From positions 1 through 64,000 of the forward strand of contig JABMNT010000227.1 of assembly GCA_013203595.1 (NCBI GenBank): a stretch of 64,000 bases of DNA, given 5' to 3'. Of this stretch, positions 1-64,000 are shown piece after piece. Numbering within the stretch: the first letter of the stretch is position 1; each line of letters opens with the position of its first letter. Under the pieces are notes generated by a model. It searched no databases, was not told where the DNA came from, and was given only the letters and a program-made list of their open reading frames with translations. The position numbers and the translations under genes were made by a program. The DNA is from Rhodospirillales bacterium. Its GTDB lineage: Bacteria; Pseudomonadota; Alphaproteobacteria; Rhodospirillales; Casp-alpha2.

Positions 1-554
1 ATATTGCACTGAGAAACAATCAGGCATTGCTCCGATTGGTAAACGAGTTGCTGGATTACGAAAAGATTCAATCTGGAACCTTGAGCATCAAGACATCTCG
101 TCACAATATATGTGATCTGACTTCAGAAATTGTTAAAAACAATCAGGACTTCGCGCTGGAACAGTCAGTCAATTTTGTCCTCAAAAACCAAGCTACTCCG
201 TGCTATGCCAATATACATGAACATCGTTTTGAACAAATTTTGAACAATCTGTTATCTAACGCAGCCAAGTTTTCGGAACCTTCAAGCAACGTGGAAATTT
301 CCCTAGACAGCGTTGACGGTGAAATTTTCCTCCGGGTTAAAGATCATGGATGCGGCATTCCCGAGGAATTTCGGCCGAACATTTTCGAACCATTTTCTCA
401 AGCAGATTCATCCTCGACCCGCAAACATGGTGGTACTGGACTTGGCCTGTCTATCAGTAAATCCCTGATAGAGGCTATGGGAGGAAGGCTTGAATTTGAA
501 TCTGAGGTGGATGTCGGCAGCACCTTCTCCCTGATTTTGCCTCACTCAGAATGA
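1..554 (+). CDS. sensor histidine kinase, C-terminal part (5' end outside window)
   Basis: The open frame runs in from the left edge, so the sensor part and the phospho-accepting histidine are not visible. What remains is the end of the dimerisation helix (LVNELLDYEKIQSG) and a full HATPase_c domain: N box NNLLSNAAKFS, G1 box DHGCGIP, F box FEPFSQ and G2 box GGTGLGLSIS. This is the ATP-binding half of a two-component kinase. The gene ends at TGA 552-554. The first in-window start-like codon (TTG at 27) is not a real start because the frame continues upstream in conserved kinase sequence. Base composition is clearly more AT-rich than the core genes after 3.3 kb. The partner regulator is not visible. 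Confidence 0.9.
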   Translation, partial: IALRNNQALLRLVNELLDYEKIQSGTLSIKTSRHNICDLTSEIVKNNQDFALEQSVNFVLKNQATPCYANIHEHRFEQILNNLLSNAAKFSEPSSNVEISLDSVDGEIFLRVKDHGCGIPEEFRPNIFEPFSQADSSSTRKHGGTGLGLSISKSLIEAMGGRLEFESEVDVGSTFSLILPHSE

Positions 555-680
555 CAGCCTCGGGTCAAAATTTGCGTTACCGTCCACAATGGGTTCAAAA
601 AGGTAAACGCAGGATTTCACCGAATTTTAGAATACAATTAACACTTCCTCAAACTTTAACTCAGTTCTCAGGAGGTAGGT

Positions 681-1304
681 ATGTTCTCTATTTTTCAAAC
701 AACGTCGCCGGTTCCACCATGGAACAAAGGAAAACTCATCGGCCAAAAGCGGCCGCTAACGGTCCGTCACGTATGGGAAGTCCGGACATTTTTGCGTATT
801 CGGAAGAAGGCGCGAGATCTGGCGCTTTTTAATTTCGCTTTGGATAGTAAACTTCGCGGATGCGACGTGGTTGCCGCCAAAATGGGGGAAATAGCACCAA
901 ACGGCTATTCCCAGCAAAGAGCCGTTATCAGGCAAAAGAAAACCGGTCGACCTGTAAAGTTCGAACTAACCAACTACACACGAAGTTCAATTGATTTGTA
1001 CCTGAAATATAGGAAAAACCGGGATTGCGAGTACCTATTCCCGGGGCAAAAGCCAAATGAACATCTGACAACGCGTCAATATTCCAGGCTTTTACATGGA
1101 TGGCTGAAACTGATCGATCTGGATCCTTCCGAATACGGGACACACTCGCTTAGAAGAACCAAAGCGACAATGATATATCGACAGACGGGAAATCTGAGGG
1201 CAGTTCAACTGCTTTTGGGTCACTCGAAAATTGAAAGCACTGTCAGATACCTCGGTGTGGATATGGATGATGCGTTGGAGCTTTCAGAAAAAGTAGATAT
1301 ATAG
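681..1304 (+). CDS. short tyrosine recombinase (phage-type integrase family)
   Basis: The 207-residue protein is almost only a catalytic domain. Visible active-site residues are the first Arg in LDSKLRGCD, Lys in QKKTGRPV, the HSLRR box (H-x-x-R), His in LLLGHSKIE, and the nucleophile Tyr in VRYLGVD, so it looks catalytically complete. It lacks the usual N-terminal SAM-like core-binding domain of phage integrases and matches the small orphan integrases found on proteobacterial plasmids and islands. AGGAGG lies just upstream of the ATG. It is followed by the regulator/Fic pair, supporting an accessory segment. Its length and position argue against it being the integrase of the 28-49 kb prophage. 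Confidence 0.88.
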   Translation: MFSIFQTTSPVPPWNKGKLIGQKRPLTVRHVWEVRTFLRIRKKARDLALFNFALDSKLRGCDVVAAKMGEIAPNGYSQQRAVIRQKKTGRPVKFELTNYTRSSIDLYLKYRKNRDCEYLFPGQKPNEHLTTRQYSRLLHGWLKLIDLDPSEYGTHSLRRTKATMIYRQTGNLRAVQLLLGHSKIESTVRYLGVDMDDALELSEKVDI

Positions 1305-1328
1305 GCGCCCTAAGTTGATAAAATATAT

Positions 1329-1376
1329 AGTTATGGCTTATTAAAAATTGACATTTAATAAGTCATAACTTATTTT
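1329..1376 (+). promoter_or_regulatory. promoter with built-in inverted-repeat operator for the regulator/Fic pair
   Basis: A 17-base inverted repeat (arms AGTTATGGCTTATTAAA at 1329-1345 and TTTAATAAGTCATAACT at 1354-1370, one mismatch) has an 8-base centre that contains most of a consensus -35, TTGACA (1348-1353). The right arm fills exactly the 17-base spacer before TATTTT (1371-1376), a good -10. A dimeric HTH protein bound here would cover the whole promoter. The obvious candidate is the XRE-type protein encoded directly downstream, giving autoregulation. The repeat is seen; the binding is inferred. Confidence 0.75.
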
Positions 1377-1409
1377 AATTACATATCTTTAATAGCTGGG
1401 ACTTTTGTA

Positions 1410-1883
1410 GTGGGCACTCAATCCAAGCTTTTTAACCTCATCCAACTGGATAACCAACTCGCAAAACTCAAGGCCCTGGCACAAACGCCACGGCCCCGGT
1501 CCGGTTGGCTCAAGACAATTAGAAAAACGCTTGGGCTATCAGCAAAACAACTGGGCAAGCGTCTTAACATATCGCAGTCCGCCGTTGCTCAAATCGAAAA
1601 AAATGAAGCGGAAGGCAAAGCCACACTGGAATCTATGAACAAACTGGCCTCGGCCCTCAATTGTCAGTTTGTTTACGCGCTAATCCCTCATGCGTCACTG
1701 AAAGACAGCGTAGACCAACAGGCAGTAAAAGTCGCGACACAGCATGTCCTGGGAACGGCACGGTCCATGTCCCTCGAAGACCAGGGGACCAGTGACGCGC
1801 AATCTCAGCTCCAGATTCGAATGATCGCAGACGATCTGAAAACAAGAATGCCAGGCAGCATGTGGGAAACCAATGACGATTGA
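1410..1883 (+). CDS. XRE-family HTH regulator, 'mobile mystery protein A' type (antitoxin-like)
   Basis: The 157-residue protein has a Cro/C1-type helix-turn-helix at about residues 31-75 (IRKTLGLSAKQLGKRL..SQSAVAQIEKNEAEGKATLESM). It begins at GTG 1410 (reading MGTQSKLFNL); no strong Shine-Dalgarno is seen. It overlaps the following Fic gene by 11 bases, so the two are translationally coupled. The order HTH protein then Fic protein is the known mobile mystery A/B pair, found together on mobile elements. Probable role: DNA-binding autorepressor, and possibly the partner that restrains the Fic enzyme. No copy of the Fic inhibitory motif ([ST]xxxE[GN]) is convincing in it, so direct inhibition is unproven. 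Confidence 0.8.
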   Translation: MGTQSKLFNLIQLDNQLAKLKALAQTPRPRSGWLKTIRKTLGLSAKQLGKRLNISQSAVAQIEKNEAEGKATLESMNKLASALNCQFVYALIPHASLKDSVDQQAVKVATQHVLGTARSMSLEDQGTSDAQSQLQIRMIADDLKTRMPGSMWETNDD

Positions 1884-2463
1884 ATATGAAGCGCCGGACG
1901 GGGCTACACCGTTAAACCCGGAAGAGCTGGAGCAACTGATACCGCTTCACATCACGTCTATGGCAGAGCTCAATGCGGCTGAACAAATGAATATTGTGCA
2001 GGCTGATATGTGGGCCTTCTCAAGAAACCGAAAGGGGCTCTTGGAGATTAAGTATGCGCAAGCATTGCACAAACGTATGTTTGGTGATGTGTGGCTCTGG
2101 GCAGGACGGTTTCGCCAACGCAATGTCAATATAGGGGATGTAGATGCTTATGCAGTCCCGACGCGCCTTCACCAATTGTTTGGTGACGTCCAACATTGGC
2201 TTGAGAACAACACCTATCCACCTGATGAGGTTGCTGTTCGGTTTCATCGCGAGATTACCTGGATTCACCCATTTGTTAATGGCAATGGTCGCCACGCGCG
2301 ATTAATGACCGATCTCATACTCAAGAAAATGGGGAGCCAACGCTTTTCATGGGGCGGTGGTGATCTGGTAAACGCGGGAAAACTTCGGTCGGATTATCTC
2401 GAAGCGCTTCGGGCCGCTGACGATCTCGATTTTCAACCCTTATTGGATTTTTGCAGGTTTTAA
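1873..2463 (+). CDS. Fic-family protein, 'mobile mystery protein B' type (toxin-like AMP transferase)
   Basis: The 196-residue protein carries an intact Fic active-site loop, HPFVNGNGRHAR, matching HPFx[DN]GNGRxxR, so nucleotidyl (usually AMP) transfer to a target hydroxyl is expected. The N-terminal ITSMAELNAAEQMNI resembles the ELNxxExxNI segment of this family. The region W-A-G-x-F-R with R-x-x-N-V-N-I-G is typical of the flap and core of Fic folds. It overlaps the upstream HTH gene by 11 bases and shares its promoter at 1348-1376. The pair is toxin-antitoxin-like in layout. The target protein cannot be deduced. Confidence 0.88.
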   Translation: MTIEYEAPDGATPLNPEELEQLIPLHITSMAELNAAEQMNIVQADMWAFSRNRKGLLEIKYAQALHKRMFGDVWLWAGRFRQRNVNIGDVDAYAVPTRLHQLFGDVQHWLENNTYPPDEVAVRFHREITWIHPFVNGNGRHARLMTDLILKKMGSQRFSWGGGDLVNAGKLRSDYLEALRAADDLDFQPLLDFCRF

Positions 2464-2650
2464 GCTAACAAACCGTCCGCTTTTTGGGGGGCTATTTAAA
2501 TGTGAAAAAGAGTCCGCAAAGGGTTCAATGCATCCCCGTTTACTGACCCATGCCAGGCATCCACAGCTAATCCGAACGAAGGCCTGTACTGTTAAGGGTT
2601 GTCGGACAAAGAACAGCACGCCGCGTCTCGCCTGTTGATGGCAGATCTGT

Positions 2651-3176
2651 TTATTCCTGCACTTCGGGTACCGCTGCAAAATTGATGATCTCTAAAATCC
2701 GTACCTGGTCGAGGTGGTCATCGGTTGCTTCGACGGGGCGGTCTTCAACTATCGACGAACAATCGGCCTGGATAGGCGAGAGGTGCGTCTTCGATATAGT
2801 CGGCAGCAAGGTTCAACGCATCGTTGACCGTATCGACAATGATACCTTTCACAACCGGGGCGCCATCGACGCGGAGGATCATATACTCTTTTGAAGTGTA
2901 TCCTCCCGCAATGCTGCGCATTTCGCGGATGATCTGCAACGGTGCCCGGTTCTCATGTGGCTTTGCGGTCGAAGCCCAAACCAGCGGACCGAGTGGTCCA
3001 ATGTGGTTCACGATATGGGCGATATCGACAATATCGCGAACCGCATCTCTTCGGCTAGATGCCGCCCGGACCTTATTGATTGCATTGTCTACGTCTGAAG
3101 GCGGAAGCCCAGTATTTCGTCTTGCTGGGCTGGAAAAAACCGGTTGATTGTCGCGTTCACTTGTTCTGAAAAATCA
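2651..3176 (-). pseudogene. frameshifted remnant of an unrecognised gene
   Basis: On the minus strand a coding-like reading runs from a stop at 3174-3176 through LPPSDVDNAINKVRAASSRR and GGYTSKEYMILRVDGAPVVK to IEDAPL near 2780, with the first usable start (GTG) only at 3011. That frame then stops at about 2745. A second frame continues coding-like sequence, SSIVEDRPVEATDDHLDQVR then ILEIINFAAVPEVQE, to TAA at 2651. The simplest reading is one gene broken by a frameshift near 2750-2780 and lacking its start. I do not recognise the family. It lies between the AT-rich accessory segment and the core genes. Nothing clear is seen in 2464-2650 or 3177-3328. Confidence 0.45.
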
Positions 3177-3328
3177 CCCCACTTAACAAGTGAAACCGCA
3201 GAGAAAATAGTACTTTGGTCTCAATAAGCGTGTGAACAGACAGCAGCGACCCGTTGGTCCGGGCTGCCTGACGCGGGCATTGGCGGCAGCGGACACCAAG
3301 CCCGGGCCGGTCTTTGATGGAATTCTGC

Positions 3329-4573
3329 TCAGGAAAACTTCGGTTTTTCGCCCAAATGCGCACAGGGGCCAACGGCGCAGAGCGTAACGTCGCCTTCCAG
3401 CAACTGCTGTGCCACCTTTTTCAGGCCGCTTTCATTGACCGCATCAATCCGTTCCACCGTTTCCTCAACGGTCATCGGCCGGCCATACATGGCGATCTGG
3501 CGGGCCATCTGCTCGCAGCGGGACGAGGTGCTTTCCAGCGACATCAGGATGCTGGCCTTGAGCTGGGCCCGGGCCCGGGCAATTTCATCGGCCGCAATCC
3601 CGTCTGCCAGTTTCGACATTTCAGCGGAAATCAAAGGCAGGATTTCTGCCGCTTCCTTGGCCCCGGTTCCCGCATAAATGCCAAACAGGCCACTGTCGCT
3701 GTAACTGGATAAAAACGAATAGATCGAATAGGCGAGCCCGCGTTTTTCGCGAATTTCCTGGAATAACCGCGACGACATGCCGCCCCCGAACAGGGTCGAC
3801 AATACCGACGCCGTATAAAAATCATCATCCAGATAGGAAACACCGTTCACACCGAGCATCAGATGGACCTGTTCCAGATCCCGCTCTTCGCGAAAATCGC
3901 CGCCGCTGTAGGTGGGAAGCGGGCGCGTTACTTCCGTCTGTTTGGGAAGTTTGGCAAAGGCCGCCTCGGCCAGCCGGGTGACATGGTCATGGTCCAGGTT
4001 GCCGGCCGCTGCAAACACCATTTGTGAGCCGGAATAGTTGCTGCGCATGTAATCGAGAATGGTGCCGCGCTGCATCGACTGGACCAGCTCAACGGAGCCC
4101 AAAATGGGCCGGCCCATGGCCTGATCCGGATAGGCGACTTCCTGGAAATAATCAAAGATGATGTCGTCAGGCGTGTCGTGGGCCTGGTGGATTTCCTGCA
4201 GGATGACAGTCCGTTCGCGCTCCAGCTCCTCCGGGTCCATGGTTGAATTCTGCAGAATATCGGCAATCATATCGACCGCCAGCGGCAGGTCCTGTTTCAG
4301 GATCTTGGCGTAATAGGCGGTGTTCTCCCGTGACGTATAGGCGTTTAAATGGCCGCCGACCGCTTCGATTTCTTCAGCAATGTCGTAGGCGGAACGGCGT
4401 TCCGTACCCTTGAAGGCCATATGTTCGAGCATGTGGGAAATGCCGTTTATTTCGGCCTTTTCATCACGGGTGCCAACATCGACCCAGGCGCCAACCGAAG
4501 CGGTTTCCACGTTCGGCATGCGGTCCGTGACCACCCGCAGTCCGTTGGCCAGTGTGGTTACCTGAACTTCCAT
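3329..4573 (-). CDS. M16-family zinc metallopeptidase (processing-peptidase-like)
   Basis: The 414-residue protein has the inverted zinc motif HxxEH (ISHMLEHMAFKGT, about residues 46-58) with the downstream acidic ligand region LERERTVILQEI, so the catalytic site is intact. The C-terminal half has the glycine-rich segment RGLAYSIYSF typical of M16B. The family is related to the mitochondrial processing peptidase beta subunit and bacterial PqqL/YmxG proteins; substrate unknown. Its ATG overlaps the thrC stop by one base (TGATG), so the two are translated as one operon. The thrC-M16 pairing is common in alphaproteobacteria. Confidence 0.93.
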   Translation of the reverse strand: MEVQVTTLANGLRVVTDRMPNVETASVGAWVDVGTRDEKAEINGISHMLEHMAFKGTERRSAYDIAEEIEAVGGHLNAYTSRENTAYYAKILKQDLPLAVDMIADILQNSTMDPEELERERTVILQEIHQAHDTPDDIIFDYFQEVAYPDQAMGRPILGSVELVQSMQRGTILDYMRSNYSGSQMVFAAAGNLDHDHVTRLAEAAFAKLPKQTEVTRPLPTYSGGDFREERDLEQVHLMLGVNGVSYLDDDFYTASVLSTLFGGGMSSRLFQEIREKRGLAYSIYSFLSSYSDSGLFGIYAGTGAKEAAEILPLISAEMSKLADGIAADEIARARAQLKASILMSLESTSSRCEQMARQIAMYGRPMTVEETVERIDAVNESGLKKVAQQLLEGDVTLCAVGPCAHLGEKPKFS

Positions 4574-5973
4574 CAGGCGGTTCCTTCGAGAGTCTTGATA
4601 ATATGGCTGCGGACTTTGTCCAGATCATTGTCGATCACGTCTGATTTCTCTTTTCGGTCAAAAAGGTCGGTTAAATGAGCTGGCAAAGCCGGGTGTTGCC
4701 CGGATGCCGCGGCGACGGCATCGGGAAATTTCGCCGGATGGGCCGTTGCCAGGGCAACCAGCGGTGTCCGAATATGTGGTTTCGCCCGGCGCGCCGCGGC
4801 AACACCCACAGCGCTGTGCGGGTCCAGCAGTTCGCCGGTTTCTTTATAAATAAGGGCGATCATGGCCTTGGTCTCTGCATCATCGAAACGGTAGCCTTCA
4901 AACAACTGGCGCGCCGCGTCGAATTGCTGCGGCGAGACGCTGAATTTCCCGGTCTCCCGAAAGCCGTCAATGCACCGCTTGACGGCAGCACCGTCGCGAT
5001 CGAACAGGTCGAACAACAGGCGTTCAAAATTACTTGAAACCTGGATATCCATGCTCGGGCTGATGGTCGGGTGAACCCCGTTCATCTCCATGGTGCCGGT
5101 TTCGAAAAACCGCGTCAGGATATCATTGCTGTTGGAGCCAATCACCAGCCGCTCAATGGGCAGGCCCATTTTACGGGCCGCGTATCCGGCAAAAACGTTG
5201 CCGAAATTTCCCGTCGGCACGGCAAAGGAGACGGCCTTGTCCGGCGAGCCGACTTTCAGGGCGGCCCAGAAATAATAGACGATCTGGGCAACGATACGGG
5301 CCCAGTTTATGGAATTGACCGCGCTCAGGTTCCATCGGTCCCTGAAATCCGTATCATTGAACAGGTTTTTCACCATGTCCTGGCAATCATCAAAGGTCCC
5401 TTTGACGGCAATGCAATGGACATTGGCGGCCATCACCGTGGTCATCTGTTTGCGCTGCACGTCGGATACCCGGCCATGGGGATAGAGGATAAAGATATCG
5501 ATGGCGGCACGATCCCGGCAGGCTTCGATGGCGGCCGAGCCGGTATCGCCCGATGTGGCGCCGACAATGGTAACGCGCTGTTGGCGCTTTCGCAGGACAT
5601 GGTCGAACATCGGCCCCAGAAACTGCATGGCCATGTCCTTGAAGGCAATGGTCGGGCCGTGAAACAGCTCAAGCAGATATTCATCTGTGTCGAGCTTTTT
5701 CAAAGGCGCCACTTCGGCGGTGTCAAAATGGGCATAGGCTCCGTCCAGAATGGCTTTCAAATCCTTATCGCTGACCGTATTACCGACAAACGGCTTGATG
5801 ATTTCAAAGGCCAGTTCCGGATAGCTCAGATTTTTCAGGGAGCGGATCTTATCGGCATCAAAAACCGGCCAGGATTCCGGCACATAGAGGCCACCGTCGC
5901 GGGCCAGCCCGGCCAGCAGGACCTCATCAAATTCCAGAACAGGTGCAGATCCTCGGGTCGAAACGTAGTTCAC
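4573..5973 (-). CDS. thrC: threonine synthase
   Basis: This PLP enzyme converts O-phosphohomoserine to threonine, the last step of threonine biosynthesis. The N-terminus MNYVSTRGSAP is typical of bacterial threonine synthase. The PLP lysine lies in HGPTIAFKDMAMQ, and SGDTGSAAIEA and PTGNFGNVFAG are the phosphate/PLP-binding loops. I start it at GTG 5973, preceded by GAGG, giving 466 residues, the normal size. The open frame extends to 6039, but the extra residues are not family-like and have no good ribosome site. The M16 peptidase follows with TGATG coupling. Confidence 0.95.
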   Translation of the reverse strand: MNYVSTRGSAPVLEFDEVLLAGLARDGGLYVPESWPVFDADKIRSLKNLSYPELAFEIIKPFVGNTVSDKDLKAILDGAYAHFDTAEVAPLKKLDTDEYLLELFHGPTIAFKDMAMQFLGPMFDHVLRKRQQRVTIVGATSGDTGSAAIEACRDRAAIDIFILYPHGRVSDVQRKQMTTVMAANVHCIAVKGTFDDCQDMVKNLFNDTDFRDRWNLSAVNSINWARIVAQIVYYFWAALKVGSPDKAVSFAVPTGNFGNVFAGYAARKMGLPIERLVIGSNSNDILTRFFETGTMEMNGVHPTISPSMDIQVSSNFERLLFDLFDRDGAAVKRCIDGFRETGKFSVSPQQFDAARQLFEGYRFDDAETKAMIALIYKETGELLDPHSAVGVAAARRAKPHIRTPLVALATAHPAKFPDAVAAASGQHPALPAHLTDLFDRKEKSDVIDNDLDKVRSHIIKTLEGTA

Positions 5974-6051
5974 GGGAGCCTCATTTTGGTATGCTTTTAA
6001 AAGTGGGCGTAGCCTAATCGTCGACCCCGGTTGAGGCAAGCGCAGCGCTGG

Positions 6052-6735
6052 CTATTTGCTTTCAAGCCGGGCGTTCAGGTCGTGCGGCAAATGTCCTGTC
6101 TTAACGTAAAGGATGCAGCCTTCCCGGCTGAACGGAACATGCGTGCTGCCGGCCGGGTTGCGCAGCCAGGTTCCTTTCGGGTAGGTGCCGGCTTCGTCTT
6201 CAAATACCCCTTCAATGACAAAGATTTCTTCGCCGTCGGGGTGCTGGTGCCCAGTAAACCGGGTGCCCGGCTGCCACTTAACCAAAGCCACGTTTTCTGT
6301 GCCAAATGAATGCAGCGGCATTACCGACAAACCGTCGACAAGCCCCGGTTGCCAGGGGCGGTTGCCGGTGTCCAGGCGCACGAAACTTTGGTCTTCCGGC
6401 GCCATCTGCCACAGTTTAACAAAGATCGTGCAGCCATCCCTGCTGTGTGGTTTGTGACGGGAGCCGACCGGGTTGCGGACATACATGCCGGGGCCGAAAT
6501 CTCCCGTCTCGTCAGAAAAGGTGCCGTCGAGCACCAGAAACTCTTCGCCGCCGCCGTGGCTATGGGGCGAGAAAAAGCTGTTCGGCTCATACCAGACCAC
6601 CGAGGTGGCGCGACCGGATTCCGCAGACTGGCGATCCAGCATGCGCCGATGAACGCCCGCAAGCGGTGATGCGACCCAGTCCATTTGCTCGGTCTCAATA
6701 ACCACGCGTTCGGTAAAATCGAAGTTCAGGCGCAT
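6052..6735 (-). CDS. double-cupin protein (ChrR-cupin-like)
   Basis: The 227-residue protein has two copies of a cupin barrel. Each has the metal-ligand pattern: HSHGGGEEFLVLDG with RNPVGSRHKPHSRDGC, and HQHPDGEEIFVIEGVF with RNPAGSTHVPFSREGC. The repeated motif RNPxGSxHxPxSRxGC marks it as related to the C-terminal cupin of the anti-sigma factor ChrR. The N-terminal zinc-binding anti-sigma domain is missing and no ECF sigma gene adjoins. It is therefore more likely an enzyme or a small-molecule sensor than an anti-sigma factor. A GAGGGAGA ribosome site precedes the ATG. Confidence 0.85.
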   Translation of the reverse strand: MRLNFDFTERVVIETEQMDWVASPLAGVHRRMLDRQSAESGRATSVVWYEPNSFFSPHSHGGGEEFLVLDGTFSDETGDFGPGMYVRNPVGSRHKPHSRDGCTIFVKLWQMAPEDQSFVRLDTGNRPWQPGLVDGLSVMPLHSFGTENVALVKWQPGTRFTGHQHPDGEEIFVIEGVFEDEAGTYPKGTWLRNPAGSTHVPFSREGCILYVKTGHLPHDLNARLESK

Positions 6736-6752
6736 GGTTTCTCCCTCGGTTG

Positions 6753-8246
6753 TCAGTTCAGGTAACGCTGACGGAGATGGTCCTTAAAGATCTCGGGGTC
6801 AAGGGCATGACCGGTCGCCTCGGTCAGCAGTTGCGATGCCGGCATCAGCGAGCCCTTGGCGTGGATGTTTTCACGCAGCCAGCCCATCAGCGGTTTGAAA
6901 TCTCCTTGTGGAATGCCAGCACTGATCGCCGGATCGGCATCCGTGGCGGCCCGGAAAACCTGGGCGGCGGTCATTGCCCCCAATGTATAGGTCGGGAAAT
7001 AACCCCAGGCCCCGTCGTACCAATGGATATCCTGCAGACAGCCTTCGCGGTCATTGGCCGGTGTAATGCCGAGCAGATCTCCCATGCGCTGGTTCCAGGC
7101 CTCGGGCAGGTCGGCCAGTCTCATTTCGTCATGGATCAGTGCTTTTTCCAGTTCATAGCGCAGGATGACGTGGGCGGGATAGGTCACTTCGTCGGCATCA
7201 ACGCGAATGAAACCGCGCTCAACCTTTGAATAAAGCCGGTGCAGGTTGTCGACCTCCCAGGCCGGGCCGCTGCCGTTGAAGGCCTGGCGGACCAGAGGCG
7301 CCGCATATTCGAGAAACCCGCGCGACCGACAGACCTGCATCTCGACCAGCAGGGACTGGCCTTCATGCATGCTCATGCCGAGTGCCAGACCAACCGGCTT
7401 GCGGCGGTAATCCTGGGGCAGGCCGCGTTCATACATGGCATGACCGGTTTCGTGTAAAACCCCCATCAGAGCCGAGGTGAAATCCGCTTCGTCGTAGCGG
7501 GTGGTAATGCGCACATCATCGGGCGTGCCGCCGCAGAACGGGTGCAGGCTGATATCGAGACGGCCGTAATCGAAATCAAAACCGAGCGCCGCCATGAATT
7601 TGACCCCCAGTTCGCGCTGGGTGGCGACCGGGAACGGCCCCTGCGGCATTTCGATGGCTGGGCGCCGTTCCTGTGCGGCCAGGACCTCGTTCAGAAAGCC
7701 GGGCAGCCATTTGCCCAGATCGTCAAAAACCGGGTCGATCTCGGCCGAGCGGGCGCCGGGCTCGAACTGATCGAGCAGGGCATCATAGAGGGACAGATCA
7801 AGCTTTTCGGCGACCGCCGTTGCTGATTCGCGGACCAGTGATAATACGGTTTCCGTATAGGGTCGGATTTTTTCAAAATCCGCTTCGGCGCGGGCCTCGC
7901 GCCAGACGGTCTCGGATTCGCTGCAGGCCTTGGACAGGGCAACCACCAGATCTTCGGGAAGAACCGTGGCGCGGGTCCATTGACGGCGGATCAAATCCAG
8001 GTTCGAGCGCTGCCAGGGGTTCAAATCAACCTGTTCCGTCGCCGCTTCGATCAGGTCGCCGGTTTCCGTCGCCGCCAGAATGCCGTGGCTGAGGGCTTTC
8101 AGTTCGGCGACCTGCTCGCCGCGTGCCGCCGCCGCACCATTTGGCATGATGGTCGCGGAATCCCAGTCCAGGATGTGGCCAGCCTCGTGCAACAGGGCAA
8201 GGCGATGAAAACGGTCTTCGAGTTTCGTGTAGGCGGATTGTGACAT
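6753..8246 (-). CDS. carboxypeptidase M32 (Taq family)
   Basis: The 497-residue length is normal for M32 metallocarboxypeptidases. The zinc motif HExxH is in GVLHETGHAMYERGLP, followed by the downstream glutamate ligand in GMSMHEGQSLLVE. DVRITTRYDE and the substrate-binding HPFCGGTPDD are also characteristic. It is a cytosolic zinc enzyme releasing C-terminal residues from peptides. It lies 17 bases downstream of nothing co-directional, with the cupin gene following on the same strand after an 18-base gap, so the two may be cotranscribed. It is divergent from the znu genes. Confidence 0.95.
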   Translation of the reverse strand: MSQSAYTKLEDRFHRLALLHEAGHILDWDSATIMPNGAAAARGEQVAELKALSHGILAATETGDLIEAATEQVDLNPWQRSNLDLIRRQWTRATVLPEDLVVALSKACSESETVWREARAEADFEKIRPYTETVLSLVRESATAVAEKLDLSLYDALLDQFEPGARSAEIDPVFDDLGKWLPGFLNEVLAAQERRPAIEMPQGPFPVATQRELGVKFMAALGFDFDYGRLDISLHPFCGGTPDDVRITTRYDEADFTSALMGVLHETGHAMYERGLPQDYRRKPVGLALGMSMHEGQSLLVEMQVCRSRGFLEYAAPLVRQAFNGSGPAWEVDNLHRLYSKVERGFIRVDADEVTYPAHVILRYELEKALIHDEMRLADLPEAWNQRMGDLLGITPANDREGCLQDIHWYDGAWGYFPTYTLGAMTAAQVFRAATDADPAISAGIPQGDFKPLMGWLRENIHAKGSLMPASQLLTEATGHALDPEIFKDHLRQRYLN

Positions 8247-8449
8247 GGTGCCCCCGGAGTGAATGGATTGCAGGCGACTGATATAGAGAGGCTTACGGGT
8301 GCTGGCAATTGCCGCGACTTAATAGCGCTGGTCGGCCTGTGCGCGTGGCGTTGATTGTGGCTCCCGTGATTGTTGGGCATTTGTCTGATGACAACAGGGC
8401 CGATGCGGGATCGGATTGAATTTTGTTTTGAAAACAGGCGGTGCCTATC

Positions 8450-8478
8450 TTGACAGAAATGTTATATTATAACATAAC
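8450..8478 (+). promoter_or_regulatory. promoter with Zur-type zinc operator
   Basis: GTTATATTATAACATAAC at 8461-8478 is an 18-base palindrome with one mismatched pair and fits the alphaproteobacterial Zur box. A consensus -35 TTGACA lies at 8450-8455, and CATAAC (8473-8478) is a weak -10 at 17-base spacing, so the operator overlaps the promoter core. It stands in front of the small ORF-znuC-znuB run. Zinc-loaded Zur would repress; binding is inferred. Confidence 0.8.
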
Positions 8479-8511
8479 AAAAAATATCTGAATTAATCCA
8501 GTTGAGAAACC

Positions 8512-8676
8512 ATGGCGCAGGCCGGAAATGATCACGCGGGACATGTCCACCGGACAACTCCTGCCCCCCGAATTCAGGCCTTCTCGCTGATGCGGGCGGG
8601 GTTGCCGCTGCGCCTAACGCTGGCTGCGGGCCTCAGTACGGTTGTCTGGGTTTGCGTTCTGTGGGCGCTGGGATAG
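8512..8676 (+). CDS. small membrane protein leading the zinc importer operon
   Basis: A 54-residue frame from ATG 8512 to TAG 8676 encodes a basic N-terminus (MAQAGNDHAGHVHRTTPAPR) and one hydrophobic segment, LTLAAGLSTVVWVCVLWALG. The N-terminal part has three histidines. It sits between the Zur box and znuC, 4 bases before znuC, so it is cotranscribed with it. Function unknown; a histidine-bearing membrane peptide next to a zinc transporter may assist metal transfer, but that is inference. Confidence 0.65.
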   Translation: MAQAGNDHAGHVHRTTPAPRIQAFSLMRAGLPLRLTLAAGLSTVVWVCVLWALG

Positions 8677-8680
8677 GCCC

Positions 8681-9430
8681 ATGTCCGACGCCGCCATATC
8701 CATCGAAAACCTGACCCTCGGCTATGATCAGCACCCGGCTGTCCACCATCTGGACGGCCAGTTTGCGGTCGGCAGCCTGACTGCGATCGTCGGTCCCAAT
8801 GGGGCCGGTAAATCAACCCTGCTGCAGGGTCTGATGGGACTACTGGCACCGCTTGACGGGCATATTGATCTGGGCCCCTGGGCAATTTCGGATTTTGGTT
8901 TTCTGCCGCAACAGGCGCAGCTGGATATCAGTTTCCCGATATCGGTTCTGGACACGGTCTGTCTCGGGTTTTATCGCGATGCCGGGCTTTTCGGCGGGGT
9001 TACGCCGGCGATGATTGAGCGGGCGCGGACGGCGCTCAGGGAGGTCGGGCTGGAGGGTTTCGAGGAACGTCCGTCCGGGGCCCTGTCGCGTGGCCAGTTC
9101 CAGCGGGTCCTGTTCGCCCGCTTGATGGTGCAGGACGCAGCGCTTATTTTACTGGATGAGCCGTTTACCGCCATTGATGATAAAACCTGTGCGGATCTGC
9201 TGGCCATTATCCACGGCTGGCACCGGGACGGACGCACGGTGATTGCCGTTCTCCATGATTATAACCTGATTCGCGGGCATTTTCCCGACACCCTGTTGCT
9301 GGCCCGCGAGTGTCTGGCCTGGGGCCCCACCTCTGACGTGCTGAGCCCCGAAAATCTGTCGCGGGCGCACCTGATGTCGCAGGCCTGGGCGGAAGATGCA
9401 CCGGTCTGTGTGCGGGTGGATGCGGCATGA
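8681..9430 (+). CDS. znuC: zinc ABC transporter ATP-binding protein
   Basis: The 249-residue ATPase has Walker A GPNGAGKST, signature LSRGQFQRVLFARL, Walker B ALILLDEPF and the switch histidine in AVLHDYNLI. It belongs to the metal (zinc/manganese) branch of ABC importers. The Zur box upstream points to zinc. I start it at ATG 8681 (MSDAAISIENL); an upstream GTG at 8642 would overlap the small ORF. It overlaps znuB by 4 bases (ATGA). No periplasmic binding protein (znuA) or zur gene is in the window. Confidence 0.93.
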   Translation: MSDAAISIENLTLGYDQHPAVHHLDGQFAVGSLTAIVGPNGAGKSTLLQGLMGLLAPLDGHIDLGPWAISDFGFLPQQAQLDISFPISVLDTVCLGFYRDAGLFGGVTPAMIERARTALREVGLEGFEERPSGALSRGQFQRVLFARLMVQDAALILLDEPFTAIDDKTCADLLAIIHGWHRDGRTVIAVLHDYNLIRGHFPDTLLLARECLAWGPTSDVLSPENLSRAHLMSQAWAEDAPVCVRVDAA

Positions 9431-10317
9431 CGGTCGGCGAATTTCTGTTTGATCCGTTTATCGGCTCTGAGGCCATGCGCCGGGCGCTGGCGGCGTCCCT
9501 CGCCATTTCCGTGGCCGGTGCGCCATTGGGGGTGATGCTGATCATTCGCCGCATGGCCCTGGCCGGCGATGTGCTCACCCATACCCTGTTGCCCGGTGTC
9601 GCGGTGGCCTTTCTGCTGGCCGGCGAATCGCCGCTTGTCATGATCATCGGCGGGACCTTGAGCGGCTTGCTGGCGGTTTATCTGTCGATGCTGGTGTCGC
9701 GTTCAACCATCCTGCGCGAAGATACCAGTCTGGCTGCGTTTTATGTGTTGTCGCTGGCCATCGGGGTGTTGCTGTTGTCCTTTGGTGCTGACGATCCCCA
9801 TGGCGATGCAGCCGAGGAACTTCTGCATATTCTGTTTGGCAATGCCCTGGAAATTGACCAGGCGACGCTGTTGACGATTGCCATCATTTCGACGGGATCG
9901 CTGATTGTTCTGGCTGTCATCTACCGGCTTTTGGTTATCGAAAGCTTTGATCCGGTTTTTCTGCGCTCGGTGGGTGGGCCGGGGGCATTGGTGCATATGG
10001 TTTTCATGACCCTGATCGTCCTGAACCTGATTGCCGGTGCGGTGACCATCGGCACCATGCTGGCGATCGGTCTGATGACCGTGCCGGGTGCGGCGGCCCG
10101 CATGTGGACGCAGGATCTGGGCCGGGTCATTGCCATCGCCATCGCCATCGCCGTTTTCGCCAGCCTGTCCGGTCTGATCGCGGCCTATCATTTAAGCCTG
10201 CCGCCGGGCCCTGCGATCATCCTGATGGCCGGACTTTGTTTTATGGCCTCGATTGTTTTTGGCCGGCAGAACGGCTTGATCCAGCGCCTGCGACACCCCG
10301 CCCATCTGGAGGGCTAG
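9427..10317 (+). CDS. znuB: zinc ABC transporter permease
   Basis: The 296-residue, very hydrophobic protein of the ABC-3 family has about eight membrane segments. It includes the cytoplasmic-loop motif RRMALAGDVLTHTLLPGVAV, which contacts the ATPase, and IGTMLAIGLMTVPGAAA near the C-terminus. Its start overlaps the znuC stop (ATGA), implying coupled translation. With znuC it forms a high-affinity zinc uptake channel, and the zinc-binding protein must be encoded elsewhere. Confidence 0.93.
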   Translation: MTVGEFLFDPFIGSEAMRRALAASLAISVAGAPLGVMLIIRRMALAGDVLTHTLLPGVAVAFLLAGESPLVMIIGGTLSGLLAVYLSMLVSRSTILREDTSLAAFYVLSLAIGVLLLSFGADDPHGDAAEELLHILFGNALEIDQATLLTIAIISTGSLIVLAVIYRLLVIESFDPVFLRSVGGPGALVHMVFMTLIVLNLIAGAVTIGTMLAIGLMTVPGAAARMWTQDLGRVIAIAIAIAVFASLSGLIAAYHLSLPPGPAIILMAGLCFMASIVFGRQNGLIQRLRHPAHLEG

Positions 10318-10351
10318 CGGGTCTCGGGCGACGGCCTGACCCGGGCTTTTT
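10318..10351 (+). terminator. probable intrinsic terminator after znuB
   Basis: The arms CGGGTC (10318-10323) and GACCCG (10338-10343) are followed by GGC and a T run at 10347-10351. It lies between the converging znuB and SDR genes, starting right after the znuB stop. Confidence 0.5.
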
Positions 10352-10384
10352 GCCGGTTACGCGGGCCGCCGTTCGCGGACGTTA

Positions 10385-11167
10385 TCAGACCACCTTGCAC
10401 AGGCCGCCATCGACATTGATGGCCGTGCCGGTGATATAGGAGCCGGCGTCGGAGGCCAGAAAGCAGGCCATATTGGCAAATTCCTCGGGCAGGCCGAGAC
10501 GACCCAAGGGCTGATCCTGACCGGCTTCCGCATACCAGTCGTCCAGTGAAATATCGCGCGGATCTTCGGCATGGCGGCGCTCCCACTGGTCACTGCGGAT
10601 TTTGCCGACCAGCATGCCGTTGACCAGGATGTTATAGGGCGCGCCTTCGTTTGAAAGCACCTTCATCAGCGCCATGCCGGCGGCACGGCTGACAGCAGTC
10701 GGTGCGCCTTCCGCACCCGGCATTTTTGCACCGACGTTCAGCACATTGATAATCCGGCCCCAGCGCCTCTCACGCATGCCGGGGATGACCCGGCGGCAGA
10801 GCCGGATCGAGGCAAACAGTTTTAAGTCCAGATCGTCCTGCCACAGTTCATCACTGACGTCGAGAAACGGGCCGCGCTGCGAGGTGCCGGCATTGTTAAC
10901 CAGAATATCAATGCCGCCCAGCTCGGCTTCGGCCCTGGTCACGGCCTGATCGCAGTCCTCGGCCAGGCGAATATCGGCGGCGATGGCGACGACTTTGCCG
11001 GAGCCTGCTTTTTCGATCTCGGCCTTGGCCCGATCCAGCGGTTCCTGACGGCGGGCGATAATCGCAACGTTGGCGCCCGAGCGCACATATTCGGTGGCGA
11101 TCGCCTTGCCCAGGCCCAGGCTGCCGCCGGTGATGATCGCATTGCGACCGTCCATTCGAATTTCCAT
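10385..11167 (-). CDS. SDR-family protein with altered catalytic motif
   Basis: The 260-residue Rossmann protein has the nucleotide-binding TGGSLGLGKA and NNAGTSQ motifs of classical short-chain dehydrogenases. At the active site, however, the usual YxxxK is replaced: APTAVSRAAGMALMKVL aligns Tyr to Thr and Lys to Arg. The serine position (INVLNVGAKMPG) is also not canonical. Such SDRs form a subfamily whose chemistry is uncertain; it may act as a non-redox or binding protein. GGGAG precedes the ATG. It ends in a GG-rich nucleotide-sugar-like tail (ITGTAINVDGG), as most SDRs do. Confidence 0.85.
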   Translation of the reverse strand: MEIRMDGRNAIITGGSLGLGKAIATEYVRSGANVAIIARRQEPLDRAKAEIEKAGSGKVVAIAADIRLAEDCDQAVTRAEAELGGIDILVNNAGTSQRGPFLDVSDELWQDDLDLKLFASIRLCRRVIPGMRERRWGRIINVLNVGAKMPGAEGAPTAVSRAAGMALMKVLSNEGAPYNILVNGMLVGKIRSDQWERRHAEDPRDISLDDWYAEAGQDQPLGRLGLPEEFANMACFLASDAGSYITGTAINVDGGLCKVV

Positions 11168-11340
11168 TTTAATCTCCCGTCAAATAAGAGCCCGGTCGGC
11201 TCCGCCCGGCACAATAACGATATTAAAAGTGGCGCATCAAGTTTATAAGGACCAAAATTCAGACTCTTCCCGGATGGCCGGCTTGCCGGTTGCCGGGATT
11301 TAAATTGATTTACCACGACGCTTAAAACAGGGAGCTAAAA

Positions 11341-11724
11341 ATGGACGAAGCACGCTATGACGCGGGAATGAAGGTGCGCCGGGAGGTCCTGGGCGACGCC
11401 CATGTGGACCGCTCACTGGCCCAGGCCGATGATCTGACCAAATCGCTGCAGGATATGGTTGTCGAGTTCGGCTGGGGTGCCGTGTGGACCCGGCCCGGCC
11501 TTGAGCGGAAAACCCGGAGCCTGATTAATCTCGCCATGCTGACCGCGCTCAACCGGCCCCATGAACTGGCGGCTCACCTGAAAGGGGCCATCAATAATGG
11601 GTGCAGCCGCGAGGAAATCGTCGAGGTCACCTTACAGACCGCCGCCTATTGCGGCCTGCCCGCAGCCATCGATACCATGCGCCAGGTCAAGCAATTGTTT
11701 GATGAACTGGACGGCAATCCGTAA
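11341..11724 (+). CDS. carboxymuconolactone decarboxylase family protein (PcaC-like)
   Basis: The 127-residue protein has the PcaC-like pattern: FGWGAVWTRPGLERKTRS, LTALNRPHELAAHLKGAINN and EIVEVTLQTAAYCGLPAAID. This small all-helical family includes 4-carboxymuconolactone decarboxylase of the beta-ketoadipate pathway and thiol-based AhpD-like proteins. The AhpD CxxC is absent, favouring the decarboxylase branch. GGGAG lies before the ATG. It sits between two SDR genes on the other strand, which suggests a catabolic locus. No other pca gene is visible, so the true substrate is open. Confidence 0.85.
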   Translation: MDEARYDAGMKVRREVLGDAHVDRSLAQADDLTKSLQDMVVEFGWGAVWTRPGLERKTRSLINLAMLTALNRPHELAAHLKGAINNGCSREEIVEVTLQTAAYCGLPAAIDTMRQVKQLFDELDGNP

Positions 11725-11790
11725 CTTTCCCGAACAAAGACGGAGCGAACGGGCCTATGCGTGACGTGATTTTGCGGGCATAGCAGCAGT

Positions 11791-12576
11791 TCACGGGTTG
11801 TCGGGAAAATCGATCCAGTTGAAAAGCTGCAGGCCACCATCGACGATCAGCGTGGTTCCTGTGACATAGCCCATGAAATCGTTGGACAGCAGGGCCATGG
11901 CGGCGCGCGCGATATCATCGGCATGACCAAACCGGCCCATGGGGATTTTTCGCTTTGGCTGGAAGGCATCGTCACTGGTGGCAAACCCACCCCCCGGGAT
12001 GGCGCCCGGCGCAATGCCGTTGACGCGGATGCCGTCGGGTCCCAGTTCGCGGGCAAGTTCCTTCATGATCATGGTCATGCCGGCTTTTGATGCCGAATAA
12101 TGGGCCAGGTTGCGGGGCTCGGTGGCGTGCAGGGACGTGAGATACAGCAGGCGCCCGGCGACCTTGGCCTGGCGCATGGCCGATGCGGCCTGGCGGCCAA
12201 GCAGGAATCCCGACCGCAGGTTGGTATTGATCATGGCATCAAAGGTGTCTTCGGAGACGCTGAGCGCAAGGTCTTTTTCGTGGCGCTGCGGACAGGCCGA
12301 ATGGACAAAGATCGAAGGCGGTGCATCGGCAACAAATTCCCAGACGGCGCGCCAGCCGGTGGTGTCGGACAGGTCGCTGACGATGGATCGCGGGGTTTTG
12401 CCGATCGTTGATATTTCATCGACGACGGCGGACAGCCGCGCTGCATCGACATCGGTAACTGTCAACAAAGCCCCTTCTGCAGCCAGGTGCGTGGCAATGG
12501 CACGGCCAATATTCGACGCCGCACCGGTAACCAGTGCGCGCTCGCCCTCAAACAGTTCAACGCCGATAATGCTCAT
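11791..12576 (-). CDS. SDR-family oxidoreductase
   Basis: The 261-residue protein has the cofactor motif TGAASNIGRA, Asp in the adenine pocket (DVDAARL), the catalytic Ser in YLTSLHA and an intact YSASK (Tyr-x-x-x-Lys). It is therefore a competent NAD(P)H-dependent dehydrogenase or reductase. I start it at ATG 12576, preceded by AGGAGA; the frame extends to 12678 without family sequence. Substrate unknown. It converges with the PcaC-like gene and is divergent from the SLC13 transporter. Confidence 0.9.
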   Translation of the reverse strand: MSIIGVELFEGERALVTGAASNIGRAIATHLAAEGALLTVTDVDAARLSAVVDEISTIGKTPRSIVSDLSDTTGWRAVWEFVADAPPSIFVHSACPQRHEKDLALSVSEDTFDAMINTNLRSGFLLGRQAASAMRQAKVAGRLLYLTSLHATEPRNLAHYSASKAGMTMIMKELARELGPDGIRVNGIAPGAIPGGGFATSDDAFQPKRKIPMGRFGHADDIARAAMALLSNDFMGYVTGTTLIVDGGLQLFNWIDFPDNP

Positions 12577-12805
12577 ATCTTCTGATCTCCTGCTGCGCGG
12601 CCTGACAACGGCCAACGGATGTCCAATTGGTTTGATAACCCCTGTCCATATGGTTGATCGTGTATCTGAATATTGCAAATTGTTTATTTGCCTGGGCTAT
12701 GATTTAAAAAATCAGCGGCACTTTATTGGCGAACACCTGTACATTTCCGCTATTTATACCGACCATGCGGGCGAGGCATTGGCCCGCAGGTTGGCAGGTG
12801 ATTAT

Positions 12806-14281
12806 ATGATTGAGAAGCAAGAAACTGAGCGAAACCCGTATGTGCGGGCTGTTGCCATACCGGCCGGTATGCTGCTGTTCGCTGTTTTGATTTTGCTGCC
12901 GCCTCCCATGGCGATGGATCCTCTGGCCTGGCGGGTTGCCTGCACGGCGGCTCTGATGGCGGTCTGGTGGCTTACCGAAGCCGTGCCCGTCGCCATCACG
13001 GCGCTGCTGCCGATCATCCTGTTTCCGTTTCTGGGCGTGGCGACGCTCAAACAGGCAACGCAGCCCTATGCCAACCCGCTGGTCTTTCTGTTTATGGGCG
13101 GATTTATCATTGCCCTTGCGGTGGAGCGCTGGAACCTGCATCGGCGGATTGCCCTGAATGTCCTCAATGCCTTCGGCTTCCGTCCCGCCGCCCTGGTCGG
13201 CGGCTTCATGATTGCGACGGCGGCGTTGAGCATGTGGGTCAGCAATACGGCGACCACCGTGATGATGTTGCCGATCGGGTTATCCGTCATTTCGTTACTT
13301 CACAGCGAGGGGGTCAGCATCCTGCCCCGGCAGGAAGACCGCAATCTGTCGATTGCCCTGTTGCTGGGCATTGGCTATGCGGCCAGCGTTGGCGGACTGG
13401 GCACCCTGGTGGGCACACCGCCCAATGCCCTTCTTGCCGGCTATATGTTTGAGGTCCATGGGCGCACCATTGGTTTCGGCAAATGGATGCTGGTCGGTAT
13501 CCCCATGGTGCTGATGCTGTTGCCGATCGCCTGGTTTGTGCTCACCCGGATTGCCTTTCCCGTTGGCCGTCAGGAAATTCCGGGTGCCCGCGCCAGTATT
13601 GAACGCGAAATCAAACAGCTGGGCCCCATGTCGGTCCAGGAAAAGTCGGTGGCCGTCGTGTTTGCGTTGACGGCCCTGCTCTGGGTGGCCCGGCCGTTGA
13701 TCAACAGTATCCTGCCAGGCTTGTCACTCAGCGACCCGGCCATCGCCCTGTTTGGCGCATTGGCGCTGTTTATCATTCCTGCCAATTTGAAGACCGGCGA
13801 ATTTTTGATGAACTGGGAGTGGGCGAAGCGGCTGCCCTGGGCAGTGCTCATCCTGTTTGGCGGCGGTCTGAGTTTGGCGTCGGCCATCGAGGGCTCGGGA
13901 CTCGACGCCTGGTTCGGGATGGCGTTTGCCGGGATCGACGCCTGGCCGGTTCTTGCGGTCCTGGCCGTCGTCATTTCCGTGATGGTTTTTTTGACAGAAT
14001 TAACATCGAACACAGCGACCGCTGCCGTATTTCTGCCGGTCCTGGGCGCCGCGGCAGCGACATTCGGCGTCGATGCCATGCTGTTTGTCGCCCCGGCGGC
14101 CCTGGCTGCCAGCTGCGCCTTTATGATGCCGGTCGCTACCCCGCCCAATGCTATCGTCTTTGGCAGCGGATATATTACCGTGGCGCAAATGGCGAAAGCC
14201 GGCCTGTTGCTGAATTTTGCCGCCATTGGTTTGATTCTACTGATCGCCTATACGGCTTTGCGATGGGCGTTTCTGATCTAG
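12806..14281 (+). CDS. SLC13/DASS-family anion (dicarboxylate-type) transporter
   Basis: The 491-residue protein from ATG 12806 (MIEKQETERN) has about 11-12 membrane segments. It shows the two sodium/substrate-site hallmarks of the divalent-anion:Na+ symporters: SNTATTVMMLPI and, in the second repeat, ELTSNTATAAVFLPVL, each followed by a P-P-N loop (VGTPPNALL and VATPPNAIV). It probably imports a di- or tricarboxylate or related anion with sodium. The open frame reaches back to 12110, antisense to the SDR gene, but that part is not transporter-like. Confidence 0.92.
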   Translation: MIEKQETERNPYVRAVAIPAGMLLFAVLILLPPPMAMDPLAWRVACTAALMAVWWLTEAVPVAITALLPIILFPFLGVATLKQATQPYANPLVFLFMGGFIIALAVERWNLHRRIALNVLNAFGFRPAALVGGFMIATAALSMWVSNTATTVMMLPIGLSVISLLHSEGVSILPRQEDRNLSIALLLGIGYAASVGGLGTLVGTPPNALLAGYMFEVHGRTIGFGKWMLVGIPMVLMLLPIAWFVLTRIAFPVGRQEIPGARASIEREIKQLGPMSVQEKSVAVVFALTALLWVARPLINSILPGLSLSDPAIALFGALALFIIPANLKTGEFLMNWEWAKRLPWAVLILFGGGLSLASAIEGSGLDAWFGMAFAGIDAWPVLAVLAVVISVMVFLTELTSNTATAAVFLPVLGAAAATFGVDAMLFVAPAALAASCAFMMPVATPPNAIVFGSGYITVAQMAKAGLLLNFAAIGLILLIAYTALRWAFLI

Positions 14282-14490
14282 TTGCGCTGGCCCGGCGTGC
14301 CACGGGTAAAGACCGTACCCGGAATCGATCCTTGCTATTCACACTGTACGAACCCAGCAACCGATTTGGTCCGGTCCGGCAGAACACTTTATACTGAAAT
14401 TATCGGTCTTCACCATTTACAGTTTAGCGCGGTGCCGTATCCTGACCCGGCCCCGCAGGTACCCGATAATTAAACAGGTTCGCATACACA

Positions 14491-15261
14491 ATGATCGAGA
14501 CAGATTCCTTTACCAGTGAAACCAGTTCCCTGCTGGCGGATCGCGTCAGTGTTCGCCGCTACAGCGATAAGCCGGTCCCTGCGGCGCTGGTCGATGCCGT
14601 TCTGCAGGCCGCATTTCGGGCCCCGACATCGTCGAATATTCAGGCCTATAGCGTTGTCGTGGTCAGGGATCAGGAAAGGCTGAAATTGCTTTCGGCGGTT
14701 ACCGGCAACCAGAAGCATGTGGCCGCAACACCGGTTTTTCTGGCTTTCTGCGCGGACCTGACACGCATGCAGGCGGCCATGGAGAAAAATGGCAAATCGA
14801 TTGAAGCCAACAATCTGGAACTGGGACTGGTGTCGTCCATTGATGCGGCCCTGGTTGGCATGGCGACCTCGCTGGTTGCCGAATCCTTCGGCCTGAAGGG
14901 CGTCATGATCGGTGCGGTGCGTAATGACCCAACGGAAGTCGCACGGATCCTCGGGTTGCCGAAACGGGTGTTTTGCGTGTTTGGCATGTGTCTGGGCTGG
15001 CCTGACGAAGCACCGGTGCAAAAACCAAGGATGGCACAGCAGGCCATGGTGCATTACGAAACCTATGGAAATCACGGGGCGGATGGGGATCCGGTGGCCA
15101 TGCTCGAGGCCTATGACCGGGATCTGTATGCCCATTATACGGCGATGCAGAAATTGTCGGCGGAGGATTCATGGACCGCTGAAATCGCGAAAAAATTCTC
15201 GCCACAGCCGCGTGCCGGTTTGCGGGCGGCCCTGCGGGAACGCGGGTTTGATTTTCTGTAG
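14491..15261 (+). CDS. NfsA/Frp-type flavin nitroreductase
   Basis: The 256-residue protein belongs to the FMN-dependent nitroreductase superfamily. The N-terminal RVSVRRYSDKPVP and AAFRAPTSSNIQAYS bind FMN, and GLGLPKRVFCVFGMCLGWPD-like sequence (here ILGLPKRVFCVFGMCLGWP) is typical of the NfsA/Frp branch, followed by the C-terminal extension of that group. It should reduce nitro, quinone or flavin substrates with NAD(P)H. There is no strong ribosome site, but the start matches the family. It is followed by the hydrolase gene after 39 bases. Confidence 0.9.
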   Translation: MIETDSFTSETSSLLADRVSVRRYSDKPVPAALVDAVLQAAFRAPTSSNIQAYSVVVVRDQERLKLLSAVTGNQKHVAATPVFLAFCADLTRMQAAMEKNGKSIEANNLELGLVSSIDAALVGMATSLVAESFGLKGVMIGAVRNDPTEVARILGLPKRVFCVFGMCLGWPDEAPVQKPRMAQQAMVHYETYGNHGADGDPVAMLEAYDRDLYAHYTAMQKLSAEDSWTAEIAKKFSPQPRAGLRAALRERGFDFL

Positions 15262-15300
15262 GGCTGTGGCGATTAAATCAAATACTAAAGGGGGCGAGAT

Positions 15301-16146
15301 ATGGCTTTTGTTGCAGTAGACGGCGTCAATCTTTTCTATGAGGAAGCCGGAAGTGGACACCCGCTTTTGTTCCTGCATGAGTTTGGCGGCGATGCGCGTA
15401 CCTGGGAGCAGCAGGTACGCTATTTTTCCAGGCGTTACCGCTGTATCGTCACGGCTGCCCGGGGCTACCCGCCATCGGATGTGCCGGATGATGAAAACGC
15501 CTATGGCTGGCAACAGAACATTGCCGATGCCGTCGCTGTACTTGATCACCTGGGGATCGCCAGGGCCCATGTGATTGGCCTGAGTATGGGGGCCTATATC
15601 GGCTTGCAGATGTCGCTGCGCCATGCCGACCGCCTGTCAGCCCTGGTTGCCGCCAGTGGTGGTTCGGGTGCGCATCCGCCAACGCGCGATCAGTTTATCT
15701 CCGATACCCTGGCCGGCGCCGAGCGCATGCTGGCCAGTGGCGCGGTTCCGGCCGATGAGCTGGCCCATAATCCGAGCCGCATCCAGCTTAAAGACAAGGA
15801 TCCCCGTGGCTGGCAGGAGTTTCGCGATCAACTGGCCGAACATCCGGCGACTGGCAGCGCCTATACCTTCCGGCGGGTTCAGGCGGCGCGCCCCGGCCTG
15901 CATGATTTCGCGCCCGGATTGGCGGCATCGACTGTGCCAACGCTGCTGATGGTCGGCGACGAGGATGAGGCCTGCCTTGACGTTAATCTGTGGCTGAAGC
16001 GGACAATGCCGATGGCCGGGTTGACGGTATTTCCGAAAGCCGGCCACCTGATCAATCTGGAAGAGCCGGCGCGCTTTAACGCGCAATGTGCCGATTTTTT
16101 GATTGCAGCCGAAAAACAACAATGGAAGGCACGAAACAGTGTCTGA
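15301..16146 (+). CDS. alpha/beta hydrolase
   Basis: The 281-residue alpha/beta-hydrolase fold protein has an oxyanion-hole segment LFLHEFGGDARTW, nucleophile elbow GLSMGAYIG (Ser), probable acid in GDEDEACLDVN and the catalytic His in AGHLINLEEP. It resembles ester or enol-lactone hydrolases of catabolic pathways. GGGGG precedes the ATG. With the nitroreductase before it and the molybdenum hydroxylase after it, a role in opening or cleaving an aromatic or heterocyclic intermediate is possible but inferred. Confidence 0.88.
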   Translation: MAFVAVDGVNLFYEEAGSGHPLLFLHEFGGDARTWEQQVRYFSRRYRCIVTAARGYPPSDVPDDENAYGWQQNIADAVAVLDHLGIARAHVIGLSMGAYIGLQMSLRHADRLSALVAASGGSGAHPPTRDQFISDTLAGAERMLASGAVPADELAHNPSRIQLKDKDPRGWQEFRDQLAEHPATGSAYTFRRVQAARPGLHDFAPGLAASTVPTLLMVGDEDEACLDVNLWLKRTMPMAGLTVFPKAGHLINLEEPARFNAQCADFLIAAEKQQWKARNSV

Positions 16147-16440
16147 TCAGACCCGCGAGGCGCAGTGATAAAAAAAAGGTGTTCCGGTTACCGGTGGCAG
16201 TTCCTGAAACGTGGGCATTTGGTTATGCCGCGGGTTATCGGGGATGCAAAGGGTTGACCGGTCCGGAGAATTTTTCAAGCCCGCTATTGTGTAATCGGCA
16301 AGCAAATGGAAAACTTGCAGCCTGAGATTTCTATTGGTTATGACAAATCAATCGCCGGATTGGTGGGCGCCGAAAGAAACCATGACATAGACAAGACATA
16401 GAAGAGTATCGCTTAAAATGAACAAGGAGTTCCCAAAATC
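16147..16440. other. intergenic stretch, no gene seen
   Basis: These 294 bases between the hydrolase and the molybdenum hydroxylase operon have short out-of-frame readings only. The end holds AAGGAG at about 16425-16431, the ribosome site of the next gene. No convincing promoter pair or hairpin was found. Confidence 0.5.
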
Positions 16441-17310
16441 GTGGCTGAATTGAAATATGAATCCCCGCAGACGACGGAAGCCGCTGTCGCACTGCTGGCG
16501 GCTGGTGGCCCGACGGCCCGGGTCTTCGCCGGTGGAACTGACCTGATGGTTCAAATGCATGAAGAAATGATCGAGCCGACATTGCTGGTTGATATCAAAC
16601 GGATCAGCGAGACCCGCCAGATTACCTTCGAGGACGACTATGTGCGTATCGGTGCCGCCGTTACCGGCGCTGAGCTTGGCGAGCATGCGGAACTCAAGGC
16701 GATGTGGCCGGGGGTCGTTGAAGCGGTCGAGCTCATCGGTTCCTATCAGGTTCAGGGGCGGGCGACAATTGGCGGCAATCTTTGCAATGCGTCGCCGGCG
16801 GCGGACAGCGTTCCCGCGCTTATCGCGGCTGCGGCCCGGGTTGTGATCGCCGGGCCTGGCGGAGTCCGTGACATCCCGGTTGAAGATATGCCGGTGGGGC
16901 CGGGCCGGACGTCGCTGGCAGCGGGCGAATTTGTGACCTCCCTACTGTTGCCGAAGCGCGCTGAACGGGCCGGTGATGCCTATCTGCGGTTTATTCCCCG
17001 CACCGAGATGGATATCGCTGTCGTCGGTGTTGGCGTTTCGGTTACGCTTAATCCTGACGGTACCTGTGCAACGGCAAGAATGGCGCTGGGCGCAGTTGCG
17101 CCGACCGCCAGGCTGGTCAAGGCGGCGTCAGATATCCTGGTCGGCAACAAGCTGGATCATGCGGTGCTGGAGGCTTTGGCGGAGGCGGCAAGTGACGCCT
17201 GCTCGCCGATTGATGACAAACGAGGAACTATTGTGTTCCGGACAAAAGTGGCCGGGGTGCTGGCCTGCAGGGCTGCGGCTATTGCCTGGCAACGCGCGGA
17301 GAAAAACTAA
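16441..17310 (+). CDS. molybdenum hydroxylase, FAD-binding medium subunit
   Basis: The 289-residue protein is the FAD subunit of a xanthine-dehydrogenase-family enzyme. The FAD motifs are AGGTDLMVQM (residues about 36-45) and TIGGNLCNASPAADSVPALI (about 110-129). The C-terminal CO-dehydrogenase flavoprotein domain follows. The start is GTG 16441 with AAGGAG upstream. It overlaps the next gene by TAATG. It passes electrons from the iron-sulfur subunit to NAD or another acceptor. Confidence 0.93.
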   Translation: MAELKYESPQTTEAAVALLAAGGPTARVFAGGTDLMVQMHEEMIEPTLLVDIKRISETRQITFEDDYVRIGAAVTGAELGEHAELKAMWPGVVEAVELIGSYQVQGRATIGGNLCNASPAADSVPALIAAAARVVIAGPGGVRDIPVEDMPVGPGRTSLAAGEFVTSLLLPKRAERAGDAYLRFIPRTEMDIAVVGVGVSVTLNPDGTCATARMALGAVAPTARLVKAASDILVGNKLDHAVLEALAEAASDACSPIDDKRGTIVFRTKVAGVLACRAAAIAWQRAEKN

Positions 17311-17789
17311 TGGCTAAAAATTTTGTAACGACCACGATCAATGGCGACGAGGTTGAGTTTGCCAGTTATCCGGGACAGTCCCTGCTCGACGTTCTGCGCA
17401 GTGAACTGCACATGACCGGGACAAAAAACGGATGCGGCAGCGGCGATTGTGGCGCCTGCACGGTGGTGCTCAACGGGCGGCCGGTCAATGCCTGCCTGGT
17501 GCTCGGGGTTGAGCTTGATGGCGCGGAAATTGAAACCATCGAGGGCATGGCGACGGGCACCAAGCTGCATCCCCTGCAGCAGAAGTTTCTCGATCATGCG
17601 GCTTTGCAGTGCGGGATTTGCACGCCGGGTATTCTGACCATGGCAAAAGCGTTCCTTGAAAAAAATCCGGATCCGACGGAAAGCGAAGTCCGTTATGGAC
17701 TGGCCGGAAATCTGTGCCGTTGCACAGGTTATGACAAGATTGTACGTGCCGTGCTGGATGCGGCCGCAGACATGAGGGCAGACGGATAA
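17310..17789 (+). CDS. molybdenum hydroxylase, [2Fe-2S] small subunit
   Basis: The 159-residue protein has the plant-ferredoxin-type cluster motif GCGSGDCGACTVVL and the second [2Fe-2S] domain with CGICTPG and CRCTGYDKI, so both clusters are intact. The length is normal for CoxS-like subunits. It overlaps both neighbours by single-digit bases (TAATG on each side), so the three subunits are translated as a unit. Confidence 0.95.
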   Translation: MAKNFVTTTINGDEVEFASYPGQSLLDVLRSELHMTGTKNGCGSGDCGACTVVLNGRPVNACLVLGVELDGAEIETIEGMATGTKLHPLQQKFLDHAALQCGICTPGILTMAKAFLEKNPDPTESEVRYGLAGNLCRCTGYDKIVRAVLDAAADMRADG

Positions 17790-20074
17790 TGAGCAATGAC
17801 CAATCAACCACAAACTACCGCTGGGTCGGCAAGCGCACTCCACGACCGGACGGCGTCGACAAGGTAACCGGGCGTGCGCGCTACGGTGACGACATGTCGG
17901 TGCCGGGAATGCTGCATTGTAAAATCCTGCGCAGTCCCCATGCCCATGCCAGAATTGTTTCGATCGATCTGAGCAAGGCGAAAGCCCTGAAAGGCGTTAA
18001 AGCTGTATTGACCTGTGCGGAAATTCCCGACCATCCGTTGTCGGAGCCGCCATACGCGCCGATCATAAACGATATGCACGATATTTCACGCAACGTCATG
18101 GCTCGCGAAAAAGTGCTGTATGACGGGCATGCGGTGGCGGCCGTTGCCGCAACCAGTGAGCGGATTGCCCGTGCGGCGCTGAAATTGATTGACGTTGAAT
18201 ATGAGGTCTTACCACATGTGCTCGACCCGCTTGAGGCGGCACAACCCGGTGCGCCGATACTGAACGAGGATCAATTCACCTTCGGGGACGAAACCGAGCC
18301 CAAGGTCCCGTCGAACCTGTTTCGCTCGATTACCGGCAAACGCGGGGATCTGGAAGCAGGATTTGCTGAAGCAGATCTCATCATCGAACGTGAGTTCATC
18401 TCGGAGCCTGTGCATCAGGGCTATATCGAGCCATTGGCCTGTATCGCCACCACGTCAGAGGATGGCTGCGTCGAGTTATGGACAACGACCCAGGGCCATT
18501 TTGTCATTCGCGCGCTTTGCGCCAAACTGCTGAACATGGAATTGGCCAAAATCCGGGTGACGGCCTCGGAAATCGGTGGCGGATTCGGCGGTAAAAACAC
18601 CATTTACGGTGAGCCTGTGGCCATTCGACTGTCACAGATGACGGGCCGCCCGGTCCGCATGGTGATGACCCGAACCGAAGTTTTCCGGGCCAGCGGGCCA
18701 ACGGTCGGCAGCCGTTCGAAGATCAAGATGGGAGCGAAAAAAGACGGGACAATCACTGCCGCCGAGGTTGATACCTGGTATCAGGCTGGCGCCTTCAAGG
18801 GGGCACCTGTCGGTCGGGCCGTGGAAACCTATTTTTCCTCCTATAAAATCGCCAACGTCAGAGCCACTTGTTACGATGTTTGTGTGAACCGACCGAAAGT
18901 CGCCGCCTACCGGGCCCCCGGTGCACCCATGGCTGCCTTTGCGGCGGAAGGTGCGATCAACGAACTTGCGGATCGCCTGGGTATCGACCCCATTGATTTT
19001 CGCCTGAAGAATGCGGTTGGTGAAGGTGATGAAAGCCTGATGGGCAGTAAATACGGTCAGATCGGTCTGGTTGAGGTGCTCGAGAAAGTAAAAAGTCATC
19101 CCCATTACGCGGCTCCGCTTGGGCCCAACCAGGGCCGCGGATTTGCCCTCGGCTACTGGATGCATGGCGGTGGCCTGAGCAGCGTATCCGCCCACCTGCT
19201 GGACGATGGCACTGTGACTGTTGCCACCGGCAACCCTGATATCGGCGGCTCACGCTCGTCCATGCGGGTCATGGCTGCCGAAGAACTGGGTATTGATATT
19301 GAATTGATCAAGCCGATCGTCGCCGATACGGGATCGATGGGCTACAGCCATCTGACGGCGGGAAGCCGAACCACCTTTGCCACCGGCTGGGCTGTCGTCA
19401 ATGCGGTGCGTGAAATCATCGACAAGCTGCGCGCCCTTGCCGCCAAGAAATGGGGTATTTCCGTAGACGATGTGATCTGGGAATCGGGCCAGGCGGTGCC
19501 CAAGAAGGCGGGTCAGGACCGGATCAAACCCCTGAGCCTTAAGGAACTGGCCGGAATGGCGACAAAGATGGGCGGAGCGATTGCCGGGCATTCGGAAATC
19601 AATGCCGGCGGTGTCGGCGCCGCGTTCAGTGCGCAACTGGTTGATGTGGAAGTGGATCCGGAAACCGGGTTTGTTACCCCCACACGCTACACCGTTGTGC
19701 AGGATGTGGGGCGCGCGATTTCGCCTGATTATGTGGAAGGCCAAATGCAGGGTGGCGCGGTGCAGGGAATCGGCTGGGCCCTGAATGAAGCCTATATTTA
19801 TGACGCCGAGGGGCGGTTGCAGAATACCGGTTTTCTGGATTACCGGATGCCGGTCGCCTCGGATGTTCCGATGATCGATACGGTTTTGGTGGAAGTGCCA
19901 AACCCCAATCATCCTTATGGGGTGAGAGGTGTCGGTGAACCCTGTCTGGTACCTGCACCGGCGGCTGTTGCCAACGCGGTTGAGAATGCCATTGGCAGAA
20001 CCATGAGCTGGCTGCCGTTGTCACCACCCAAAATATTGCAGGCGATTGAGGAATTGAAGCTGGCAGCCGAATAA
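17789..20074 (+). CDS. molybdenum hydroxylase, molybdopterin-binding large subunit
   Basis: The 761-residue subunit has the cofactor motif GGGFGGKN, the active-site loop KVAAYRAPGAPMAAF and the catalytic Glu in GVRGVGEPCLVPAP. The loop reads AYRAPGAP rather than the AYXCSFR loop of form I CO dehydrogenase or AYRGAGR of form II. It is therefore not a CO dehydrogenase but a hydroxylase or aldehyde-oxidase-type enzyme that adds water-derived oxygen to a C-H bond. The substrate is unknown; nearby SDR, PcaC-like, nitroreductase, hydrolase and transporter genes suggest an aromatic or N-heterocyclic compound. No moco-maturation gene is adjacent. Confidence 0.92.
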   Translation: MSNDQSTTNYRWVGKRTPRPDGVDKVTGRARYGDDMSVPGMLHCKILRSPHAHARIVSIDLSKAKALKGVKAVLTCAEIPDHPLSEPPYAPIINDMHDISRNVMAREKVLYDGHAVAAVAATSERIARAALKLIDVEYEVLPHVLDPLEAAQPGAPILNEDQFTFGDETEPKVPSNLFRSITGKRGDLEAGFAEADLIIEREFISEPVHQGYIEPLACIATTSEDGCVELWTTTQGHFVIRALCAKLLNMELAKIRVTASEIGGGFGGKNTIYGEPVAIRLSQMTGRPVRMVMTRTEVFRASGPTVGSRSKIKMGAKKDGTITAAEVDTWYQAGAFKGAPVGRAVETYFSSYKIANVRATCYDVCVNRPKVAAYRAPGAPMAAFAAEGAINELADRLGIDPIDFRLKNAVGEGDESLMGSKYGQIGLVEVLEKVKSHPHYAAPLGPNQGRGFALGYWMHGGGLSSVSAHLLDDGTVTVATGNPDIGGSRSSMRVMAAEELGIDIELIKPIVADTGSMGYSHLTAGSRTTFATGWAVVNAVREIIDKLRALAAKKWGISVDDVIWESGQAVPKKAGQDRIKPLSLKELAGMATKMGGAIAGHSEINAGGVGAAFSAQLVDVEVDPETGFVTPTRYTVVQDVGRAISPDYVEGQMQGGAVQGIGWALNEAYIYDAEGRLQNTGFLDYRMPVASDVPMIDTVLVEVPNPNHPYGVRGVGEPCLVPAPAAVANAVENAIGRTMSWLPLSPPKILQAIEELKLAAE

Positions 20075-20092
20075 GGATTTTCTTTCGGATCC

Positions 20093-20140
20093 AGGGCATT
20101 TGCGGCGATTTTAGGATCGCCGTAAATGCCCTGATTCTTT
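20093..20140. terminator. hairpin terminator between converging operons
   Basis: The arms at 20093-20109 and 20116-20132 (AGGGCATTTGCGGCGAT against its reverse complement, 16 of 17 pairing) have a 6-base loop and are followed by a T-rich tail (GATTCTTT). It separates the molybdenum hydroxylase large subunit from the converging ctaB. Confidence 0.75.
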
Positions 20141-20193
20141 GAAATTACATCAAATCCACGATCGCAAATGATCCCATTTGCTCCGGTTTTGTG

Positions 20194-21132
20194 TTAAAAA
20201 ACCGGGAAGAAAAACGCCTTGTCGATCATTAGTGCGGCAAAAATGGCAAACAGGTAGAAGATTGAGAAGAAAAACAGGGGGCGGGCTCGCTCAATCCCCT
20301 GTTCTTTCCAGAGTAGCCAGCCGCGACGCCAGAAGTCGACGCCAAGGGCAGCTGCAATCACTCCGTAAATCAGGCCGGAAGACTGCAGGAGTACGGGCAC
20401 CAGGGTGACCGGCACCAACAGGCTGGTATAGATCAGCATTTGCCGTTTGGTTTCCTGTTCCCCGACAACGACCGGCATCATCGGCACCCCAGCGGCGTCA
20501 TAATCGCCCCGCCGGAAGAGGGCCAACGCCCAGGAATGGGGGGGAGTCCAGAAAAATATAATGGCAAACAGGGCGATCGATGCCAGGCCGATTTCGCCGG
20601 TAACCGCCGTCCAGCCGATCATCGGCGGAAACGCCCCGGCAGCGCCGCCGATAACGATATTCTGGGGTGTTCGGCGTTTTAACCACATGGTGTAAATGAA
20701 TACGTAATAGAGAATGGTTCCAGCCAGCAGGGCGGCTGCAGGGATATTCACCAGCCAGGCCATAATGGCGACCGCAAACAAGGACAGAAACACACCAAAT
20801 ACAAGCGCTTCTATGGGGTTCATGCGGCCCGCCGGTATCGGCCGGTTCATGGTCCGGGTCATAATGTGGTCGATATCCTGATCATACCACATGTTGATGG
20901 CACCGGATGCACCTGCGCCAATGGCGATACAGGCGACCGCGATAAATGCAGTTTTCGGATCGATTGAGCCCGGCGCTAATATCAGTCCAACGAACCCGGT
21001 AAACACGACAAGTGACATGACCCGCGGTTTCAGGATGAGGGCGTAGTCCTGCAGTCGAAAACGCGGCTGGCGTTGTTCGTCGGCGGTCAGGGTTGATTGT
21101 TCTTTTGATGGGTCGTTAACGCGTTCGTGCAC
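20194..21132 (-). CDS. ctaB: protohaem IX farnesyltransferase (haem O synthase)
   Basis: This is a UbiA-type prenyltransferase that adds a farnesyl group to haem B, giving haem O for the aa3 oxidase. The first aspartate-rich site [19 protein letters not shown] and the second [10 protein letters not shown] are present, with about nine membrane segments. I start it at GTG 21132 ([10 protein letters not shown]), with GGAG 7 bases upstream, giving 312 residues, the family size; the frame extends to 21246. It is the last gene of a leftward operon, whereas in many alphaproteobacteria ctaB lies inside the ctaCDGE operon. Confidence 0.94.
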
Positions 21133-21205
21133 GGGACACTCCAGCCTTGGTTCGGGTTGTTGAGCGCCCTTATAGGCAAGGCGCACAAAAGAATCCAGCT
21201 TCCTG

Positions 21206-22651
21206 TTAGGATGTTGTCTTGATGGCGAAGGCAATGCGTCCGGCAATCCAGATGAACATAATTCCGCCGATCACGGCGACCAGGGCGCCGACACCCATCA
21301 TATAAAGACCGATTTCTGCGCCAAGGGCTTCCATGCCCTGGGCATCACCCGCGGTTTTTCGGGGCGCGCCATATCCGCCAGCCAGAAAAAGCCCCAGAGA
21401 ATGCAGGGTTTGACCCAGCGCGTAACTCCAAAGCAGGATGCGTACGGAGCGAATCGAGCGGATCGGGGCGTTCAGGACCGGAAACAAAAAACAGAAAAAC
21501 AAACCGATAAAGGCGATATTTACGCCACCGATGACGCCGTGATAGTGAGCGGGTGTTCGGGTATCGGCACCGTCGACAAACAATCCCAGTACCCCGCCGA
21601 TGCCAAACACCGCAACCGACAGAAAAAGGCTTAATAAAGCCGGGTCGCGCCAATCGAACGCGCCCGATTGTTGCCTGTGAAGGTATAAATTGACCGCAGC
21701 GGCACCGACAAAGGCAAGCGTTGGCGGGGCCATGCCGTATTGCGCCCAGGTATAGGCCTGACGGCCGTCAAAGCTGGTTGGGTCAAACAGCAGGCTCAGG
21801 GACACCAGGGCCACGGCGGCGATGATAAACAGGCCGACAATGGCAAGGAAAATGCGCGGATCGATAAGCGGGCGCGAAATTGCAGTGCCGCCGACAATGT
21901 ACCAGGCGATCACCATCAGCAGGGTATTGAGAAACTGAAGAACATGGCCACCGGCCCAGAACACATCCTCGTTGAACCCGGCATCAAGTGCAGAGCCCCA
22001 GCGCAGTTCCAGGGATATGCCAAAACACAGCAGAGCGGCCAGATAGAGGATGCCAGCCACCGCGATCCCTTTGGTTACCGGATCAAAGGGCCCCTGGTGG
22101 GCTGGCGTATTTATCAGCAGGCGGATGCACTGGAGAGCAAGGGAAGATGCGAACAGGCACAGGCCCGTGTAGTAAAGCGGGTCAATGATGACCGGAACGT
22201 AGTTGTTGAGCGATGGTTCGCCACGATCCATCAATCCCGGAATAAACAGCAATACAAAAGCCACGTAGGCCAGCCAGAGCGACAGGGTTCCGAGCAAACG
22301 CCCGCGCGGGTTGCTGTTGGAAATCCGATATGTTGCGATTGTCAGGAGTCCGCCCAGCAGGCTCAGAAACCAGACCACAAAGGAAAAAACAACGTGGATA
22401 ACCAGGCCTTTTTGAAAAAACTGCAGCGGCCATGGGAAAATATCCTGGACGTTGGGGACCCGTGAAAAGGCCAGTAAAAAAGCAAAAATGCCGGCCAGAC
22501 CCAGTGAGGAGAGGGCAAGGATACACCAGCTTTTCAGTTCTCTTCTGGCCGGGGAGGGCTGCATGGCGGTCTGAAAACCGCCGACAATGCTCCAGCGTTG
22601 CCGTTGTGCCGGCTCAATTCCAGCTAATGGTTGGGGCTCAGACGGGGACAT
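21206..22651 (-). CDS. haem-copper oxidase subunit I-like membrane protein
   Basis: The 481-residue protein has about 12 membrane segments and a haem-copper oxidase subunit I pattern: a helix-2 His ([15 protein letters not shown]), a helix-6 His ([11 protein letters not shown]), and the helix-10 HxH ([13 protein letters not shown]) that carries haem ligands. The helix-7 His pair that completes the CuB site is not seen; that helix reads [19 protein letters not shown]. The helix-6 Tyr cross-link motif is also absent. It may therefore bind haem but lack a normal oxygen-reducing centre, or be a divergent NO-reductase-like or assembly protein. It overlaps DUF420 by 14 bases and precedes ctaB. Confidence 0.75.
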
Positions 22652-23075
22652 GCGGATACAGATGTACGGCCATTACGTAGACCACCACCCCGGATACACC
22701 GACAAACACCCAGATCGGCCAGGTCCAGCGGGCAAGTCTTTTGTGTTTCTCGAAGTTTCCCCGTAAAGCGCGATAGAGGGTGAGGGGAACCAGGGGCAGG
22801 ATGGCGATGGCGCCAGCGACGTGAACGGCCAGCAAGGTGAAATAAAAGGGACGAATGAGCCCTTCGCCACCAAACCGGGCAAACCCGGAATTGGCTTTGT
22901 ATATGACGTAACCGACAAGAAACAGGCCGGAAATCGCAACGGCAGTGAGCATGCAGCGTTTGTGCTTTTGATGGTCCCCGGCGCGGATATAGCGGTATCC
23001 CAACAGCAAAAAAACCACTGACAAGGCATTCAGCGAGGCATTTAGATGGGTGATGTCCTGGATGTCAAAGGTCAT
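22638..23075 (-). CDS. DUF420 membrane protein (CtaM-like oxidase assembly factor)
   Basis: The 145-residue protein has four membrane segments and the DUF420 pattern (HLNASLNALSVVFLLLGY, HQKHKRCMLTA, FYFTLLAVHVAGAIAILPLV, KHKRLARWTWPIW). The conserved histidines in the loop and helix segments are present. CtaM, the Gram-positive member, is needed to mature haem-A oxidases, so an oxidase assembly role is likely. Its end overlaps the subunit I-like gene by 14 bases. Confidence 0.88.
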   Translation of the reverse strand: MTFDIQDITHLNASLNALSVVFLLLGYRYIRAGDHQKHKRCMLTAVAISGLFLVGYVIYKANSGFARFGGEGLIRPFYFTLLAVHVAGAIAILPLVPLTLYRALRGNFEKHKRLARWTWPIWVFVGVSGVVVYVMAVHLYPHVPV

Positions 23076-23112
23076 GGCGCTGCACCGGTCAACAGGCGAT
23101 CGATCAAAGGCG

Positions 23113-23196
23113 TCAGGACATTTTGTACATGATTGCCAGATACATAAAGATGGTTGCTGTCGCGAGAATGCCGCCGAGCAGGATATTTTTGTTCAT
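23113..23196 (-). CDS. 27-residue single-span membrane peptide
   Basis: ATG 23196 to the stop at 23113 encodes MNKNILLGGILATATIFMYL then AIMYKMS, one membrane helix with charged ends. AGGT lies upstream. It is the first gene of the leftward operon, 37 bases before DUF420. Small one-helix peptides are common partners of haem-copper oxidases, which makes this plausible, but nothing proves it is translated. Confidence 0.55.
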   Translation of the reverse strand: MNKNILLGGILATATIFMYLAIMYKMS

Positions 23197-23524
23197 GGGG
23201 ACTGACCTCTTGTCACATGTATCACGGTAAAAGACGGATGCATCTGCTAGATAGTCCGAGCCAGCGGAATATGCAACCGGGTAGCGCGGCTTCTGTGATC
23301 CATCCCGGGGCGTCAATTGTGCTGTCCAGGGGATTGATCCGGTTCACGGGGTGGCCAATCACTTACTTAATAATAATCAATTGCATTCCAAACAGCCAAT
23401 TGATTGAAATCTTGACTTGCCACGGTCTAAAAGGAACATTAGAAAGAGCGTAATTAGGTGAGTTCTCGGGCCACCTGTTTGAAATTTGTGTGTTTAATTT
23501 ATGGCTAATATTCGGATGGAAATA
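23197..23524. promoter_or_regulatory. divergent control region between the DUF420 and ctaC operons
   Basis: The 328 bases separate two diverging oxidase operons and are AT-rich near 23360-23460. TTGACT at 23412-23417 with AACATT at 23435-23440 (17-base spacing) is a possible but weak rightward promoter. No gene is seen. Confidence 0.4.
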
Positions 23525-24379
23525 ATGCTTAAACGACTATTCGCTCTGATCCCTGCGGGATTCACATATCTGCTGGCAGGGCAGGCATTGGCAGATGTAG
23601 AAATGCGATCATCGCAGTGGCAAATGTGGCTGCAGAAACCAATGTCGGAGTCTGCGGTCCTGGTTCACGATCTTAATCTGGGTCTTATGATTCTGGAGAC
23701 GGTGATTGTGCTTTTTGTCCTGGGACTGATGGTTTACATCCTTATTCGGTTTAACGAAAAAAATAACCCGGTTCCTTCCAAAAACACCCATAACACGATG
23801 CTTGAAGTGGTCTGGACGGCGCTGCCGATTTTAATATTGGTTGTTGTCGCCGTGCCCTCGCTGAAGGCGCTTTATTTCACGGATTCCAATCCCGACGTTG
23901 AAATGAACATCAAGGTGAATGGCAACCAGTGGTACTGGTCCTATTCCTATCCGGACAATGGCGACATTGCCTTTGACAGTATTATTGTTCCTGATGGCGA
24001 ACTGAAGCCAGGCCAGCCCCGGATGCTGAGCGTCGATAATCCGCTTGTCCTTCCGGCGAACACCAAGATTCGCTTTTTGATCGCGTCGAATGACGTGATT
24101 CATAACTTTGCTATGCCGTCGTTGGCGATCAAGGTTGATGCGACTCCGGGCCGGGTCAATGAGGTGTGGACGGAAATCAGTGAAGTCGGTAATTATTATG
24201 CCATGTGTTCCGAGCTTTGTGGTGTCAATCACGGCTTTATGCCCATTCACATAAAGGCTGTTTCGAAAGAAGCCTTCGCGAAATGGGTTGAGGAAGCGAA
24301 AGAAAAATTCGCAGACAATAGTTCATCAGACTATCCGAAAACTGTCCGCCTTGCCGAGGCAGTCAATAACGCCCGTTAA
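23525..24379 (+). CDS. ctaC: cytochrome c oxidase subunit II
   Basis: A signal peptide (MLKRLFALIPAGFTYLLAGQ..ALA) is followed by two membrane helices and a periplasmic cupredoxin domain. The CuA ligands are complete: His in NDVIHNFAMPSL and the C-x3-C-x3-H-x2-M set in CSELCGVNHGFM. The haem-edge tryptophan segment GNQWYWSYSYPD is present. I prefer ATG 23525, with a weak GGA site, over 23501, which adds 8 residues with no ribosome site; the length is then 284. CuA accepts electrons from cytochrome c. Confidence 0.96.
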   Translation: MLKRLFALIPAGFTYLLAGQALADVEMRSSQWQMWLQKPMSESAVLVHDLNLGLMILETVIVLFVLGLMVYILIRFNEKNNPVPSKNTHNTMLEVVWTALPILILVVVAVPSLKALYFTDSNPDVEMNIKVNGNQWYWSYSYPDNGDIAFDSIIVPDGELKPGQPRMLSVDNPLVLPANTKIRFLIASNDVIHNFAMPSLAIKVDATPGRVNEVWTEISEVGNYYAMCSELCGVNHGFMPIHIKAVSKEAFAKWVEEAKEKFADNSSSDYPKTVRLAEAVNNAR

Positions 24380-24419
24380 TGACGGGTGTCCGATAGATTA
24401 TTAAGTAAAGGGTCATATC

Positions 24420-26042
24420 ATGTCCAACGAAGCGGCAACCCACGATCACCATGCCGACCACAAACCGCCGTTTTTTCAAAGATGGTTCTGTTCGACCAAC
24501 CATAAGGATATCGGCACGCTGTATCTTGCCATTTCCATGATTGCCGCTCTCGTTGGCGGATTGATGTCATGGTATATTCGTTTGGAATTGGCCGAGCCGG
24601 GCATTCAGTTCCTGGATGTCGAGAACAATGGCTTTCAGTTCTATAATGTTCTGGTTACGGCGCACGGGTTCATCATGGTGTTCTTTGTCGTCATGCCAGC
24701 TCTGATCGGCGGCTTTGGCAACTGGTTCGTGCCGTTGATGATTGGTGCGCCGGATATGGCGTTCCCGCGGATGAATAACATCAGTTTCTGGTTACTGGTC
24801 GCTGGGTTCATTTTACTTTTGTTGTCGGCGGTTATCGGAGACGGACCGGGAACCGGCTGGACGGTTTATCCTCCGCTTTCAAACAGTGATTTCCATCCGG
24901 GACCATCCGTTGATTTCGGTATCCTGTCTCTCCACGTTGCCGGGGCGTCATCGATTTTGGGCGCGATCAACCTGATTGTGACGATTTTCAATATGCGGGC
25001 ACCGGGCATGACCATCCATCGCATGCCGTTGTTCGTCTGGTCAATTCTGATTACGGCCTTCCTGCTGCTGCTGGCGTTGCCGGTGCTGGCGGGTGCCCTG
25101 ACCATGCTGCTGACCGACCGCAACTTTGGCACCCACTTCTTTGATGCGGGTGCCGGTGGCGATCCGGTCCTGTGGCAGCACCTGTTCTGGTTCTTTGGTC
25201 ATCCGGAAGTTTACATCATTATTCTGCCTGCTTTTGGTATTATTTCGCAGGTCATATCAACGTTCTCCAAGAAGCCGATCTTCGGATATTTGGGAATGGC
25301 CTATGCCATGTCAGCCATCGGAGTTGTCGGTTTTGTTGTCTGGGCCCACCATATGTTCACGGTCGGTTTTGATGTCGACACCCGGGCTTACTTCACGGTC
25401 GCGACCATGGTTATTGCGGTGCCTACCGGCATCAAGATTTTCAGTTGGTTAGCCACCATGTGGGGGGGATCCATCAAGATGGAAGTGCCCATGCTCTATG
25501 CACTGGCCTTTATCTTTCTGTTTGTGGTCGGCGGAGTCACCGGAATCACATTGGCCAACGCCAGTGCGGATCTGGTCTTTCATGACACCTATTTTGTGGT
25601 CGCCCACTTCCACTATGTGATGGCCATTGCGGCTATTTTGGGGATGTTTTGCGGCTTCTATTACTGGATCGGCAAAATGTGCGGTAACCAGTATCCACGG
25701 GGACTTGCCAAACTGCAGTTCTGGGTGTTCTTCATCGGCGTCAATGTCCTGTTCTTCCCGCAGCATTTCTCCGGGCTTGCCGGTATGCCACGGCGGATTC
25801 CGGATTATCCGGATGCCTATTCAGGTTGGAATTACGTCAGTTCGGTGGGGGCATTGATTACCGCTGTCGGAACATTGCTGTTCTTCGTTGTTCTGTGGAT
25901 GACGCTGCGTTCGAAAGAGACCGTAGCGGCCAATCAGTGGGGCGAAGGGGCGACCACCCTGGAATGGACGGTTCCCAGTCCGGCACCGTTCCACACCCAC
26001 GAAGAACTTCCGGATATGACGGGAAAAGCGCCGGCTGAATAA
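24420..26042 (+). CDS. ctaD: cytochrome c oxidase subunit I
   Basis: The 540-residue catalytic subunit of the aa3-type oxidase has all metal ligands: low-spin haem His in [11 protein letters not shown], CuB His and the cross-linked Tyr in [15 protein letters not shown], the CuB pair in WAHHMFTVG, and VVAHFHYVM for both haems. D-channel and K-channel residues are in place ([22 protein letters not shown]). It reduces oxygen to water and pumps protons. It follows ctaC by 40 bases. Confidence 0.98.
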
Positions 26043-26071
26043 GGCCGGGCGGGTTCAGGGGATACAGACGC

Positions 26072-26668
26072 ATGTCGCGACGAGACCAAAAGAACAGGAA
26101 GTTCGCCTTGATGCTGACCACTTTGGTGGCTGGCATGGTGGGTGTCTCGTTCGCTTCTGTGCCGCTCTATCAGTTGTTCTGTAAAGTCACCGGATATGGC
26201 GGAACGTTAAATACGGAAAATGTTGTGGCCCCTGCAGACGTTTCGGAACGAACGATAAATGTTCGTTTTGATTCGAATATCAGCCCGGACCTGTCCTGGC
26301 GGTTTGTCCCTTTGCAGCGGCAGGTCACGGTCAAACTGGGGGAGCAGACCCTGGCGTTCTTTGAAGCGGAAAATACGGGTGTAACAGCACAAACCGGGCA
26401 GGCGACTTTTAACGTCACACCGTTTAAGGCAGCTCCGTATTTTTCCAAAATCGAATGTTTCTGTTTCACGGAGCAGACTCTGGCTGGTGGACAGACAGTG
26501 CCGATGCCGGTGCAGTTTTTTGTTGATCCGGAAATTTTTGAAGATCCCGCTACCAAAGACATAGGGACGATTACCCTGTCCTATACGTTTTACCCGGCGG
26601 AGAATGATGAAGATGATCGTTCGAAAGTTAAAGTGTCGGCGCGGGTACAGGCGTCGCATAAAGGTTAA
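26072..26668 (+). CDS. ctaG: cytochrome c oxidase assembly protein (Cox11 type)
   Basis: The 198-residue protein has one N-terminal membrane anchor (FALMLTTLVAGMVGVSFASV) and a periplasmic copper-binding domain with the CFCF motif in KIECFCFTEQTL. Cox11/CtaG delivers copper to the CuB site of subunit I. It stands between ctaD and ctaE, the standard alphaproteobacterial order. Confidence 0.95.
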   Translation: MSRRDQKNRKFALMLTTLVAGMVGVSFASVPLYQLFCKVTGYGGTLNTENVVAPADVSERTINVRFDSNISPDLSWRFVPLQRQVTVKLGEQTLAFFEAENTGVTAQTGQATFNVTPFKAAPYFSKIECFCFTEQTLAGGQTVPMPVQFFVDPEIFEDPATKDIGTITLSYTFYPAENDEDDRSKVKVSARVQASHKG

Positions 26669-26700
26669 TTTGGATTTAGAAGACCGATTGGAGACTATAA

Positions 26701-27513
26701 ATGTCATCAGCTAGCGAGCAATCCCACCCTTTCCACATGGTGAAACCAAGCAAATGGCCCTTCGTTGGGGCAGTTGGTGCATTGGTTATGGCCTGTGGCG
26801 GTATTTACTACATGAGCGAAGGTTCGCTGGTCGGCTTTTTTGCGGGCCTGGCAATTGTTCTGTACACCATGTTCGGCTGGTGGAAAGATGTGATTGCCGA
26901 AGGTAATAATGGCGTTGACCATACGGAAACAGTACGCCATGGCCTGCGCATCGGGATGGTTCTGTTTATTGTCTCCGAAGTGATGTTCTTCTTTGCCTTC
27001 TTCTGGGCCTATTTCGGGGCAAGTATTCCGATGCTGAGCCGGGCAACAACGGGGATCTGGCCGCCGGAAGGCATTGTGCCACTTGAAACCTGGGACCTGC
27101 CGTTCCTGAACACATTGATCCTGCTGACCTCAGGCGCCACCGTGACCTATGCGCACCACGCCATTCAGAAAGGTGACCACAAGAGGTGCGCCACCGGTTT
27201 GTTGCTGACGGTGATCCTCGGTGTTATCTTCACCACGACACAGGCCTACGAATATGCCCATGCGACCTTCACCTTTGACCAGGACATCTACACCTCGACC
27301 TTTTATCTGGCTACCGGGTTCCACGGGTTCCATGTCATTGTCGGTACGATTTTCCTGGCGGTCTGTTATTTCAGGACCTTGAAAGGTCACTTCACCCCTG
27401 AGCAGCATATCGGTTTTGAAGCGGCTGCCTGGTATTGGCACTTCGTTGATGTGGTCTGGTTGTTCCTGTTTGTTTCCGTGTATTGGTGGGGAAGTTTCGG
27501 TTACGAGGGATAA
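26701..27513 (+). CDS. ctaE: cytochrome c oxidase subunit III
   Basis: The 270-residue protein has seven membrane helices. Hallmarks are HPFHMVKPSKWPFVGAVGAL, SEVMFFFAFFWAYFGAS, GFHGFHVIVGTIFL and the C-terminal WYWHFVDVVWLFLFVSVYWW. It stabilises subunit I. It ends the cox operon, with a strong terminator 57 bases later. In relatives the next genes are usually DUF983 and SURF1; here DUF983 is 23.6 kb away, beyond the prophage, and no SURF1 gene is seen. Confidence 0.97.
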   Translation: MSSASEQSHPFHMVKPSKWPFVGAVGALVMACGGIYYMSEGSLVGFFAGLAIVLYTMFGWWKDVIAEGNNGVDHTETVRHGLRIGMVLFIVSEVMFFFAFFWAYFGASIPMLSRATTGIWPPEGIVPLETWDLPFLNTLILLTSGATVTYAHHAIQKGDHKRCATGLLLTVILGVIFTTTQAYEYAHATFTFDQDIYTSTFYLATGFHGFHVIVGTIFLAVCYFRTLKGHFTPEQHIGFEAAAWYWHFVDVVWLFLFVSVYWWGSFGYEG

Positions 27514-27569
27514 GCCCTACTTCGTAACAACCTAACAAACCGGGGGGCTGTTTAACCCGGTCGATATAG

Positions 27570-27618
27570 AAATGGCTCAGAACCGGCATTCATCTATTGC
27601 CGGCTGGGCCATTTTTTT
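27570..27618 (+). terminator. intrinsic terminator of the cox operon
   Basis: The stem is built from AAATGGC/GCCATTT (27570-27576 with 27608-27614) and CCGGCA/TGCCGG (27583-27588 with 27598-27603), ending in a 7-T run (27612-27618). An outer arm GGGCTGTTTAA (27544-27554) also pairs with TTGAACAGCCC (27617-27627). Confidence 0.85.
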
Positions 27619-27712
27619 GAACAGCCCGTTTGACTGCCTACAATGTTGATTATTCAAAATTGACTCTTCTGCTTCGCTATGTGACTTTTCATGATTTGCA
27701 GGGTGATGAGAA

Positions 27713-27952
27713 ATGGCGCTAGCACCAAAACTGGCAGATGATGCCAAGGCCCGATTTGGCATCATGGCCCTCATTGTCGGCGGCCTGAGCATAACCATCG
27801 CAGTTTTGTGTTTCATTTCGGACGCGGAAATCATCACCTCGCTGGATTTGGGTAAAGACGCGGGGGTTATCGGCTGGTATCTGATGGCCCTGGGGATGTT
27901 GTTTTCAGCCGTTGGCCTGATCCTGGGTGCGACGATTTCAAGCAAACGCTAA
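27713..27952 (+). CDS. small two-helix membrane protein, unknown
   Basis: The 79-residue protein has two predicted membrane helices (FGIMALIVGGLSITIAVLCF and IGWYLMALGMLFSAVGLILG) with a short charged loop between and a basic end (SSKR). A purine-rich GTGATGAGAA precedes the ATG. I do not recognise the family. It lies between the cox terminator and the first prophage gene, so it could be the last chromosomal gene before the prophage or belong to it. Confidence 0.6.
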   Translation: MALAPKLADDAKARFGIMALIVGGLSITIAVLCFISDAEIITSLDLGKDAGVIGWYLMALGMLFSAVGLILGATISSKR

Positions 27953-28064
27953 TCACCAGAGACGTCGGCGCGATCTCCTAGTTTCCACTCTTCAGATTGA
28001 TTATCCGGTGGCAACAGAACCCGATGCGGATTGCCGGTTGGTGTGTCCGGCTGATAAAGCGGTG

Positions 28065-28271
28065 TCACTTCGGCATCAGTCCGTATTCGGAAGCACCGGA
28101 TGTCCATAGGTCCGTCGTCTTGCAGGCCGGGCATATGCGTTCGCCCTGATGCCGGCTGACAAACCTCTGTTGGCACATCAGGCAATTGCGCCGCCTGTGC
28201 TGATCGCTCTCGGTTGATGGCTGAGAGCGTGGCGGGTGGGAAGTATTTTTCTTGTGGTTCAATAGGTTCAT
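28065..28271 (-). CDS. small zinc-ribbon phage protein
   Basis: The 68-residue protein has a C-x2-C...C-x2-C zinc-ribbon (NCLMCQQRF and ICPACK), and the N-terminus is basic and His-rich. A strong GGGAGGA site precedes the ATG. It follows the 121-residue gene on the same strand, so it is probably read from the repressor-controlled promoter at 28725-28753. Small zinc-ribbon proteins of this kind are common beside phage regulators; their role here is not known. Confidence 0.7.
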   Translation of the reverse strand: MNLLNHKKNTSHPPRSQPSTESDQHRRRNCLMCQQRFVSRHQGERICPACKTTDLWTSGASEYGLMPK

Positions 28272-28334
28272 GGCATTCCTCCCGGAGGCACTGAAGGGTG
28301 CTTGAGACAGAGTTAAACCCCGCCGGGGACAGCG

Positions 28335-28700
28335 CTATTTGCCGGCGCGCCTTCCCTGCAGGGGGCATTGATCGAGTGCTCGCGCGGTGCCAGTGCCGCA
28401 TGGGTCATGAAGGGGGTGAGTTAAGTGTTCGTCCGCTTGATCCTGTGGCTGTAGTCCGGGGATCGGTTGGATGGTTATATTTCCGTTCCAACACTGTAAT
28501 GCCGTCTCGTGGGCGGCGATGTCGTCGGTTAAGGTGTCGCGGGCATCCTGCAAATCCGGCAGGTCACCGTACCAATGCAGGGATTCAAGCCCTTGTGTTT
28601 CGATCTCGGCCTGATCGAGAAGCTGGAGGATGTATTGGGCTGTTGTAACCGCCCGCAGGGTCATTCCGGCTTCGTCGGCGTTATGAATTTCCAGGGCCAT
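28335..28700 (-). CDS. phage early protein, unknown
   Basis: The 121-residue protein (MALEIHNADEAGMTLRAVTT) has a structured, helical, acidic N-terminal two-thirds with LQDARDTLTDDIAAHETAL and a looser, proline- and histidine-rich end. AAGGAG lies 8 bases before the ATG. It is first in a two-gene leftward operon whose promoter carries the same 17-base operator as the repressor promoter. No family was recognised. Confidence 0.6.
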   Translation of the reverse strand: MALEIHNADEAGMTLRAVTTAQYILQLLDQAEIETQGLESLHWYGDLPDLQDARDTLTDDIAAHETALQCWNGNITIQPIPGLQPQDQADEHLTHPLHDPCGTGTARALDQCPLQGRRAGK

Positions 28701-28724
28701 ATCAGTCTCCTTGCCTGAAACTGA

Positions 28725-28753
28725 AATGTACCATTAATTAGTACAAATGTAAA
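28725..28753 (-). promoter_or_regulatory. repressor-controlled leftward early promoter
   Basis: On the minus strand TTTACA (28748-28753) and TACATT (28725-28730) stand 17 bases apart. The 17-base operator GTACCATTAATTAGTAC (28728-28744) fills the spacer. The geometry is identical, base for base, to that of the repressor gene's own promoter. Confidence 0.75.
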
Positions 28754-28754
28754 C

Positions 28755-29084
28755 AAAAAATATACCCGTTTATGGAACCTGACTGTTGCCGGCAATGCAA
28801 AGCTGCCAGCCGGTGTTAGGCCCCCGCCGGGTTGGGGGCTGGCGGAGAAGCACTTTGCTGATTTGTTGCTCTGATACCTGGTGGTAGGGGGACGATCAGG
28901 AGAAGGCATCTGGACTGAAAGCCATGCTTTGACGGCGAGGGAGCCGGACACAAGGCGGATGTCGTCCGGGGGTTGTCTCTGTTCAGTGCCGCCAGGGCCG
29001 TTTCCGGCAAAAATCAGTGATCCGACTGAAATCTAAATGTGATTGTAATTCACTTCTAATTCATGCGCTTGCAGAGAGCCAGGA
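28755..29084. other. region between early operon and repressor, no clear gene
   Basis: These 330 bases hold a GC-rich imperfect hairpin (GCCAGCC near 28805 with GGCTGGC near 28847). They also contain one weak minus-strand frame (TTG at 29010, 64 residues, proline-rich at its end) that I do not support as a gene. Confidence 0.4.
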
Positions 29085-29768
29085 CTACCCGCCCAGAAGC
29101 TCGCCGGCCGGTACCACCACGTCCACGGATTTTACCTGATCAACGGGAACTTCAATATGCTGGTCGTAATCAGGATTGTAGGAGGAAAAGACAAACAGGG
29201 TCGGTGACTTCTTGATGTATACTTTTAGCATGGCCCGCCGGATGCCGCTGTCGCCGCTGCCATCATGCAGCTGGACAATAACGTCATTTCCACGCCTGGG
29301 CTTGAGTCTGGTGTCGACAAGAACAATTTCTCCCGGAAAAAACCGGGGCACCATGCTTTCGCCCGATGCCCGTACCGCGTAGACGTCGTCGCGGCCGATC
29401 CAGACGGGCGGGCGTTTGATCAGGAAGGTATCCGTGAACTCCATGTAATCGCTGTCCCCGCATTCAACCGTGCCGAACACCGGCAAATCGGTTTTCATAT
29501 CAGATGCCATCGGAATGGTTGCAGGGGTTTGTGTCGGAAATATGTTAACCGGCGGATCGGTATGACGCATCTCGCTGTCGGTAAAGATCAGTTCAGCGGG
29601 CGTGCAGCCGAGTACGGGGGCCAGCTTGATGGCCCATTTTTCCGACAGGGTGACAGTTCCGTTTTCCAGTTTCGACAGATAATTGCGCTGAGGAATGCGG
29701 GCCCGCTCGGCGAGCTCTGCCTGTGTTAAGCCCGCTTTATTGCGGAATTCTTTTAATCGGTTACCCAT
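29085..29768 (-). CDS. prophage repressor, CI/LexA-like (HTH plus S24 peptidase)
   Basis: The 227-residue protein has an XRE helix-turn-helix at about residues 4-58 (LKEFRNKAGLTQAELAERAR) and a C-terminal S24 self-cleavage domain. The Ser nucleophile is in ASGESMVPRFFPGE and the general-base Lys is in RRAMLKVYIKK. A Cys-Gly in TVECGD is the likely cleavage site. It should keep the prophage silent until RecA-driven self-cleavage. Its promoter has an operator in the spacer, and two more copies of that operator occur nearby. Confidence 0.93.
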   Translation of the reverse strand: MGNRLKEFRNKAGLTQAELAERARIPQRNYLSKLENGTVTLSEKWAIKLAPVLGCTPAELIFTDSEMRHTDPPVNIFPTQTPATIPMASDMKTDLPVFGTVECGDSDYMEFTDTFLIKRPPVWIGRDDVYAVRASGESMVPRFFPGEIVLVDTRLKPRRGNDVIVQLHDGSGDSGIRRAMLKVYIKKSPTLFVFSSYNPDYDQHIEVPVDQVKSVDVVVPAGELLGG

Positions 29769-29774
29769 GAATTT

Positions 29775-29803
29775 AATGTACCGGATAATTGTACTTGGTT
29801 CAA
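29775..29803 (-). promoter_or_regulatory. repressor gene promoter with operator in the spacer
   Basis: On the minus strand TTGAAC (29798-29803) and TACATT (29775-29780) are 17 bases apart. Operator GTACCGGATAATTGTAC (29778-29794) lies between them. This implies autoregulation by the S24 repressor. Confidence 0.75.
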
Positions 29804-29825
29804 GCCCCTGCTGTCTTCACATAAA

Positions 29826-29858
29826 GTACTTGAAAAAGGTACAAATGTAAGATAATCT
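29826..29858 (+). promoter_or_regulatory. rightward early promoter with third operator
   Basis: Operator GTACTTGAAAAAGGTAC (29826-29842) covers a candidate -35 TTGAAA (29830-29835), and a GATAAT/TAATCT -10 lies at 29851-29858. Repressor bound here would block rightward transcription into 29906 and beyond. Confidence 0.6.
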
Positions 29859-29905
29859 GAGCAGACCAGTAACCAGCAGATTTCAGACAGGGAGATAACA
29901 GAATT

Positions 29906-30250
29906 TTGGAACAGGAATTCAAAAGCCCCGGATCTGCGTTCAGGCGGGGCGGTGCCCAGGCCTTTGTCGAAGAAATGATGACTGTCTTCGGTCAGGCAGA
30001 CTGGCCGATGGACGGACGCAGGCCGGGCGACTGTCCGTGCTGGACAGGTTGCGGGGATAAGCTGCTGCTTCATTTCAAGCGCTGGAATGGCCATTGCGAA
30101 ACCGCAGATCCGGCCAGTGGTTGCCACAATCTGGCGCATGTCGCGGCCACTGCCCTGTATTTATGGATGCTCGAGCAGCAGCGGGCGGGCAGGGATGACC
30201 GGCCGGGCAGCCGGGCACAGCGACTTTTGGCTGACCTGGGTCAGCACTAG
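29906..30250 (+). CDS. small phage protein, DUF5664-like (dATP/dGTP pyrophosphohydrolase-related?)
   Basis: The 114-residue protein probably starts at TTG 29906 with GGGAG 11 bases upstream. It has CPCWTGCGDK, then LLLHFKRWNGHCETADPASG and CHNLAHVAATALYLWMLEQQ. The order H-x-x-x-W...D-P-x-S-G-x-x-x-L-A-H-x-x-x-x-x-x-x-L recalls phage DUF5664 proteins, some of which hydrolyse dATP/dGTP. The match is by eye and the N-terminus differs, so the function is tentative. It is the first rightward gene after the repressor. Confidence 0.55.
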   Translation: MEQEFKSPGSAFRRGGAQAFVEEMMTVFGQADWPMDGRRPGDCPCWTGCGDKLLLHFKRWNGHCETADPASGCHNLAHVAATALYLWMLEQQRAGRDDRPGSRAQRLLADLGQH

Positions 30251-30321
30251 CACATCGATAAATGGCCGCCGTGTTAACCCTGGCCGGCCAGGGTGTCATC
30301 AGCAGTGACAGGAGAAGGATT

Positions 30322-30837
30322 ATGGCAAAGCGCAGGCGCAGTAAACAGCGGGTCGAGGTGGCCTTGATCACGCCGGAACGGGCAAAAAAGCCCGATGTGG
30401 TGCAAAGTTCGGGTGGTAATCATCAGATCAAGAGTTATGGAGAAAGGCTGTTTGCCCGGTCTGTTATCGATCAGCGTCAGCTGGATGCCTGGAACCGGAT
30501 TGAATACCTGGCTGAACGCGCTGAATATCATGGCCGGCCCCGGGGTTCGCATCTGGACGGCATCGGCGGCGGCGTTGAGATCGGCGAGACAGAACACTAC
30601 ATCCGGGCCCGCCAAACCCTGTCGCGGTTGTTTGCCGCTCTTGGGCTGATGGGGACGTCAACCATCGAGTTTATGGTGATCATGGGCGAAGATGCGGAAA
30701 CCTATGCGGACCGGGTTCCCGGCTGGAACCGGCACAAGATTCTGGGTGGACTGTGCATCGCCCTCGACATCGCGGCCAATGTGCTGGGGATCGGCTACCG
30801 GGAGCAGGCGCAGGAGCCGCGGCGCGAATATCACTAG
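30322..30837 (+). CDS. phage protein of unknown function
   Basis: The 171-residue protein starts at ATG 30322 behind AGGAGAAGG. It has a very basic N-terminus (MAKRRRSKQR), a middle with SYGERLFARSVIDQRQLDAW, and an all-helical C-terminus (HYIRARQTLSRLFAALGLMG, KILGGLCIALDIAANVLGIG). The C-terminal layout recalls helical domains found in alphaproteobacterial phage regulatory proteins, but I cannot name the family. It is the last gene before the late-operon leader. Confidence 0.6.
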   Translation: MAKRRRSKQRVEVALITPERAKKPDVVQSSGGNHQIKSYGERLFARSVIDQRQLDAWNRIEYLAERAEYHGRPRGSHLDGIGGGVEIGETEHYIRARQTLSRLFAALGLMGTSTIEFMVIMGEDAETYADRVPGWNRHKILGGLCIALDIAANVLGIGYREQAQEPRREYH

Positions 30838-30918
30838 GCGTGCGCCCAGATCGCCGCATTGGGCGCCGGCCAAACCGGCGGAATTACCTAAAAAAATACC
30901 TTATGTTGTATTTTTTCG

Positions 30919-30946
30919 TTGACTTGGTAACTGAATGTGGTATCGT
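30919..30946 (+). promoter_or_regulatory. candidate late promoter
   Basis: TTGACT (30919-30924) and TATCGT (30941-30946) are 16 bases apart, with TG upstream of the -10. It precedes two terminator-like hairpins and the terminase genes. It does not contain the 17-base repressor operator. Confidence 0.55.
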
Positions 30947-30976
30947 TTCCTCACTGTCCCGGAGTGCGACAGCGGC

Positions 30977-31009
30977 GCGGCAGAAGGTGAGCTCCTTTTG
31001 CCGCTTTTT
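30977..31009 (+). terminator. terminator-like hairpin 1 in the terminase leader
   Basis: GCGGCAGAAGG (30977-30987) pairs with CCTTTTGCCGC (30994-31004), 10 of 11, with a 6-base loop, then five T. It lies downstream of the candidate late promoter and before the small terminase gene. Confidence 0.8.
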
Positions 31010-31034
31010 ATATTCTCCCTGGTATCAAACTCGG

Positions 31035-31071
31035 GGCCCGCAGGTTTTTCAGAACTGCGGGCCTGATTTTT
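31035..31071 (+). terminator. terminator-like hairpin 2 in the terminase leader
   Basis: GGCCCGCAG (31035-31043) pairs perfectly with CTGCGGGCC (31055-31063), and a five-T run ends at 31071. The small terminase start codon is 15 bases later, so the hairpin is within the leader, not at an operon end. Confidence 0.75.
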
Positions 31072-31085
31072 ATGGAGACGGTAAA

Positions 31086-31493
31086 ATGGCTGCTGACAGT
31101 CCGAAGCGTGACAGACCGACACGCCAAACCGGGAAAATCACCGATGCCATTTGCCGGCGGATTGCCGAAGGCGAGAGCCTGCAATCGCTCTGTAAGGATC
31201 CAAAAATGCCATCTCTGGCATCTGTGCAGGGATGGCTGGCCGATCCGGCCAACGAAAAATTCCGGGCCCACTATGCCCGCGCCCTGGAAATTCAGGCCGA
31301 CTTTTACGCCGACCAGATCATTGAGATTTCCGATACGGAAGAGAACCCCCAGAAGGCCCGGATCCGCATTGATGCGCGCAAGTGGAAAGCCGCCAAACTG
31401 CGGCCACGGGTCTATGGCGACAAAATTCAGCAGGATCACCGCGCTGACCTGGCTTTAACAATCACCACCGGAGTGCCCCGTGCCGACGATTGA
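31086..31493 (+). CDS. terminase small subunit-like protein
   Basis: The 135-residue protein starts at ATG 31086 with GGAG upstream. Its N-terminal helix-turn-helix-like region (TGKITDAICRRIAEGESLQS, LCKDPKMPSLASVQGWLADP) and the ensuing RIDARKWKAAKLRPRVYGDK match phage small terminase/DNA-recognition proteins. It would bind the packaging site and load the large terminase. It overlaps terL by 14 bases. The frame extends far upstream, but only this start fits the hairpin leader. Confidence 0.85.
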   Translation: MAADSPKRDRPTRQTGKITDAICRRIAEGESLQSLCKDPKMPSLASVQGWLADPANEKFRAHYARALEIQADFYADQIIEISDTEENPQKARIRIDARKWKAAKLRPRVYGDKIQQDHRADLALTITTGVPRADD

Positions 31494-32790
31494 TCTGGGT
31501 TACACCCCCCGCCCGGCCTTTCGGCCCTTTCACATGCGAACCGAGAACCGGGCCTGTCTGGTTTGTCACCGACGGGCCGGCAAGACGGTGGCCCTCATCG
31601 CTGACATGGTTGACAATGCACTGCGCTGCCCGAAACCGAACGGCCGGTTCCAGTTGCTGGCGCCCCTGCACAAACAGGTCAAGGATATTGCCTGGACCTA
31701 TCTGAAGGATATGACAGCGGCGATTCTGACCCGGACCGTCAACGAAAGCGAATTATGGGTTGCTCTGCCGAGCCGGGCCGGAACGCCTGTCCGGGTGCGC
31801 CTCTATGGCACGGACGTGAACCCCGATGCCCTGCGCGGGCTGTACAGCGACGGCATGGCGCTTGACGAATATGCCGACATGAACCCGGCGATCTGGGACT
31901 CGGTTGTGCTGCCGGCGCTGGCTGATCGCGGTGGCTATCTGGTGGTCAGCGGAACCCCCCGGGGATACAACGCCTTTTACAAACGCTACCAGGAAAGTCT
32001 GCGCGACGAGCGCTGGTATTCGCTGCTGCTGAAGGCCAGCCAGTCGGCTGTTTTGTCGGCTGATACCCTCGTCGATCTGGCCCGGGAAATGCCGCCTGGC
32101 AAATATGCCCAGGAGATGGAGTGCGATTTCACCCAGGCGGCAACGGCGCAGTTTGTCCCCACGGAACTGGTGGAAAAAGCGATGGTCCGCCTCGGTCAGG
32201 CGGATGCCCGGATGCCGCGGGTCCTCGGCGTTGATGTGGCGCGCTTTGGCGATGATGCCAGTGTCCTGGTGACCCGGCGCGGCCGGGTGGTCGAAGCCCT
32301 GCAGCGTTTTACCAAGCGCGATCTGGTGACACTGGCCAATGAGGTGATGAAGTGGGCCGACAGTGTGCGCCCACAGATGATCTATGTGGACGGGGCCGGG
32401 GTCGGCGGCGGCGTTGTCGATTACCTGTCCGGGGCCGGCTATCCGGTGCGCGATGTGCAGGTTGGCGGCCGTGCCGATGACCGGGTCCGCTATCTCAATA
32501 AACGGGCTGAACTGTGGGGCGAGATGCGCGAATGGCTGGCAACTGCTCAGTTTCAGTTGCCCGATGACGAGATGAACATCCTGTGTGCGGACCTGCTCGG
32601 CCCCGCCTATAGCTACACGATGTCCGGTCAAACCGCGCTGGAGCGCAAGCAGGACATGAAAAACCGCGGCCTCGCGTCGCCGGATGCCGGCGATGCTTTG
32701 GCGCTGACCTTCTTTGAGCGGCTGGCGCCGCGCGGCCTGCGCAGCGCCGACATGGCCGAGGACGCCGAAGCCATGGAGGATGTGTGGTGA
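31480..32790 (+). CDS. terL: terminase large subunit
   Basis: The 436-residue packaging motor starts at GTG 31480 behind GGAG. The ATPase has CLVCHRRAGKTVALIADMVD (Walker A-like RRAGKT) and Walker B GMALDEYADM; the motor coupling motif is VVSGTPRGYNAFYKRY. The RNase H-like nuclease begins with VLGVDVARFGDDAS, giving the first metal Asp, and continues to SPDAGDALALTFF with the last. It appears complete and active. Confidence 0.95.
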   Translation: MPTIDLGYTPRPAFRPFHMRTENRACLVCHRRAGKTVALIADMVDNALRCPKPNGRFQLLAPLHKQVKDIAWTYLKDMTAAILTRTVNESELWVALPSRAGTPVRVRLYGTDVNPDALRGLYSDGMALDEYADMNPAIWDSVVLPALADRGGYLVVSGTPRGYNAFYKRYQESLRDERWYSLLLKASQSAVLSADTLVDLAREMPPGKYAQEMECDFTQAATAQFVPTELVEKAMVRLGQADARMPRVLGVDVARFGDDASVLVTRRGRVVEALQRFTKRDLVTLANEVMKWADSVRPQMIYVDGAGVGGGVVDYLSGAGYPVRDVQVGGRADDRVRYLNKRAELWGEMREWLATAQFQLPDDEMNILCADLLGPAYSYTMSGQTALERKQDMKNRGLASPDAGDALALTFFERLAPRGLRSADMAEDAEAMEDVW

Positions 32791-33170
32791 TGCTGGGGCA
32801 GCTGCTGCTGTTGTTCACCCAGTCACCTTACTATGCCGGCCGGAGCACCGGGCGCCTGACCCAGACGGTCCTGCCGGCGCTGATCCGGGGCGATTTTGTT
32901 TATGTTGCGGACCGGGGCTGCCTGGTCGCCTGGGCGTCCTGGGCCTTTGTCAGTGATCAGGTGCTTGATGCCATCAAGGCCGGCAATCTGATCCAGGCAG
33001 AAGATTTCGACAGTGGCGCGCACTTATTGTGTCTCGACTTTATAGCGCCCTTCGGCCATGCCATCGCCTTACACCGCGAAATACGCAGGGTCCACGGGGC
33101 AAGGAAAGCCGTTTGGTTCCGAATGACCAAAGGCGACAGATTTTGCGAGGTAGTTTCAAATGGGAAGTGA
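32790..33170 (+). CDS. HlyC/RtxC-type toxin-activating lysine acyltransferase homologue
   Basis: The 126-residue protein aligns over its length with HlyC: LGQLLLLFTQSP to LGHVSWLWASSP, TVLPALIRGDFVYV to NVLPAIRANQYALL, VAWASWAFVSD to VAYCSWANLSL, EDFDSGAHLLCLDFIAPFGH to [20 protein letters not shown]. HlyC uses acyl-ACP to fatty-acylate lysines of haemolysin A; His23 and Asp92 are its key residues. Asp (in LDFIAPFG) is kept, but the His position reads Tyr (SPYY against SPLH). ATG 32790 overlaps the terL stop (TGATG) with GGAGGA upstream. It overlaps the next gene by 11 bases. No RTX toxin is in the window. Confidence 0.82.
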   Translation: MLGQLLLLFTQSPYYAGRSTGRLTQTVLPALIRGDFVYVADRGCLVAWASWAFVSDQVLDAIKAGNLIQAEDFDSGAHLLCLDFIAPFGHAIALHREIRRVHGARKAVWFRMTKGDRFCEVVSNGK

Positions 33171-33936
33171 TTCTGGATCAAACAGCGGCGACGATGCGCG
33201 CGGCACCCAGGCCCAGCGCGGCCGGAACAATGCGGGTTATGGGGATGCACTGAGCGGAGCGTTTGGCGGCGGCAACAGCCCAGGCTCTGGTGGCGGCGGC
33301 CAGACCGTGACGATCAGCCATCCGCCGCCCGGCTCGGAAACCCTGAGCATATCGGTCCGGCCCCAGACAGCACCCACCGCGGCCAAGGCCGCCGCCAAGG
33401 CGGCAGCGGGGCTGGGCGACTTTCTGGGCAGCCTGCTGGGCCTGAACATCCTTGACGATACCCTGGGCTCGATCCCCACCCTGAACGGCCAGACCCTGGC
33501 GGAGGCGCGCAGCGAAAGGGAAGCGTCGGCAAAAGCGGCGAATGAGCCATTCTCATTACCGGGAATGAAACCGTCCTCGACAGCGCCAACACAGATGAGC
33601 TGGGGGAAGCTGAATGTGCTAGGCAGGGGTAAAGGGGGAAATGAGCCAGACGCTGCTGGGTTGACTGAGAGTAATAAGTCGGTTGATGCACCTAAAACCA
33701 CCGATACTCGCGCCACGTTAAACTCTTCAAGCGACTTTTCTGGAGCTTTTGGAGACAGCAACCGAGACACCCCAGTCGTTCAGAAGCCGCCAGTCGCGTA
33801 TAGAGCCGCACCTATCAAAACGGTAGTGCCAACGAAACCGGTGAACTCCACGTCTTCCAACGGCACGCCGAATGATGATCTGTTTGAACTTTATCGCCGT
33901 ATGTTGGGTGGTTTCTTCAGGGGATCTCGGGTTTAG
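33160..33936 (+). CDS. Gly/Ser/Pro-rich disordered phage protein
   Basis: The 258-residue protein is mostly low-complexity. Its Gly/Ser/Asn-rich N-terminus (MGSDSGSNSGDDARG...) is followed by one hydrophobic helical stretch, AAAKAAAGLGDFLGSLLGLN. A Lys/Ser/Thr/Pro-rich region follows, and then a short ordered C-terminus (DDLFELYRRMLGGFFRG). It is coupled to the acyltransferase-like gene by an 11-base overlap, making it a candidate partner or substrate. It has no RTX nonapeptides. Base composition drops toward AT-rich in its last third. No family was recognised. Confidence 0.6.
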   Translation: MGSDSGSNSGDDARGTQAQRGRNNAGYGDALSGAFGGGNSPGSGGGGQTVTISHPPPGSETLSISVRPQTAPTAAKAAAKAAAGLGDFLGSLLGLNILDDTLGSIPTLNGQTLAEARSEREASAKAANEPFSLPGMKPSSTAPTQMSWGKLNVLGRGKGGNEPDAAGLTESNKSVDAPKTTDTRATLNSSSDFSGAFGDSNRDTPVVQKPPVAYRAAPIKTVVPTKPVNSTSSNGTPNDDLFELYRRMLGGFFRGSRV

Positions 33937-34526
33937 TTATTTGCCTTTGAGATGTATCCACCCAGCTTTCGAATGATAATTCTTTCTAATAAGGCTAATG
34001 AATTTGCGACAAAGTTTGGATGCGACGAGATAGTAGCCATAGGGATGCAATGAAACACAGACAGTTCGCTTGGAAAGTGCGACTTACCTTCAATCAATTC
34101 GACTTCGCCAGGATTGGTGATTGCAAAAAAGCAAAGCTCTATTTCGTCTTCAACGACTGAGTAAAATCCCGGGCCGGTGCTAATAGTAGAAATTGGTTCT
34201 GCAGCCTCAAGTGTAACTACTTTTGCCCCCTGTAGGACGTATTCTATAGAAGCGATAAAACCTTTTCTATCTCTCTGTTTTAAAGCAAAATTTGGAGCTG
34301 TTTTGTATCGAATATTAATATTCGGAAGATGTAAATGTTCCTTCACATAGTTACCATCAATACTAACAGTAACCCGGTCCGCCACATACCCCTCGGGAAG
34401 GACAATGCGGGAATTCTCCGGCGGGATCTCGAATACGTCGATATCGCCGATACCGGGGGTTGACCCGGGCGTCTGACAGGCCGCGAGGACCAGACAAACC
34501 ATTGCCAATTTTATCCGCCTGAACAT
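33933..34526 (-). CDS. lipoprotein, probable lysogenic-conversion gene (moron)
   Basis: The 197-residue protein starts with a lipoprotein signal (MFRRIKLAMVCLVLAACQTP; lipobox LAAC), so it is predicted to be anchored in an envelope membrane. The rest is a soluble domain with no family I recognise. It is the only minus-strand gene inside the late region and is clearly AT-rich compared with its neighbours. Both are marks of a gene added to the phage and expressed from the lysogen. It overlaps the end of the preceding gene by 4 bases tail-to-tail. Confidence 0.75.
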   Translation of the reverse strand: MFRRIKLAMVCLVLAACQTPGSTPGIGDIDVFEIPPENSRIVLPEGYVADRVTVSIDGNYVKEHLHLPNINIRYKTAPNFALKQRDRKGFIASIEYVLQGAKVVTLEAAEPISTISTGPGFYSVVEDEIELCFFAITNPGEVELIEGKSHFPSELSVFHCIPMATISSHPNFVANSLALLERIIIRKLGGYISKANN

Positions 34527-34679
34527 GGGTAAATTGTAACGGGATTCCGCTGCTGAGTGAAATGGAAACCTGACCGAAAACCGGGACTGGCTGGTTGGTC
34601 GGGACAGAGTGATTTTCGAGAGAAAAACGGGAATTTCAACCGGACAGCACTGAGGCTCAATTATCAGAATTCAATTCAT

Positions 34680-34700
34680 CCCGCTCCGGCGGGTTTTTTT
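34680..34700 (+). terminator. intrinsic terminator ahead of portal gene (first of two)
   Basis: CCCGC (34680-34684) pairs with GCGGG (34689-34693), followed by seven T (34694-34700). Confidence 0.75.
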
Positions 34701-34704
34701 GTGG

Positions 34705-34726
34705 GCGCCCTCCGGGGCGCTTTTTT
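34705..34726 (+). terminator. intrinsic terminator ahead of portal gene (second of two)
   Basis: GCGCCC (34705-34710) pairs with GGGCGC (34715-34720) around a TCCG loop, followed by six T (34721-34726). The portal start is 15 bases later. Confidence 0.8.
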
Positions 34727-34740
34727 ATTGGGAAATGCAC

Positions 34741-36450
34741 ATGAAATCTCAACTCGCTTCTGACATCATCAAACGCGAACAGACCCTGCGCAGCAACCGG
34801 GCGCCATGGGAGGCCGCCTGGCAGGCGGTTGCCGATGTCACCCTGCCGGTCTCTGTCGACTTCCGCCAGCTTTCCCTTGAGCGTGGGCCGGGAGCGGCGG
34901 GTGGTCCGCGCTCCGCCGCCCGGATGCCCGATATCTATGATCAGACGGCGATGATGGCGGTGCAGCGCTGGGGTGCGGCGCTGGAAAGTATGATCACGCC
35001 GCGCGCCGCGAAGTGGCACAATCTGAGCCTGCAGGGCAGCGGCCAGGGCGGGGCCGTCGCCGACGCCGAGCGCAAATGGCTGGAGCGTCTGCGCGATCTG
35101 ATGTTCGCGCAGCGCTATGCGGCGGGCACCGGTTTTGCCGGCAGTGTGCAGTCGGTCTACCGCAGTCTCGGGTCGTTTGGCACCGGCTTCATTTATGTGG
35201 AGGACGGTTACCTGCTGGGCAGCAACAAGCCGCTGCTCTATCGCCCGGTGCACCTGTCGGAGATGGTCATCGACCAGAATGCCTATGGCCAGATGGATAC
35301 GGCGATGCGCCGGTTTTCCCTGTCGGCGCGCCAGGCGGCAAATCTGTTCAAGGACAGCTGCCCGGCCAAGGTCAGACAGGCGGCTGCCGACAGCGCGGAG
35401 CAGGACCGGCGCTTCTGCTTCATTCAGGCGGTGTTCCCGCGCGACGACAAATGGCAGGGCAAGGCCCGCACGGTACAGACCACGGCCTATCAGTCGGCCG
35501 TGGTTTTTGTCGACGACGCCGAAGTTATCCATAGCCGTGGCTATCATGAAATGCCGTTCATCGATTTCAGGCTGGACCGGCAACCGGGTGAAATCTATTC
35601 GGAAAGCCCGGCCCTGATCGCCCTGCCCGAAGTGCGCGGCATCAACGCCATGGCCCGCGACACCCTGCGCGCGGTGCAGCAAATCTCGAGCCCGGCCTAT
35701 GCCGCTGCCGAGGTGAAAAGCAAGGGCGGGCGGGTCAACCTGAACGCCAATAAGATCAACAGGGGACTGATCGATCCGGCCACCGGCCGGTTGCTGATCC
35801 AACCCATTCAGTCGGGCGGTCGCCCTGATATCGCCATGGGCCTGATCCAGGACAAGCGCGAAATGATCCGCGAGGCATTTTACGTGAACCTGTTTCAGGT
35901 GCTGGCCGATGCCCCCGAGATGACCGCCACCCAGTCGCTGATCCGTGATCGGGAAAAGGGTGAATTGCTGGGTCCCATCGGGGCCCAGGTGCAAACCGCC
36001 CTGGACCGGCTGGTTGAACGGGAAGGCGGTATTCTGGAACGGGCCGGGGTGTACGATCCCGCTGGCCCCTACGCTCCGCCGCCATCCCTGCAGGGGCGGT
36101 CCTGGACGGTTGAGTTCACCTCGCCGCTGGACCGCCTGCGCCGGGCCGAAGAAGGGGTTGGCACCATGCGCACCTTCGAGACCATGATGGCGGTCGCCCA
36201 GTATGATCCGGGGGTCATGGACTTGCTGGAAACCGATGAGGCGGTGCGTGGCCTTGCCGAGATCAACGGCATGCCGTCGAAGTTTCTGCGCTCCGTTGAT
36301 GCGGTCGAAGAACTGCGCGGCGAACGCGACGATGCCGCAGCCAAACAATCCGCCCTTACTGAAGCAACCCAGGCCGCAGGAATCGCCAATGCGCTGGGAA
36401 TAAGCCCGCCATCACCCGAGGAAGGAGGCGTCGATGCAGTCCTTGAGTAA
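34741..36450 (+). CDS. portal (head-to-tail connector) protein, T7/podovirus type
   Basis: The 569-residue protein matches the bacteriophage head-to-tail connecting family: KREQTLRSNRAPWEAAWQAV, YRSLGSFGTGFIYVEDGYLL, PALIALPEVRGINAMARDTL and TQSLIRDREKGELLGPIGAQ. Twelve copies would form the portal ring for DNA packaging. I start it at ATG 34741, with GGGA seven bases upstream; ATG 34735 is two residues longer. It overlaps the Bbp19-like gene by 17 bases. Confidence 0.93.
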   Translation: MKSQLASDIIKREQTLRSNRAPWEAAWQAVADVTLPVSVDFRQLSLERGPGAAGGPRSAARMPDIYDQTAMMAVQRWGAALESMITPRAAKWHNLSLQGSGQGGAVADAERKWLERLRDLMFAQRYAAGTGFAGSVQSVYRSLGSFGTGFIYVEDGYLLGSNKPLLYRPVHLSEMVIDQNAYGQMDTAMRRFSLSARQAANLFKDSCPAKVRQAAADSAEQDRRFCFIQAVFPRDDKWQGKARTVQTTAYQSAVVFVDDAEVIHSRGYHEMPFIDFRLDRQPGEIYSESPALIALPEVRGINAMARDTLRAVQQISSPAYAAAEVKSKGGRVNLNANKINRGLIDPATGRLLIQPIQSGGRPDIAMGLIQDKREMIREAFYVNLFQVLADAPEMTATQSLIRDREKGELLGPIGAQVQTALDRLVEREGGILERAGVYDPAGPYAPPPSLQGRSWTVEFTSPLDRLRRAEEGVGTMRTFETMMAVAQYDPGVMDLLETDEAVRGLAEINGMPSKFLRSVDAVEELRGERDDAAAKQSALTEATQAAGIANALGISPPSPEEGGVDAVLE

Positions 36451-36754
36451 CTGGTTCAAACCGGGCGAACGGCGCTCAGCTGAAGCTGAACAAAAACTGC
36501 GCCGCGCCTATCAGGCGGTATTTTTGGGAAAACCCAGCAAACAGGATCAGGAGGTCGTTTTAAGCGACCTCTTGTCTTTCGGCGACCTTTTCAGCGTGGC
36601 CCTGCCAGACGAAGACCTGCGCCTTCGTGAAGGACGTCGGCAACTGGCCTACCGGCTGTTCCGGTTTCTCGAACTGGCCGAGGCGGAACGCAGAGCGACG
36701 GCAGTCGCGGCCATAACCGAAACCCTGGTATCCGATGCGGAAGGAGCGATCTGA
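36434..36754 (+). CDS. Bbp19-like small virion protein
   Basis: The 106-residue protein has AEQKLRRAYQAVFLGKPSKQ then EVVLSDLLSF and LREGRRQLAYRLFRFLELAE, the pattern of Bbp19-family proteins that follow the portal in many podoviruses. A GGAGGCG site lies inside the portal end. Its stop overlaps the next start by one base (TGATG). It is likely a minor structural protein. Confidence 0.65.
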   Translation: MQSLSNWFKPGERRSAEAEQKLRRAYQAVFLGKPSKQDQEVVLSDLLSFGDLFSVALPDEDLRLREGRRQLAYRLFRFLELAEAERRATAVAAITETLVSDAEGAI

Positions 36755-39348
36755 TGGGCAATATTCCAACTTATCGATCCCATGAAAACCTAACGGTGGC
36801 GGAACCGCATGTTCCGCTGTTCAGCCGGGACGCGATTGATGGTGTCTCGGAACTGGCCCGCCATTATGAGAAGCGCCAGATGCAGGATGACCTGGTCACG
36901 GTTTTGGATGTGGAGCAGAAATTCAGCCAATGGCAGGACGCTTATCTGGATCACCCGGAAAGCGGTTTGCTGGCCCGCCGCGGTGCCGATGCCAGGGGCG
37001 GTTATGGGACGTTTGTGGCCGAGGCCGCGCGTAAATTTCTGGCGCTTAACGACAACCTGGAAAACCCGACCCAGCGGGCCCTGTTCGAGAAACGCTATCA
37101 GGACCGGTTAGCCCGGGCCCAGGATCGGGTCGCCGCCCATGAAGCGAACGAAGTGGATGTTCATCGGCGCAGGGTGCTGGGTGAGGCGTCGATCACCGAA
37201 ACCCGCCGCGCGATTGAGCTGATCAACGCCGGCGATACCGACGGGGCCGGTGAAGCTATGGACATGGCGTCGCGGTTCCTGGGCCAAAGCCTGAGCGGTG
37301 TGCCGGCCTATCAGCAGGACGAAGCGCGGCGCCTGCTGGTCAGTGGTTTTCACGGCGCGGTTTTTAATCAGCGGTTAGACGAAGACCCGATAGCCGCAGA
37401 GCAATATCTGTCTGCCAACCGGAAGGCCATTGATCCGGTCATCTATGAGCGCCTGCAGCAGACCGCGAACCGAAGGATTGAAACGGTACAGGGACGGGAG
37501 CTGTTCGAGACCGTTTACAATCCGCAGGCAGATCTATCGGATATTCTCACTGCCATCGATGCCAGCGACGCGCCGGACCCGCAAAAATCCATCGCCAGAG
37601 ACCTGGCCGAAGACCGCTGGGAGATCGTGCAGGCGGAACAGTTTGCTTTCGAGATGCGGCAAACCCAGGCGATTGAAGACGCAACATATCAGGCGGTTCT
37701 GTTGATCGACGACGGCGCTTCCTTTGAAGCGCTGCCCGATGAGGTTATGGATATTTTACCCCCGGATTACCACCGCGCGGTGCGCACGCACTATGTCCAA
37801 AAGATCAGTGGCCAACCCGCACCCTATAACGCGGCGCTTGAAAATGATCTGCATGACTACTGGATCAGGGCGATCAATGGCGACAGTGCTGGGTTCCTGA
37901 CGCTGCCACTGGCGCCTCATCTGGGATCGCACAATCGCGACCGGCTGGAGCTCTGGGGGCGGCGTCAGGCCGGGTTGAAGACGGCGGATACGAAGTATAT
38001 GGCGGAGGTAAACCGGCGCAAACTGGCGATGACCACAGCTAGCGGATTTGTCGAGCGGGTGGTTGAAGCGCAGGGCGGAGACGCACCGACCCGCGCCCGG
38101 TTAAAGGGCCGCCTGAACGAGGCGGCGACTAGCTACATCTTCAATTGGTATGAAGCTCATCCTGATCAGGTGATGGAGCCGAAGGCGTTGCTCGATAACC
38201 TGGGTGCCCTTGTCGGGCCGGAACCGACAGGGCGAACAATCCACCCACAACAGGCCGGCTTTATGACCATGGAAGGCCAGACAGATGTAGTTGGTGCGGC
38301 TGCCGAGCAAGACACACAAGAGGGTGATGGGAGGTTGCCAAATGCCATCGTTAAAGCCTTGCAGGAACCACGCATGGACGCGCCCGGTTTCTGGTTTGCC
38401 AAGGATAGCAACGCCCAGGCTAATGAAAACGGCAACTTGATTGGTAAAGCCGGAGAACTTCTCACGGACGGGGACGGTAATCCTGTTGACCTTGCGTTCC
38501 CTGATCAGAATATCTGGTGGGCGGCTAACGATCCAGCTGCAGACGATAACGTGGTTATCGATGAGGTTGAAGACGCAGAAATCCCAGATGACGAACTGAA
38601 TGATCTCGAGAAAGCGGCCAACCAAATTAACGAAAACGTTCTGGCCAGACAACAGAACGGACAGGCGACAGCGGACGAATTGCTGGACGGTATATCGAAG
38701 GAGGCTCTGACAGAAATGGGTGAGGCGGTGCTGTCGGTATTGCCGGGGACCGGGAATGTTCTGAGCGCTCGCGATGCGGTTGTTGCTTTGCTGGCGGCAC
38801 AAGAAGCCGCGAAGCAGGGCGACGTTGGGGAAGTGGCCATACAAGGAGCGTTGCTGGCCCTCGGTGTTGGAGGCGCCGTTCCGGGTGCGGGAATTCTGGT
38901 CAGGGCGGCAAAAAGGCTGGCGAAGGGATTGGCGGAAAAGGCCGCGCAGATGGGTTTTTCCAAGGGGATTAGTTTGAGAAAATCAAACCATCCAAACAAA
39001 TCCCTGAGTAATCGTGACGCCCGGTATTTTTACACGGGTCGTCTAAAAAAAGCGAAACGTCAAAACAAAGAAATGGAGGACCCGGAAGCCAGGGCGAAGG
39101 ACGCCCACAACATTCGCAACAAAGAGAGAACGTTGGCCCGAGATAAAATGTCAGATCAGAAAAAACGGGCTGAAATGGATCGTGATAATCCGAATATGAC
39201 TTGGGATGAAGTGGTCAAAAAATATGAAGCAGATGGGTTTAGGGATAAAGGCCTCCATGATATAATAAGAAAGAAAGCATTTAATCCAAATAAAGAAGTT
39301 ACGAAAGGCGTCAAAATAAAGGCCGCTGTAGAAACCAAAAAGAACTGA
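36754..39348 (+). CDS. internal virion protein with polymorphic-toxin-like C-terminal domain
   Basis: This 864-residue protein sits where podoviruses encode internal/ejection proteins. Residues 1 to about 480 are helical and acidic (SELARHYEKRQMQDDLVTVL, RTHYVQKISGQPAPYNAALE). About 655-730 is a glycine- and alanine-rich hydrophobic segment (VLSVLPGTGNVLSARDAVVA ... LLALGVGGAVPGAGILV), like the pre-toxin linkers of polymorphic toxins. About 738-864 is a compact, very basic domain (SLSNRDARYFYTGRLKKAKR, NIRNKERTLARDKM, NPNMTWDEVVKKYEADG). From about 38,960 base composition falls sharply toward AT-rich, showing the tip has another origin. A small acidic gene follows after 23 bases. Activity of the tip is unknown. 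Confidence 0.75.
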   Translation: MGNIPTYRSHENLTVAEPHVPLFSRDAIDGVSELARHYEKRQMQDDLVTVLDVEQKFSQWQDAYLDHPESGLLARRGADARGGYGTFVAEAARKFLALNDNLENPTQRALFEKRYQDRLARAQDRVAAHEANEVDVHRRRVLGEASITETRRAIELINAGDTDGAGEAMDMASRFLGQSLSGVPAYQQDEARRLLVSGFHGAVFNQRLDEDPIAAEQYLSANRKAIDPVIYERLQQTANRRIETVQGRELFETVYNPQADLSDILTAIDASDAPDPQKSIARDLAEDRWEIVQAEQFAFEMRQTQAIEDATYQAVLLIDDGASFEALPDEVMDILPPDYHRAVRTHYVQKISGQPAPYNAALENDLHDYWIRAINGDSAGFLTLPLAPHLGSHNRDRLELWGRRQAGLKTADTKYMAEVNRRKLAMTTASGFVERVVEAQGGDAPTRARLKGRLNEAATSYIFNWYEAHPDQVMEPKALLDNLGALVGPEPTGRTIHPQQAGFMTMEGQTDVVGAAAEQDTQEGDGRLPNAIVKALQEPRMDAPGFWFAKDSNAQANENGNLIGKAGELLTDGDGNPVDLAFPDQNIWWAANDPAADDNVVIDEVEDAEIPDDELNDLEKAANQINENVLARQQNGQATADELLDGISKEALTEMGEAVLSVLPGTGNVLSARDAVVALLAAQEAAKQGDVGEVAIQGALLALGVGGAVPGAGILVRAAKRLAKGLAEKAAQMGFSKGISLRKSNHPNKSLSNRDARYFYTGRLKKAKRQNKEMEDPEARAKDAHNIRNKERTLARDKMSDQKKRAEMDRDNPNMTWDEVVKKYEADGFRDKGLHDIIRKKAFNPNKEVTKGVKIKAAVETKKN

Positions 39349-39371
39349 TAGAGACACCAAAGGAGCTCATC

Positions 39372-39875
39372 ATGAGACCGATTTTCAATGTAAGGACCGC
39401 CATTGATAAAAACAACCTGGCGCGCATCGAAATTACTTCCGAAAGTGGCATCACGTCGGACTGGTTCGTAATATTTACAGAAGATTTGGAAGACAAGTTT
39501 GGTTATAAAATAGCGAGAATAATTAACGGGCCTGCCGGTGAAGAGATCGTTTATTTGACTAAAGAAGATAAAGAAATTGTGATGACGATTGAAAATGCCG
39601 AGTGGTTGGATATTTTCCCCAGAAACAAGAAATCCGAAGCAGATATCATAGCTATGTATGATTATCTCAAGGAACACCTGGGAAGTCAGATGGAGGAAGG
39701 TGCTCCAAGAGTTCTTGACGTGGAGACAGAAGAGAGCAGGCGCAGGCGTAATGAGTGGTCTGACATTGAATGGGCCATTCGAGCTGGCCACATTGAGGAG
39801 CCTGATTATCGCCATGGAAGATTTGATTTTGCCGAAGTACTTGCCTTAGCGCGGAGTAAACGACAGAAGCAGTAG
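39372..39875 (+). CDS. candidate immunity protein for the upstream toxin-like domain
   Basis: The 167-residue protein is acidic, single-domain and without signal peptide (MRPIFNVRTAIDKNNLARIE, ESGITSDWFVIFTEDLEDKF, ENAEWLDIFPRNKKSEADII). AAGGAG precedes the ATG. It begins 23 bases after the toxin-like gene, shares its AT-rich composition, and has opposite charge to the basic toxin-like tip. That layout is how immunity genes follow polymorphic toxins. No phage structural family was recognised. The immunity role is inferred from position, charge and composition. Confidence 0.6.
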   Translation: MRPIFNVRTAIDKNNLARIEITSESGITSDWFVIFTEDLEDKFGYKIARIINGPAGEEIVYLTKEDKEIVMTIENAEWLDIFPRNKKSEADIIAMYDYLKEHLGSQMEEGAPRVLDVETEESRRRRNEWSDIEWAIRAGHIEEPDYRHGRFDFAEVLALARSKRQKQ

Positions 39876-39918
39876 GTATCCAGTAATTTCAGGTGATCAA
39901 GTAAGAGCCATTCCCTGA

Positions 39919-40095
39919 AAAGAAATACTTGCCCTATGCGTTACCGTTGATTTCTCCTTGCCTTCAGCTCGAGTGATTTGGGCGCTGGAGCAGATTATCA
40001 AATGGCGTGGGCGGCCAGTGACGGTACGTTGTGATAATGGCCCGGAATATGTCAACGAATTGCTGGCGGCCTGGGCCGAAAAACGTGGGATCGGG
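39919..40095 (+). pseudogene. IS3-family (IS407-type) transposase fragment
   Basis: After a TGA at 39916, the frame reads KEILALCVTVDFSLPSARVI, WALEQIIKWRGRPVTVRCDN, GPEYVNELLAAWAEKRGI. This is the middle of an IS3-family OrfB integrase core; RCDNGPEY carries the second catalytic Asp. Only about 58 codons remain, with no ends or inverted repeats, and it joins directly to a phage gene copy at 40096. It is a relic, not a working element. Confidence 0.85.
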
Positions 40096-40379
40096 GCGAT
40101 CAATGGTGAAAGTGCTGCCTTTCTGACAATGCCACTGGCGCTACATCTGGGATTGCAGACCTGCGACTGACTGGAACTCTGGGGCCGGCGTCAGGCCGGG
40201 CTGAAGACAGCGGATCCAAAATATATGGCGGAGGTAAACCGGCGAAAGCTGGCGATGACCACGGCCAACGGGCTTGTTATGCGTGTGGTTGAGGCGCATG
40301 GCGGCGACGTACAGACCCGGGCCCAGTTGAAGGGCCGCCTGAATTAAGCTGCGATCCGTTACATTCTCAATTGCATGAA
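40096..40379 (+). pseudogene. broken duplicate of part of the internal virion gene
   Basis: This segment repeats 37870-38152 of the virion gene (residues about 373-466): AINGESAAFLTMPLALHLGL against AINGDSAGFLTLPLAPHLGS, LELWGRRQAGLKTAD identical, then YMAEVNRRKLAMTTA. In-frame stops (TGA after LQTCD and TAA after LKGRLN) destroy it. It starts exactly where the transposase relic ends, marking a recombination junction. Confidence 0.88.
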
Positions 40380-40434
40380 GTCCGTCATATACGAAACGGA
40401 GTTCAAGGGCTCATCCAGAAAAAAAATTAATTCT

Positions 40435-40464
40435 ACGCCGTGGCATTCCGTCCGGCGTTTTTTT
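40435..40464 (+). terminator. intrinsic terminator ahead of scaffold gene
   Basis: ACGCCG (40435-40440) pairs with CGGCGT (40453-40458), followed by a run of seven T. The scaffold ATG is at 40490. Confidence 0.7.
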
Positions 40465-40489
40465 GTGACCATTAACAAAGGAAATCATT

Positions 40490-41377
40490 ATGGAAGATAT
40501 TTCGTTAGGCGGGCCTGCCCTGGCAGACAACCCATCCGGCGACGGCGTTGCTTCGTCATTCGGGTCCGACAGGGCAACGCGGGTATCCGCACCTTCCGGC
40601 GGTGACACCTGGCCTGCGGCCCTCAGTGAGGACAACCGACGGCTGGTGGAAAACAAGGGCTGGCGAAGCCCTGACGATGCTCTCAAATCATATCGTCAAC
40701 TGGATGAATACCGTGGCCGTTCGGTGGCGCTTCCCGGCGACCAGGCAACCGATGAAGATTGGAAGGCTTTTCGTCATAAGACGGGAATGCCGGAGGCAGC
40801 CGACGGCTATGCGTTGACGATGATGGATGGGGCAGACGAGAACGCTACGGCTACCCTGAAGGAGCTGTTCCACAAGGCAGAACTGGATCAGCGGCAGGCG
40901 CAAGCGCTGTATGGGGGGATGGCCGAAGCCCTGGCCATGTCCCGGCAGATGACCACAGAACGGCAAGCTGAACAGCTTGCCGAGGCCCGGGAAAATGCGG
41001 AAGCATCGTTGACCCGGGCCTGGGGCGCTACGGATGGTGAAATCTTCAGGCGCAACATCGAGATGGCCCGGCGGGCCGTCGAAGCGCTGGGTGGTGACGG
41101 ATTGCTGGGAGAATTGCGCCAGTTGGGCGCACTGACCGACAGCAATCAGATATTGTCGCCGGTGCCGGCAAAGGCATTTGCCGAGGTCGGTGCCCAGCTG
41201 TTCGCCGAGGATAGTCTCATTGAAGGTGGCGAAGCGATTACGGCCAATCCGTTTGCCGACGGCAGCCTCAATCTGGCGGCCCAGGGTGATCTTGTTAAAC
41301 GTGACCCGGCACGCGCCCGTGGCTTCATTCAGGCGGCTGGAAAGCGGCCTGAAAACTACGGACTTTCTTCTCACTAG
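40490..41377 (+). CDS. capsid scaffold-like protein
   Basis: The 295-residue acidic, Ala/Glu-rich, helical protein has a disordered Gly/Ser N-terminus and NRRLVENKGWRSPDDALKSY then PGDQATDEDWKAFRHKTGMP. These are typical of podovirus/siphovirus scaffold proteins next to the capsid gene. AAGGA precedes the ATG. It lies 22 bases before the capsid gene. It should direct procapsid assembly and leave before packaging. Confidence 0.8.
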   Translation: MEDISLGGPALADNPSGDGVASSFGSDRATRVSAPSGGDTWPAALSEDNRRLVENKGWRSPDDALKSYRQLDEYRGRSVALPGDQATDEDWKAFRHKTGMPEAADGYALTMMDGADENATATLKELFHKAELDQRQAQALYGGMAEALAMSRQMTTERQAEQLAEARENAEASLTRAWGATDGEIFRRNIEMARRAVEALGGDGLLGELRQLGALTDSNQILSPVPAKAFAEVGAQLFAEDSLIEGGEAITANPFADGSLNLAAQGDLVKRDPARARGFIQAAGKRPENYGLSSH

Positions 41378-41399
41378 CTTTTGCAAAGGAACTTAACAC

Positions 41400-42407
41400 A
41401 TGGCTAGTACACGTCTATCCGACGTTATTGTGCCGGAGGTCTTCCACCGGTATATCGTCGAAAAAACAGCTGAGTTATCAGCCCTCTTCCAGTCGCAACT
41501 GATTGCCGCCGACCCGATGCTGTCGGCTTCGCTTTCAGGCGGAGGGCGAACGTTCAATGTTCCGTTCTGGAACGATCTGGGCAATACGGATTCTAATATT
41601 TCCGATGATGACCCGGCGTCTGATGCGGTTCCGCTCAAGGTCGGGGCGTCACGCGATATCGCCATACGCCATAACCGCAACCAGTCCTGGTCGGCCATGG
41701 ATCTGACGGCCCAGTTGGCTGGTGATGACCCCATGAAGCTGATTGGTGACCGGGTGGCGGCCTATTGGGCGCGCGATATGCAACGGACCGCCATCGCCAC
41801 CCTGAACGGAATCCTTGCCGATAATATCGCCAACGACAGCTCTGATATGCTGCATAGTGTTTCGGCGGACGCGGTAAGCCTGCTGGCAACTCATCAGGTG
41901 TCGGCAACGGCGGTTCTGGATGCCTGCCAGACCATGGGTGACAGTCTTCAGGATCTGGCTGCCATCGCCATGCATTCGAAAGTTTATACCAACCTGCGCA
42001 AGCAAAACCTGATTGATTTCATTCCCGCAGCCCGCGGCGAAGTGAACTTCCCGCAGTATATGGGACTGACCGTCATCATAGACGACAATTTGCCGACGAC
42101 CGCCGGAACCAATCAGACCCGTTACACCACGGTGCTGTTTGCTCCGGGCGCTTTTGCCTTTGGCGAAGGTGCACCCCAGGTGCCGGTCGAGACCGATCGC
42201 AATCCACTGGCCGGCGACGGCGGCGGAGAGGAGTTCATTGTCTCTCGCCGTGAATTTGCCATTCATCCGCGCGGTATCAAGTGGACGGATGCATCCTGTG
42301 CCGGGCAATCGCCGACCAATGCGGAAGTTGCAGCGGCAACCAACTGGGACCGGGTGTATGAGCGCAAGAACGTCAAAATGGTGTTTCTGCATACCGACGA
42401 AGCCTGA
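41400..42407 (+). CDS. major capsid protein
   Basis: The 335-residue protein has the layout of HK97-fold coat proteins of this phage group: an N-terminal segment MASTRLSDVIVPEVFHRYIV, an E-loop region (GGRTFNVPFWNDLGNTDSNI), and later DRVAAYWARDMQRTAIATLN, AIAMHSKVYTNLRKQNLIDF and GEEFIVSRREFAIHPRGIKW. It follows the scaffold gene directly with a GCAAAGGA ribosome site. Position and size fit. Confidence 0.88.
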   Translation: MASTRLSDVIVPEVFHRYIVEKTAELSALFQSQLIAADPMLSASLSGGGRTFNVPFWNDLGNTDSNISDDDPASDAVPLKVGASRDIAIRHNRNQSWSAMDLTAQLAGDDPMKLIGDRVAAYWARDMQRTAIATLNGILADNIANDSSDMLHSVSADAVSLLATHQVSATAVLDACQTMGDSLQDLAAIAMHSKVYTNLRKQNLIDFIPAARGEVNFPQYMGLTVIIDDNLPTTAGTNQTRYTTVLFAPGAFAFGEGAPQVPVETDRNPLAGDGGGEEFIVSRREFAIHPRGIKWTDASCAGQSPTNAEVAAATNWDRVYERKNVKMVFLHTDEA

Positions 42408-42422
42408 TTTCATCTGCTGATC

Positions 42423-42456
42423 AACGGGGCCGGGAAAACCTGGCCCCGTTCTTTTT
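42423..42456 (+). terminator. strong intrinsic terminator after the capsid gene
   Basis: AACGGGGCC (42423-42431) pairs perfectly with GGCCCCGTT (42442-42450), followed by CTTTTT. The ribosome site of the next gene (AGGAG) begins immediately after the T run. Confidence 0.88.
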
Positions 42457-42469
42457 AGGAGAAAGTGCC

Positions 42470-42805
42470 ATGAGCAACCGCGAGTTCTATCAGGCTTTGG
42501 GAATAAAAAAGGGTGATCCGCTGACGCTGATGCAGATTATTCAGATTGCACAGATGCGCACGGAGCGGGAAAACCGACGGCGGCTGGGATCAGATAAGGC
42601 CGTGAACCAGCCCGGGTCCCTGGACCAGGCGATCGTCAGGGCGGTGAATTCTCTCGATCCGGCAAATGACCACCATTGGACAGCTGCCGGCCTGCCGGCA
42701 ATGAAACCGATTGCAGAGATTGTTGGATCTGCGACCGTCCGGCGGGTCCATATCGCGCGGCTATTTCCCGATCTTTCCCGCCCATCAGCCGAGGACAAAC
42801 CATGA
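42470..42805 (+). CDS. phage structural-module protein, unknown
   Basis: The 111-residue protein has an N-terminal helix (EFYQALGIKKGDPLTLMQII) and a C-terminal motif DHHWTAAGLPAMKPIAEIVG then RVHIARLFPDLSRP, a short pattern common in small phage head proteins. AGGAGA is upstream. Its stop overlaps the next start (ATGA). Likely a minor head or head-completion protein. Confidence 0.6.
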   Translation: MSNREFYQALGIKKGDPLTLMQIIQIAQMRTERENRRRLGSDKAVNQPGSLDQAIVRAVNSLDPANDHHWTAAGLPAMKPIAEIVGSATVRRVHIARLFPDLSRPSAEDKP

Positions 42806-43389
42806 CCTATTCCGTTGTAAGCATCTGCAATCTGGCACTGCAAATGCTTGACGCACCAGCCATTATTAACATCAACGACGACAGCAAACGCGCCCGCGCC
42901 TGCAAACGGGCCTACGTGCCGGCGCGTGATGAAGTGACGGTCCAATATGAATGGCGGGTTGCCCGTGCCCGGACTACGCTGGCGGCAGATACCGCTGCTC
43001 CGGCATTCGGCTGGCGTTACGCCTATGCCTGGCCGTCGGAATGTATCCGGCTTCTCCGCCCCACTTACGGAGGGGTGTGGAATGGCACACCGATCCCCGG
43101 CGATATGGAAGGGCGATATTTTCTGACAGAAGTGACGGCACCTCTCAGGGTTTGGTATCTGAAATATATAACCGACCCGTCGCAGATCGATCCGCTTTTT
43201 GCGCGGGCCATTGCCGCACGCATAGCCGCAGATATCGGCAGGGAAGTGACCGGCAGGGACAGTTATGTGCAATTGGCGGAAGCCCGGTATGATAAAATTC
43301 TGGCACAGGCCCAGCAGACCGATGCCCTGCATGATGATGTTGAGGAGCCGGTTGAATGTGCCTGGGTCACAGGGCGGGAGGCCGGCTGA
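42802..43389 (+). CDS. tail tubular protein A (T7 gp11-like)
   Basis: The 195-residue protein from ATG 42802 has SVVSICNLALQMLDAPAIIN then KRARACKRAYVPARDEVTVQ, YEWRVARARTTL and FGWRYAYAWPSECIRL, characteristic of the podovirus tail tubular A/gatekeeper family. It connects portal to tail. It shares one base with the next start (TGATG). The frame reaches back to 42676 through non-family sequence. Confidence 0.9.
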   Translation: MTYSVVSICNLALQMLDAPAIININDDSKRARACKRAYVPARDEVTVQYEWRVARARTTLAADTAAPAFGWRYAYAWPSECIRLLRPTYGGVWNGTPIPGDMEGRYFLTEVTAPLRVWYLKYITDPSQIDPLFARAIAARIAADIGREVTGRDSYVQLAEARYDKILAQAQQTDALHDDVEEPVECAWVTGREAG

Positions 43390-45140
43390 TGGCCTATAAT
43401 ATCATTCAGGCCAATTTCATCAAAGGCGAACTCTCGCCGCTGGTGCACGCCCGTGTTGATCTGGAGCTCTTCAGGACGGGATTGGCGATCTGCGAGAATT
43501 GGCTGGTGCTGCCGCAGGGAGGGATCAAGACCCGGCCCGGCACCATGTATGTGGCTGAAGCGAAAGACAGCGCGAAAGCTGTGCGTGTGGTTCGCTTCAT
43601 TTATTCGACGGAAGTGAATTATATTCTGGAGTTTGGCGAAACCTATATCCGTGTCTTCAAGGAACAATCCCAGGTCCTGTCCGCCGGCGTGCCGGTTGAA
43701 ATCACTACCACTTATATGCAGTCCGAATTGTTCAACCTGCAATTCACCCAGGACGAAAACACCCTCTATATTGTCCATAAGGATCACGTCCCGGCACGAC
43801 TGACCCGCTCCTCCCATACTGCGTGGACGCTTGCGGATATGGCATTTACGGCCGCACCCGGAGCCTGGACCTCAAACAATTATCCGCAACGTGTTGCCTT
43901 TTATGAAGATCGCCTTGTCCTCGCGGCAACACCGAACCAGCCGAATACGGCGTGGTTTTCGAAGACCGGCTCGCACGCCGATTTTACCACCGGCGCAGCG
44001 GCTGATGCGGCCATGGAAATTGTCGCGCGCACCGGACAGGTCAACGCGATTCAGTGGATGGTTGAAGACAAGCTTTTGCAGTTTGGCACGACCGCAGCTA
44101 CCCGCACGCTGGGCGGTACCGGTGATACGGCGCTGGAACCAAATAATATTTCGCAACGCCGCCATACGACGGATGGTTCGAGTTCTCTGCAACCGGTACA
44201 GACCGGTGCGGTTACGGTCTTTGCCGGAGACAAGAAGCGACGGTTGCGGGAGTTTATCTATTCCTTTGAAAACGACCGTTTCCTGGCTCCCGACCTGACG
44301 CTGCTGTCTGAACATATTCTCAAGCCGCAGGTTGTGGAAATGGCCTATGCCCAGGATCCGTTCCCGATAATCTGGTGCGCGCTGGGTAATGGTGAACTGG
44401 CTGGCTGCACCTATGATTCGGATTTCAAAATTGCCGGCTGGCATCGTCACCGGATTGGCGGGGATGCCGGCCGGGGTTGGGGCGAAGTTGAAAGCATTGC
44501 GGTTATTCCGGGCGCTGACCATGACGAACTGTGGATGGTTGTGAAGCGAACCATCAACGGTACGAGCAAGCGTTATATCGAATATCTGACACAGCCCTTT
44601 GACGACGAATTACTGGTAAAAGACGAGGCTTTTCAGGTTGATAGCGGACTTTCATATGCGGGCGCAGCTGCCGATACATTTACCGGACTTGATCACCTGG
44701 AAGGTGAAACGGTCGCCATCCTGGCTAATGGAGCTCTCGATCCGGTACAGGCGGTTGCTTCCGGGACAGTCAGTCTGCAAGGCGGACGCTCCGCGACAAA
44801 GGCCTCGATCGGGTTTGCTTATACGGCCACTGCCCGCTCATTGCGCCTTGGTATTGCCGATGCGGGTGGAACAATTCTTGGTCGGAAATCCAGTGTCGGG
44901 CGGGTTGTTGTTGATGTGCAGGCATCCTTACTGACCAAGGCCGGAACTGATCTGAACAGATTGGAAGTGGTGGTCCAAAGAGATGGAGCTGATCCCATGG
45001 ACAGTTCACCGCCACTGTTCACCGGGGCCCGGGAAGTGATTATCGATGATGACTGGGAAACCGCCGGGCAGGTTTATCTTGTCCAGGATGTTCCGCTGCC
45101 CGCGACTGTTCGCGCGCTGACGCCTGCTGTTGTTATATAA
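43389..45140 (+). CDS. tail tubular protein B (T7 gp12-like)
   Basis: The 583-residue protein starts at ATG 43389: FIKGELSPLVHARVDLELFR then ENWLVLPQGGIKTRPGTMYV, with WLVEDKLLQFGT-like sequence (here IQWMVEDKLLQFGTTAATRT) and DNRFLAPDLT-like sequence (here ENDRFLAPDLTLLSEHILKP). These are hallmarks of tail tubular B/stabilisation proteins, with beta-propeller repeats. It forms the lower nozzle of the short tail. Confidence 0.9.
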   Translation: MAYNIIQANFIKGELSPLVHARVDLELFRTGLAICENWLVLPQGGIKTRPGTMYVAEAKDSAKAVRVVRFIYSTEVNYILEFGETYIRVFKEQSQVLSAGVPVEITTTYMQSELFNLQFTQDENTLYIVHKDHVPARLTRSSHTAWTLADMAFTAAPGAWTSNNYPQRVAFYEDRLVLAATPNQPNTAWFSKTGSHADFTTGAAADAAMEIVARTGQVNAIQWMVEDKLLQFGTTAATRTLGGTGDTALEPNNISQRRHTTDGSSSLQPVQTGAVTVFAGDKKRRLREFIYSFENDRFLAPDLTLLSEHILKPQVVEMAYAQDPFPIIWCALGNGELAGCTYDSDFKIAGWHRHRIGGDAGRGWGEVESIAVIPGADHDELWMVVKRTINGTSKRYIEYLTQPFDDELLVKDEAFQVDSGLSYAGAAADTFTGLDHLEGETVAILANGALDPVQAVASGTVSLQGGRSATKASIGFAYTATARSLRLGIADAGGTILGRKSSVGRVVVDVQASLLTKAGTDLNRLEVVVQRDGADPMDSSPPLFTGAREVIIDDDWETAGQVYLVQDVPLPATVRALTPAVVI

Positions 45141-45152
45141 GGAGAGATGACC

Positions 45153-45524
45153 ATGAGTTTTGGATTCCTGTCCGGCATTGCCCAGGTGATCGCCAGTGCG
45201 TTCAGTGTTTATAATGCCATCGATGCCAGGTCAGAAAACAAACGTGTTGCCAAAGAGGTCCGGGCCAGCGCAGACCGGCAAGCCGCCCGCAAACAGACCG
45301 AGTTGGAACATTTACGCAGTCTGCAGCGTGTGGCCTACGCCAAAGCCGGTGTAAAACTGTCTGGCACTCCGACGATTGTGATCGACGAATCGCAGGCACA
45401 GGGCCAGATGGATATCGAAGCCATAAAACTGAAAGGTTTGCAACAGGCCCGCGCCTATGACGCGAAGGCGGCGCAGGCCGGGATGGATGCAGGGATCAAG
45501 CTTGTTTCAAGATTTAAAATCTGA
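45153..45524 (+). CDS. gp14-like internal virion protein
   Basis: The 123-residue protein has a hydrophobic start (MSFGFLSGIAQVIASAFSVY) and a long helical, Ala/Gln/Arg-rich body (EVRASADRQAARKQTELEHL, IEAIKLKGLQQARAYDAKAA). This is the pattern of T7 gp14-type ejection proteins, which insert into the outer membrane. I start at ATG 45153 because AAGGAG is 7-8 bases before it and too close to ATG 45147. Confidence 0.75.
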   Translation: MSFGFLSGIAQVIASAFSVYNAIDARSENKRVAKEVRASADRQAARKQTELEHLRSLQRVAYAKAGVKLSGTPTIVIDESQAQGQMDIEAIKLKGLQQARAYDAKAAQAGMDAGIKLVSRFKI

Positions 45525-45736
45525 CGGCCTGAATTTTGTCGCCTGCCGCCAAAGGCATTAGGCATTTGCGGCGTTAAGAGCCCCCAGTTGAACTCGCGGT
45601 CCCTTCCGATTGTTTCAAAATGAGTGTGCTACCGCGAAATGCGGCGATGACAGGGTCGCGTCGTCTGGGCCAATACCTGATTTTCAACAGCTTCCTGCGT
45701 TCCTTTTGGGCGCGCTTTTTAAATGGATGACGTCTT

Positions 45737-47260
45737 ATGACAATTACCAATAATACAATTCGCACATCGACGAACGGTAACGGCGTGACAACTGCATTCG
45801 CCGTCAGTTTTCCCTTTTATGACGATGCCGATCTGGTTGTAATCCTCGTCAGGGCCGACGAAACGGAAGTTGTCCAGGTTCTGAATTCTGATTACACGGT
45901 TGCCGGTGGCGGCGGGACAAGCGGTACGGTGACGATGATCGTTCCGCCTGCCAGTGGCGAACGTTTGGTCAGGTACCGTGTTTCTCCGCTGACTCAGGAA
46001 ACCGATTATGCGGATGGCGATGCTTTCCCGGCGGATAGCCATGAGGCTGCTCTGGATCGTTTGACGATGCAGAATCAGGAGCAGGCCGATAAACTGAGTC
46101 GCGCATTAACACTTTCGGAATCCACGGAAGTTCCTGGTTCCCTGACAATGGATGAGCCCATTGCCGGACGTGCGTTAAAATGGAACGCAACCGAAGACGG
46201 AATAGTCAATTCGAACAGCGATATTGAAGCCGTCGAAGCGAACGTTGCGTTGAATGCAGCTGCCGCTGAGGCGAGCACGGATGCGGCCGCGGCGAGTGCT
46301 GCGGCGGCAGCGGCATCTGCAAGTGTGGCGGCTACCAACGCCGGGACCGCCGCCCTGTATGCGACGGGAGCCGGCCAGACTCTGGTTGACGCTACCAACT
46401 ATACGGCGGGAACGGACAACTCTGTGGTTTTCACAGGCGTTATTTTTGCGTCTAAGTATTATTTGTCGGTTTTCTTTGGGGGCACCTTTCAGGACTGGGA
46501 AACGTATTCGATTTCCGATGATGGCACCGATACGACTGTGACTTTTGATGCGAAGATCCCCCTCGCCGTGCCGACAATCACCGGGCAATGGGGCGTGCGT
46601 TCGGCACAGGTCGCCTTTACCGATGTGGCATCCACACCGACCACCCTTGCCGGCTACGGCATAACGGACGCCGCCACATCAACGCAGGGGGGCCTTGCTG
46701 ACAGCGCCCTGCAGCCAGGTGATGCGATCGACAACTCGGTCATCGGCGGCTCAACCCCGGCGGCAGGGACGTTTACGACACTGAGAGGGGATGCAGGTTC
46801 CGGGGTCGGCATTGCTCCGACAGATGGAACGCTGCACGTTCACACCGCGTCGGCGGGCACCGTAACGGCGTCTGCCAATGGCGACGAACTGGTGCTTGAA
46901 AATAACGGTAATGCGGGTCTCAGTATCCTTACACCAAATACCGCGAGTGCAACGATCTACTTTGGTGATGCCGACAGTGCCGGGGTTGGCTATATCGGCT
47001 ATACCCATTCCACCAATACGATGAGCTTCCAAACAAATGAAGCATTAGCATTCTACGTCGATGGCAATCGCAATAAGGTTCTTGGCAACGGCGCCCTGGC
47101 CACCACGGCCACAGATGGTTTCACCTATATCCCGGCCAGCGCTGGCGCCCCGACCGGCACGCCGACCAGTGTAACCGGGATGGTGCCGATGCATTTCGAC
47201 AGCACGAACAATGTTTTTTACATCTATAACGGCGGCTGGAAATCCGTCGCCATGACTTAA
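45737..47260 (+). CDS. tail fibre protein with T7 gp17-like N-terminal domain
   Basis: The 507-residue protein begins with the tail-attachment domain of T7-type fibres (VTTAFAVSFPFYDDADLVVI, VRYRVSPLTQETDYADGDAF, PADSHEAALDRLTMQNQEQA). An Ala-rich coiled stretch follows (AAEASTDAAAASAAAAAASA), then beta-rich Gly/Thr repeats. The C-terminal segment (MVPMHFDSTNNVFYIYNGGW) resembles a fibre end. It determines host binding. Confidence 0.9.
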   Translation: MTITNNTIRTSTNGNGVTTAFAVSFPFYDDADLVVILVRADETEVVQVLNSDYTVAGGGGTSGTVTMIVPPASGERLVRYRVSPLTQETDYADGDAFPADSHEAALDRLTMQNQEQADKLSRALTLSESTEVPGSLTMDEPIAGRALKWNATEDGIVNSNSDIEAVEANVALNAAAAEASTDAAAASAAAAAASASVAATNAGTAALYATGAGQTLVDATNYTAGTDNSVVFTGVIFASKYYLSVFFGGTFQDWETYSISDDGTDTTVTFDAKIPLAVPTITGQWGVRSAQVAFTDVASTPTTLAGYGITDAATSTQGGLADSALQPGDAIDNSVIGGSTPAAGTFTTLRGDAGSGVGIAPTDGTLHVHTASAGTVTASANGDELVLENNGNAGLSILTPNTASATIYFGDADSAGVGYIGYTHSTNTMSFQTNEALAFYVDGNRNKVLGNGALATTATDGFTYIPASAGAPTGTPTSVTGMVPMHFDSTNNVFYIYNGGWKSVAMT

Positions 47261-47272
47261 AAGGGGGGCAAA

Positions 47273-47725
47273 ATGGCACTGCTTAAAGATTTCAAAACAC
47301 CCTACGGCGTGCAGGCGGCCGCCTATCACATGATTTCGTCGGTGCGGATCAACCGACTGGCCGAGACGGTCGATGTGGGTTTTGCGGTCTACAGGGATGC
47401 AGACACCCGCACCGCCTGGAAGACCGCCCGGCTATCCTTTGTTGCGGCTTCTGCGGATGTGGTCGCAGCCCATGCGGCAAGGCAGGAGGCGTCTGGCAAT
47501 GCCGCGATTGCCGCCGCCGAGGCAGCGATTGTCGCAGCGAACAAAACTATGGCAACGGCCGGCGCCGCTGTTGAGGTCAATGCGCCGTTCCCCGATACCG
47601 TAAGCCTGACTGTGGACCGTGCTGATTATGCCGCTGTTCTGAATGCAGGCGGCGGCATTGACATTGCCAAGACCTACACCTTCACCAAGACGCAAGCCGA
47701 TTTCGACGGCGCGTCTGACGCATAG
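47273..47725 (+). CDS. fibre-associated phage protein, unknown
   Basis: The 150-residue protein has MALLKDFKTPYGVQAAAYHM and ISSVRINRLAETVDVGFAVY at the N-terminus, an Ala-rich helix in the middle, and a beta C-terminus (AKTYTFTKTQADFDGASDA). AAGGGGGG precedes the ATG. It lies between two fibre-type genes, so it may be a fibre accessory or chaperone. Confidence 0.6.
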   Translation: MALLKDFKTPYGVQAAAYHMISSVRINRLAETVDVGFAVYRDADTRTAWKTARLSFVAASADVVAAHAARQEASGNAAIAAAEAAIVAANKTMATAGAAVEVNAPFPDTVSLTVDRADYAAVLNAGGGIDIAKTYTFTKTQADFDGASDA

Positions 47726-47735
47726 GATAGAAACC

Positions 47736-48470
47736 ATGACTTCAACAAAAGGACTTTTCGGCAGGCCCACTTATCTGGGGAAATCCGGCAATCTGACCCT
47801 GACCGACGCCCATTACGGCCGCCTGATCAACGTCACCTCGACCGGCACCATCACCCTGCCCGATGCGGCGACGGTGGGATCGGGCTGGTTTTGCCGGGTC
47901 CGCCAGGGCGGTGGCGCGGCAACCGTTGCCCGGGCCGGATCGGACACCATCGAGTTATGGGCGGATAGCGGCCTGACCTCGGTTCTTCTGGCCTCGCAGG
48001 GTGATGAAATAGAGATTGTATCAACCGGGTCGGGCTGGGTGGCCTCGGGTCGGATCAAGGTCCGGGCAATTATGTCATCGTCAACTGACCAGACAATTGC
48101 GACAGCGACACTGACCACCCTGACATTTTCAACAGCGGCGACCGATACCCATTCCATGTTCGAGAACAGCACGGCGGAGAAGTACGAGGTGCCGTTCTCG
48201 GGGGTCTATTATGTCCAGTATGATGGCGTGGTCGACGGTTCGGCCTCCTTCTCCTTTACAACCAGCATTGTCACGACAGTTGGCATCAATGCTGCATTTG
48301 TCAGCCAGGCGTCCGCCAGTATCGCGGATACGGAGATGCATGCGCTGGCGACAGTGCAGTTGACCAGGGGCGATGAAATCTGGCTCACGGCCTATCAGGT
48401 GTCGGGCGGCGGCAAGGACATCCAGAACATGACTGAATTGTGTTTCTGGGAGGTTTTGAGAGTGGGGTAA
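47736..48470 (+). CDS. second fibre/receptor-binding protein with C1q-like jelly-roll end
   Basis: The 244-residue protein from ATG 47736 has an N-terminal beta-rich part (YLGKSGNLTLTDAHYGRLIN, STGTITLPDAATVGSGWFCR) also seen in phage fibre tips. The C-terminal domain (HSMFENSTAEKYEVPFSGVY, YVQYDGVVDGSASFSF, ATVQLTRGDEIWLTAYQVSG) has the strand order of C1q/TNF-type jelly rolls. It probably binds the host surface. Confidence 0.7.
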   Translation: MTSTKGLFGRPTYLGKSGNLTLTDAHYGRLINVTSTGTITLPDAATVGSGWFCRVRQGGGAATVARAGSDTIELWADSGLTSVLLASQGDEIEIVSTGSGWVASGRIKVRAIMSSSTDQTIATATLTTLTFSTAATDTHSMFENSTAEKYEVPFSGVYYVQYDGVVDGSASFSFTTSIVTTVGINAAFVSQASASIADTEMHALATVQLTRGDEIWLTAYQVSGGGKDIQNMTELCFWEVLRVG

Positions 48471-48489
48471 TGGAAAAAGGAGAGGCACT

Positions 48490-48786
48490 ATGAAATCGCT
48501 ATGCGCCGTCTTTCTGGCAGTTTTGATAATGGCCGCTGCCGGTCCTGCGGCGGCGCAGGCGGTCTGTGGTCTGCGGGCGGCAATGCTCAGGCAACTGGGG
48601 GGTAACTACAAAGAGGCGGTGGTTGCTATGGGGCTGGCCAGCAATGGCGCGGTGCTCGAGGTCACCCGTTCGGATTCCGGTAGCTGGACGATCCTGCTGA
48701 CCAATCCGTCGGGCGTCACCTGCCTGATGGCGGCCGGCGAGAATTGGGAGACCATAAAGCCGACGATAAAAAGGGAGCCGAGCTGA
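48490..48786 (+). CDS. secreted small protein in the lysis region
   Basis: The 98-residue protein has a clear signal peptide (MKSLCAVFLAVLIMAAAGPA AAQA). A compact domain with paired Cys follows: VCGLRAAMLRQLGGNYKEAV, SGSWTILLTNPSGVTCLMAA. AAGGAGAGG precedes the ATG. Similar periplasmic proteins occur beside alphaproteobacterial phage lysis genes, but the function is not established. It shares one base with the next start. Confidence 0.65.
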   Translation: MKSLCAVFLAVLIMAAAGPAAAQAVCGLRAAMLRQLGGNYKEAVVAMGLASNGAVLEVTRSDSGSWTILLTNPSGVTCLMAAGENWETIKPTIKREPS

Positions 48787-49073
48787 TGACGATCGAGGTT
48801 GTATTGACGATTGTCGGACTGGTGCTGGCCCTGGCCGGATCCTTTGTGGCCAATAACCGCTATATCCAGAATCAGATGGGAAGCAAGAACGAACGGGTCC
48901 ATGCGCGCATTGACGAGATCAGCCGCGACTATGCGCGCAAGGATGATCTGATGCCGCATCTGAAACGGATTGAGGACAGCACGGACCGGACCAACGAACG
49001 GCTGGACAAGTTTTATTCGGAAATCACCAAGACTTTGTCGGAGATGGTATCGAGTATGAAAGGAAGGGTATAA
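48786..49073 (+). CDS. spanin-like/lysis accessory membrane protein
   Basis: The 95-residue protein starts at ATG 48786. It has one N-terminal membrane helix (VVLTIVGLVLALAGSFVANN) and a long coiled-coil tail (NERVHARIDEISRDYARKDD, RTNERLDKFYSEITKTLSEM). This shape fits an inner-membrane spanin or holin partner. It overlaps both neighbours by one base. Confidence 0.65.
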   Translation: MTIEVVLTIVGLVLALAGSFVANNRYIQNQMGSKNERVHARIDEISRDYARKDDLMPHLKRIEDSTDRTNERLDKFYSEITKTLSEMVSSMKGRV

Positions 49074-49513
49074 TGAAGGATCCGATTTCAAGCGCCGCCA
49101 GCGGCCTGATTTCCGGGGTGGCGGCGCCCCTGTTCAACCTGGTTGACGAACTGTTCACCAGCGACGATGAGCGGGCTCAGGCCAAACTCAAGCTCATGCA
49201 GATGGAACAGAGCGGAAAACTCGACACCCTGAAACTCCAAATGAGCGCCATTCTGGCGGAAGCGCAGTCGACGGACCCCTGGACAAGCCGGGCGCGGCCC
49301 TCTTTTCTCTATATCATTTATGTCTTTATTCTGGCGTCGATCCCCATGGGGGCGCTGTCGGCCTGGGATCCGGATATGGCCAAAGCCATCGCCTACGGTG
49401 CAAAGGCATGGCTTGATGCCATCCCTGAAAGCTTGATGGGATTGTTCGGGGTGGGCTATCTCGGCTACACCGGGTTCCGTTCCTGGGACAAGAAGAACGG
49501 GGTCACGAAGTAG
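49073..49513 (+). CDS. 3TM-type phage holin
   Basis: The 146-residue protein has an amphipathic N-terminus (AASGLISGVAAPLFNLVDEL), the DPWTSRARPSFLYIIYVFIL segment that marks the GTA/phage 3TM holin family, and a final hydrophobic region (ESLMGLFGVGYLGYTGFRSW). It should permeabilise the inner membrane at lysis. No endolysin gene is adjacent. It is the last recognisable prophage gene. Confidence 0.85.
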   Translation: MKDPISSAASGLISGVAAPLFNLVDELFTSDDERAQAKLKLMQMEQSGKLDTLKLQMSAILAEAQSTDPWTSRARPSFLYIIYVFILASIPMGALSAWDPDMAKAIAYGAKAWLDAIPESLMGLFGVGYLGYTGFRSWDKKNGVTK

Positions 49514-49982
49514 GGGGCTTTTAGAGCGATAAATTAGCTTAGGTCGGCTTTTGCGAAACAGGCTTTATCTCTGGTGGTCGATCAATTCTGTCACTTATAT
49601 GATGGCCAGGGCTGCTGATATATCCTTAAAGCTATTTAAGTGGCACCTAGAAGATAGGACCACTTCAAAAAATTCTTGCCTAGATTGCATTATTCAGCCA
49701 GTGTTTTGTCATAAAGACGTTAAGCGTCCAATTTGACAGGGAGAATGGTGGATTGAAACTGACTAATACACCAGCGCAATGTTGATAATTTTACTTAATG
49801 TCGCTATTGATCGTAATTGTATTTTGCATACCTACGGGTCTATATGCTGCCCGTTTTGTTGTTGCGGGTCGGGTAACTTTCTGCTGTCCCTTTAACCCAA
49901 TGGTAAACACACCTATATTAGGGTATGATTGGCGAAGTGCAGAAAGCACCTTATTCTGAGATAGAATAGAAAGGCACATTTA
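49514..49982. other. AT-rich prophage right-end region, no supported gene
   Basis: About 470 AT-rich bases lie between the holin gene and the 64-residue gene. A frame at 49551-49736 (TTG start) shows no family or ribosome site and is not supported. CAATGTTGATAATT at 49777-49790 nearly repeats CAATGTTGATTATT at 27641-27654. Confidence 0.4.
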
Positions 49983-50177
49983 ATGGAAGCTCTTATTTCT
50001 CTCGCATCTATCGTTGCCTTAGTCCTTGTCGTATTTGTCGGAAGTACCGGGTTCGGCAACCTTATTGAAGGCAAGCTACGTCGCGGACTGACGTTGAGCG
50101 ATGGCAAAAGTGTAATTTCCGTTACACCTGGCTCAAACGCAATGCCAGCAGACAATATTAACCAGAAGCACGCGTAG
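49983..50177 (+). CDS. 64-residue single-span membrane protein
   Basis: One hydrophobic helix (ALISLASIVALVLVVFVGST) is followed by a basic, soluble tail (NLIEGKLRRGLTLSDGKSVI). GAAAGG precedes the ATG. It is 16 bases upstream of the next gene, so probably cotranscribed with it. No family was recognised. Confidence 0.55.
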   Translation: MEALISLASIVALVLVVFVGSTGFGNLIEGKLRRGLTLSDGKSVISVTPGSNAMPADNINQKHA

Positions 50178-50193
50178 TCATTTTTGTGGCGCC

Positions 50194-51117
50194 ATGGTAA
50201 ATTGGGTAGCCACCTACTTTAAAAACGGTTGGAAAAAACTTCAAACGGACTCCGCTATGTTGGCGATTATATTTATCGCCAGTGTAGCCTCGTATTTTGT
50301 TTACCTGTTTTTCAGCGGTAACGTACCACAGGAAATTCTTGTGGATGGCTCGATTGACTATAACTTAATTGTCCCTTGGGCGAAAACGTTGCCCGAACAG
50401 ATGTTTGAGGCTTTGTCCAAACAAATACTCAGCAATCCAATTATAGCAATCCTTTATTTCGTGATGATTGCTTTCAGTTTAATATTGATTGCTTTGCTTC
50501 TCAAATTCTTTTCACGCATAATGCTTTTTTTACACGAAGCAGCAAGCCGTAAGGATTTGCTGAATAAGACAGGTCTATTTGAGTTCTGGCCGAATGCGTC
50601 TATTACAGAAAGAGCCCCTCAATGGGCCGTTATGGCAGACCGGATACTTGCCTCGCCACATACGACATTTAATCTTCTTGGTGCTACAGGCTGGGATACG
50701 TTCGGGCATTCAAACTCACCACTTCACAAAGCAATGGAAAATTTTAGCGGGAGTATCCGGGTTATCTTGATGAATCCAGATTCACATAGGTTACCCGCGC
50801 GGGCAATGAGCATCGGTATGACCACGGCAGCCTATAAACACCAAATTAAGAAAAGCATAAAATTTTTAAAAGAACTCAAAGCCAAAGGACATTTCGTTGA
50901 ATTGAAGCTTTATGGCTCAACGCCGAACTGGAAAATGATTTTTACCCCCCGACGGGTATGGCTCCAACATTACCACAACGATCATCATGTCGCCGACTGC
51001 CCCGTTTACATGTTTTATAGTACGCAGGAACGAACCGGGCTTTATCAATCGTTTGCGAAGGACTTTGAGCGTATTTGGGCGCAATGCGACTTTATGGTTG
51101 ATCTGTCAACCAACTAA
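50194..51117 (+). CDS. membrane-anchored protein with phospholipase-D-like domain (possible defence effector)
   Basis: The 307-residue protein has two N-terminal membrane helices (MLAIIFIASVASYFVYLFFS and ILYFVMIAFSLILIALLLKF). A cytosolic domain follows with the layout GATGWDTFGHSNSPLHKAME, SIRVILMNPDSHRLPARAMS, YKHQIKKSIKFLKELKAKGH, FVELKLYGSTPNWKMIF and a final SFAKDFERIWAQC. This resembles PLD-superfamily-like domains found in membrane-bound and defence-associated proteins. No intact HxK motif is seen, so catalysis is doubtful. It is AT-rich and sits at the prophage edge. Confidence 0.6.
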   Translation: MVNWVATYFKNGWKKLQTDSAMLAIIFIASVASYFVYLFFSGNVPQEILVDGSIDYNLIVPWAKTLPEQMFEALSKQILSNPIIAILYFVMIAFSLILIALLLKFFSRIMLFLHEAASRKDLLNKTGLFEFWPNASITERAPQWAVMADRILASPHTTFNLLGATGWDTFGHSNSPLHKAMENFSGSIRVILMNPDSHRLPARAMSIGMTTAAYKHQIKKSIKFLKELKAKGHFVELKLYGSTPNWKMIFTPRRVWLQHYHNDHHVADCPVYMFYSTQERTGLYQSFAKDFERIWAQCDFMVDLSTN

Positions 51118-51147
51118 TGCCTCAATAAACACAAGTGTTGAGGATCT

Positions 51148-51540
51148 ATGGCCGCTCGTGAAATACCGGAAGCGACAATTGGGAAGGCTCTGATGTCAGG
51201 CCTGCGGTGCCGCTGCCCGCGCTGCGGTGTGGGGAAACTGTTCCCCAAGTATCTGAAAGTTGTCGATGAATGTCCGAATTGTCATCTGGGATTGCAGGGC
51301 CATGACAGTGGCGATGGTGCGGTTGTGCCGGCCATTCTTCTGATTGGTTCGCTGGTGGTTGGCCTGGCATTTTATGTGGAACTGACATTCATGCCACCCT
51401 TGTGGGCACATGTGGTGTTGTGGGCACCGGTCATACTTGTGCTGACCGGCTTGATACTGCCGCCGCTTAAGGGGCTTGGGATCGCCCTTCAATACAGGTT
51501 CAGGTCAACAGAAGAACCGCCGGCGCCGGGTGGCACATAA
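51148..51540 (+). CDS. DUF983 membrane protein
   Basis: The 130-residue protein has an N-terminal zinc-ribbon (LRCRCPRCGVGKLF and DECPNCHLGL) and two membrane helices, the DUF983 signature. In alphaproteobacteria it usually follows ctaE and precedes SURF1 in the cox operon. Here it is separated from ctaE by the prophage. Likely linked to cytochrome oxidase biogenesis. Confidence 0.92.
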   Translation: MAAREIPEATIGKALMSGLRCRCPRCGVGKLFPKYLKVVDECPNCHLGLQGHDSGDGAVVPAILLIGSLVVGLAFYVELTFMPPLWAHVVLWAPVILVLTGLILPPLKGLGIALQYRFRSTEEPPAPGGT

Positions 51541-51592
51541 CGCCCGCCGCCCGGGACAGGAATCTAGTGTTTCCATATCAATAGGAAGCGCT

Positions 51593-52207
51593 CTAGTTTC
51601 TCGGGCGAACAAAAACGTGGTTTTTGATCGAGATGACGTTTTTGATATCTTTGACAATGCCAACGGCCTTTTCACGCTCCTCGGTGGAAAGGGCCCGGCC
51701 AAACAGAAACACATGCCCGCCGACTGATCGCCAGCGAAAATTCGTCACGTTCACGCCTGTACCATCCAGCAAAAGGGCGTTGATCTTGCTTTCGATAACC
51801 GTATCGTCAACAAAGTTTTCTGCCGCGCCTTTTTTCTGGTCAATGGCTTTAACAACCATGATTTCGTTGATCACCGATTTTACGTCTTTAACGCTTTTTG
51901 TCAGCATTTCCGCCTGAGACTTCAACGCTGCTGTTTCCACCGCTCCGGTTAACATGACCAGTTGTTCATAGACGTCGGCGTTGATGGAAATGACGTCTGA
52001 TCCCATTTTATCGATAACATTTGCGGTGATTTTGGCCTTAATCTCCAAATCCTTGGCAATATCCCCCGAACTGCGATCTTCAATGGCCGCCTCGACGGCA
52101 CTTTTTATGGCCGTCAGGGGATTCAGGTCGAGGGCGTAGGAAGGAGACAGCAGCAGAAGGTTCAAACCCAATGTTACGCCCCATACTTTAAGTGCAGTCA
52201 TGGTCAT
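51593..52207 (-). CDS. BON-domain periplasmic protein
   Basis: The 204-residue protein has a signal peptide (ALKVWGVTLGLNLLLLSPSY ALA) and two BON-type domains: DLEIKAKITANVIDKMGSDV...VYEQLVMLTGAVE and VDDTVIESKINALLLDGTGV...HVFLFGRALS. BON domains bind phospholipid or envelope structures, as in OsmY and DolP. I start at ATG 52207 (MTMTALKVW) with AGG upstream. It follows the enoyl-CoA hydratase after 11 bases. Confidence 0.9.
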   Translation of the reverse strand: MTMTALKVWGVTLGLNLLLLSPSYALDLNPLTAIKSAVEAAIEDRSSGDIAKDLEIKAKITANVIDKMGSDVISINADVYEQLVMLTGAVETAALKSQAEMLTKSVKDVKSVINEIMVVKAIDQKKGAAENFVDDTVIESKINALLLDGTGVNVTNFRWRSVGGHVFLFGRALSTEEREKAVGIVKDIKNVISIKNHVFVRPRN

Positions 52208-52218
52208 AGTCGGCCTGC

Positions 52219-52998
52219 CTATCGATGTTTCCATTGTGGTGCGCGCTTTTCGACAAATGCCGCCATGCCTTCTTTCTGATCTTCCGTGGCGAAGGCGGAA
52301 TGAAATACCCGTCGTTCAAACAGGATCCCCTGAGCAAGTGTCATCTGCTGTGATTGATTTACGGCTTCTTTCGCCATCATTGTCGCCGGCAGCGACATGC
52401 CGGCAATTTTTGTCGCAGCTTTGAGGGATTCTTCTGAAAGCTGGTCAAGCGGGACAACGCGGGATACCAGACCGGATTTTTCAGCTTCCTGGGCATCCAT
52501 CATCCGACCCGTCAAACACATATCCATGGCCTTGGACTTTCCGATCAAACGGGTCAGTCGTTGGGTGCCTCCGGAGCCCGGTAACACGCCCAGTGTTATT
52601 TCCGGCTGGCCAAACTTTGCATTGTCGGCGGCAATGATAAAGTCGCACATCATGGCGATTTCACATCCGCCACCCAGAGCGTATCCGGCAACCGCAGCAA
52701 TAACCGGTTTGCGACATGTGGAGAGGCGCTCCCAGGTACCTGTAATAAAGTCGCCTTTATAGGCGTCCATATAGGATTTGGACTGCATTTCCTTGATGTC
52801 GGCTCCGGCCGCGAAGGCCTTGTCCGAACCAGACAACAGAATGCAGCCGATTTGATCGTTGTTTTCGAAGGTGTCCAGGGCCGCCGACAGCTCTGTCATC
52901 AACTTGTGGCAAAGCGCATTCAAGGCATCAGGTCTGTTCAGCGTGATGATGCCTACGCGCCCTTTGGTGTCGGTTAAAATGTGCTCGTATGCGGACAT
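52219..52998 (-). CDS. enoyl-CoA hydratase
   Basis: The 259-residue crotonase-fold enzyme has the oxyanion-hole segments [14 protein letters not shown] and [15 protein letters not shown], and both catalytic glutamates: in GGCEIAM and in [18 protein letters not shown]. It hydrates trans-2-enoyl-CoA in beta-oxidation. I start at ATG 52998 (MSAYEHIL), with GGAGG upstream; the frame extends to 53040. It reads just ahead of the BON-domain gene. Confidence 0.95.
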
Positions 52999-53096
52999 CT
53001 TTGCAGCCTCCGGAAATTTGCGGGAATGTATCGTGCTCACTGGTTTTTATATCTTCGCATCGGTGGAGCCAAGCTATCAATTGGCAACAGTGGCAT

Positions 53097-56000
53097 TTAC
53101 GCCGATGTCGATGATTTCCCGTCAAAAATTTCACGCAATTTAATTGCCAACGCATTTATTTCAAAGGGTTTTGGAATAAATGCCATGCTGTCTTCCTGAA
53201 AGTTGGATTCTTCAAACTGGTCTGCCGTATATCCAGAGGTGAACAGGATTTTCATATCGGGCACCAGGGCGCGAATTTTTTTGACAATGGCCGGTCCATT
53301 TTCTGATTCCTGTAAAAAGACGTCAGAAAAGACCAGATCAATGCGGGTTCCGCTATCGACAGCGGCCATGGCTTCGCTGGCGTTTGCAGCTTCTGTGACG
53401 GTGTAGCCCAGGTCTGTGAGAATATGCGCGGTCGTAAACCGGACATCCTCATCATCCTCAATGACCAGAATGTGTTCGCCATTGCTCACATACCCGGCAT
53501 ATTCATTTGACGCTTCACTATAAATCACGTCGCCTTCTGACGCGGGCAGATAAATGCGGACATTTGTTCCATGGCCCGGCTCGCTGTATATGCTCATGTG
53601 GCCGCCGGATTGGTTGGCAAAGCCATATATCATACTGAGGCCCAAACCGCTTCCGGCCCCTACTTTTTTGGTTGTGAAAAAAGGTTCAATGGCACGTTCA
53701 ACGACCTCCGGAGACATGCCAACACCACTGTCTGTCACGGAAATCATGACGAAGGCGCCAGGTTCAACATCCTGATGTCGCCTCGCATAATCCGTGCCCA
53801 AAAGAATATTTGCCGTTTCGATGGTCAAGACGCCGCCATCGGGCATGGCATCACGGGCATTGATGGCCAGATTCAGGAGTGCGTTTTCAAGCTGGCCGCG
53901 GTCCACATCCATGGACCACAGGTCATGCCCCAGTTTGGATATGACTTTGACGCCAACGCCCAGTGTGCGTGCCAGCAGTTCCAGGATTCCCTCGACCAGT
54001 TCATTGACATTTGTATGTTCAGTAATCAGGGCCTGACGCCTGCCAAAAGCCAGCAGGCGCTGGGTTAATTCGGCACCGCGCCGGGCCGCGCGCAGCGCGG
54101 AATTGACGAGTTTTTTTGCCCGTTCATCTTCGACCCGATCTTCCATGAGATTGAGGCTGCCAATAATGATTGCCAGCAGATTGTTAAAGTCATGCGCAAT
54201 TCCACCGGTTAACTGGCCAACGGCTTCTATTTTTTGGGTATGTTGCAATTGCTCCTGTGCGCGGGTTTGCTCGGTAATGTCCGTCAGCATGGATATAAAA
54301 CCGCCATCCGCCATTCCGTAGCGTTCGACCACAAGCATTTGGCCATCGGCAAACTTGAGATTGGAATGGGCAGGCTGGTCATCTGCGGTCAGGTTCCTTA
54401 TCCAGTCTGCGGCCAGGTCCTTGGGGTTTTGCGAGCCGAAGTTGCCAATGGTAGCGGCTTTTACCAGGGCCTGACGCAGCGACATCCCGCGTCGCAGGAA
54501 ACCCTTGGGAAAGCGCATGAACTGCTCAAAGGTTTTGTTCCAGATCATCAATTTTCTGTTTTCATCCCAGATGCTAATGCCCTGGAGCATCGCCTCAAAG
54601 GAAGCGCGCAGGATCTGGGTTTGTTCACTCAGGGCCCGTTCCCCCTTGCGGGCACCTTCCTCAGATTCGACGAGATCGGTAACATCAATGGCCGCGACAA
54701 AGAACCCGGATGCTTTGCCCTGACGGTCAAAATTGGGTGTATAGCTGAATTCCAGGTGATGCATCAGGTTTGCTGATTGTGTCTTTTTGGCGGTATAGGG
54801 CAAGGTCAACTGGAAGCGGACAAATTTTCCAGCGAGTGCTGTCTTTATGTGCGGCTCCATTTGTTCGTAAGACAAATGGGGAAGTGTGTTTTCTATTTTC
54901 GATCCCAAAATTAACTGGCGGGACAGGTTGAACCATTCCTCATACTCTTTGTTGATCATCTGATAGCGCAATTCATCATCAACATAGGCAAGTAGAATCG
55001 GTACGGCGTCGGTGACCTGTTGCAGCTGCTGTTCGCGTTGCTTAACTTCCGTGATGTCCGTCGATACGCTAACAGTGCTTCCGTCAGAAGAGTGCCCGTC
55101 TCTGATCAGCAGCCATTTGCCATCGCGGTAGACTTCAACCGGAGCTGTCTGGATTTTGCGTTCCTTGATCCGCTGATCCAGCCATTGTTCCCGGTCTTCC
55201 TGTTTTTTACTAATTGCCCCGGCTGCCAAAAGACCTCGCATATAGTCTTCAAAGGGGGTACCGCGCACAAGCAGGTGCGCAGCTGCGCCGGCCTGCGAAC
55301 GGAAAATCCGGTTGCACAATACAAAACGATCATCAGAATCCCAAAACGCAATACCCTCCGAAACATTTTCAATGGCATCGAGAAAGCGGAGTGTGGTTTC
55401 AATCGCTTCTTCCCTGGCGCGGACTTCGTTTGTAATATCGGTTCCGGTTCCCCGGTAACCATCAAACTGGCCTGATTCGTCAAAAATCGGGCGTCCACTA
55501 ATTCGCAACCAATGGGTTTCTCCGTTTGGGTTTGATAAACTGAGCGCGAAATCCCGAAACGGTTTGCGGTCGTTCAAATCCTCTAAATGTTGCCTCCATT
55601 CCGGATTGTCAGCGGGACCTTCATAGAGTTCCGTCTGCGGGCAGCCGATAACATTTATGGGATTGAATCCGGTTATTTCAAAAAAACGATCGGAAACATA
55701 GGTGTATTTCAGCTGTGCATCCATTTCCCATAGCCAGTCGGAAGCCGCTTCGGCAAATATTTTGAGCCGCCCCTCGCTGGCGACCAGAGCACGGTAGCCA
55801 GCCTGCAAATTACGTTGCATCTCCTCGATGGAATGCACAACTTCATCAAGTTCATCTATGCGATTTGGATCGGCCTTGCGTCTGGATAGTATGAGTGGTG
55901 GCTGGAACAGAGATTGGTCAATTTCTTTTGCGTAATTGGAGATGCGTACCAAATGTTTGGTGAAGGATTCCTGGACAAAGAAGAAAATAAAAATGGCGAC

Positions 56001-56489
56001 TGAAAAAACAATAATCGCACTTTCAAGAATATTTAGCCCTAGTTTCTCCAGTAATCGCAGGTAAATGCCTTTATAGGTTGCCGTCACGCGCAGGGTTCCC
56101 AGTTCAAGTTGCTGGTCGTCCTGATTCAGAAAAATGGGAAATTCTCTGCTGACCGGCGATTCTGCTGCACTGGTTCCGGCCTTTGAGATGATGTCGCCGT
56201 CTTTTTCAATTTCCACGTAAACGACATCGCGCAGACTCAAAATGCCGTTGATCAGTGTAGTCAGATGATCATGATCAAGTCTCCGCAGGGGCGTTTCCAC
56301 ACTCTTCATATGGGATGTTTCAATTTGCCGAAACTGGTTCGCCAGTTCCCGCATTTCCCGGCGATAATCAAAACTGAAATGAACCGCCGAGACGATAAGC
56401 GTTATACAGGCGCTGAAGACCAGAACATAGGTCATCATCCGCCGGGCGATCCGCGAACCGCTGAATAGAGGATTGTTTTTAAGTTTCAT
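53097..56489 (-). CDS. multi-PAS hybrid sensor histidine kinase with receiver domain
   Basis: The 1130-residue kinase has two membrane helices (about residues 17-36 and 160-180) around a periplasmic sensor, then a linker and about four PAS domains (about 265-385, 390-490, 500-620, 640-765; e.g. AASDWLWEMDAQLKYTYVSD). The HisKA box is GGIAHDFNNLLAIIIG, with ATPase motifs and a C-terminal receiver whose acceptor Asp is in DLVFSDVFL. The HDFNNLL kinase box is shared with CckA-type hybrids. It is divergent from the OmpR-type regulator at 56787. Ligand unknown. Confidence 0.93.
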   Translation of the reverse strand: MKLKNNPLFSGSRIARRMMTYVLVFSACITLIVSAVHFSFDYRREMRELANQFRQIETSHMKSVETPLRRLDHDHLTTLINGILSLRDVVYVEIEKDGDIISKAGTSAAESPVSREFPIFLNQDDQQLELGTLRVTATYKGIYLRLLEKLGLNILESAIIVFSVAIFIFFFVQESFTKHLVRISNYAKEIDQSLFQPPLILSRRKADPNRIDELDEVVHSIEEMQRNLQAGYRALVASEGRLKIFAEAASDWLWEMDAQLKYTYVSDRFFEITGFNPINVIGCPQTELYEGPADNPEWRQHLEDLNDRKPFRDFALSLSNPNGETHWLRISGRPIFDESGQFDGYRGTGTDITNEVRAREEAIETTLRFLDAIENVSEGIAFWDSDDRFVLCNRIFRSQAGAAAHLLVRGTPFEDYMRGLLAAGAISKKQEDREQWLDQRIKERKIQTAPVEVYRDGKWLLIRDGHSSDGSTVSVSTDITEVKQREQQLQQVTDAVPILLAYVDDELRYQMINKEYEEWFNLSRQLILGSKIENTLPHLSYEQMEPHIKTALAGKFVRFQLTLPYTAKKTQSANLMHHLEFSYTPNFDRQGKASGFFVAAIDVTDLVESEEGARKGERALSEQTQILRASFEAMLQGISIWDENRKLMIWNKTFEQFMRFPKGFLRRGMSLRQALVKAATIGNFGSQNPKDLAADWIRNLTADDQPAHSNLKFADGQMLVVERYGMADGGFISMLTDITEQTRAQEQLQHTQKIEAVGQLTGGIAHDFNNLLAIIIGSLNLMEDRVEDERAKKLVNSALRAARRGAELTQRLLAFGRRQALITEHTNVNELVEGILELLARTLGVGVKVISKLGHDLWSMDVDRGQLENALLNLAINARDAMPDGGVLTIETANILLGTDYARRHQDVEPGAFVMISVTDSGVGMSPEVVERAIEPFFTTKKVGAGSGLGLSMIYGFANQSGGHMSIYSEPGHGTNVRIYLPASEGDVIYSEASNEYAGYVSNGEHILVIEDDEDVRFTTAHILTDLGYTVTEAANASEAMAAVDSGTRIDLVFSDVFLQESENGPAIVKKIRALVPDMKILFTSGYTADQFEESNFQEDSMAFIPKPFEINALAIKLREIFDGKSSTSA

Positions 56490-56786
56490 CGAATTTCGAT
56501 TTCATTCCCTTGAATGATACGTGCCGCCTGATGGTAGCCCGGCCCTGATGGCGGACAGGGGGCAAACCATGCTTTCAATGTATTTAAGCATCATTAGTGG
56601 TTAATTACTTGTTATTAGTTTCTTGATAGATATGGAGAAAGCGCTCTTTGTCACTGTATCGGGTTTTTTTGTATCTTTTTCGTTATATTGTATTTGGTTT
56701 AAGTGAATGTAACTTTATTATAAGCTTCCCCTGAAATATGAGCGAGCCCAGAGGGTTAATAGATTGAGTCATAAAGCAATGGTCGA
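56490..56786. promoter_or_regulatory. divergent region between kinase and regulator genes
   Basis: About 297 bases, AT-rich around 56580-56720, lie between the diverging genes, so promoters for both must be here. I see no gene and no outstanding repeat. Confidence 0.4.
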
Positions 56787-57509
56787 ATGACAATGAGCAA
56801 ACAAAATAAAATCCTGATTGTCGACGATGAGCCCGATATCTGTGAAATTGTAGAAATGGTCCTGGGTGATGCCGGGTATATTGTTTCCATATTGAGCAGC
56901 GGTGCAAACGTCGTCGATCATGTCAGGGAGCATGCGATTGATCTGGTTGTCCTTGATTTGGGGCTTCCCGATGTAGACGGCCTGTCGTTAACGCGAACCC
57001 TGAAAGAGCGCTCCGATGTGAGTGTCGTCATTCTCAGCGGTCGTGGTGAAACCACAGAAAAAATTATCGGTCTGGAAATTGGTGCCGATGACTACATGGG
57101 CAAACCCTTTGAGCCGCGCGAATTGCTGGCCCGTGTCCGGAGTGTGCTCAGGCGTAAATCCGGTGCCAAGGAACCCGTCGCCGAGAGCCATAAAAGTTTA
57201 TCGTTCGATGGCTGGAAACTGGACCTTATGGTGCGCGCACTGGCGGCACCGGATGGCACGCCGGTGAGTATGTCGAGTGGCGAGTTCAATTTGTTGCGGG
57301 CCTTTGCATCCCATCCAAACCGGGTCATGAGTCGCGATCAGTTGCTCAATTATACCCATGATCTGGATAGCCCGGCCTATGACCGCAGTGTCGATGTGCA
57401 AATTGCCCGGCTTCGTAAAAAGATCGAACCGGATCCGCAAAATCCGACCTATATTAAAACCATTCGCAATGCCGGCTATATTTTCACAGCCAAGGTAGAG
57501 CAGGTCTAG
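56787..57509 (+). CDS. OmpR-family response regulator
   Basis: The 240-residue protein has a receiver domain (IVDDEPDICEIVEMVLGDAG, phospho-Asp in DLVVLDLGLPDVDG, Lys in DYMGKPFEPREL) and a C-terminal winged helix (SMSSGEFNLLRAFASHPNRV, DSPAYDRSVDVQIARLRKKI). It starts at ATG 56787 or 56793; no ribosome site decides. It is divergent from the hybrid kinase across about 300 bases of AT-rich DNA, so the two may form a pathway. Confidence 0.92.
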   Translation: MTMSKQNKILIVDDEPDICEIVEMVLGDAGYIVSILSSGANVVDHVREHAIDLVVLDLGLPDVDGLSLTRTLKERSDVSVVILSGRGETTEKIIGLEIGADDYMGKPFEPRELLARVRSVLRRKSGAKEPVAESHKSLSFDGWKLDLMVRALAAPDGTPVSMSSGEFNLLRAFASHPNRVMSRDQLLNYTHDLDSPAYDRSVDVQIARLRKKIEPDPQNPTYIKTIRNAGYIFTAKVEQV

Positions 57510-57572
57510 CCTCAACCGACAAACCCGGTATATATGGACGCCTATCTGATTTTTCTGATCTAAAGGGCATCC

Positions 57573-58718
57573 ATGGATTTCAATCTTTCCGAACAAGAAC
57601 AACAGTTCACGCAGGCCGTTGCCGGTTTTGCCAATCGTCATCTGGCTGCAGGTGCCTTGGGCCGCGCCCATGCCCAGGGTTTCCCCTTTGATGTTGCCCG
57701 GCTGATGGCGGAGCAGGGGTTGCTGGGGATCACCATACCCGAATCCGCCGGCGGTATCGGCGGTCGTCTGTTTGATGCGATTTTGGCGATCGAGCAGATT
57801 GCCGCCGTCTGTCCGCGCAGTGCCGATGTTATCCAGGCTGGCAACTTCGGGGCGATCCGGGTGCTTGCTGAATTTGGCAGCGCCCGCCAACAGGAACAGT
57901 ACCTGACACCCTTGTTGGCCGGCGATGCGGTGATTGCCATTGGCATGACCGAGCCGGAAGCCGGATCGGCGGTTACCGAACTGAAAACCACGGCCACCGC
58001 AGACGGCGATGGCTTCCGGATCAACGGCGCCAAGGTTTTTACATCCCATGTCACCGATGCCGCCATGATTTTGGCCTATGTGCGCTTTGGCCCCGGCACT
58101 GGTGGTATTGGCTCGGTCCTGATCGAAAGCGATGCGGAAGGGGTGTCTCTGGGCCAGCCGGTCGGCAATCTGGGGGGCGAGACCTGGGCCCAGCTCTATT
58201 TTAACGACGTCTATGTTCCGGCTGAAAACGTCGTGCTCGGCGCCGGCGGTTTCAAACGCCAGATCGCCGGGTTCAACGTCGAGCGGCTGGGCAATTCGGC
58301 GCGGGCTCTGGCGCTCGGCCGTTTCGCCTTTGATATCGCCCGCGATCATGCCCTGACCCGTCAGCAGTTTGGCCGGCCGATCTGTGAATTTCAGGGCCTG
58401 CAGTGGAAATTCGCCGACATGAAGGTGGAGCTTGAAGCGGCCCGCCTGCTTTTGTACCGGGCCGCCAACAACGCCGACAACGGCTTTCCCTCGGCCGAGG
58501 AGACGGCCATCGCCAAACTGGCCTGCAACCGGGCCGGCTTCAATGCCGCCAATGAGGCCATGCAGGTGATGGGGGCTGCCGGCTACAGTCAGGACAGCCT
58601 GGTCGAATACTGTTTTCGCCGCACCCGAGGCTGGATGATAGCCGGTGGTTCCCTGGAAATGATGAAAAACCGGATTGCCGAAACCGTTTTCGAGCGCCGC
58701 TTTTCGCAGCGGCCCTGA
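57573..58718 (+). CDS. acyl-CoA dehydrogenase
   Basis: The 381-residue flavoprotein has the FAD/substrate motif IAIGMTEPEAGSAVTELKTT, the middle beta domain (GAKVFTSHVTDAAMILAYVR) and the C-terminal helical domain (RQQFGRPICEFQGLQWKFAD, QVMGAAGYSQDSLVEYCFRR, GGSLEMMKNRIAETVF). The catalytic base region is present. It oxidises an acyl-CoA to the 2-enoyl-CoA. The next gene starts 4 bases later. Confidence 0.95.
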   Translation: MDFNLSEQEQQFTQAVAGFANRHLAAGALGRAHAQGFPFDVARLMAEQGLLGITIPESAGGIGGRLFDAILAIEQIAAVCPRSADVIQAGNFGAIRVLAEFGSARQQEQYLTPLLAGDAVIAIGMTEPEAGSAVTELKTTATADGDGFRINGAKVFTSHVTDAAMILAYVRFGPGTGGIGSVLIESDAEGVSLGQPVGNLGGETWAQLYFNDVYVPAENVVLGAGGFKRQIAGFNVERLGNSARALALGRFAFDIARDHALTRQQFGRPICEFQGLQWKFADMKVELEAARLLLYRAANNADNGFPSAEETAIAKLACNRAGFNAANEAMQVMGAAGYSQDSLVEYCFRRTRGWMIAGGSLEMMKNRIAETVFERRFSQRP

Positions 58719-58722
58719 ACCC

Positions 58723-60774
58723 ATGGACATCGGAAAGGCTCTATTCAATCCGCAATCGATTGCGCTCATCGGTGCGTCTGGCGACGGCAAGAAAAACGCC
58801 GGACGCCCGCAGCGCTATTTATCGAAACATGGCTACACGGGGCACTTGTATCCGGTCAATCCCTACCGCGATGAGGTGCAGGGGCTGGTTGCCTATAAGT
58901 CGGTCAGGGATATCCCGGGTCCGGTCGATCACGCCCTGATCATGACTCCGGCTGATACGGTCGTCGATGTGCTCACGGATTGCGCGGCTGCCGGGGTCCG
59001 GGTGGCGACCCTCTATTCCGACGGATTTGCCGAAACCGGGGCAGCCGGCGAGGCCCTGCAACAGCGCATCGTCGATATCGCCCGCGCCCATGACATGCGC
59101 CTGCTCGGTCCCAACAGCATGGGCGTCATCAATACACACAACGGCATGACCCTGTCGGTCAACGCCGTGCTGGAAATGGAGCAACTGCCGGCCGGCCGCA
59201 TCTCCGTGGTCTCGCAAAGCGGCACCGTGCTGGGCACTCTGCTGTCGCGCGGCGCGGCCCGGGGCATTGGTTTTTCAAAGCTGGTGTCGCTCGGCAATGA
59301 AGCCGACCTGAGCGCCGGTGAAGTCATGGACCTGCTGGTCGATGACCCGGATACCGATGCCATCCTGCTGTTCCTCGAAGGTATTCGCGATGCCAAAGGA
59401 CTGGCCCGGGCGGCCAGACGGGCACAGCAGAACCATAAGCCGGTGCTGGTTTACAAACTGGGAAAATCTGCCGCCGGCCGGCAACTGGCGGTTTCCCATT
59501 CCGGCGCCCTGGCCAGCCCGGCGCGGACCACGGACGCCTTTTTCCGGGCCCATGGCCTGATCCCGGTCGACATGCTCGAAACCCTGTTCGAGATGCCGCT
59601 CATGGTCACCGGCCGTCCGCCCCGGCCCGGCAACCGGGTCAGTGTCATCACCACAACCGGCGGCGGCGCCGCCATGGTTGCCGACCGTCTGGGCAGCCAG
59701 GGGCTGGAACTTGTCGGCCCATCGGAGGCCCTGCGCGATCGCCTGCGCGGTCTGAATATCGAAATTGGTGCCGGGCCACTCATTGACCTGACCATGGCCG
59801 GCACCCGCGACGGGGTCTATGGGGCGGCCCTCGATGAAGTGCTGGCGGACCCACGCGCCGATGCCGTGGTCTGTGTGGTTGGCTCATCCGGGCAGTTCCA
59901 TCCGGAACTGGCCGTCGCCCCCATTATCCGCGCCGCCACCTCCGATAAATTCGTCGCCGCCTTTATCGCCCCCCAGGCTGACCAGTCCCTGGCCCGCCTG
60001 CAGGCGGCCGGCATTGCCGCCTTCCGCACCCCGGAAGCCTGCGCCGATGCGGTGGCTGCCGCTCTCGCCTGGACGGCACCGGACCCGGTGCCGGATATCG
60101 GCGCTTCCCATATCCCAGTCAAATCCACCTATAACGAACAGGACGCCCTGGCCTTGTTCGCCGCCCTGGGTATCGCGGTCGTTAAATCCCAGCAGATCAG
60201 CAAGGCCGACGATCTCGACCCCAGCCTCAGCTTCCCCGTGGTCGCCAAAATCCTCTCCGATGCGATTGCCCATAAGTCCGAAGTGGGTGGTGTCCGTGTC
60301 GGCCTTGCCAATGGAGCGGCCCTTGCCGAAGCGCTGACGGCGATCACCACATCGGTGCGGGCAAAATATCCCGATCTGGGGGCGGACCGGTTCCTGATCC
60401 AGACCATGGAAACCGGTATTGCCGAGGTGCTGCTCGGTTATCGCCGCGATCCCGAGGTTGGCCCTGTCGTGATTCTGGGCGCCGGCGGCCTGCTGGCCGA
60501 AATTCTCGACGATGTGGCCATTGCCGTGGCACCGCTGAACCTGACGCAGGCCATGGACCTGATCGCCCGCGTCAAAGGTCTGGCCTTGCTGCAGGGCTAC
60601 CGGGGCCAGCCCCGGGGCGATGTTGATGCCCTGGCCCGGGCCATTGTCGCCATCTCCCACCTGGCCGCCGCCGGCGCCGAACATATCGCTGAAGCGGAGA
60701 TCAATCCGCTTTTGGTGAAAGCCGAAGGCGAGGGCGTTGTGGCGCTGGACGGGCTGGTACGGACAGGCTCATAA
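58723..60774 (+). CDS. acyl-CoA synthetase, NDP-forming (acetate-CoA ligase ADP-forming type)
   Basis: The 683-residue fused alpha-beta protein has a CoA-binding domain (PQSIALIGASGDGKKNAGRP), ligase domains with the phospho-His in AVSHSGALASPARTTDAFFR, and a C-terminal ATP-grasp domain (SFPVVAKILSDAIAHKSEVG, GVRVGLANGAALAEALT). ATG 58723 fits the family. It links a carboxylate to CoA with ATP to ADP chemistry, or the reverse. It is coupled with the upstream dehydrogenase. Confidence 0.93.
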   Translation: MDIGKALFNPQSIALIGASGDGKKNAGRPQRYLSKHGYTGHLYPVNPYRDEVQGLVAYKSVRDIPGPVDHALIMTPADTVVDVLTDCAAAGVRVATLYSDGFAETGAAGEALQQRIVDIARAHDMRLLGPNSMGVINTHNGMTLSVNAVLEMEQLPAGRISVVSQSGTVLGTLLSRGAARGIGFSKLVSLGNEADLSAGEVMDLLVDDPDTDAILLFLEGIRDAKGLARAARRAQQNHKPVLVYKLGKSAAGRQLAVSHSGALASPARTTDAFFRAHGLIPVDMLETLFEMPLMVTGRPPRPGNRVSVITTTGGGAAMVADRLGSQGLELVGPSEALRDRLRGLNIEIGAGPLIDLTMAGTRDGVYGAALDEVLADPRADAVVCVVGSSGQFHPELAVAPIIRAATSDKFVAAFIAPQADQSLARLQAAGIAAFRTPEACADAVAAALAWTAPDPVPDIGASHIPVKSTYNEQDALALFAALGIAVVKSQQISKADDLDPSLSFPVVAKILSDAIAHKSEVGGVRVGLANGAALAEALTAITTSVRAKYPDLGADRFLIQTMETGIAEVLLGYRRDPEVGPVVILGAGGLLAEILDDVAIAVAPLNLTQAMDLIARVKGLALLQGYRGQPRGDVDALARAIVAISHLAAAGAEHIAEAEINPLLVKAEGEGVVALDGLVRTGS

Positions 60775-60805
60775 TAGGGCTTAACCTGGCTGAGGAGAGC
60801 CCCCC

Positions 60806-62089
60806 TTGAAACGTGCCGTGCTGATGATCTGTGATGGAACCCGGGCTGATATGATCGGCCCGGAATGGACGCCCAACCTGTGGCGGATGCGCGAATCTGC
60901 CTGTGTGTTCGAGAACCACCGCAGTGTCTTTCCGTCAACCACACGGACCACTGCGGCATCCATTGCCACCGGCTGCCTGCCGGGCCGGCACGGGCTCGAG
61001 GGCAATTGCGTGGCGCTCGATGATGGCAGCGGTCTGCAGGCCTATTCGGTGGGGCCGGCGGAATTTCGCGACAAACTGCGCGCCGTTACCGGCCGCACGC
61101 TCCGGGTGCCGACCCTGGCTGAACGGCTAAAGGACCACGGCGGCGGTGCCGTCTATTCCAACGTCTCGCCCGGTGCCGCCTATTTTCATGACCCGGACGG
61201 CTATGGCTATATGTACCACCGCGCCGGCTCCTTCGGGCCGGGCCTTGTCCCCCTTACCGATTCCCGCCATCAGGTGATCAGCCATGACAATGCCGGTGAT
61301 GCCCTGCTGTCCGAACGCTTCTGCCAGGAGATGCTGGGGGCAGGGGACCAGGCACCAGCCTACGGGGTTTTGTGGATCTGCGATCCGGACCATACCCAGC
61401 ATGCCACCCCGCTGGGATCGCCCGACCATCTGGCGGCCCTGGCCGTCGCCGATGCCTGTGCCGGACAGGTGTTTGACCGGGTCCAGGAACTGAACGCCCG
61501 GGGTCAGGACATTCTGCTGCTGATGGGGGCTGACCACGGCCATGAAACCGTCGGCAGCGTGCTGGCGCTCAACGAAAAGCTGGTGGAAGCCGGGTTCAAG
61601 GCGAGCCTCGATTCCCGCGATGTGGTTGTCGCCTCCAACGGTTTGAGTGCACATATCTATATGAGCGACGCGGCAAAATCCCGGTTGCCGCAGTTGATTC
61701 CTTATCTGTGGGGGCTGCCCGAAATTGATCAGGTCTTTGCCGGCGACAATCTGAAACGCCTCGGCCATCGCACGGATACGGCGCTGGCCATTTCCGTCAC
61801 TACGCAGCGTTCCGATGATGCAAACGAATTCGGGATTGCCGGCATCAGCACCGCCATTGAGGACCCGCTGCACAAGGACACCCGCCTTGGCTGCGGCCAG
61901 CATGGCGGCCTCGGACCGTTCGAGCAGCATCCGTTCATGATGGCCGTCGGCGGTGGCTTTGCGCCAGGCAGTCGACATGCCGGTGAAACCGCGGCCATTG
62001 ATCTGGCACCGACGGTGCTGCGTCACCTGGGCCAGGACTGGGACGGCATGGACGGCGCGCCCCTCGGTTCCTTCGCGACCCGGTCATAG
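60806..62089 (+). CDS. alkaline-phosphatase-superfamily hydrolase (phosphodiesterase/phosphonoacetate hydrolase-like)
   Basis: The 427-residue protein starts at TTG 60806 behind GAGGAGAG. Metal-site residues are CDGTRADMIG, nucleophile Thr in FPSTTRTTAASIATG, DPDHTQH, GADHGHE and the C-terminal His in GQHGGLGPFEQHPF. This is the nucleotide pyrophosphatase/phosphodiesterase fold, also used by phosphonoacetate hydrolases. No signal peptide is seen, so it is cytosolic. Substrate unknown. Confidence 0.88.
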   Translation: MKRAVLMICDGTRADMIGPEWTPNLWRMRESACVFENHRSVFPSTTRTTAASIATGCLPGRHGLEGNCVALDDGSGLQAYSVGPAEFRDKLRAVTGRTLRVPTLAERLKDHGGGAVYSNVSPGAAYFHDPDGYGYMYHRAGSFGPGLVPLTDSRHQVISHDNAGDALLSERFCQEMLGAGDQAPAYGVLWICDPDHTQHATPLGSPDHLAALAVADACAGQVFDRVQELNARGQDILLLMGADHGHETVGSVLALNEKLVEAGFKASLDSRDVVVASNGLSAHIYMSDAAKSRLPQLIPYLWGLPEIDQVFAGDNLKRLGHRTDTALAISVTTQRSDDANEFGIAGISTAIEDPLHKDTRLGCGQHGGLGPFEQHPFMMAVGGGFAPGSRHAGETAAIDLAPTVLRHLGQDWDGMDGAPLGSFATRS

Positions 62090-62094
62090 CGGTC

Positions 62095-63291
62095 ATGGAG
62101 CCGCACAGGGAACCGGTCGCCTGGCGTCTGTGTCTGATGGTTTCCAGCCATGTGGTCGGCACCGTCAATATTGTCACGGTTTTGACCATCGCGCCGCTGA
62201 TCAGCCGCGATCTGTCGCTCTCCGCCACCCAGTTCGGGTTTTTCGTGACCGCCTATTATACGGCGCAGGCGATCTGGTCGATGCCGGCCGGCGGGCTGGT
62301 CGATCGCTACGGTGTCGGGCGCATGTTGATTACCGCGCACGCGGTGATGGCGGTGGGCGCCCTGCTGCTGGCCATGGCCCCGTCCTATGGCCTGTGTCTG
62401 CTGGCTTTGTTTCTCATGGGGATTGGCTATTCCATGGTCAATCCGGCCACCGGGCGCGGGGTGCTGGCCTGGTTTCCGGCCCAGCGCCGGGGCACGGCCA
62501 TGGGCATCAAACAGTTCGGCGTGCCCCTGGGCGGCATTTTCGCTGCCGGCAACGGCGCTCTGGCGACCCTGGTCGCCTGGCCATCGCTGATGGTGGGCAT
62601 TGCCGTTGCTATCGTTTGTAATGGTCTGATCTGTATTTACCTGCTGAAATTTTTCCGCCCGCGGGCGGCGGACCGGCCGAGCCTGATCGCTACCATCCGC
62701 GCCGTCATGACCGATCGCAACGTCAATCTGTTTACCCTGGTCGGTGGCCTGGTGAATATTGGCCAGACCAATTTTTTTGCCTTCCTGACCCTGTTTCTGC
62801 GCGATGTCGCCGGTGCCAGCCAGCCCATGGCCGGGTTCGCCATGGGGGTCGCGCAAACCACCAGCGCCATCGCCCGGCTCGGCTGGGGGGCGATTGGCGA
62901 CAAATGGTTTTTGGGCCGCCGCCGGGTGCTGATGGCCTGGATCTGTGGCGCAGCGGCGCTGTTTCTGGTGATGATGGTCGGTGTCGGGCCGGGCTGGGGG
63001 TTGTGGTACGCGATTGCCCTGGTCGGCCTGCTGGGCGTCACCATCGCCTCGTTCGCACCGGTGGCACAGGCGATTTCGGCGGAACTGGTGGAGCCGCAGC
63101 TGGCCGGCTCGGCCATGGGCTATAACATGACCGGCGTCCATATCGGCGGCATGATCGGCCCACCCCTGTTCGGGGCCTTTGTCGACTGGTCGGGCGGCTA
63201 TGGCGCCGGCTGGTTGGCCACGGCGGTTCTGGTCGCGGCGGGTACAGCACTGCTGGTATTCCGGTTCCGGGAAGGGGTGGCGGATCAGTGA
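62095..63291 (+). CDS. MFS transporter
   Basis: The 398-residue protein has about 12 membrane segments and the MFS loop motif in AGGLVDRYGVGRMLITAHAV, with RGTAMGIKQFGVPLGGIFAA typical of organic-acid MFS carriers. ATG 62095 is 5 bases after the previous stop. It probably carries the substrate of this catabolic cluster. Confidence 0.9.
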   Translation: MEPHREPVAWRLCLMVSSHVVGTVNIVTVLTIAPLISRDLSLSATQFGFFVTAYYTAQAIWSMPAGGLVDRYGVGRMLITAHAVMAVGALLLAMAPSYGLCLLALFLMGIGYSMVNPATGRGVLAWFPAQRRGTAMGIKQFGVPLGGIFAAGNGALATLVAWPSLMVGIAVAIVCNGLICIYLLKFFRPRAADRPSLIATIRAVMTDRNVNLFTLVGGLVNIGQTNFFAFLTLFLRDVAGASQPMAGFAMGVAQTTSAIARLGWGAIGDKWFLGRRRVLMAWICGAAALFLVMMVGVGPGWGLWYAIALVGLLGVTIASFAPVAQAISAELVEPQLAGSAMGYNMTGVHIGGMIGPPLFGAFVDWSGGYGAGWLATAVLVAAGTALLVFRFREGVADQ

Positions 63292-63384
63292 AACGCCGCT
63301 CAGGACAATTATCTAAAAGTCGGTAATTGAACTTCCCATGAAGACTGCTTAGGCTCGCCTTCTTAAATTTATTCAGGGGGCATT

Positions 63385-63882
63385 ATGGCACGCGACAACA
63401 AAATCATCCGAACCGCAGACATCTGCGACAACCACCGTGACGATGCGCGCATCTGCGAGCTGCCGTTTCGCGATGTGGGCGGTCGCACGCATTTTCATGG
63501 GGAAGTGGTTTGCGTGTCGACCTATGAAGACAACTCGGGCCTGCGCGCCGTATTGGCCGAAGGCGGTGCCGGCCGGGTGCTGGTGGTTGATGGCCGCGGC
63601 TCGTTCCGGCGCGCCCTGTGCGGCGGCAATATCGCCAAGGAAGCCTTTGAGTTCGGCTGGGAAGGGCTGGTCTTCAATGGCGCCATTCGCGACAGCCACG
63701 AGTTTGAGGTGCTGGATTTTGGCGTCAAAACTCTGGGCCTGACTGCCATGCCACCGCGCCACACTACGCCGATGGTGCGCGAGACCCAGTTGCGGTTTGG
63801 CGGCACCGTATTCAATACCGGCGACTATCTCTATGCGGATCAGGACTGCGTTATCGTCCTCGATCAGCCCGACCACGAATAA
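63385..63882 (+). CDS. RraA/HMG-aldolase-family protein
   Basis: The 165-residue protein has the family core GGAGRVLVVDGRGSFRRALC, GGNIAKEAFEFGWEGLVFNG and AIRDSHEFEVLDFGVKTLG. The Arg-Asp of AIRD and the Asp-Gly-Arg-Gly loop are the aldolase/metal residues of 4-hydroxy-4-methyl-2-oxoglutarate aldolases; RNase E regulator RraA shares the fold. Its neighbours favour a metabolic lyase. Confidence 0.9.
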   Translation: MARDNKIIRTADICDNHRDDARICELPFRDVGGRTHFHGEVVCVSTYEDNSGLRAVLAEGGAGRVLVVDGRGSFRRALCGGNIAKEAFEFGWEGLVFNGAIRDSHEFEVLDFGVKTLGLTAMPPRHTTPMVRETQLRFGGTVFNTGDYLYADQDCVIVLDQPDHE

Positions 63883-63894
63883 GGAAACGATCAG

Positions 63895-64000
63895 GTGAGT
63901 AAATCAGCAGACTTTTTGACTATGCAGGAATTTGCCAAGGCGGCAAAAGACCGGTTGTCCGTCGAAACATGGGACTATCTGATCGGTGGCGCCTATACGG
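63895..64000 (+). CDS. FMN-dependent alpha-hydroxy-acid oxidase, N-terminal part (cut by window end)
   Basis: The frame begins at GTG 63895 with AAGGAA upstream and runs off the right edge. The 35 visible residues include FLTMQEFAKAAKDRLSVETW and DYLIGGAYT, the N-terminal signature of lactate/glycolate-oxidase-type enzymes. It is 12 bases after the RraA-like gene, so cotranscribed. Confidence 0.8.
   Translation, partial: MSKSADFLTMQEFAKAAKDRLSVETWDYLIGGAYT

Follow-up and report, generated by a model that had tools for sequence, protein, structure and literature searches.

The window, the whole 64,000-nucleotide stretch of Rhodospirillales DNA analysed here, encodes a subunit I-like protein of the haem-copper oxidase (HCO) superfamily that has retained the histidines of the haem side and lost the helix-7 histidine pair of the CuB site. 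COXL, the name given here to these CuB-less homologues, appears to be a variant of the known HCO superfamily that has not been described before, and the function suggested for it below is testable. No earlier description of CuB-less HCO paralogues was found in the literature searched, most subscription journals lying outside its reach. There is about an even chance that COXL is a non-catalytic HCO subunit I paralogue that handles haem during the assembly of haem A/O-type HCOs and replaces SURF1 together with DUF420. Fixed haem ligands and an R-K pair, loss of CuB ligands and of the active-site Tyr/Gln, frequent linkage with ctaB and with genes for HCOs, and a distribution that nearly excludes SURF1 support this proposal and fit the haem-handling or assembly protein suggested in an earlier note on this DNA.

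Gene organisation in the window

The interval picked out by the earlier note, 21206-23196, comprises COXL, a DUF420 gene and a 27-residue peptide; these genes and ctaB were all confirmed, on the minus strand, as was the divergent, normal aa3 operon ctaC-D-G-E (23501-27513, plus strand). The features are as follows.

20194..21246, minus strand: ctaB, heme O synthase (TIGR01473, 328 bits)
21206..22651, minus strand: COXL, 481 aa, CuB-less HCO-superfamily subunit I-like protein (PF00115)
22638..23075, minus strand: DUF420 gene, 145 aa (PF04238, 140 bits)
23113..23196, minus strand: micropeptide MNKNILLGGILATATIFMYLAIMYKMS, 27 aa, single-transmembrane
23501..24379, plus strand: ctaC, aa3 oxidase subunit II (ORF and CuA motif)
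24420..26042, plus strand: ctaD, normal aa3 subunit I (TIGR02891, 712 bits, above the cut-off)
26072..26668, plus strand: ctaG, Cox11-type CuB insertion factor (ORF sequence and conserved cluster position)
26701..27513, plus strand: ctaE, aa3 subunit III (ORF sequence and conserved cluster position)

The DUF420 gene overlaps the COXL start by 14 nt, with the 27-residue ORF upstream and ctaB downstream; the true start of ctaB probably lies near 21132, inside the listed ORF. A PF00115 match of 71.6 bits (E 7e-20; cut-off 34.8) in the Pfam scan indicates that COXL is no chance ORF. The same scan gave no PF02104 (SURF1) match for COXL, none of the NCBIfam models matched it, and no sequence relative was found among solved structures. 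The neighbouring ctaD has the complete histidine sextet, its HH and Tyr being seen in the alignment, and ctaC is the first gene of the ctaC-D-G-E order that is kept beside COXL in relatives.

The 27-residue peptide is a real conserved ORF. Related single-helix ORFs of 26-57 aa, with a consensus like ..ILA..LFMYASIF.KMS, precede DUF420 at about 25 further loci. No family matched the micropeptide itself (23113-23196, minus strand), and its longer homologues (47-57 aa) gave only a sub-threshold match to Coa3_cc (E 0.02-0.06), a resemblance on the basis of which the peptide may chaperone subunit I. It may also correspond to the CoxF-like ORF between ctaB and ctaG of SURF1-type clusters (L120:4613-4783).

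Elsewhere in the window, molybdenum-hydroxylase-type genes (medium, small and large subunits; 16441-20074, plus strand) separate ctaB from an M32-thrC-M16 block at 3329-8246, which in relatives is directly 3' of ctaB; about 12 kb of inserted DNA thus divides the locus. The interval 29085-48470 is prophage-like, with a LexA/CI-type repressor and terminase large subunit-, portal-, capsid- and tail-like ORFs.

Ligand residues, fold and phylogeny

COXL was aligned with A-type, cbb3, cNOR/qNOR-type and eNOR-like subunits (63 sequences in total), and four of the six HCO signature histidines were found in it: H86 (helix-2 ligand), H236 (helix-6 ligand), and H369 and H371 (the helix-10 HxH). L285-S286 occupy the position of the helix-7 HH, which is kept in all reference HCOs bar one divergent sequence (L110), and in helix 6 F240 replaces the Tyr of oxidases or the Gln of eNOR. 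In A-type oxidases an Arg pair binds the haem propionates; its counterpart in the alignment is R431-K432. Among 77 homologues, H86, H236, Q239, H369, Y370 and H371 are invariant and R431-K432 nearly so, and none has the helix-7 HH, so both alignments bear out the histidine pattern first reported for this gene. Displaced CuB histidines, which the earlier note had named as a finding that would overturn its reading, were ruled out, none being present among the 77 sequences. Since the four histidines are fixed and the pair is absent throughout, CuB-ligand loss is a family-wide property, with a strongly constrained haem side.

Catalytic HCOs are defined by a histidine sextet that provides two low-spin haem, one high-spin haem and three CuB/FeB ligands (PMC3475470). 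COXL, with four of the six, falls outside this definition and should therefore be classed neither with the oxidases nor with the NO reductases; the cross-linking Tyr (helix 6 or 7) of oxygen reductases is also missing, F240 taking its place. Because it has no CuB site, COXL should be unable to turn over O2 or NO.

Structure prediction, which had been proposed as a check, yielded a confident AlphaFold2 model (65 window-family sequences; pLDDT 91.7, pTM 0.92), and the Foldseek matches listed for it are all HCO enzymes, the best being the ba3 oxidase 3s8f (TM 0.76). The predicted fold is thus that of HCO subunit I, of the 12-helix type.

Maximum-likelihood analysis places all COXL rows in one monophyletic group (36/36; 100/100), sister to the CuA-type NO reductases (eNOR/sNOR; 97/84). 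The nine NOR rows form a clade of their own (100/99), outside which COXL is placed; it also lies outside the A-type clade, and its stem branch is long (1.33). Tree and residues together rule out COXL as a member of the A-type, cbb3, cNOR/qNOR or eNOR/sNOR groups, and with this the other finding that would have refuted the earlier note, clear membership in a described NO reductase family. The active-site Tyr position is occupied by Q in eNOR (PMC8756737). COXL departs from eNOR/sNOR, which are recognised by Q or N at this position and three FeB/CuB histidines, in having F240 and no HH. The NO reductases encoded beside COXL carry Gln there together with the helix-7 HH; the label sNOR was dropped for them, since Gln denotes eNOR (PMC8756737) and sNOR would have Asn.

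By its place in the tree, the parent of COXL is a lineage of NO reductases of the eNOR/sNOR kind and not the aa3 oxidase. Judged by the loss of two metal ligands and of the active-site Tyr/Gln, COXL would not be a NO reductase either. The other suggestion of the earlier note, a divergent NO-reducing enzyme, is not supported, given the absence of two of the three FeB/CuB ligands and of the active-site residue, and a complete CuA-type NOR is encoded separately in genomes that have one.

Other divergent subunits were encountered. A 437-aa A-type COX1-like protein, a degenerate oxidase subunit of a kind unrelated to COXL (L111:6169-7482, plus strand; G026:C1 near 2155183), is encoded directly upstream of ctaB; by eye, the His of helix 2 is still in place, as is the second His of helix 10, and the high-spin haem and CuB ligands are gone. 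Its genome has CtaA and no SURF1, and the protein is possibly a convergent haem carrier. The divergent sequence L110 (337-2004, plus strand; G016:C26) is HCO-like and falls close to eNOR in the tree; its sextet is incomplete, with YH for HH in helix 7 and YFH for HFH in helix 10, and it comes from a genome with CtaA and neither SURF1 nor COXL. The genome of the window also encodes a divergent cbb3-like subunit I of 476 aa, on a long branch outside normal cbb3 (L106; C114:39000-43500), preceded by a 158-aa cytochrome c-like protein and followed by a 522-aa multi-haem CcoO/CcoP-like protein.

Distribution, gene neighbours and the SURF1 pattern

COXL relatives are encoded in 312 candidate stretches of GTDB genomes, and the best 80 of these loci come mostly from Rhodospirillales, with others from beta- and gammaproteobacteria and Nitrospirota; no match was found among 72,556 plasmids. 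Neighbours were counted within about 8 kb at 58 alphaproteobacterial and 22 other loci. The alphaproteobacterial loci, many of them on short contigs, contain DUF420 (52/58), ctaB (50/58) and an A-type HCO (42/58), typically as ctaE-G-D-C divergent from DUF420-COXL-ctaB, and most keep ctaG (Cox11); a complete cluster is present in the cultured strain Aestuariispira insulae CECT 8488 (L070). At the other loci, the neighbours are sco (15/22), ctaB (12/22), an eNOR-like NOR (11/22), DUF420 (only 4/22) and an A-type HCO (3/22). One alphaproteobacterial eNOR cluster (L124) combines ctaA, ctaB and COXL, and in G110 COXL is adjacent to, and divergent from, ctaA. Common to the aa3 and eNOR contexts is haem O/A synthesis beside an HCO.

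The eNOR-type clusters with COXL (L080:989-3086, L076:3349-8007) encode a cytochrome b fused to 4Fe-4S and FlpD domains, along with a 167-181 aa single-TM protein of no family with a conserved C..R..E.LA...PN.R....CPRER-like motif. The genome of the window has its own NO reductase cluster (L016; C98:4600-14700), which encodes a copper nitrite reductase-like protein, a cytochrome c, a CuA subunit, a Q-type CuA NO reductase, SCO, a cytochrome b/4Fe-4S/FlpD protein, a 239-aa protein and a haemerythrin; no COXL is found in it.

SURF1, a protein with two transmembrane segments and a large extracytoplasmic domain, promotes haem A insertion, a process for which further assembly proteins are still to be found (PMC9145763). 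Its distribution was surveyed in 289 alphaproteobacterial genomes and in 50 COXL-containing ones reached via COXL loci. Across the class, SURF1 occurs in 218 genomes, CtaA in 230 and DUF420 in only four, three of which have COXL; the 50 COXL-containing alphaproteobacterial genomes have CtaA in 49 cases, DUF420 in 47 and SURF1 in four. With CtaA present, SURF1 was detected in 209 of 225 genomes without COXL versus 4 of 49 with it, for which the raw Fisher p of 3.5e-33 is overstated since co-inheritance is ignored. Within the window's own order, COXL is found in 102 of 150 genomes, SURF1 in 19 and both in three, part of these COXL genes belonging to eNOR clusters. COXL as a stand-in for a missing haem A synthase was ruled out, CtaA being present in the window's own genome and in 49/50 COXL-containing genomes.

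Gene order shows the same pattern. Clusters without COXL (L126, L120) read ctaC-D-B-G-E-SURF1-M32-thrC-M16, and the COXL-containing L127 reads ctaE-G-D-C / DUF420-COXL-ctaB-M32-thrC-M16, with SURF1 missing from its place. Members of one family (G105, with SURF1 and without COXL; G211, the reverse) and of one order (G366 with SURF1, G000 with COXL) differ likewise, and both contrasts follow CtaD type. The CtaDs linked to COXL group together in a single clade of the CtaD tree (SH-aLRT 84), separate from those linked to SURF1, and a second small COXL-linked group goes with another A-type oxidase; as the module is inherited as a unit, the pattern therefore represents one or two SURF1 exchanges, not fifty. 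A within-genus swap in g269 (G453 versus G437) was withdrawn, the COXL of G437 lying in an eNOR cluster and not with aa3.

SURF1 is retained in four genomes that have both COXL and DUF420, one operon carrying SURF1 and COXL together (L121, from the genome of L042). It is also kept in G059 and G110, which have COXL and no DUF420; on the evidence of these two genomes, the protein that stands in for SURF1, wholly or in part, could be DUF420 and not COXL. The retention of SURF1 in some COXL-containing genomes and the loci in which COXL has no HCO neighbour (L012/L045) count against a haem-chaperone role.

Proposed role and comparison with known systems

In the proposed mechanism, haem made by CtaB/CtaA would pass to COXL and from there to apo-CtaD or apo-eNOR, the clients being the aa3 oxidase here and the CuA-type eNOR in other phyla. 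The binding sites for haem A (or O) on COXL would be the bis-His pair H86/H371 and the proximal H369, helped by the propionate-binding basic pair R431-K432, and DUF420, of the CtaM family, would serve the copper side. The fold, the ligand set, the CuB-ligand loss across the family, the gene linkage and the near-exclusion with SURF1 are observed here; from them we infer haem binding, the kind of haem and its transfer to CtaD. In the Rhodospirillales-type aa3 module, DUF420, COXL and the micropeptide would stand where other alphaproteobacteria have SURF1. A fuller scenario is offered tentatively and is rather less probable: a catalytic NO-reductase-type subunit was duplicated, lost CuB and became a dedicated haem A/O chaperone that, with DUF420 and the micropeptide, forms a SURF1-independent aa3 assembly line across much of the Rhodospirillales-type alphaproteobacteria and, in other phyla, helps to build eNOR.

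The tight operon with its 14-nt overlap, and the presence of DUF420 in 47/50 COXL-containing genomes, would also suit a copper-delivery or CuB-site assembly pair, in which COXL offers DUF420 or ctaG proteins a surface like that of an HCO, with one distal His/Gln (H236/Q239, both invariant), and helps to metallate CtaD, haem insertion needing no SURF1. CtaM (DUF420) is required for aa3 activity and not for haem a/a3 formation (PMC9145763), it has been proposed to act in copper export (PMC13344008), and sco is near COXL in 15/22 non-alphaproteobacterial loci. This explanation is nevertheless unlikely: with two CuB ligands absent, copper binding by COXL is doubtful, most of its fixed residues serve as haem ligands, ctaG is retained in most alphaproteobacterial loci, and DUF420 accompanies COXL in few loci elsewhere (4/22).

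About as unlikely is a membrane haemoprotein that binds NO or O2, whether to sense it, to act as a sink or to protect the oxidase or NOR. NnrS, a NO-related polytopic haem membrane protein without oxidase activity, would have a comparable role; the comparison is one of role only, and the Pfam scan of COXL gave no NnrS match, COX1 being the sole model up to E 1. A high-spin haem without CuB would leave the distal pocket open, and the eNOR context (11/22 non-alphaproteobacterial loci), like the sister position to CuA-type NO reductases, also fits an NO-related role. In alphaproteobacteria, however, COXL is linked to aa3, ctaB and DUF420 and not to NO genes, it has no signalling domain, and the NO reductase cluster of its own genome lacks it.

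The retained bis-His site, typical of electron-transfer haem, and the proximity of ctaA in G110 and L124 could point to an electron-transfer partner of CtaA (haem A synthase) or an accessory oxidase subunit instead of a haem carrier; yet 225 sampled class genomes have CtaA without COXL, so that CtaA needs no COXL in general, and alphaproteobacteria encode neither a docking subunit nor a soluble redox domain alongside COXL, which makes this improbable. That COXL is a divergent enzyme still able to reduce NO or O2, although compatible with the HCO fold, the four ligands and the sister position to eNOR/sNOR, is extremely improbable given the family-wide loss of two of three FeB/CuB ligands and of the active-site Tyr/Gln/Asn/Glu, the long stem branch and alphaproteobacterial loci that provide neither a CuA nor a cytochrome c subunit dedicated to it.

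Haem A insertion factors are diverse and incompletely known (PMC9145763). As a haem-handling assembly factor, COXL is a concrete candidate for the step that carries haem A from CtaA to subunit I, being widespread, with haem ligands kept, no copper site and SURF1 missing; if the proposal is true, an enzyme has become an assembly factor of its relatives. COXL also warns against taking every genomic PF00115 match for an oxidase or NO reductase.

Among known systems, SURF1/Shy1 resembles COXL in its position in the aa3 cluster and its inferred role, with a nearly exclusive distribution, but has no homology to COXL, which has a 12-helix-type HCO fold. The operon partner of COXL belongs to the same DUF420 family as CtaM of Staphylococcus and Bacillus; to our knowledge, CtaM in Bacillota works without any COXL-type protein, whereas alphaproteobacterial DUF420 is almost confined to COXL genomes. 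A-type subunit I (CtaD) shares the fold and four of six histidines with COXL, which differs in the missing CuB pair and cross-linking Tyr and is only distantly similar in sequence. The closest counterpart is eNOR/sNOR subunit I, the best-scoring and sister HCO family, which has in common with COXL the helix-6 GHxxQ, an R64-like Arg, the RK/RR pair and, in beta- and gammaproteobacteria and Nitrospirota, the gene clusters; unlike it, COXL has no helix-7 HH, has F for Q/N and, in alphaproteobacteria, is accompanied by no CuA subunit of its own.
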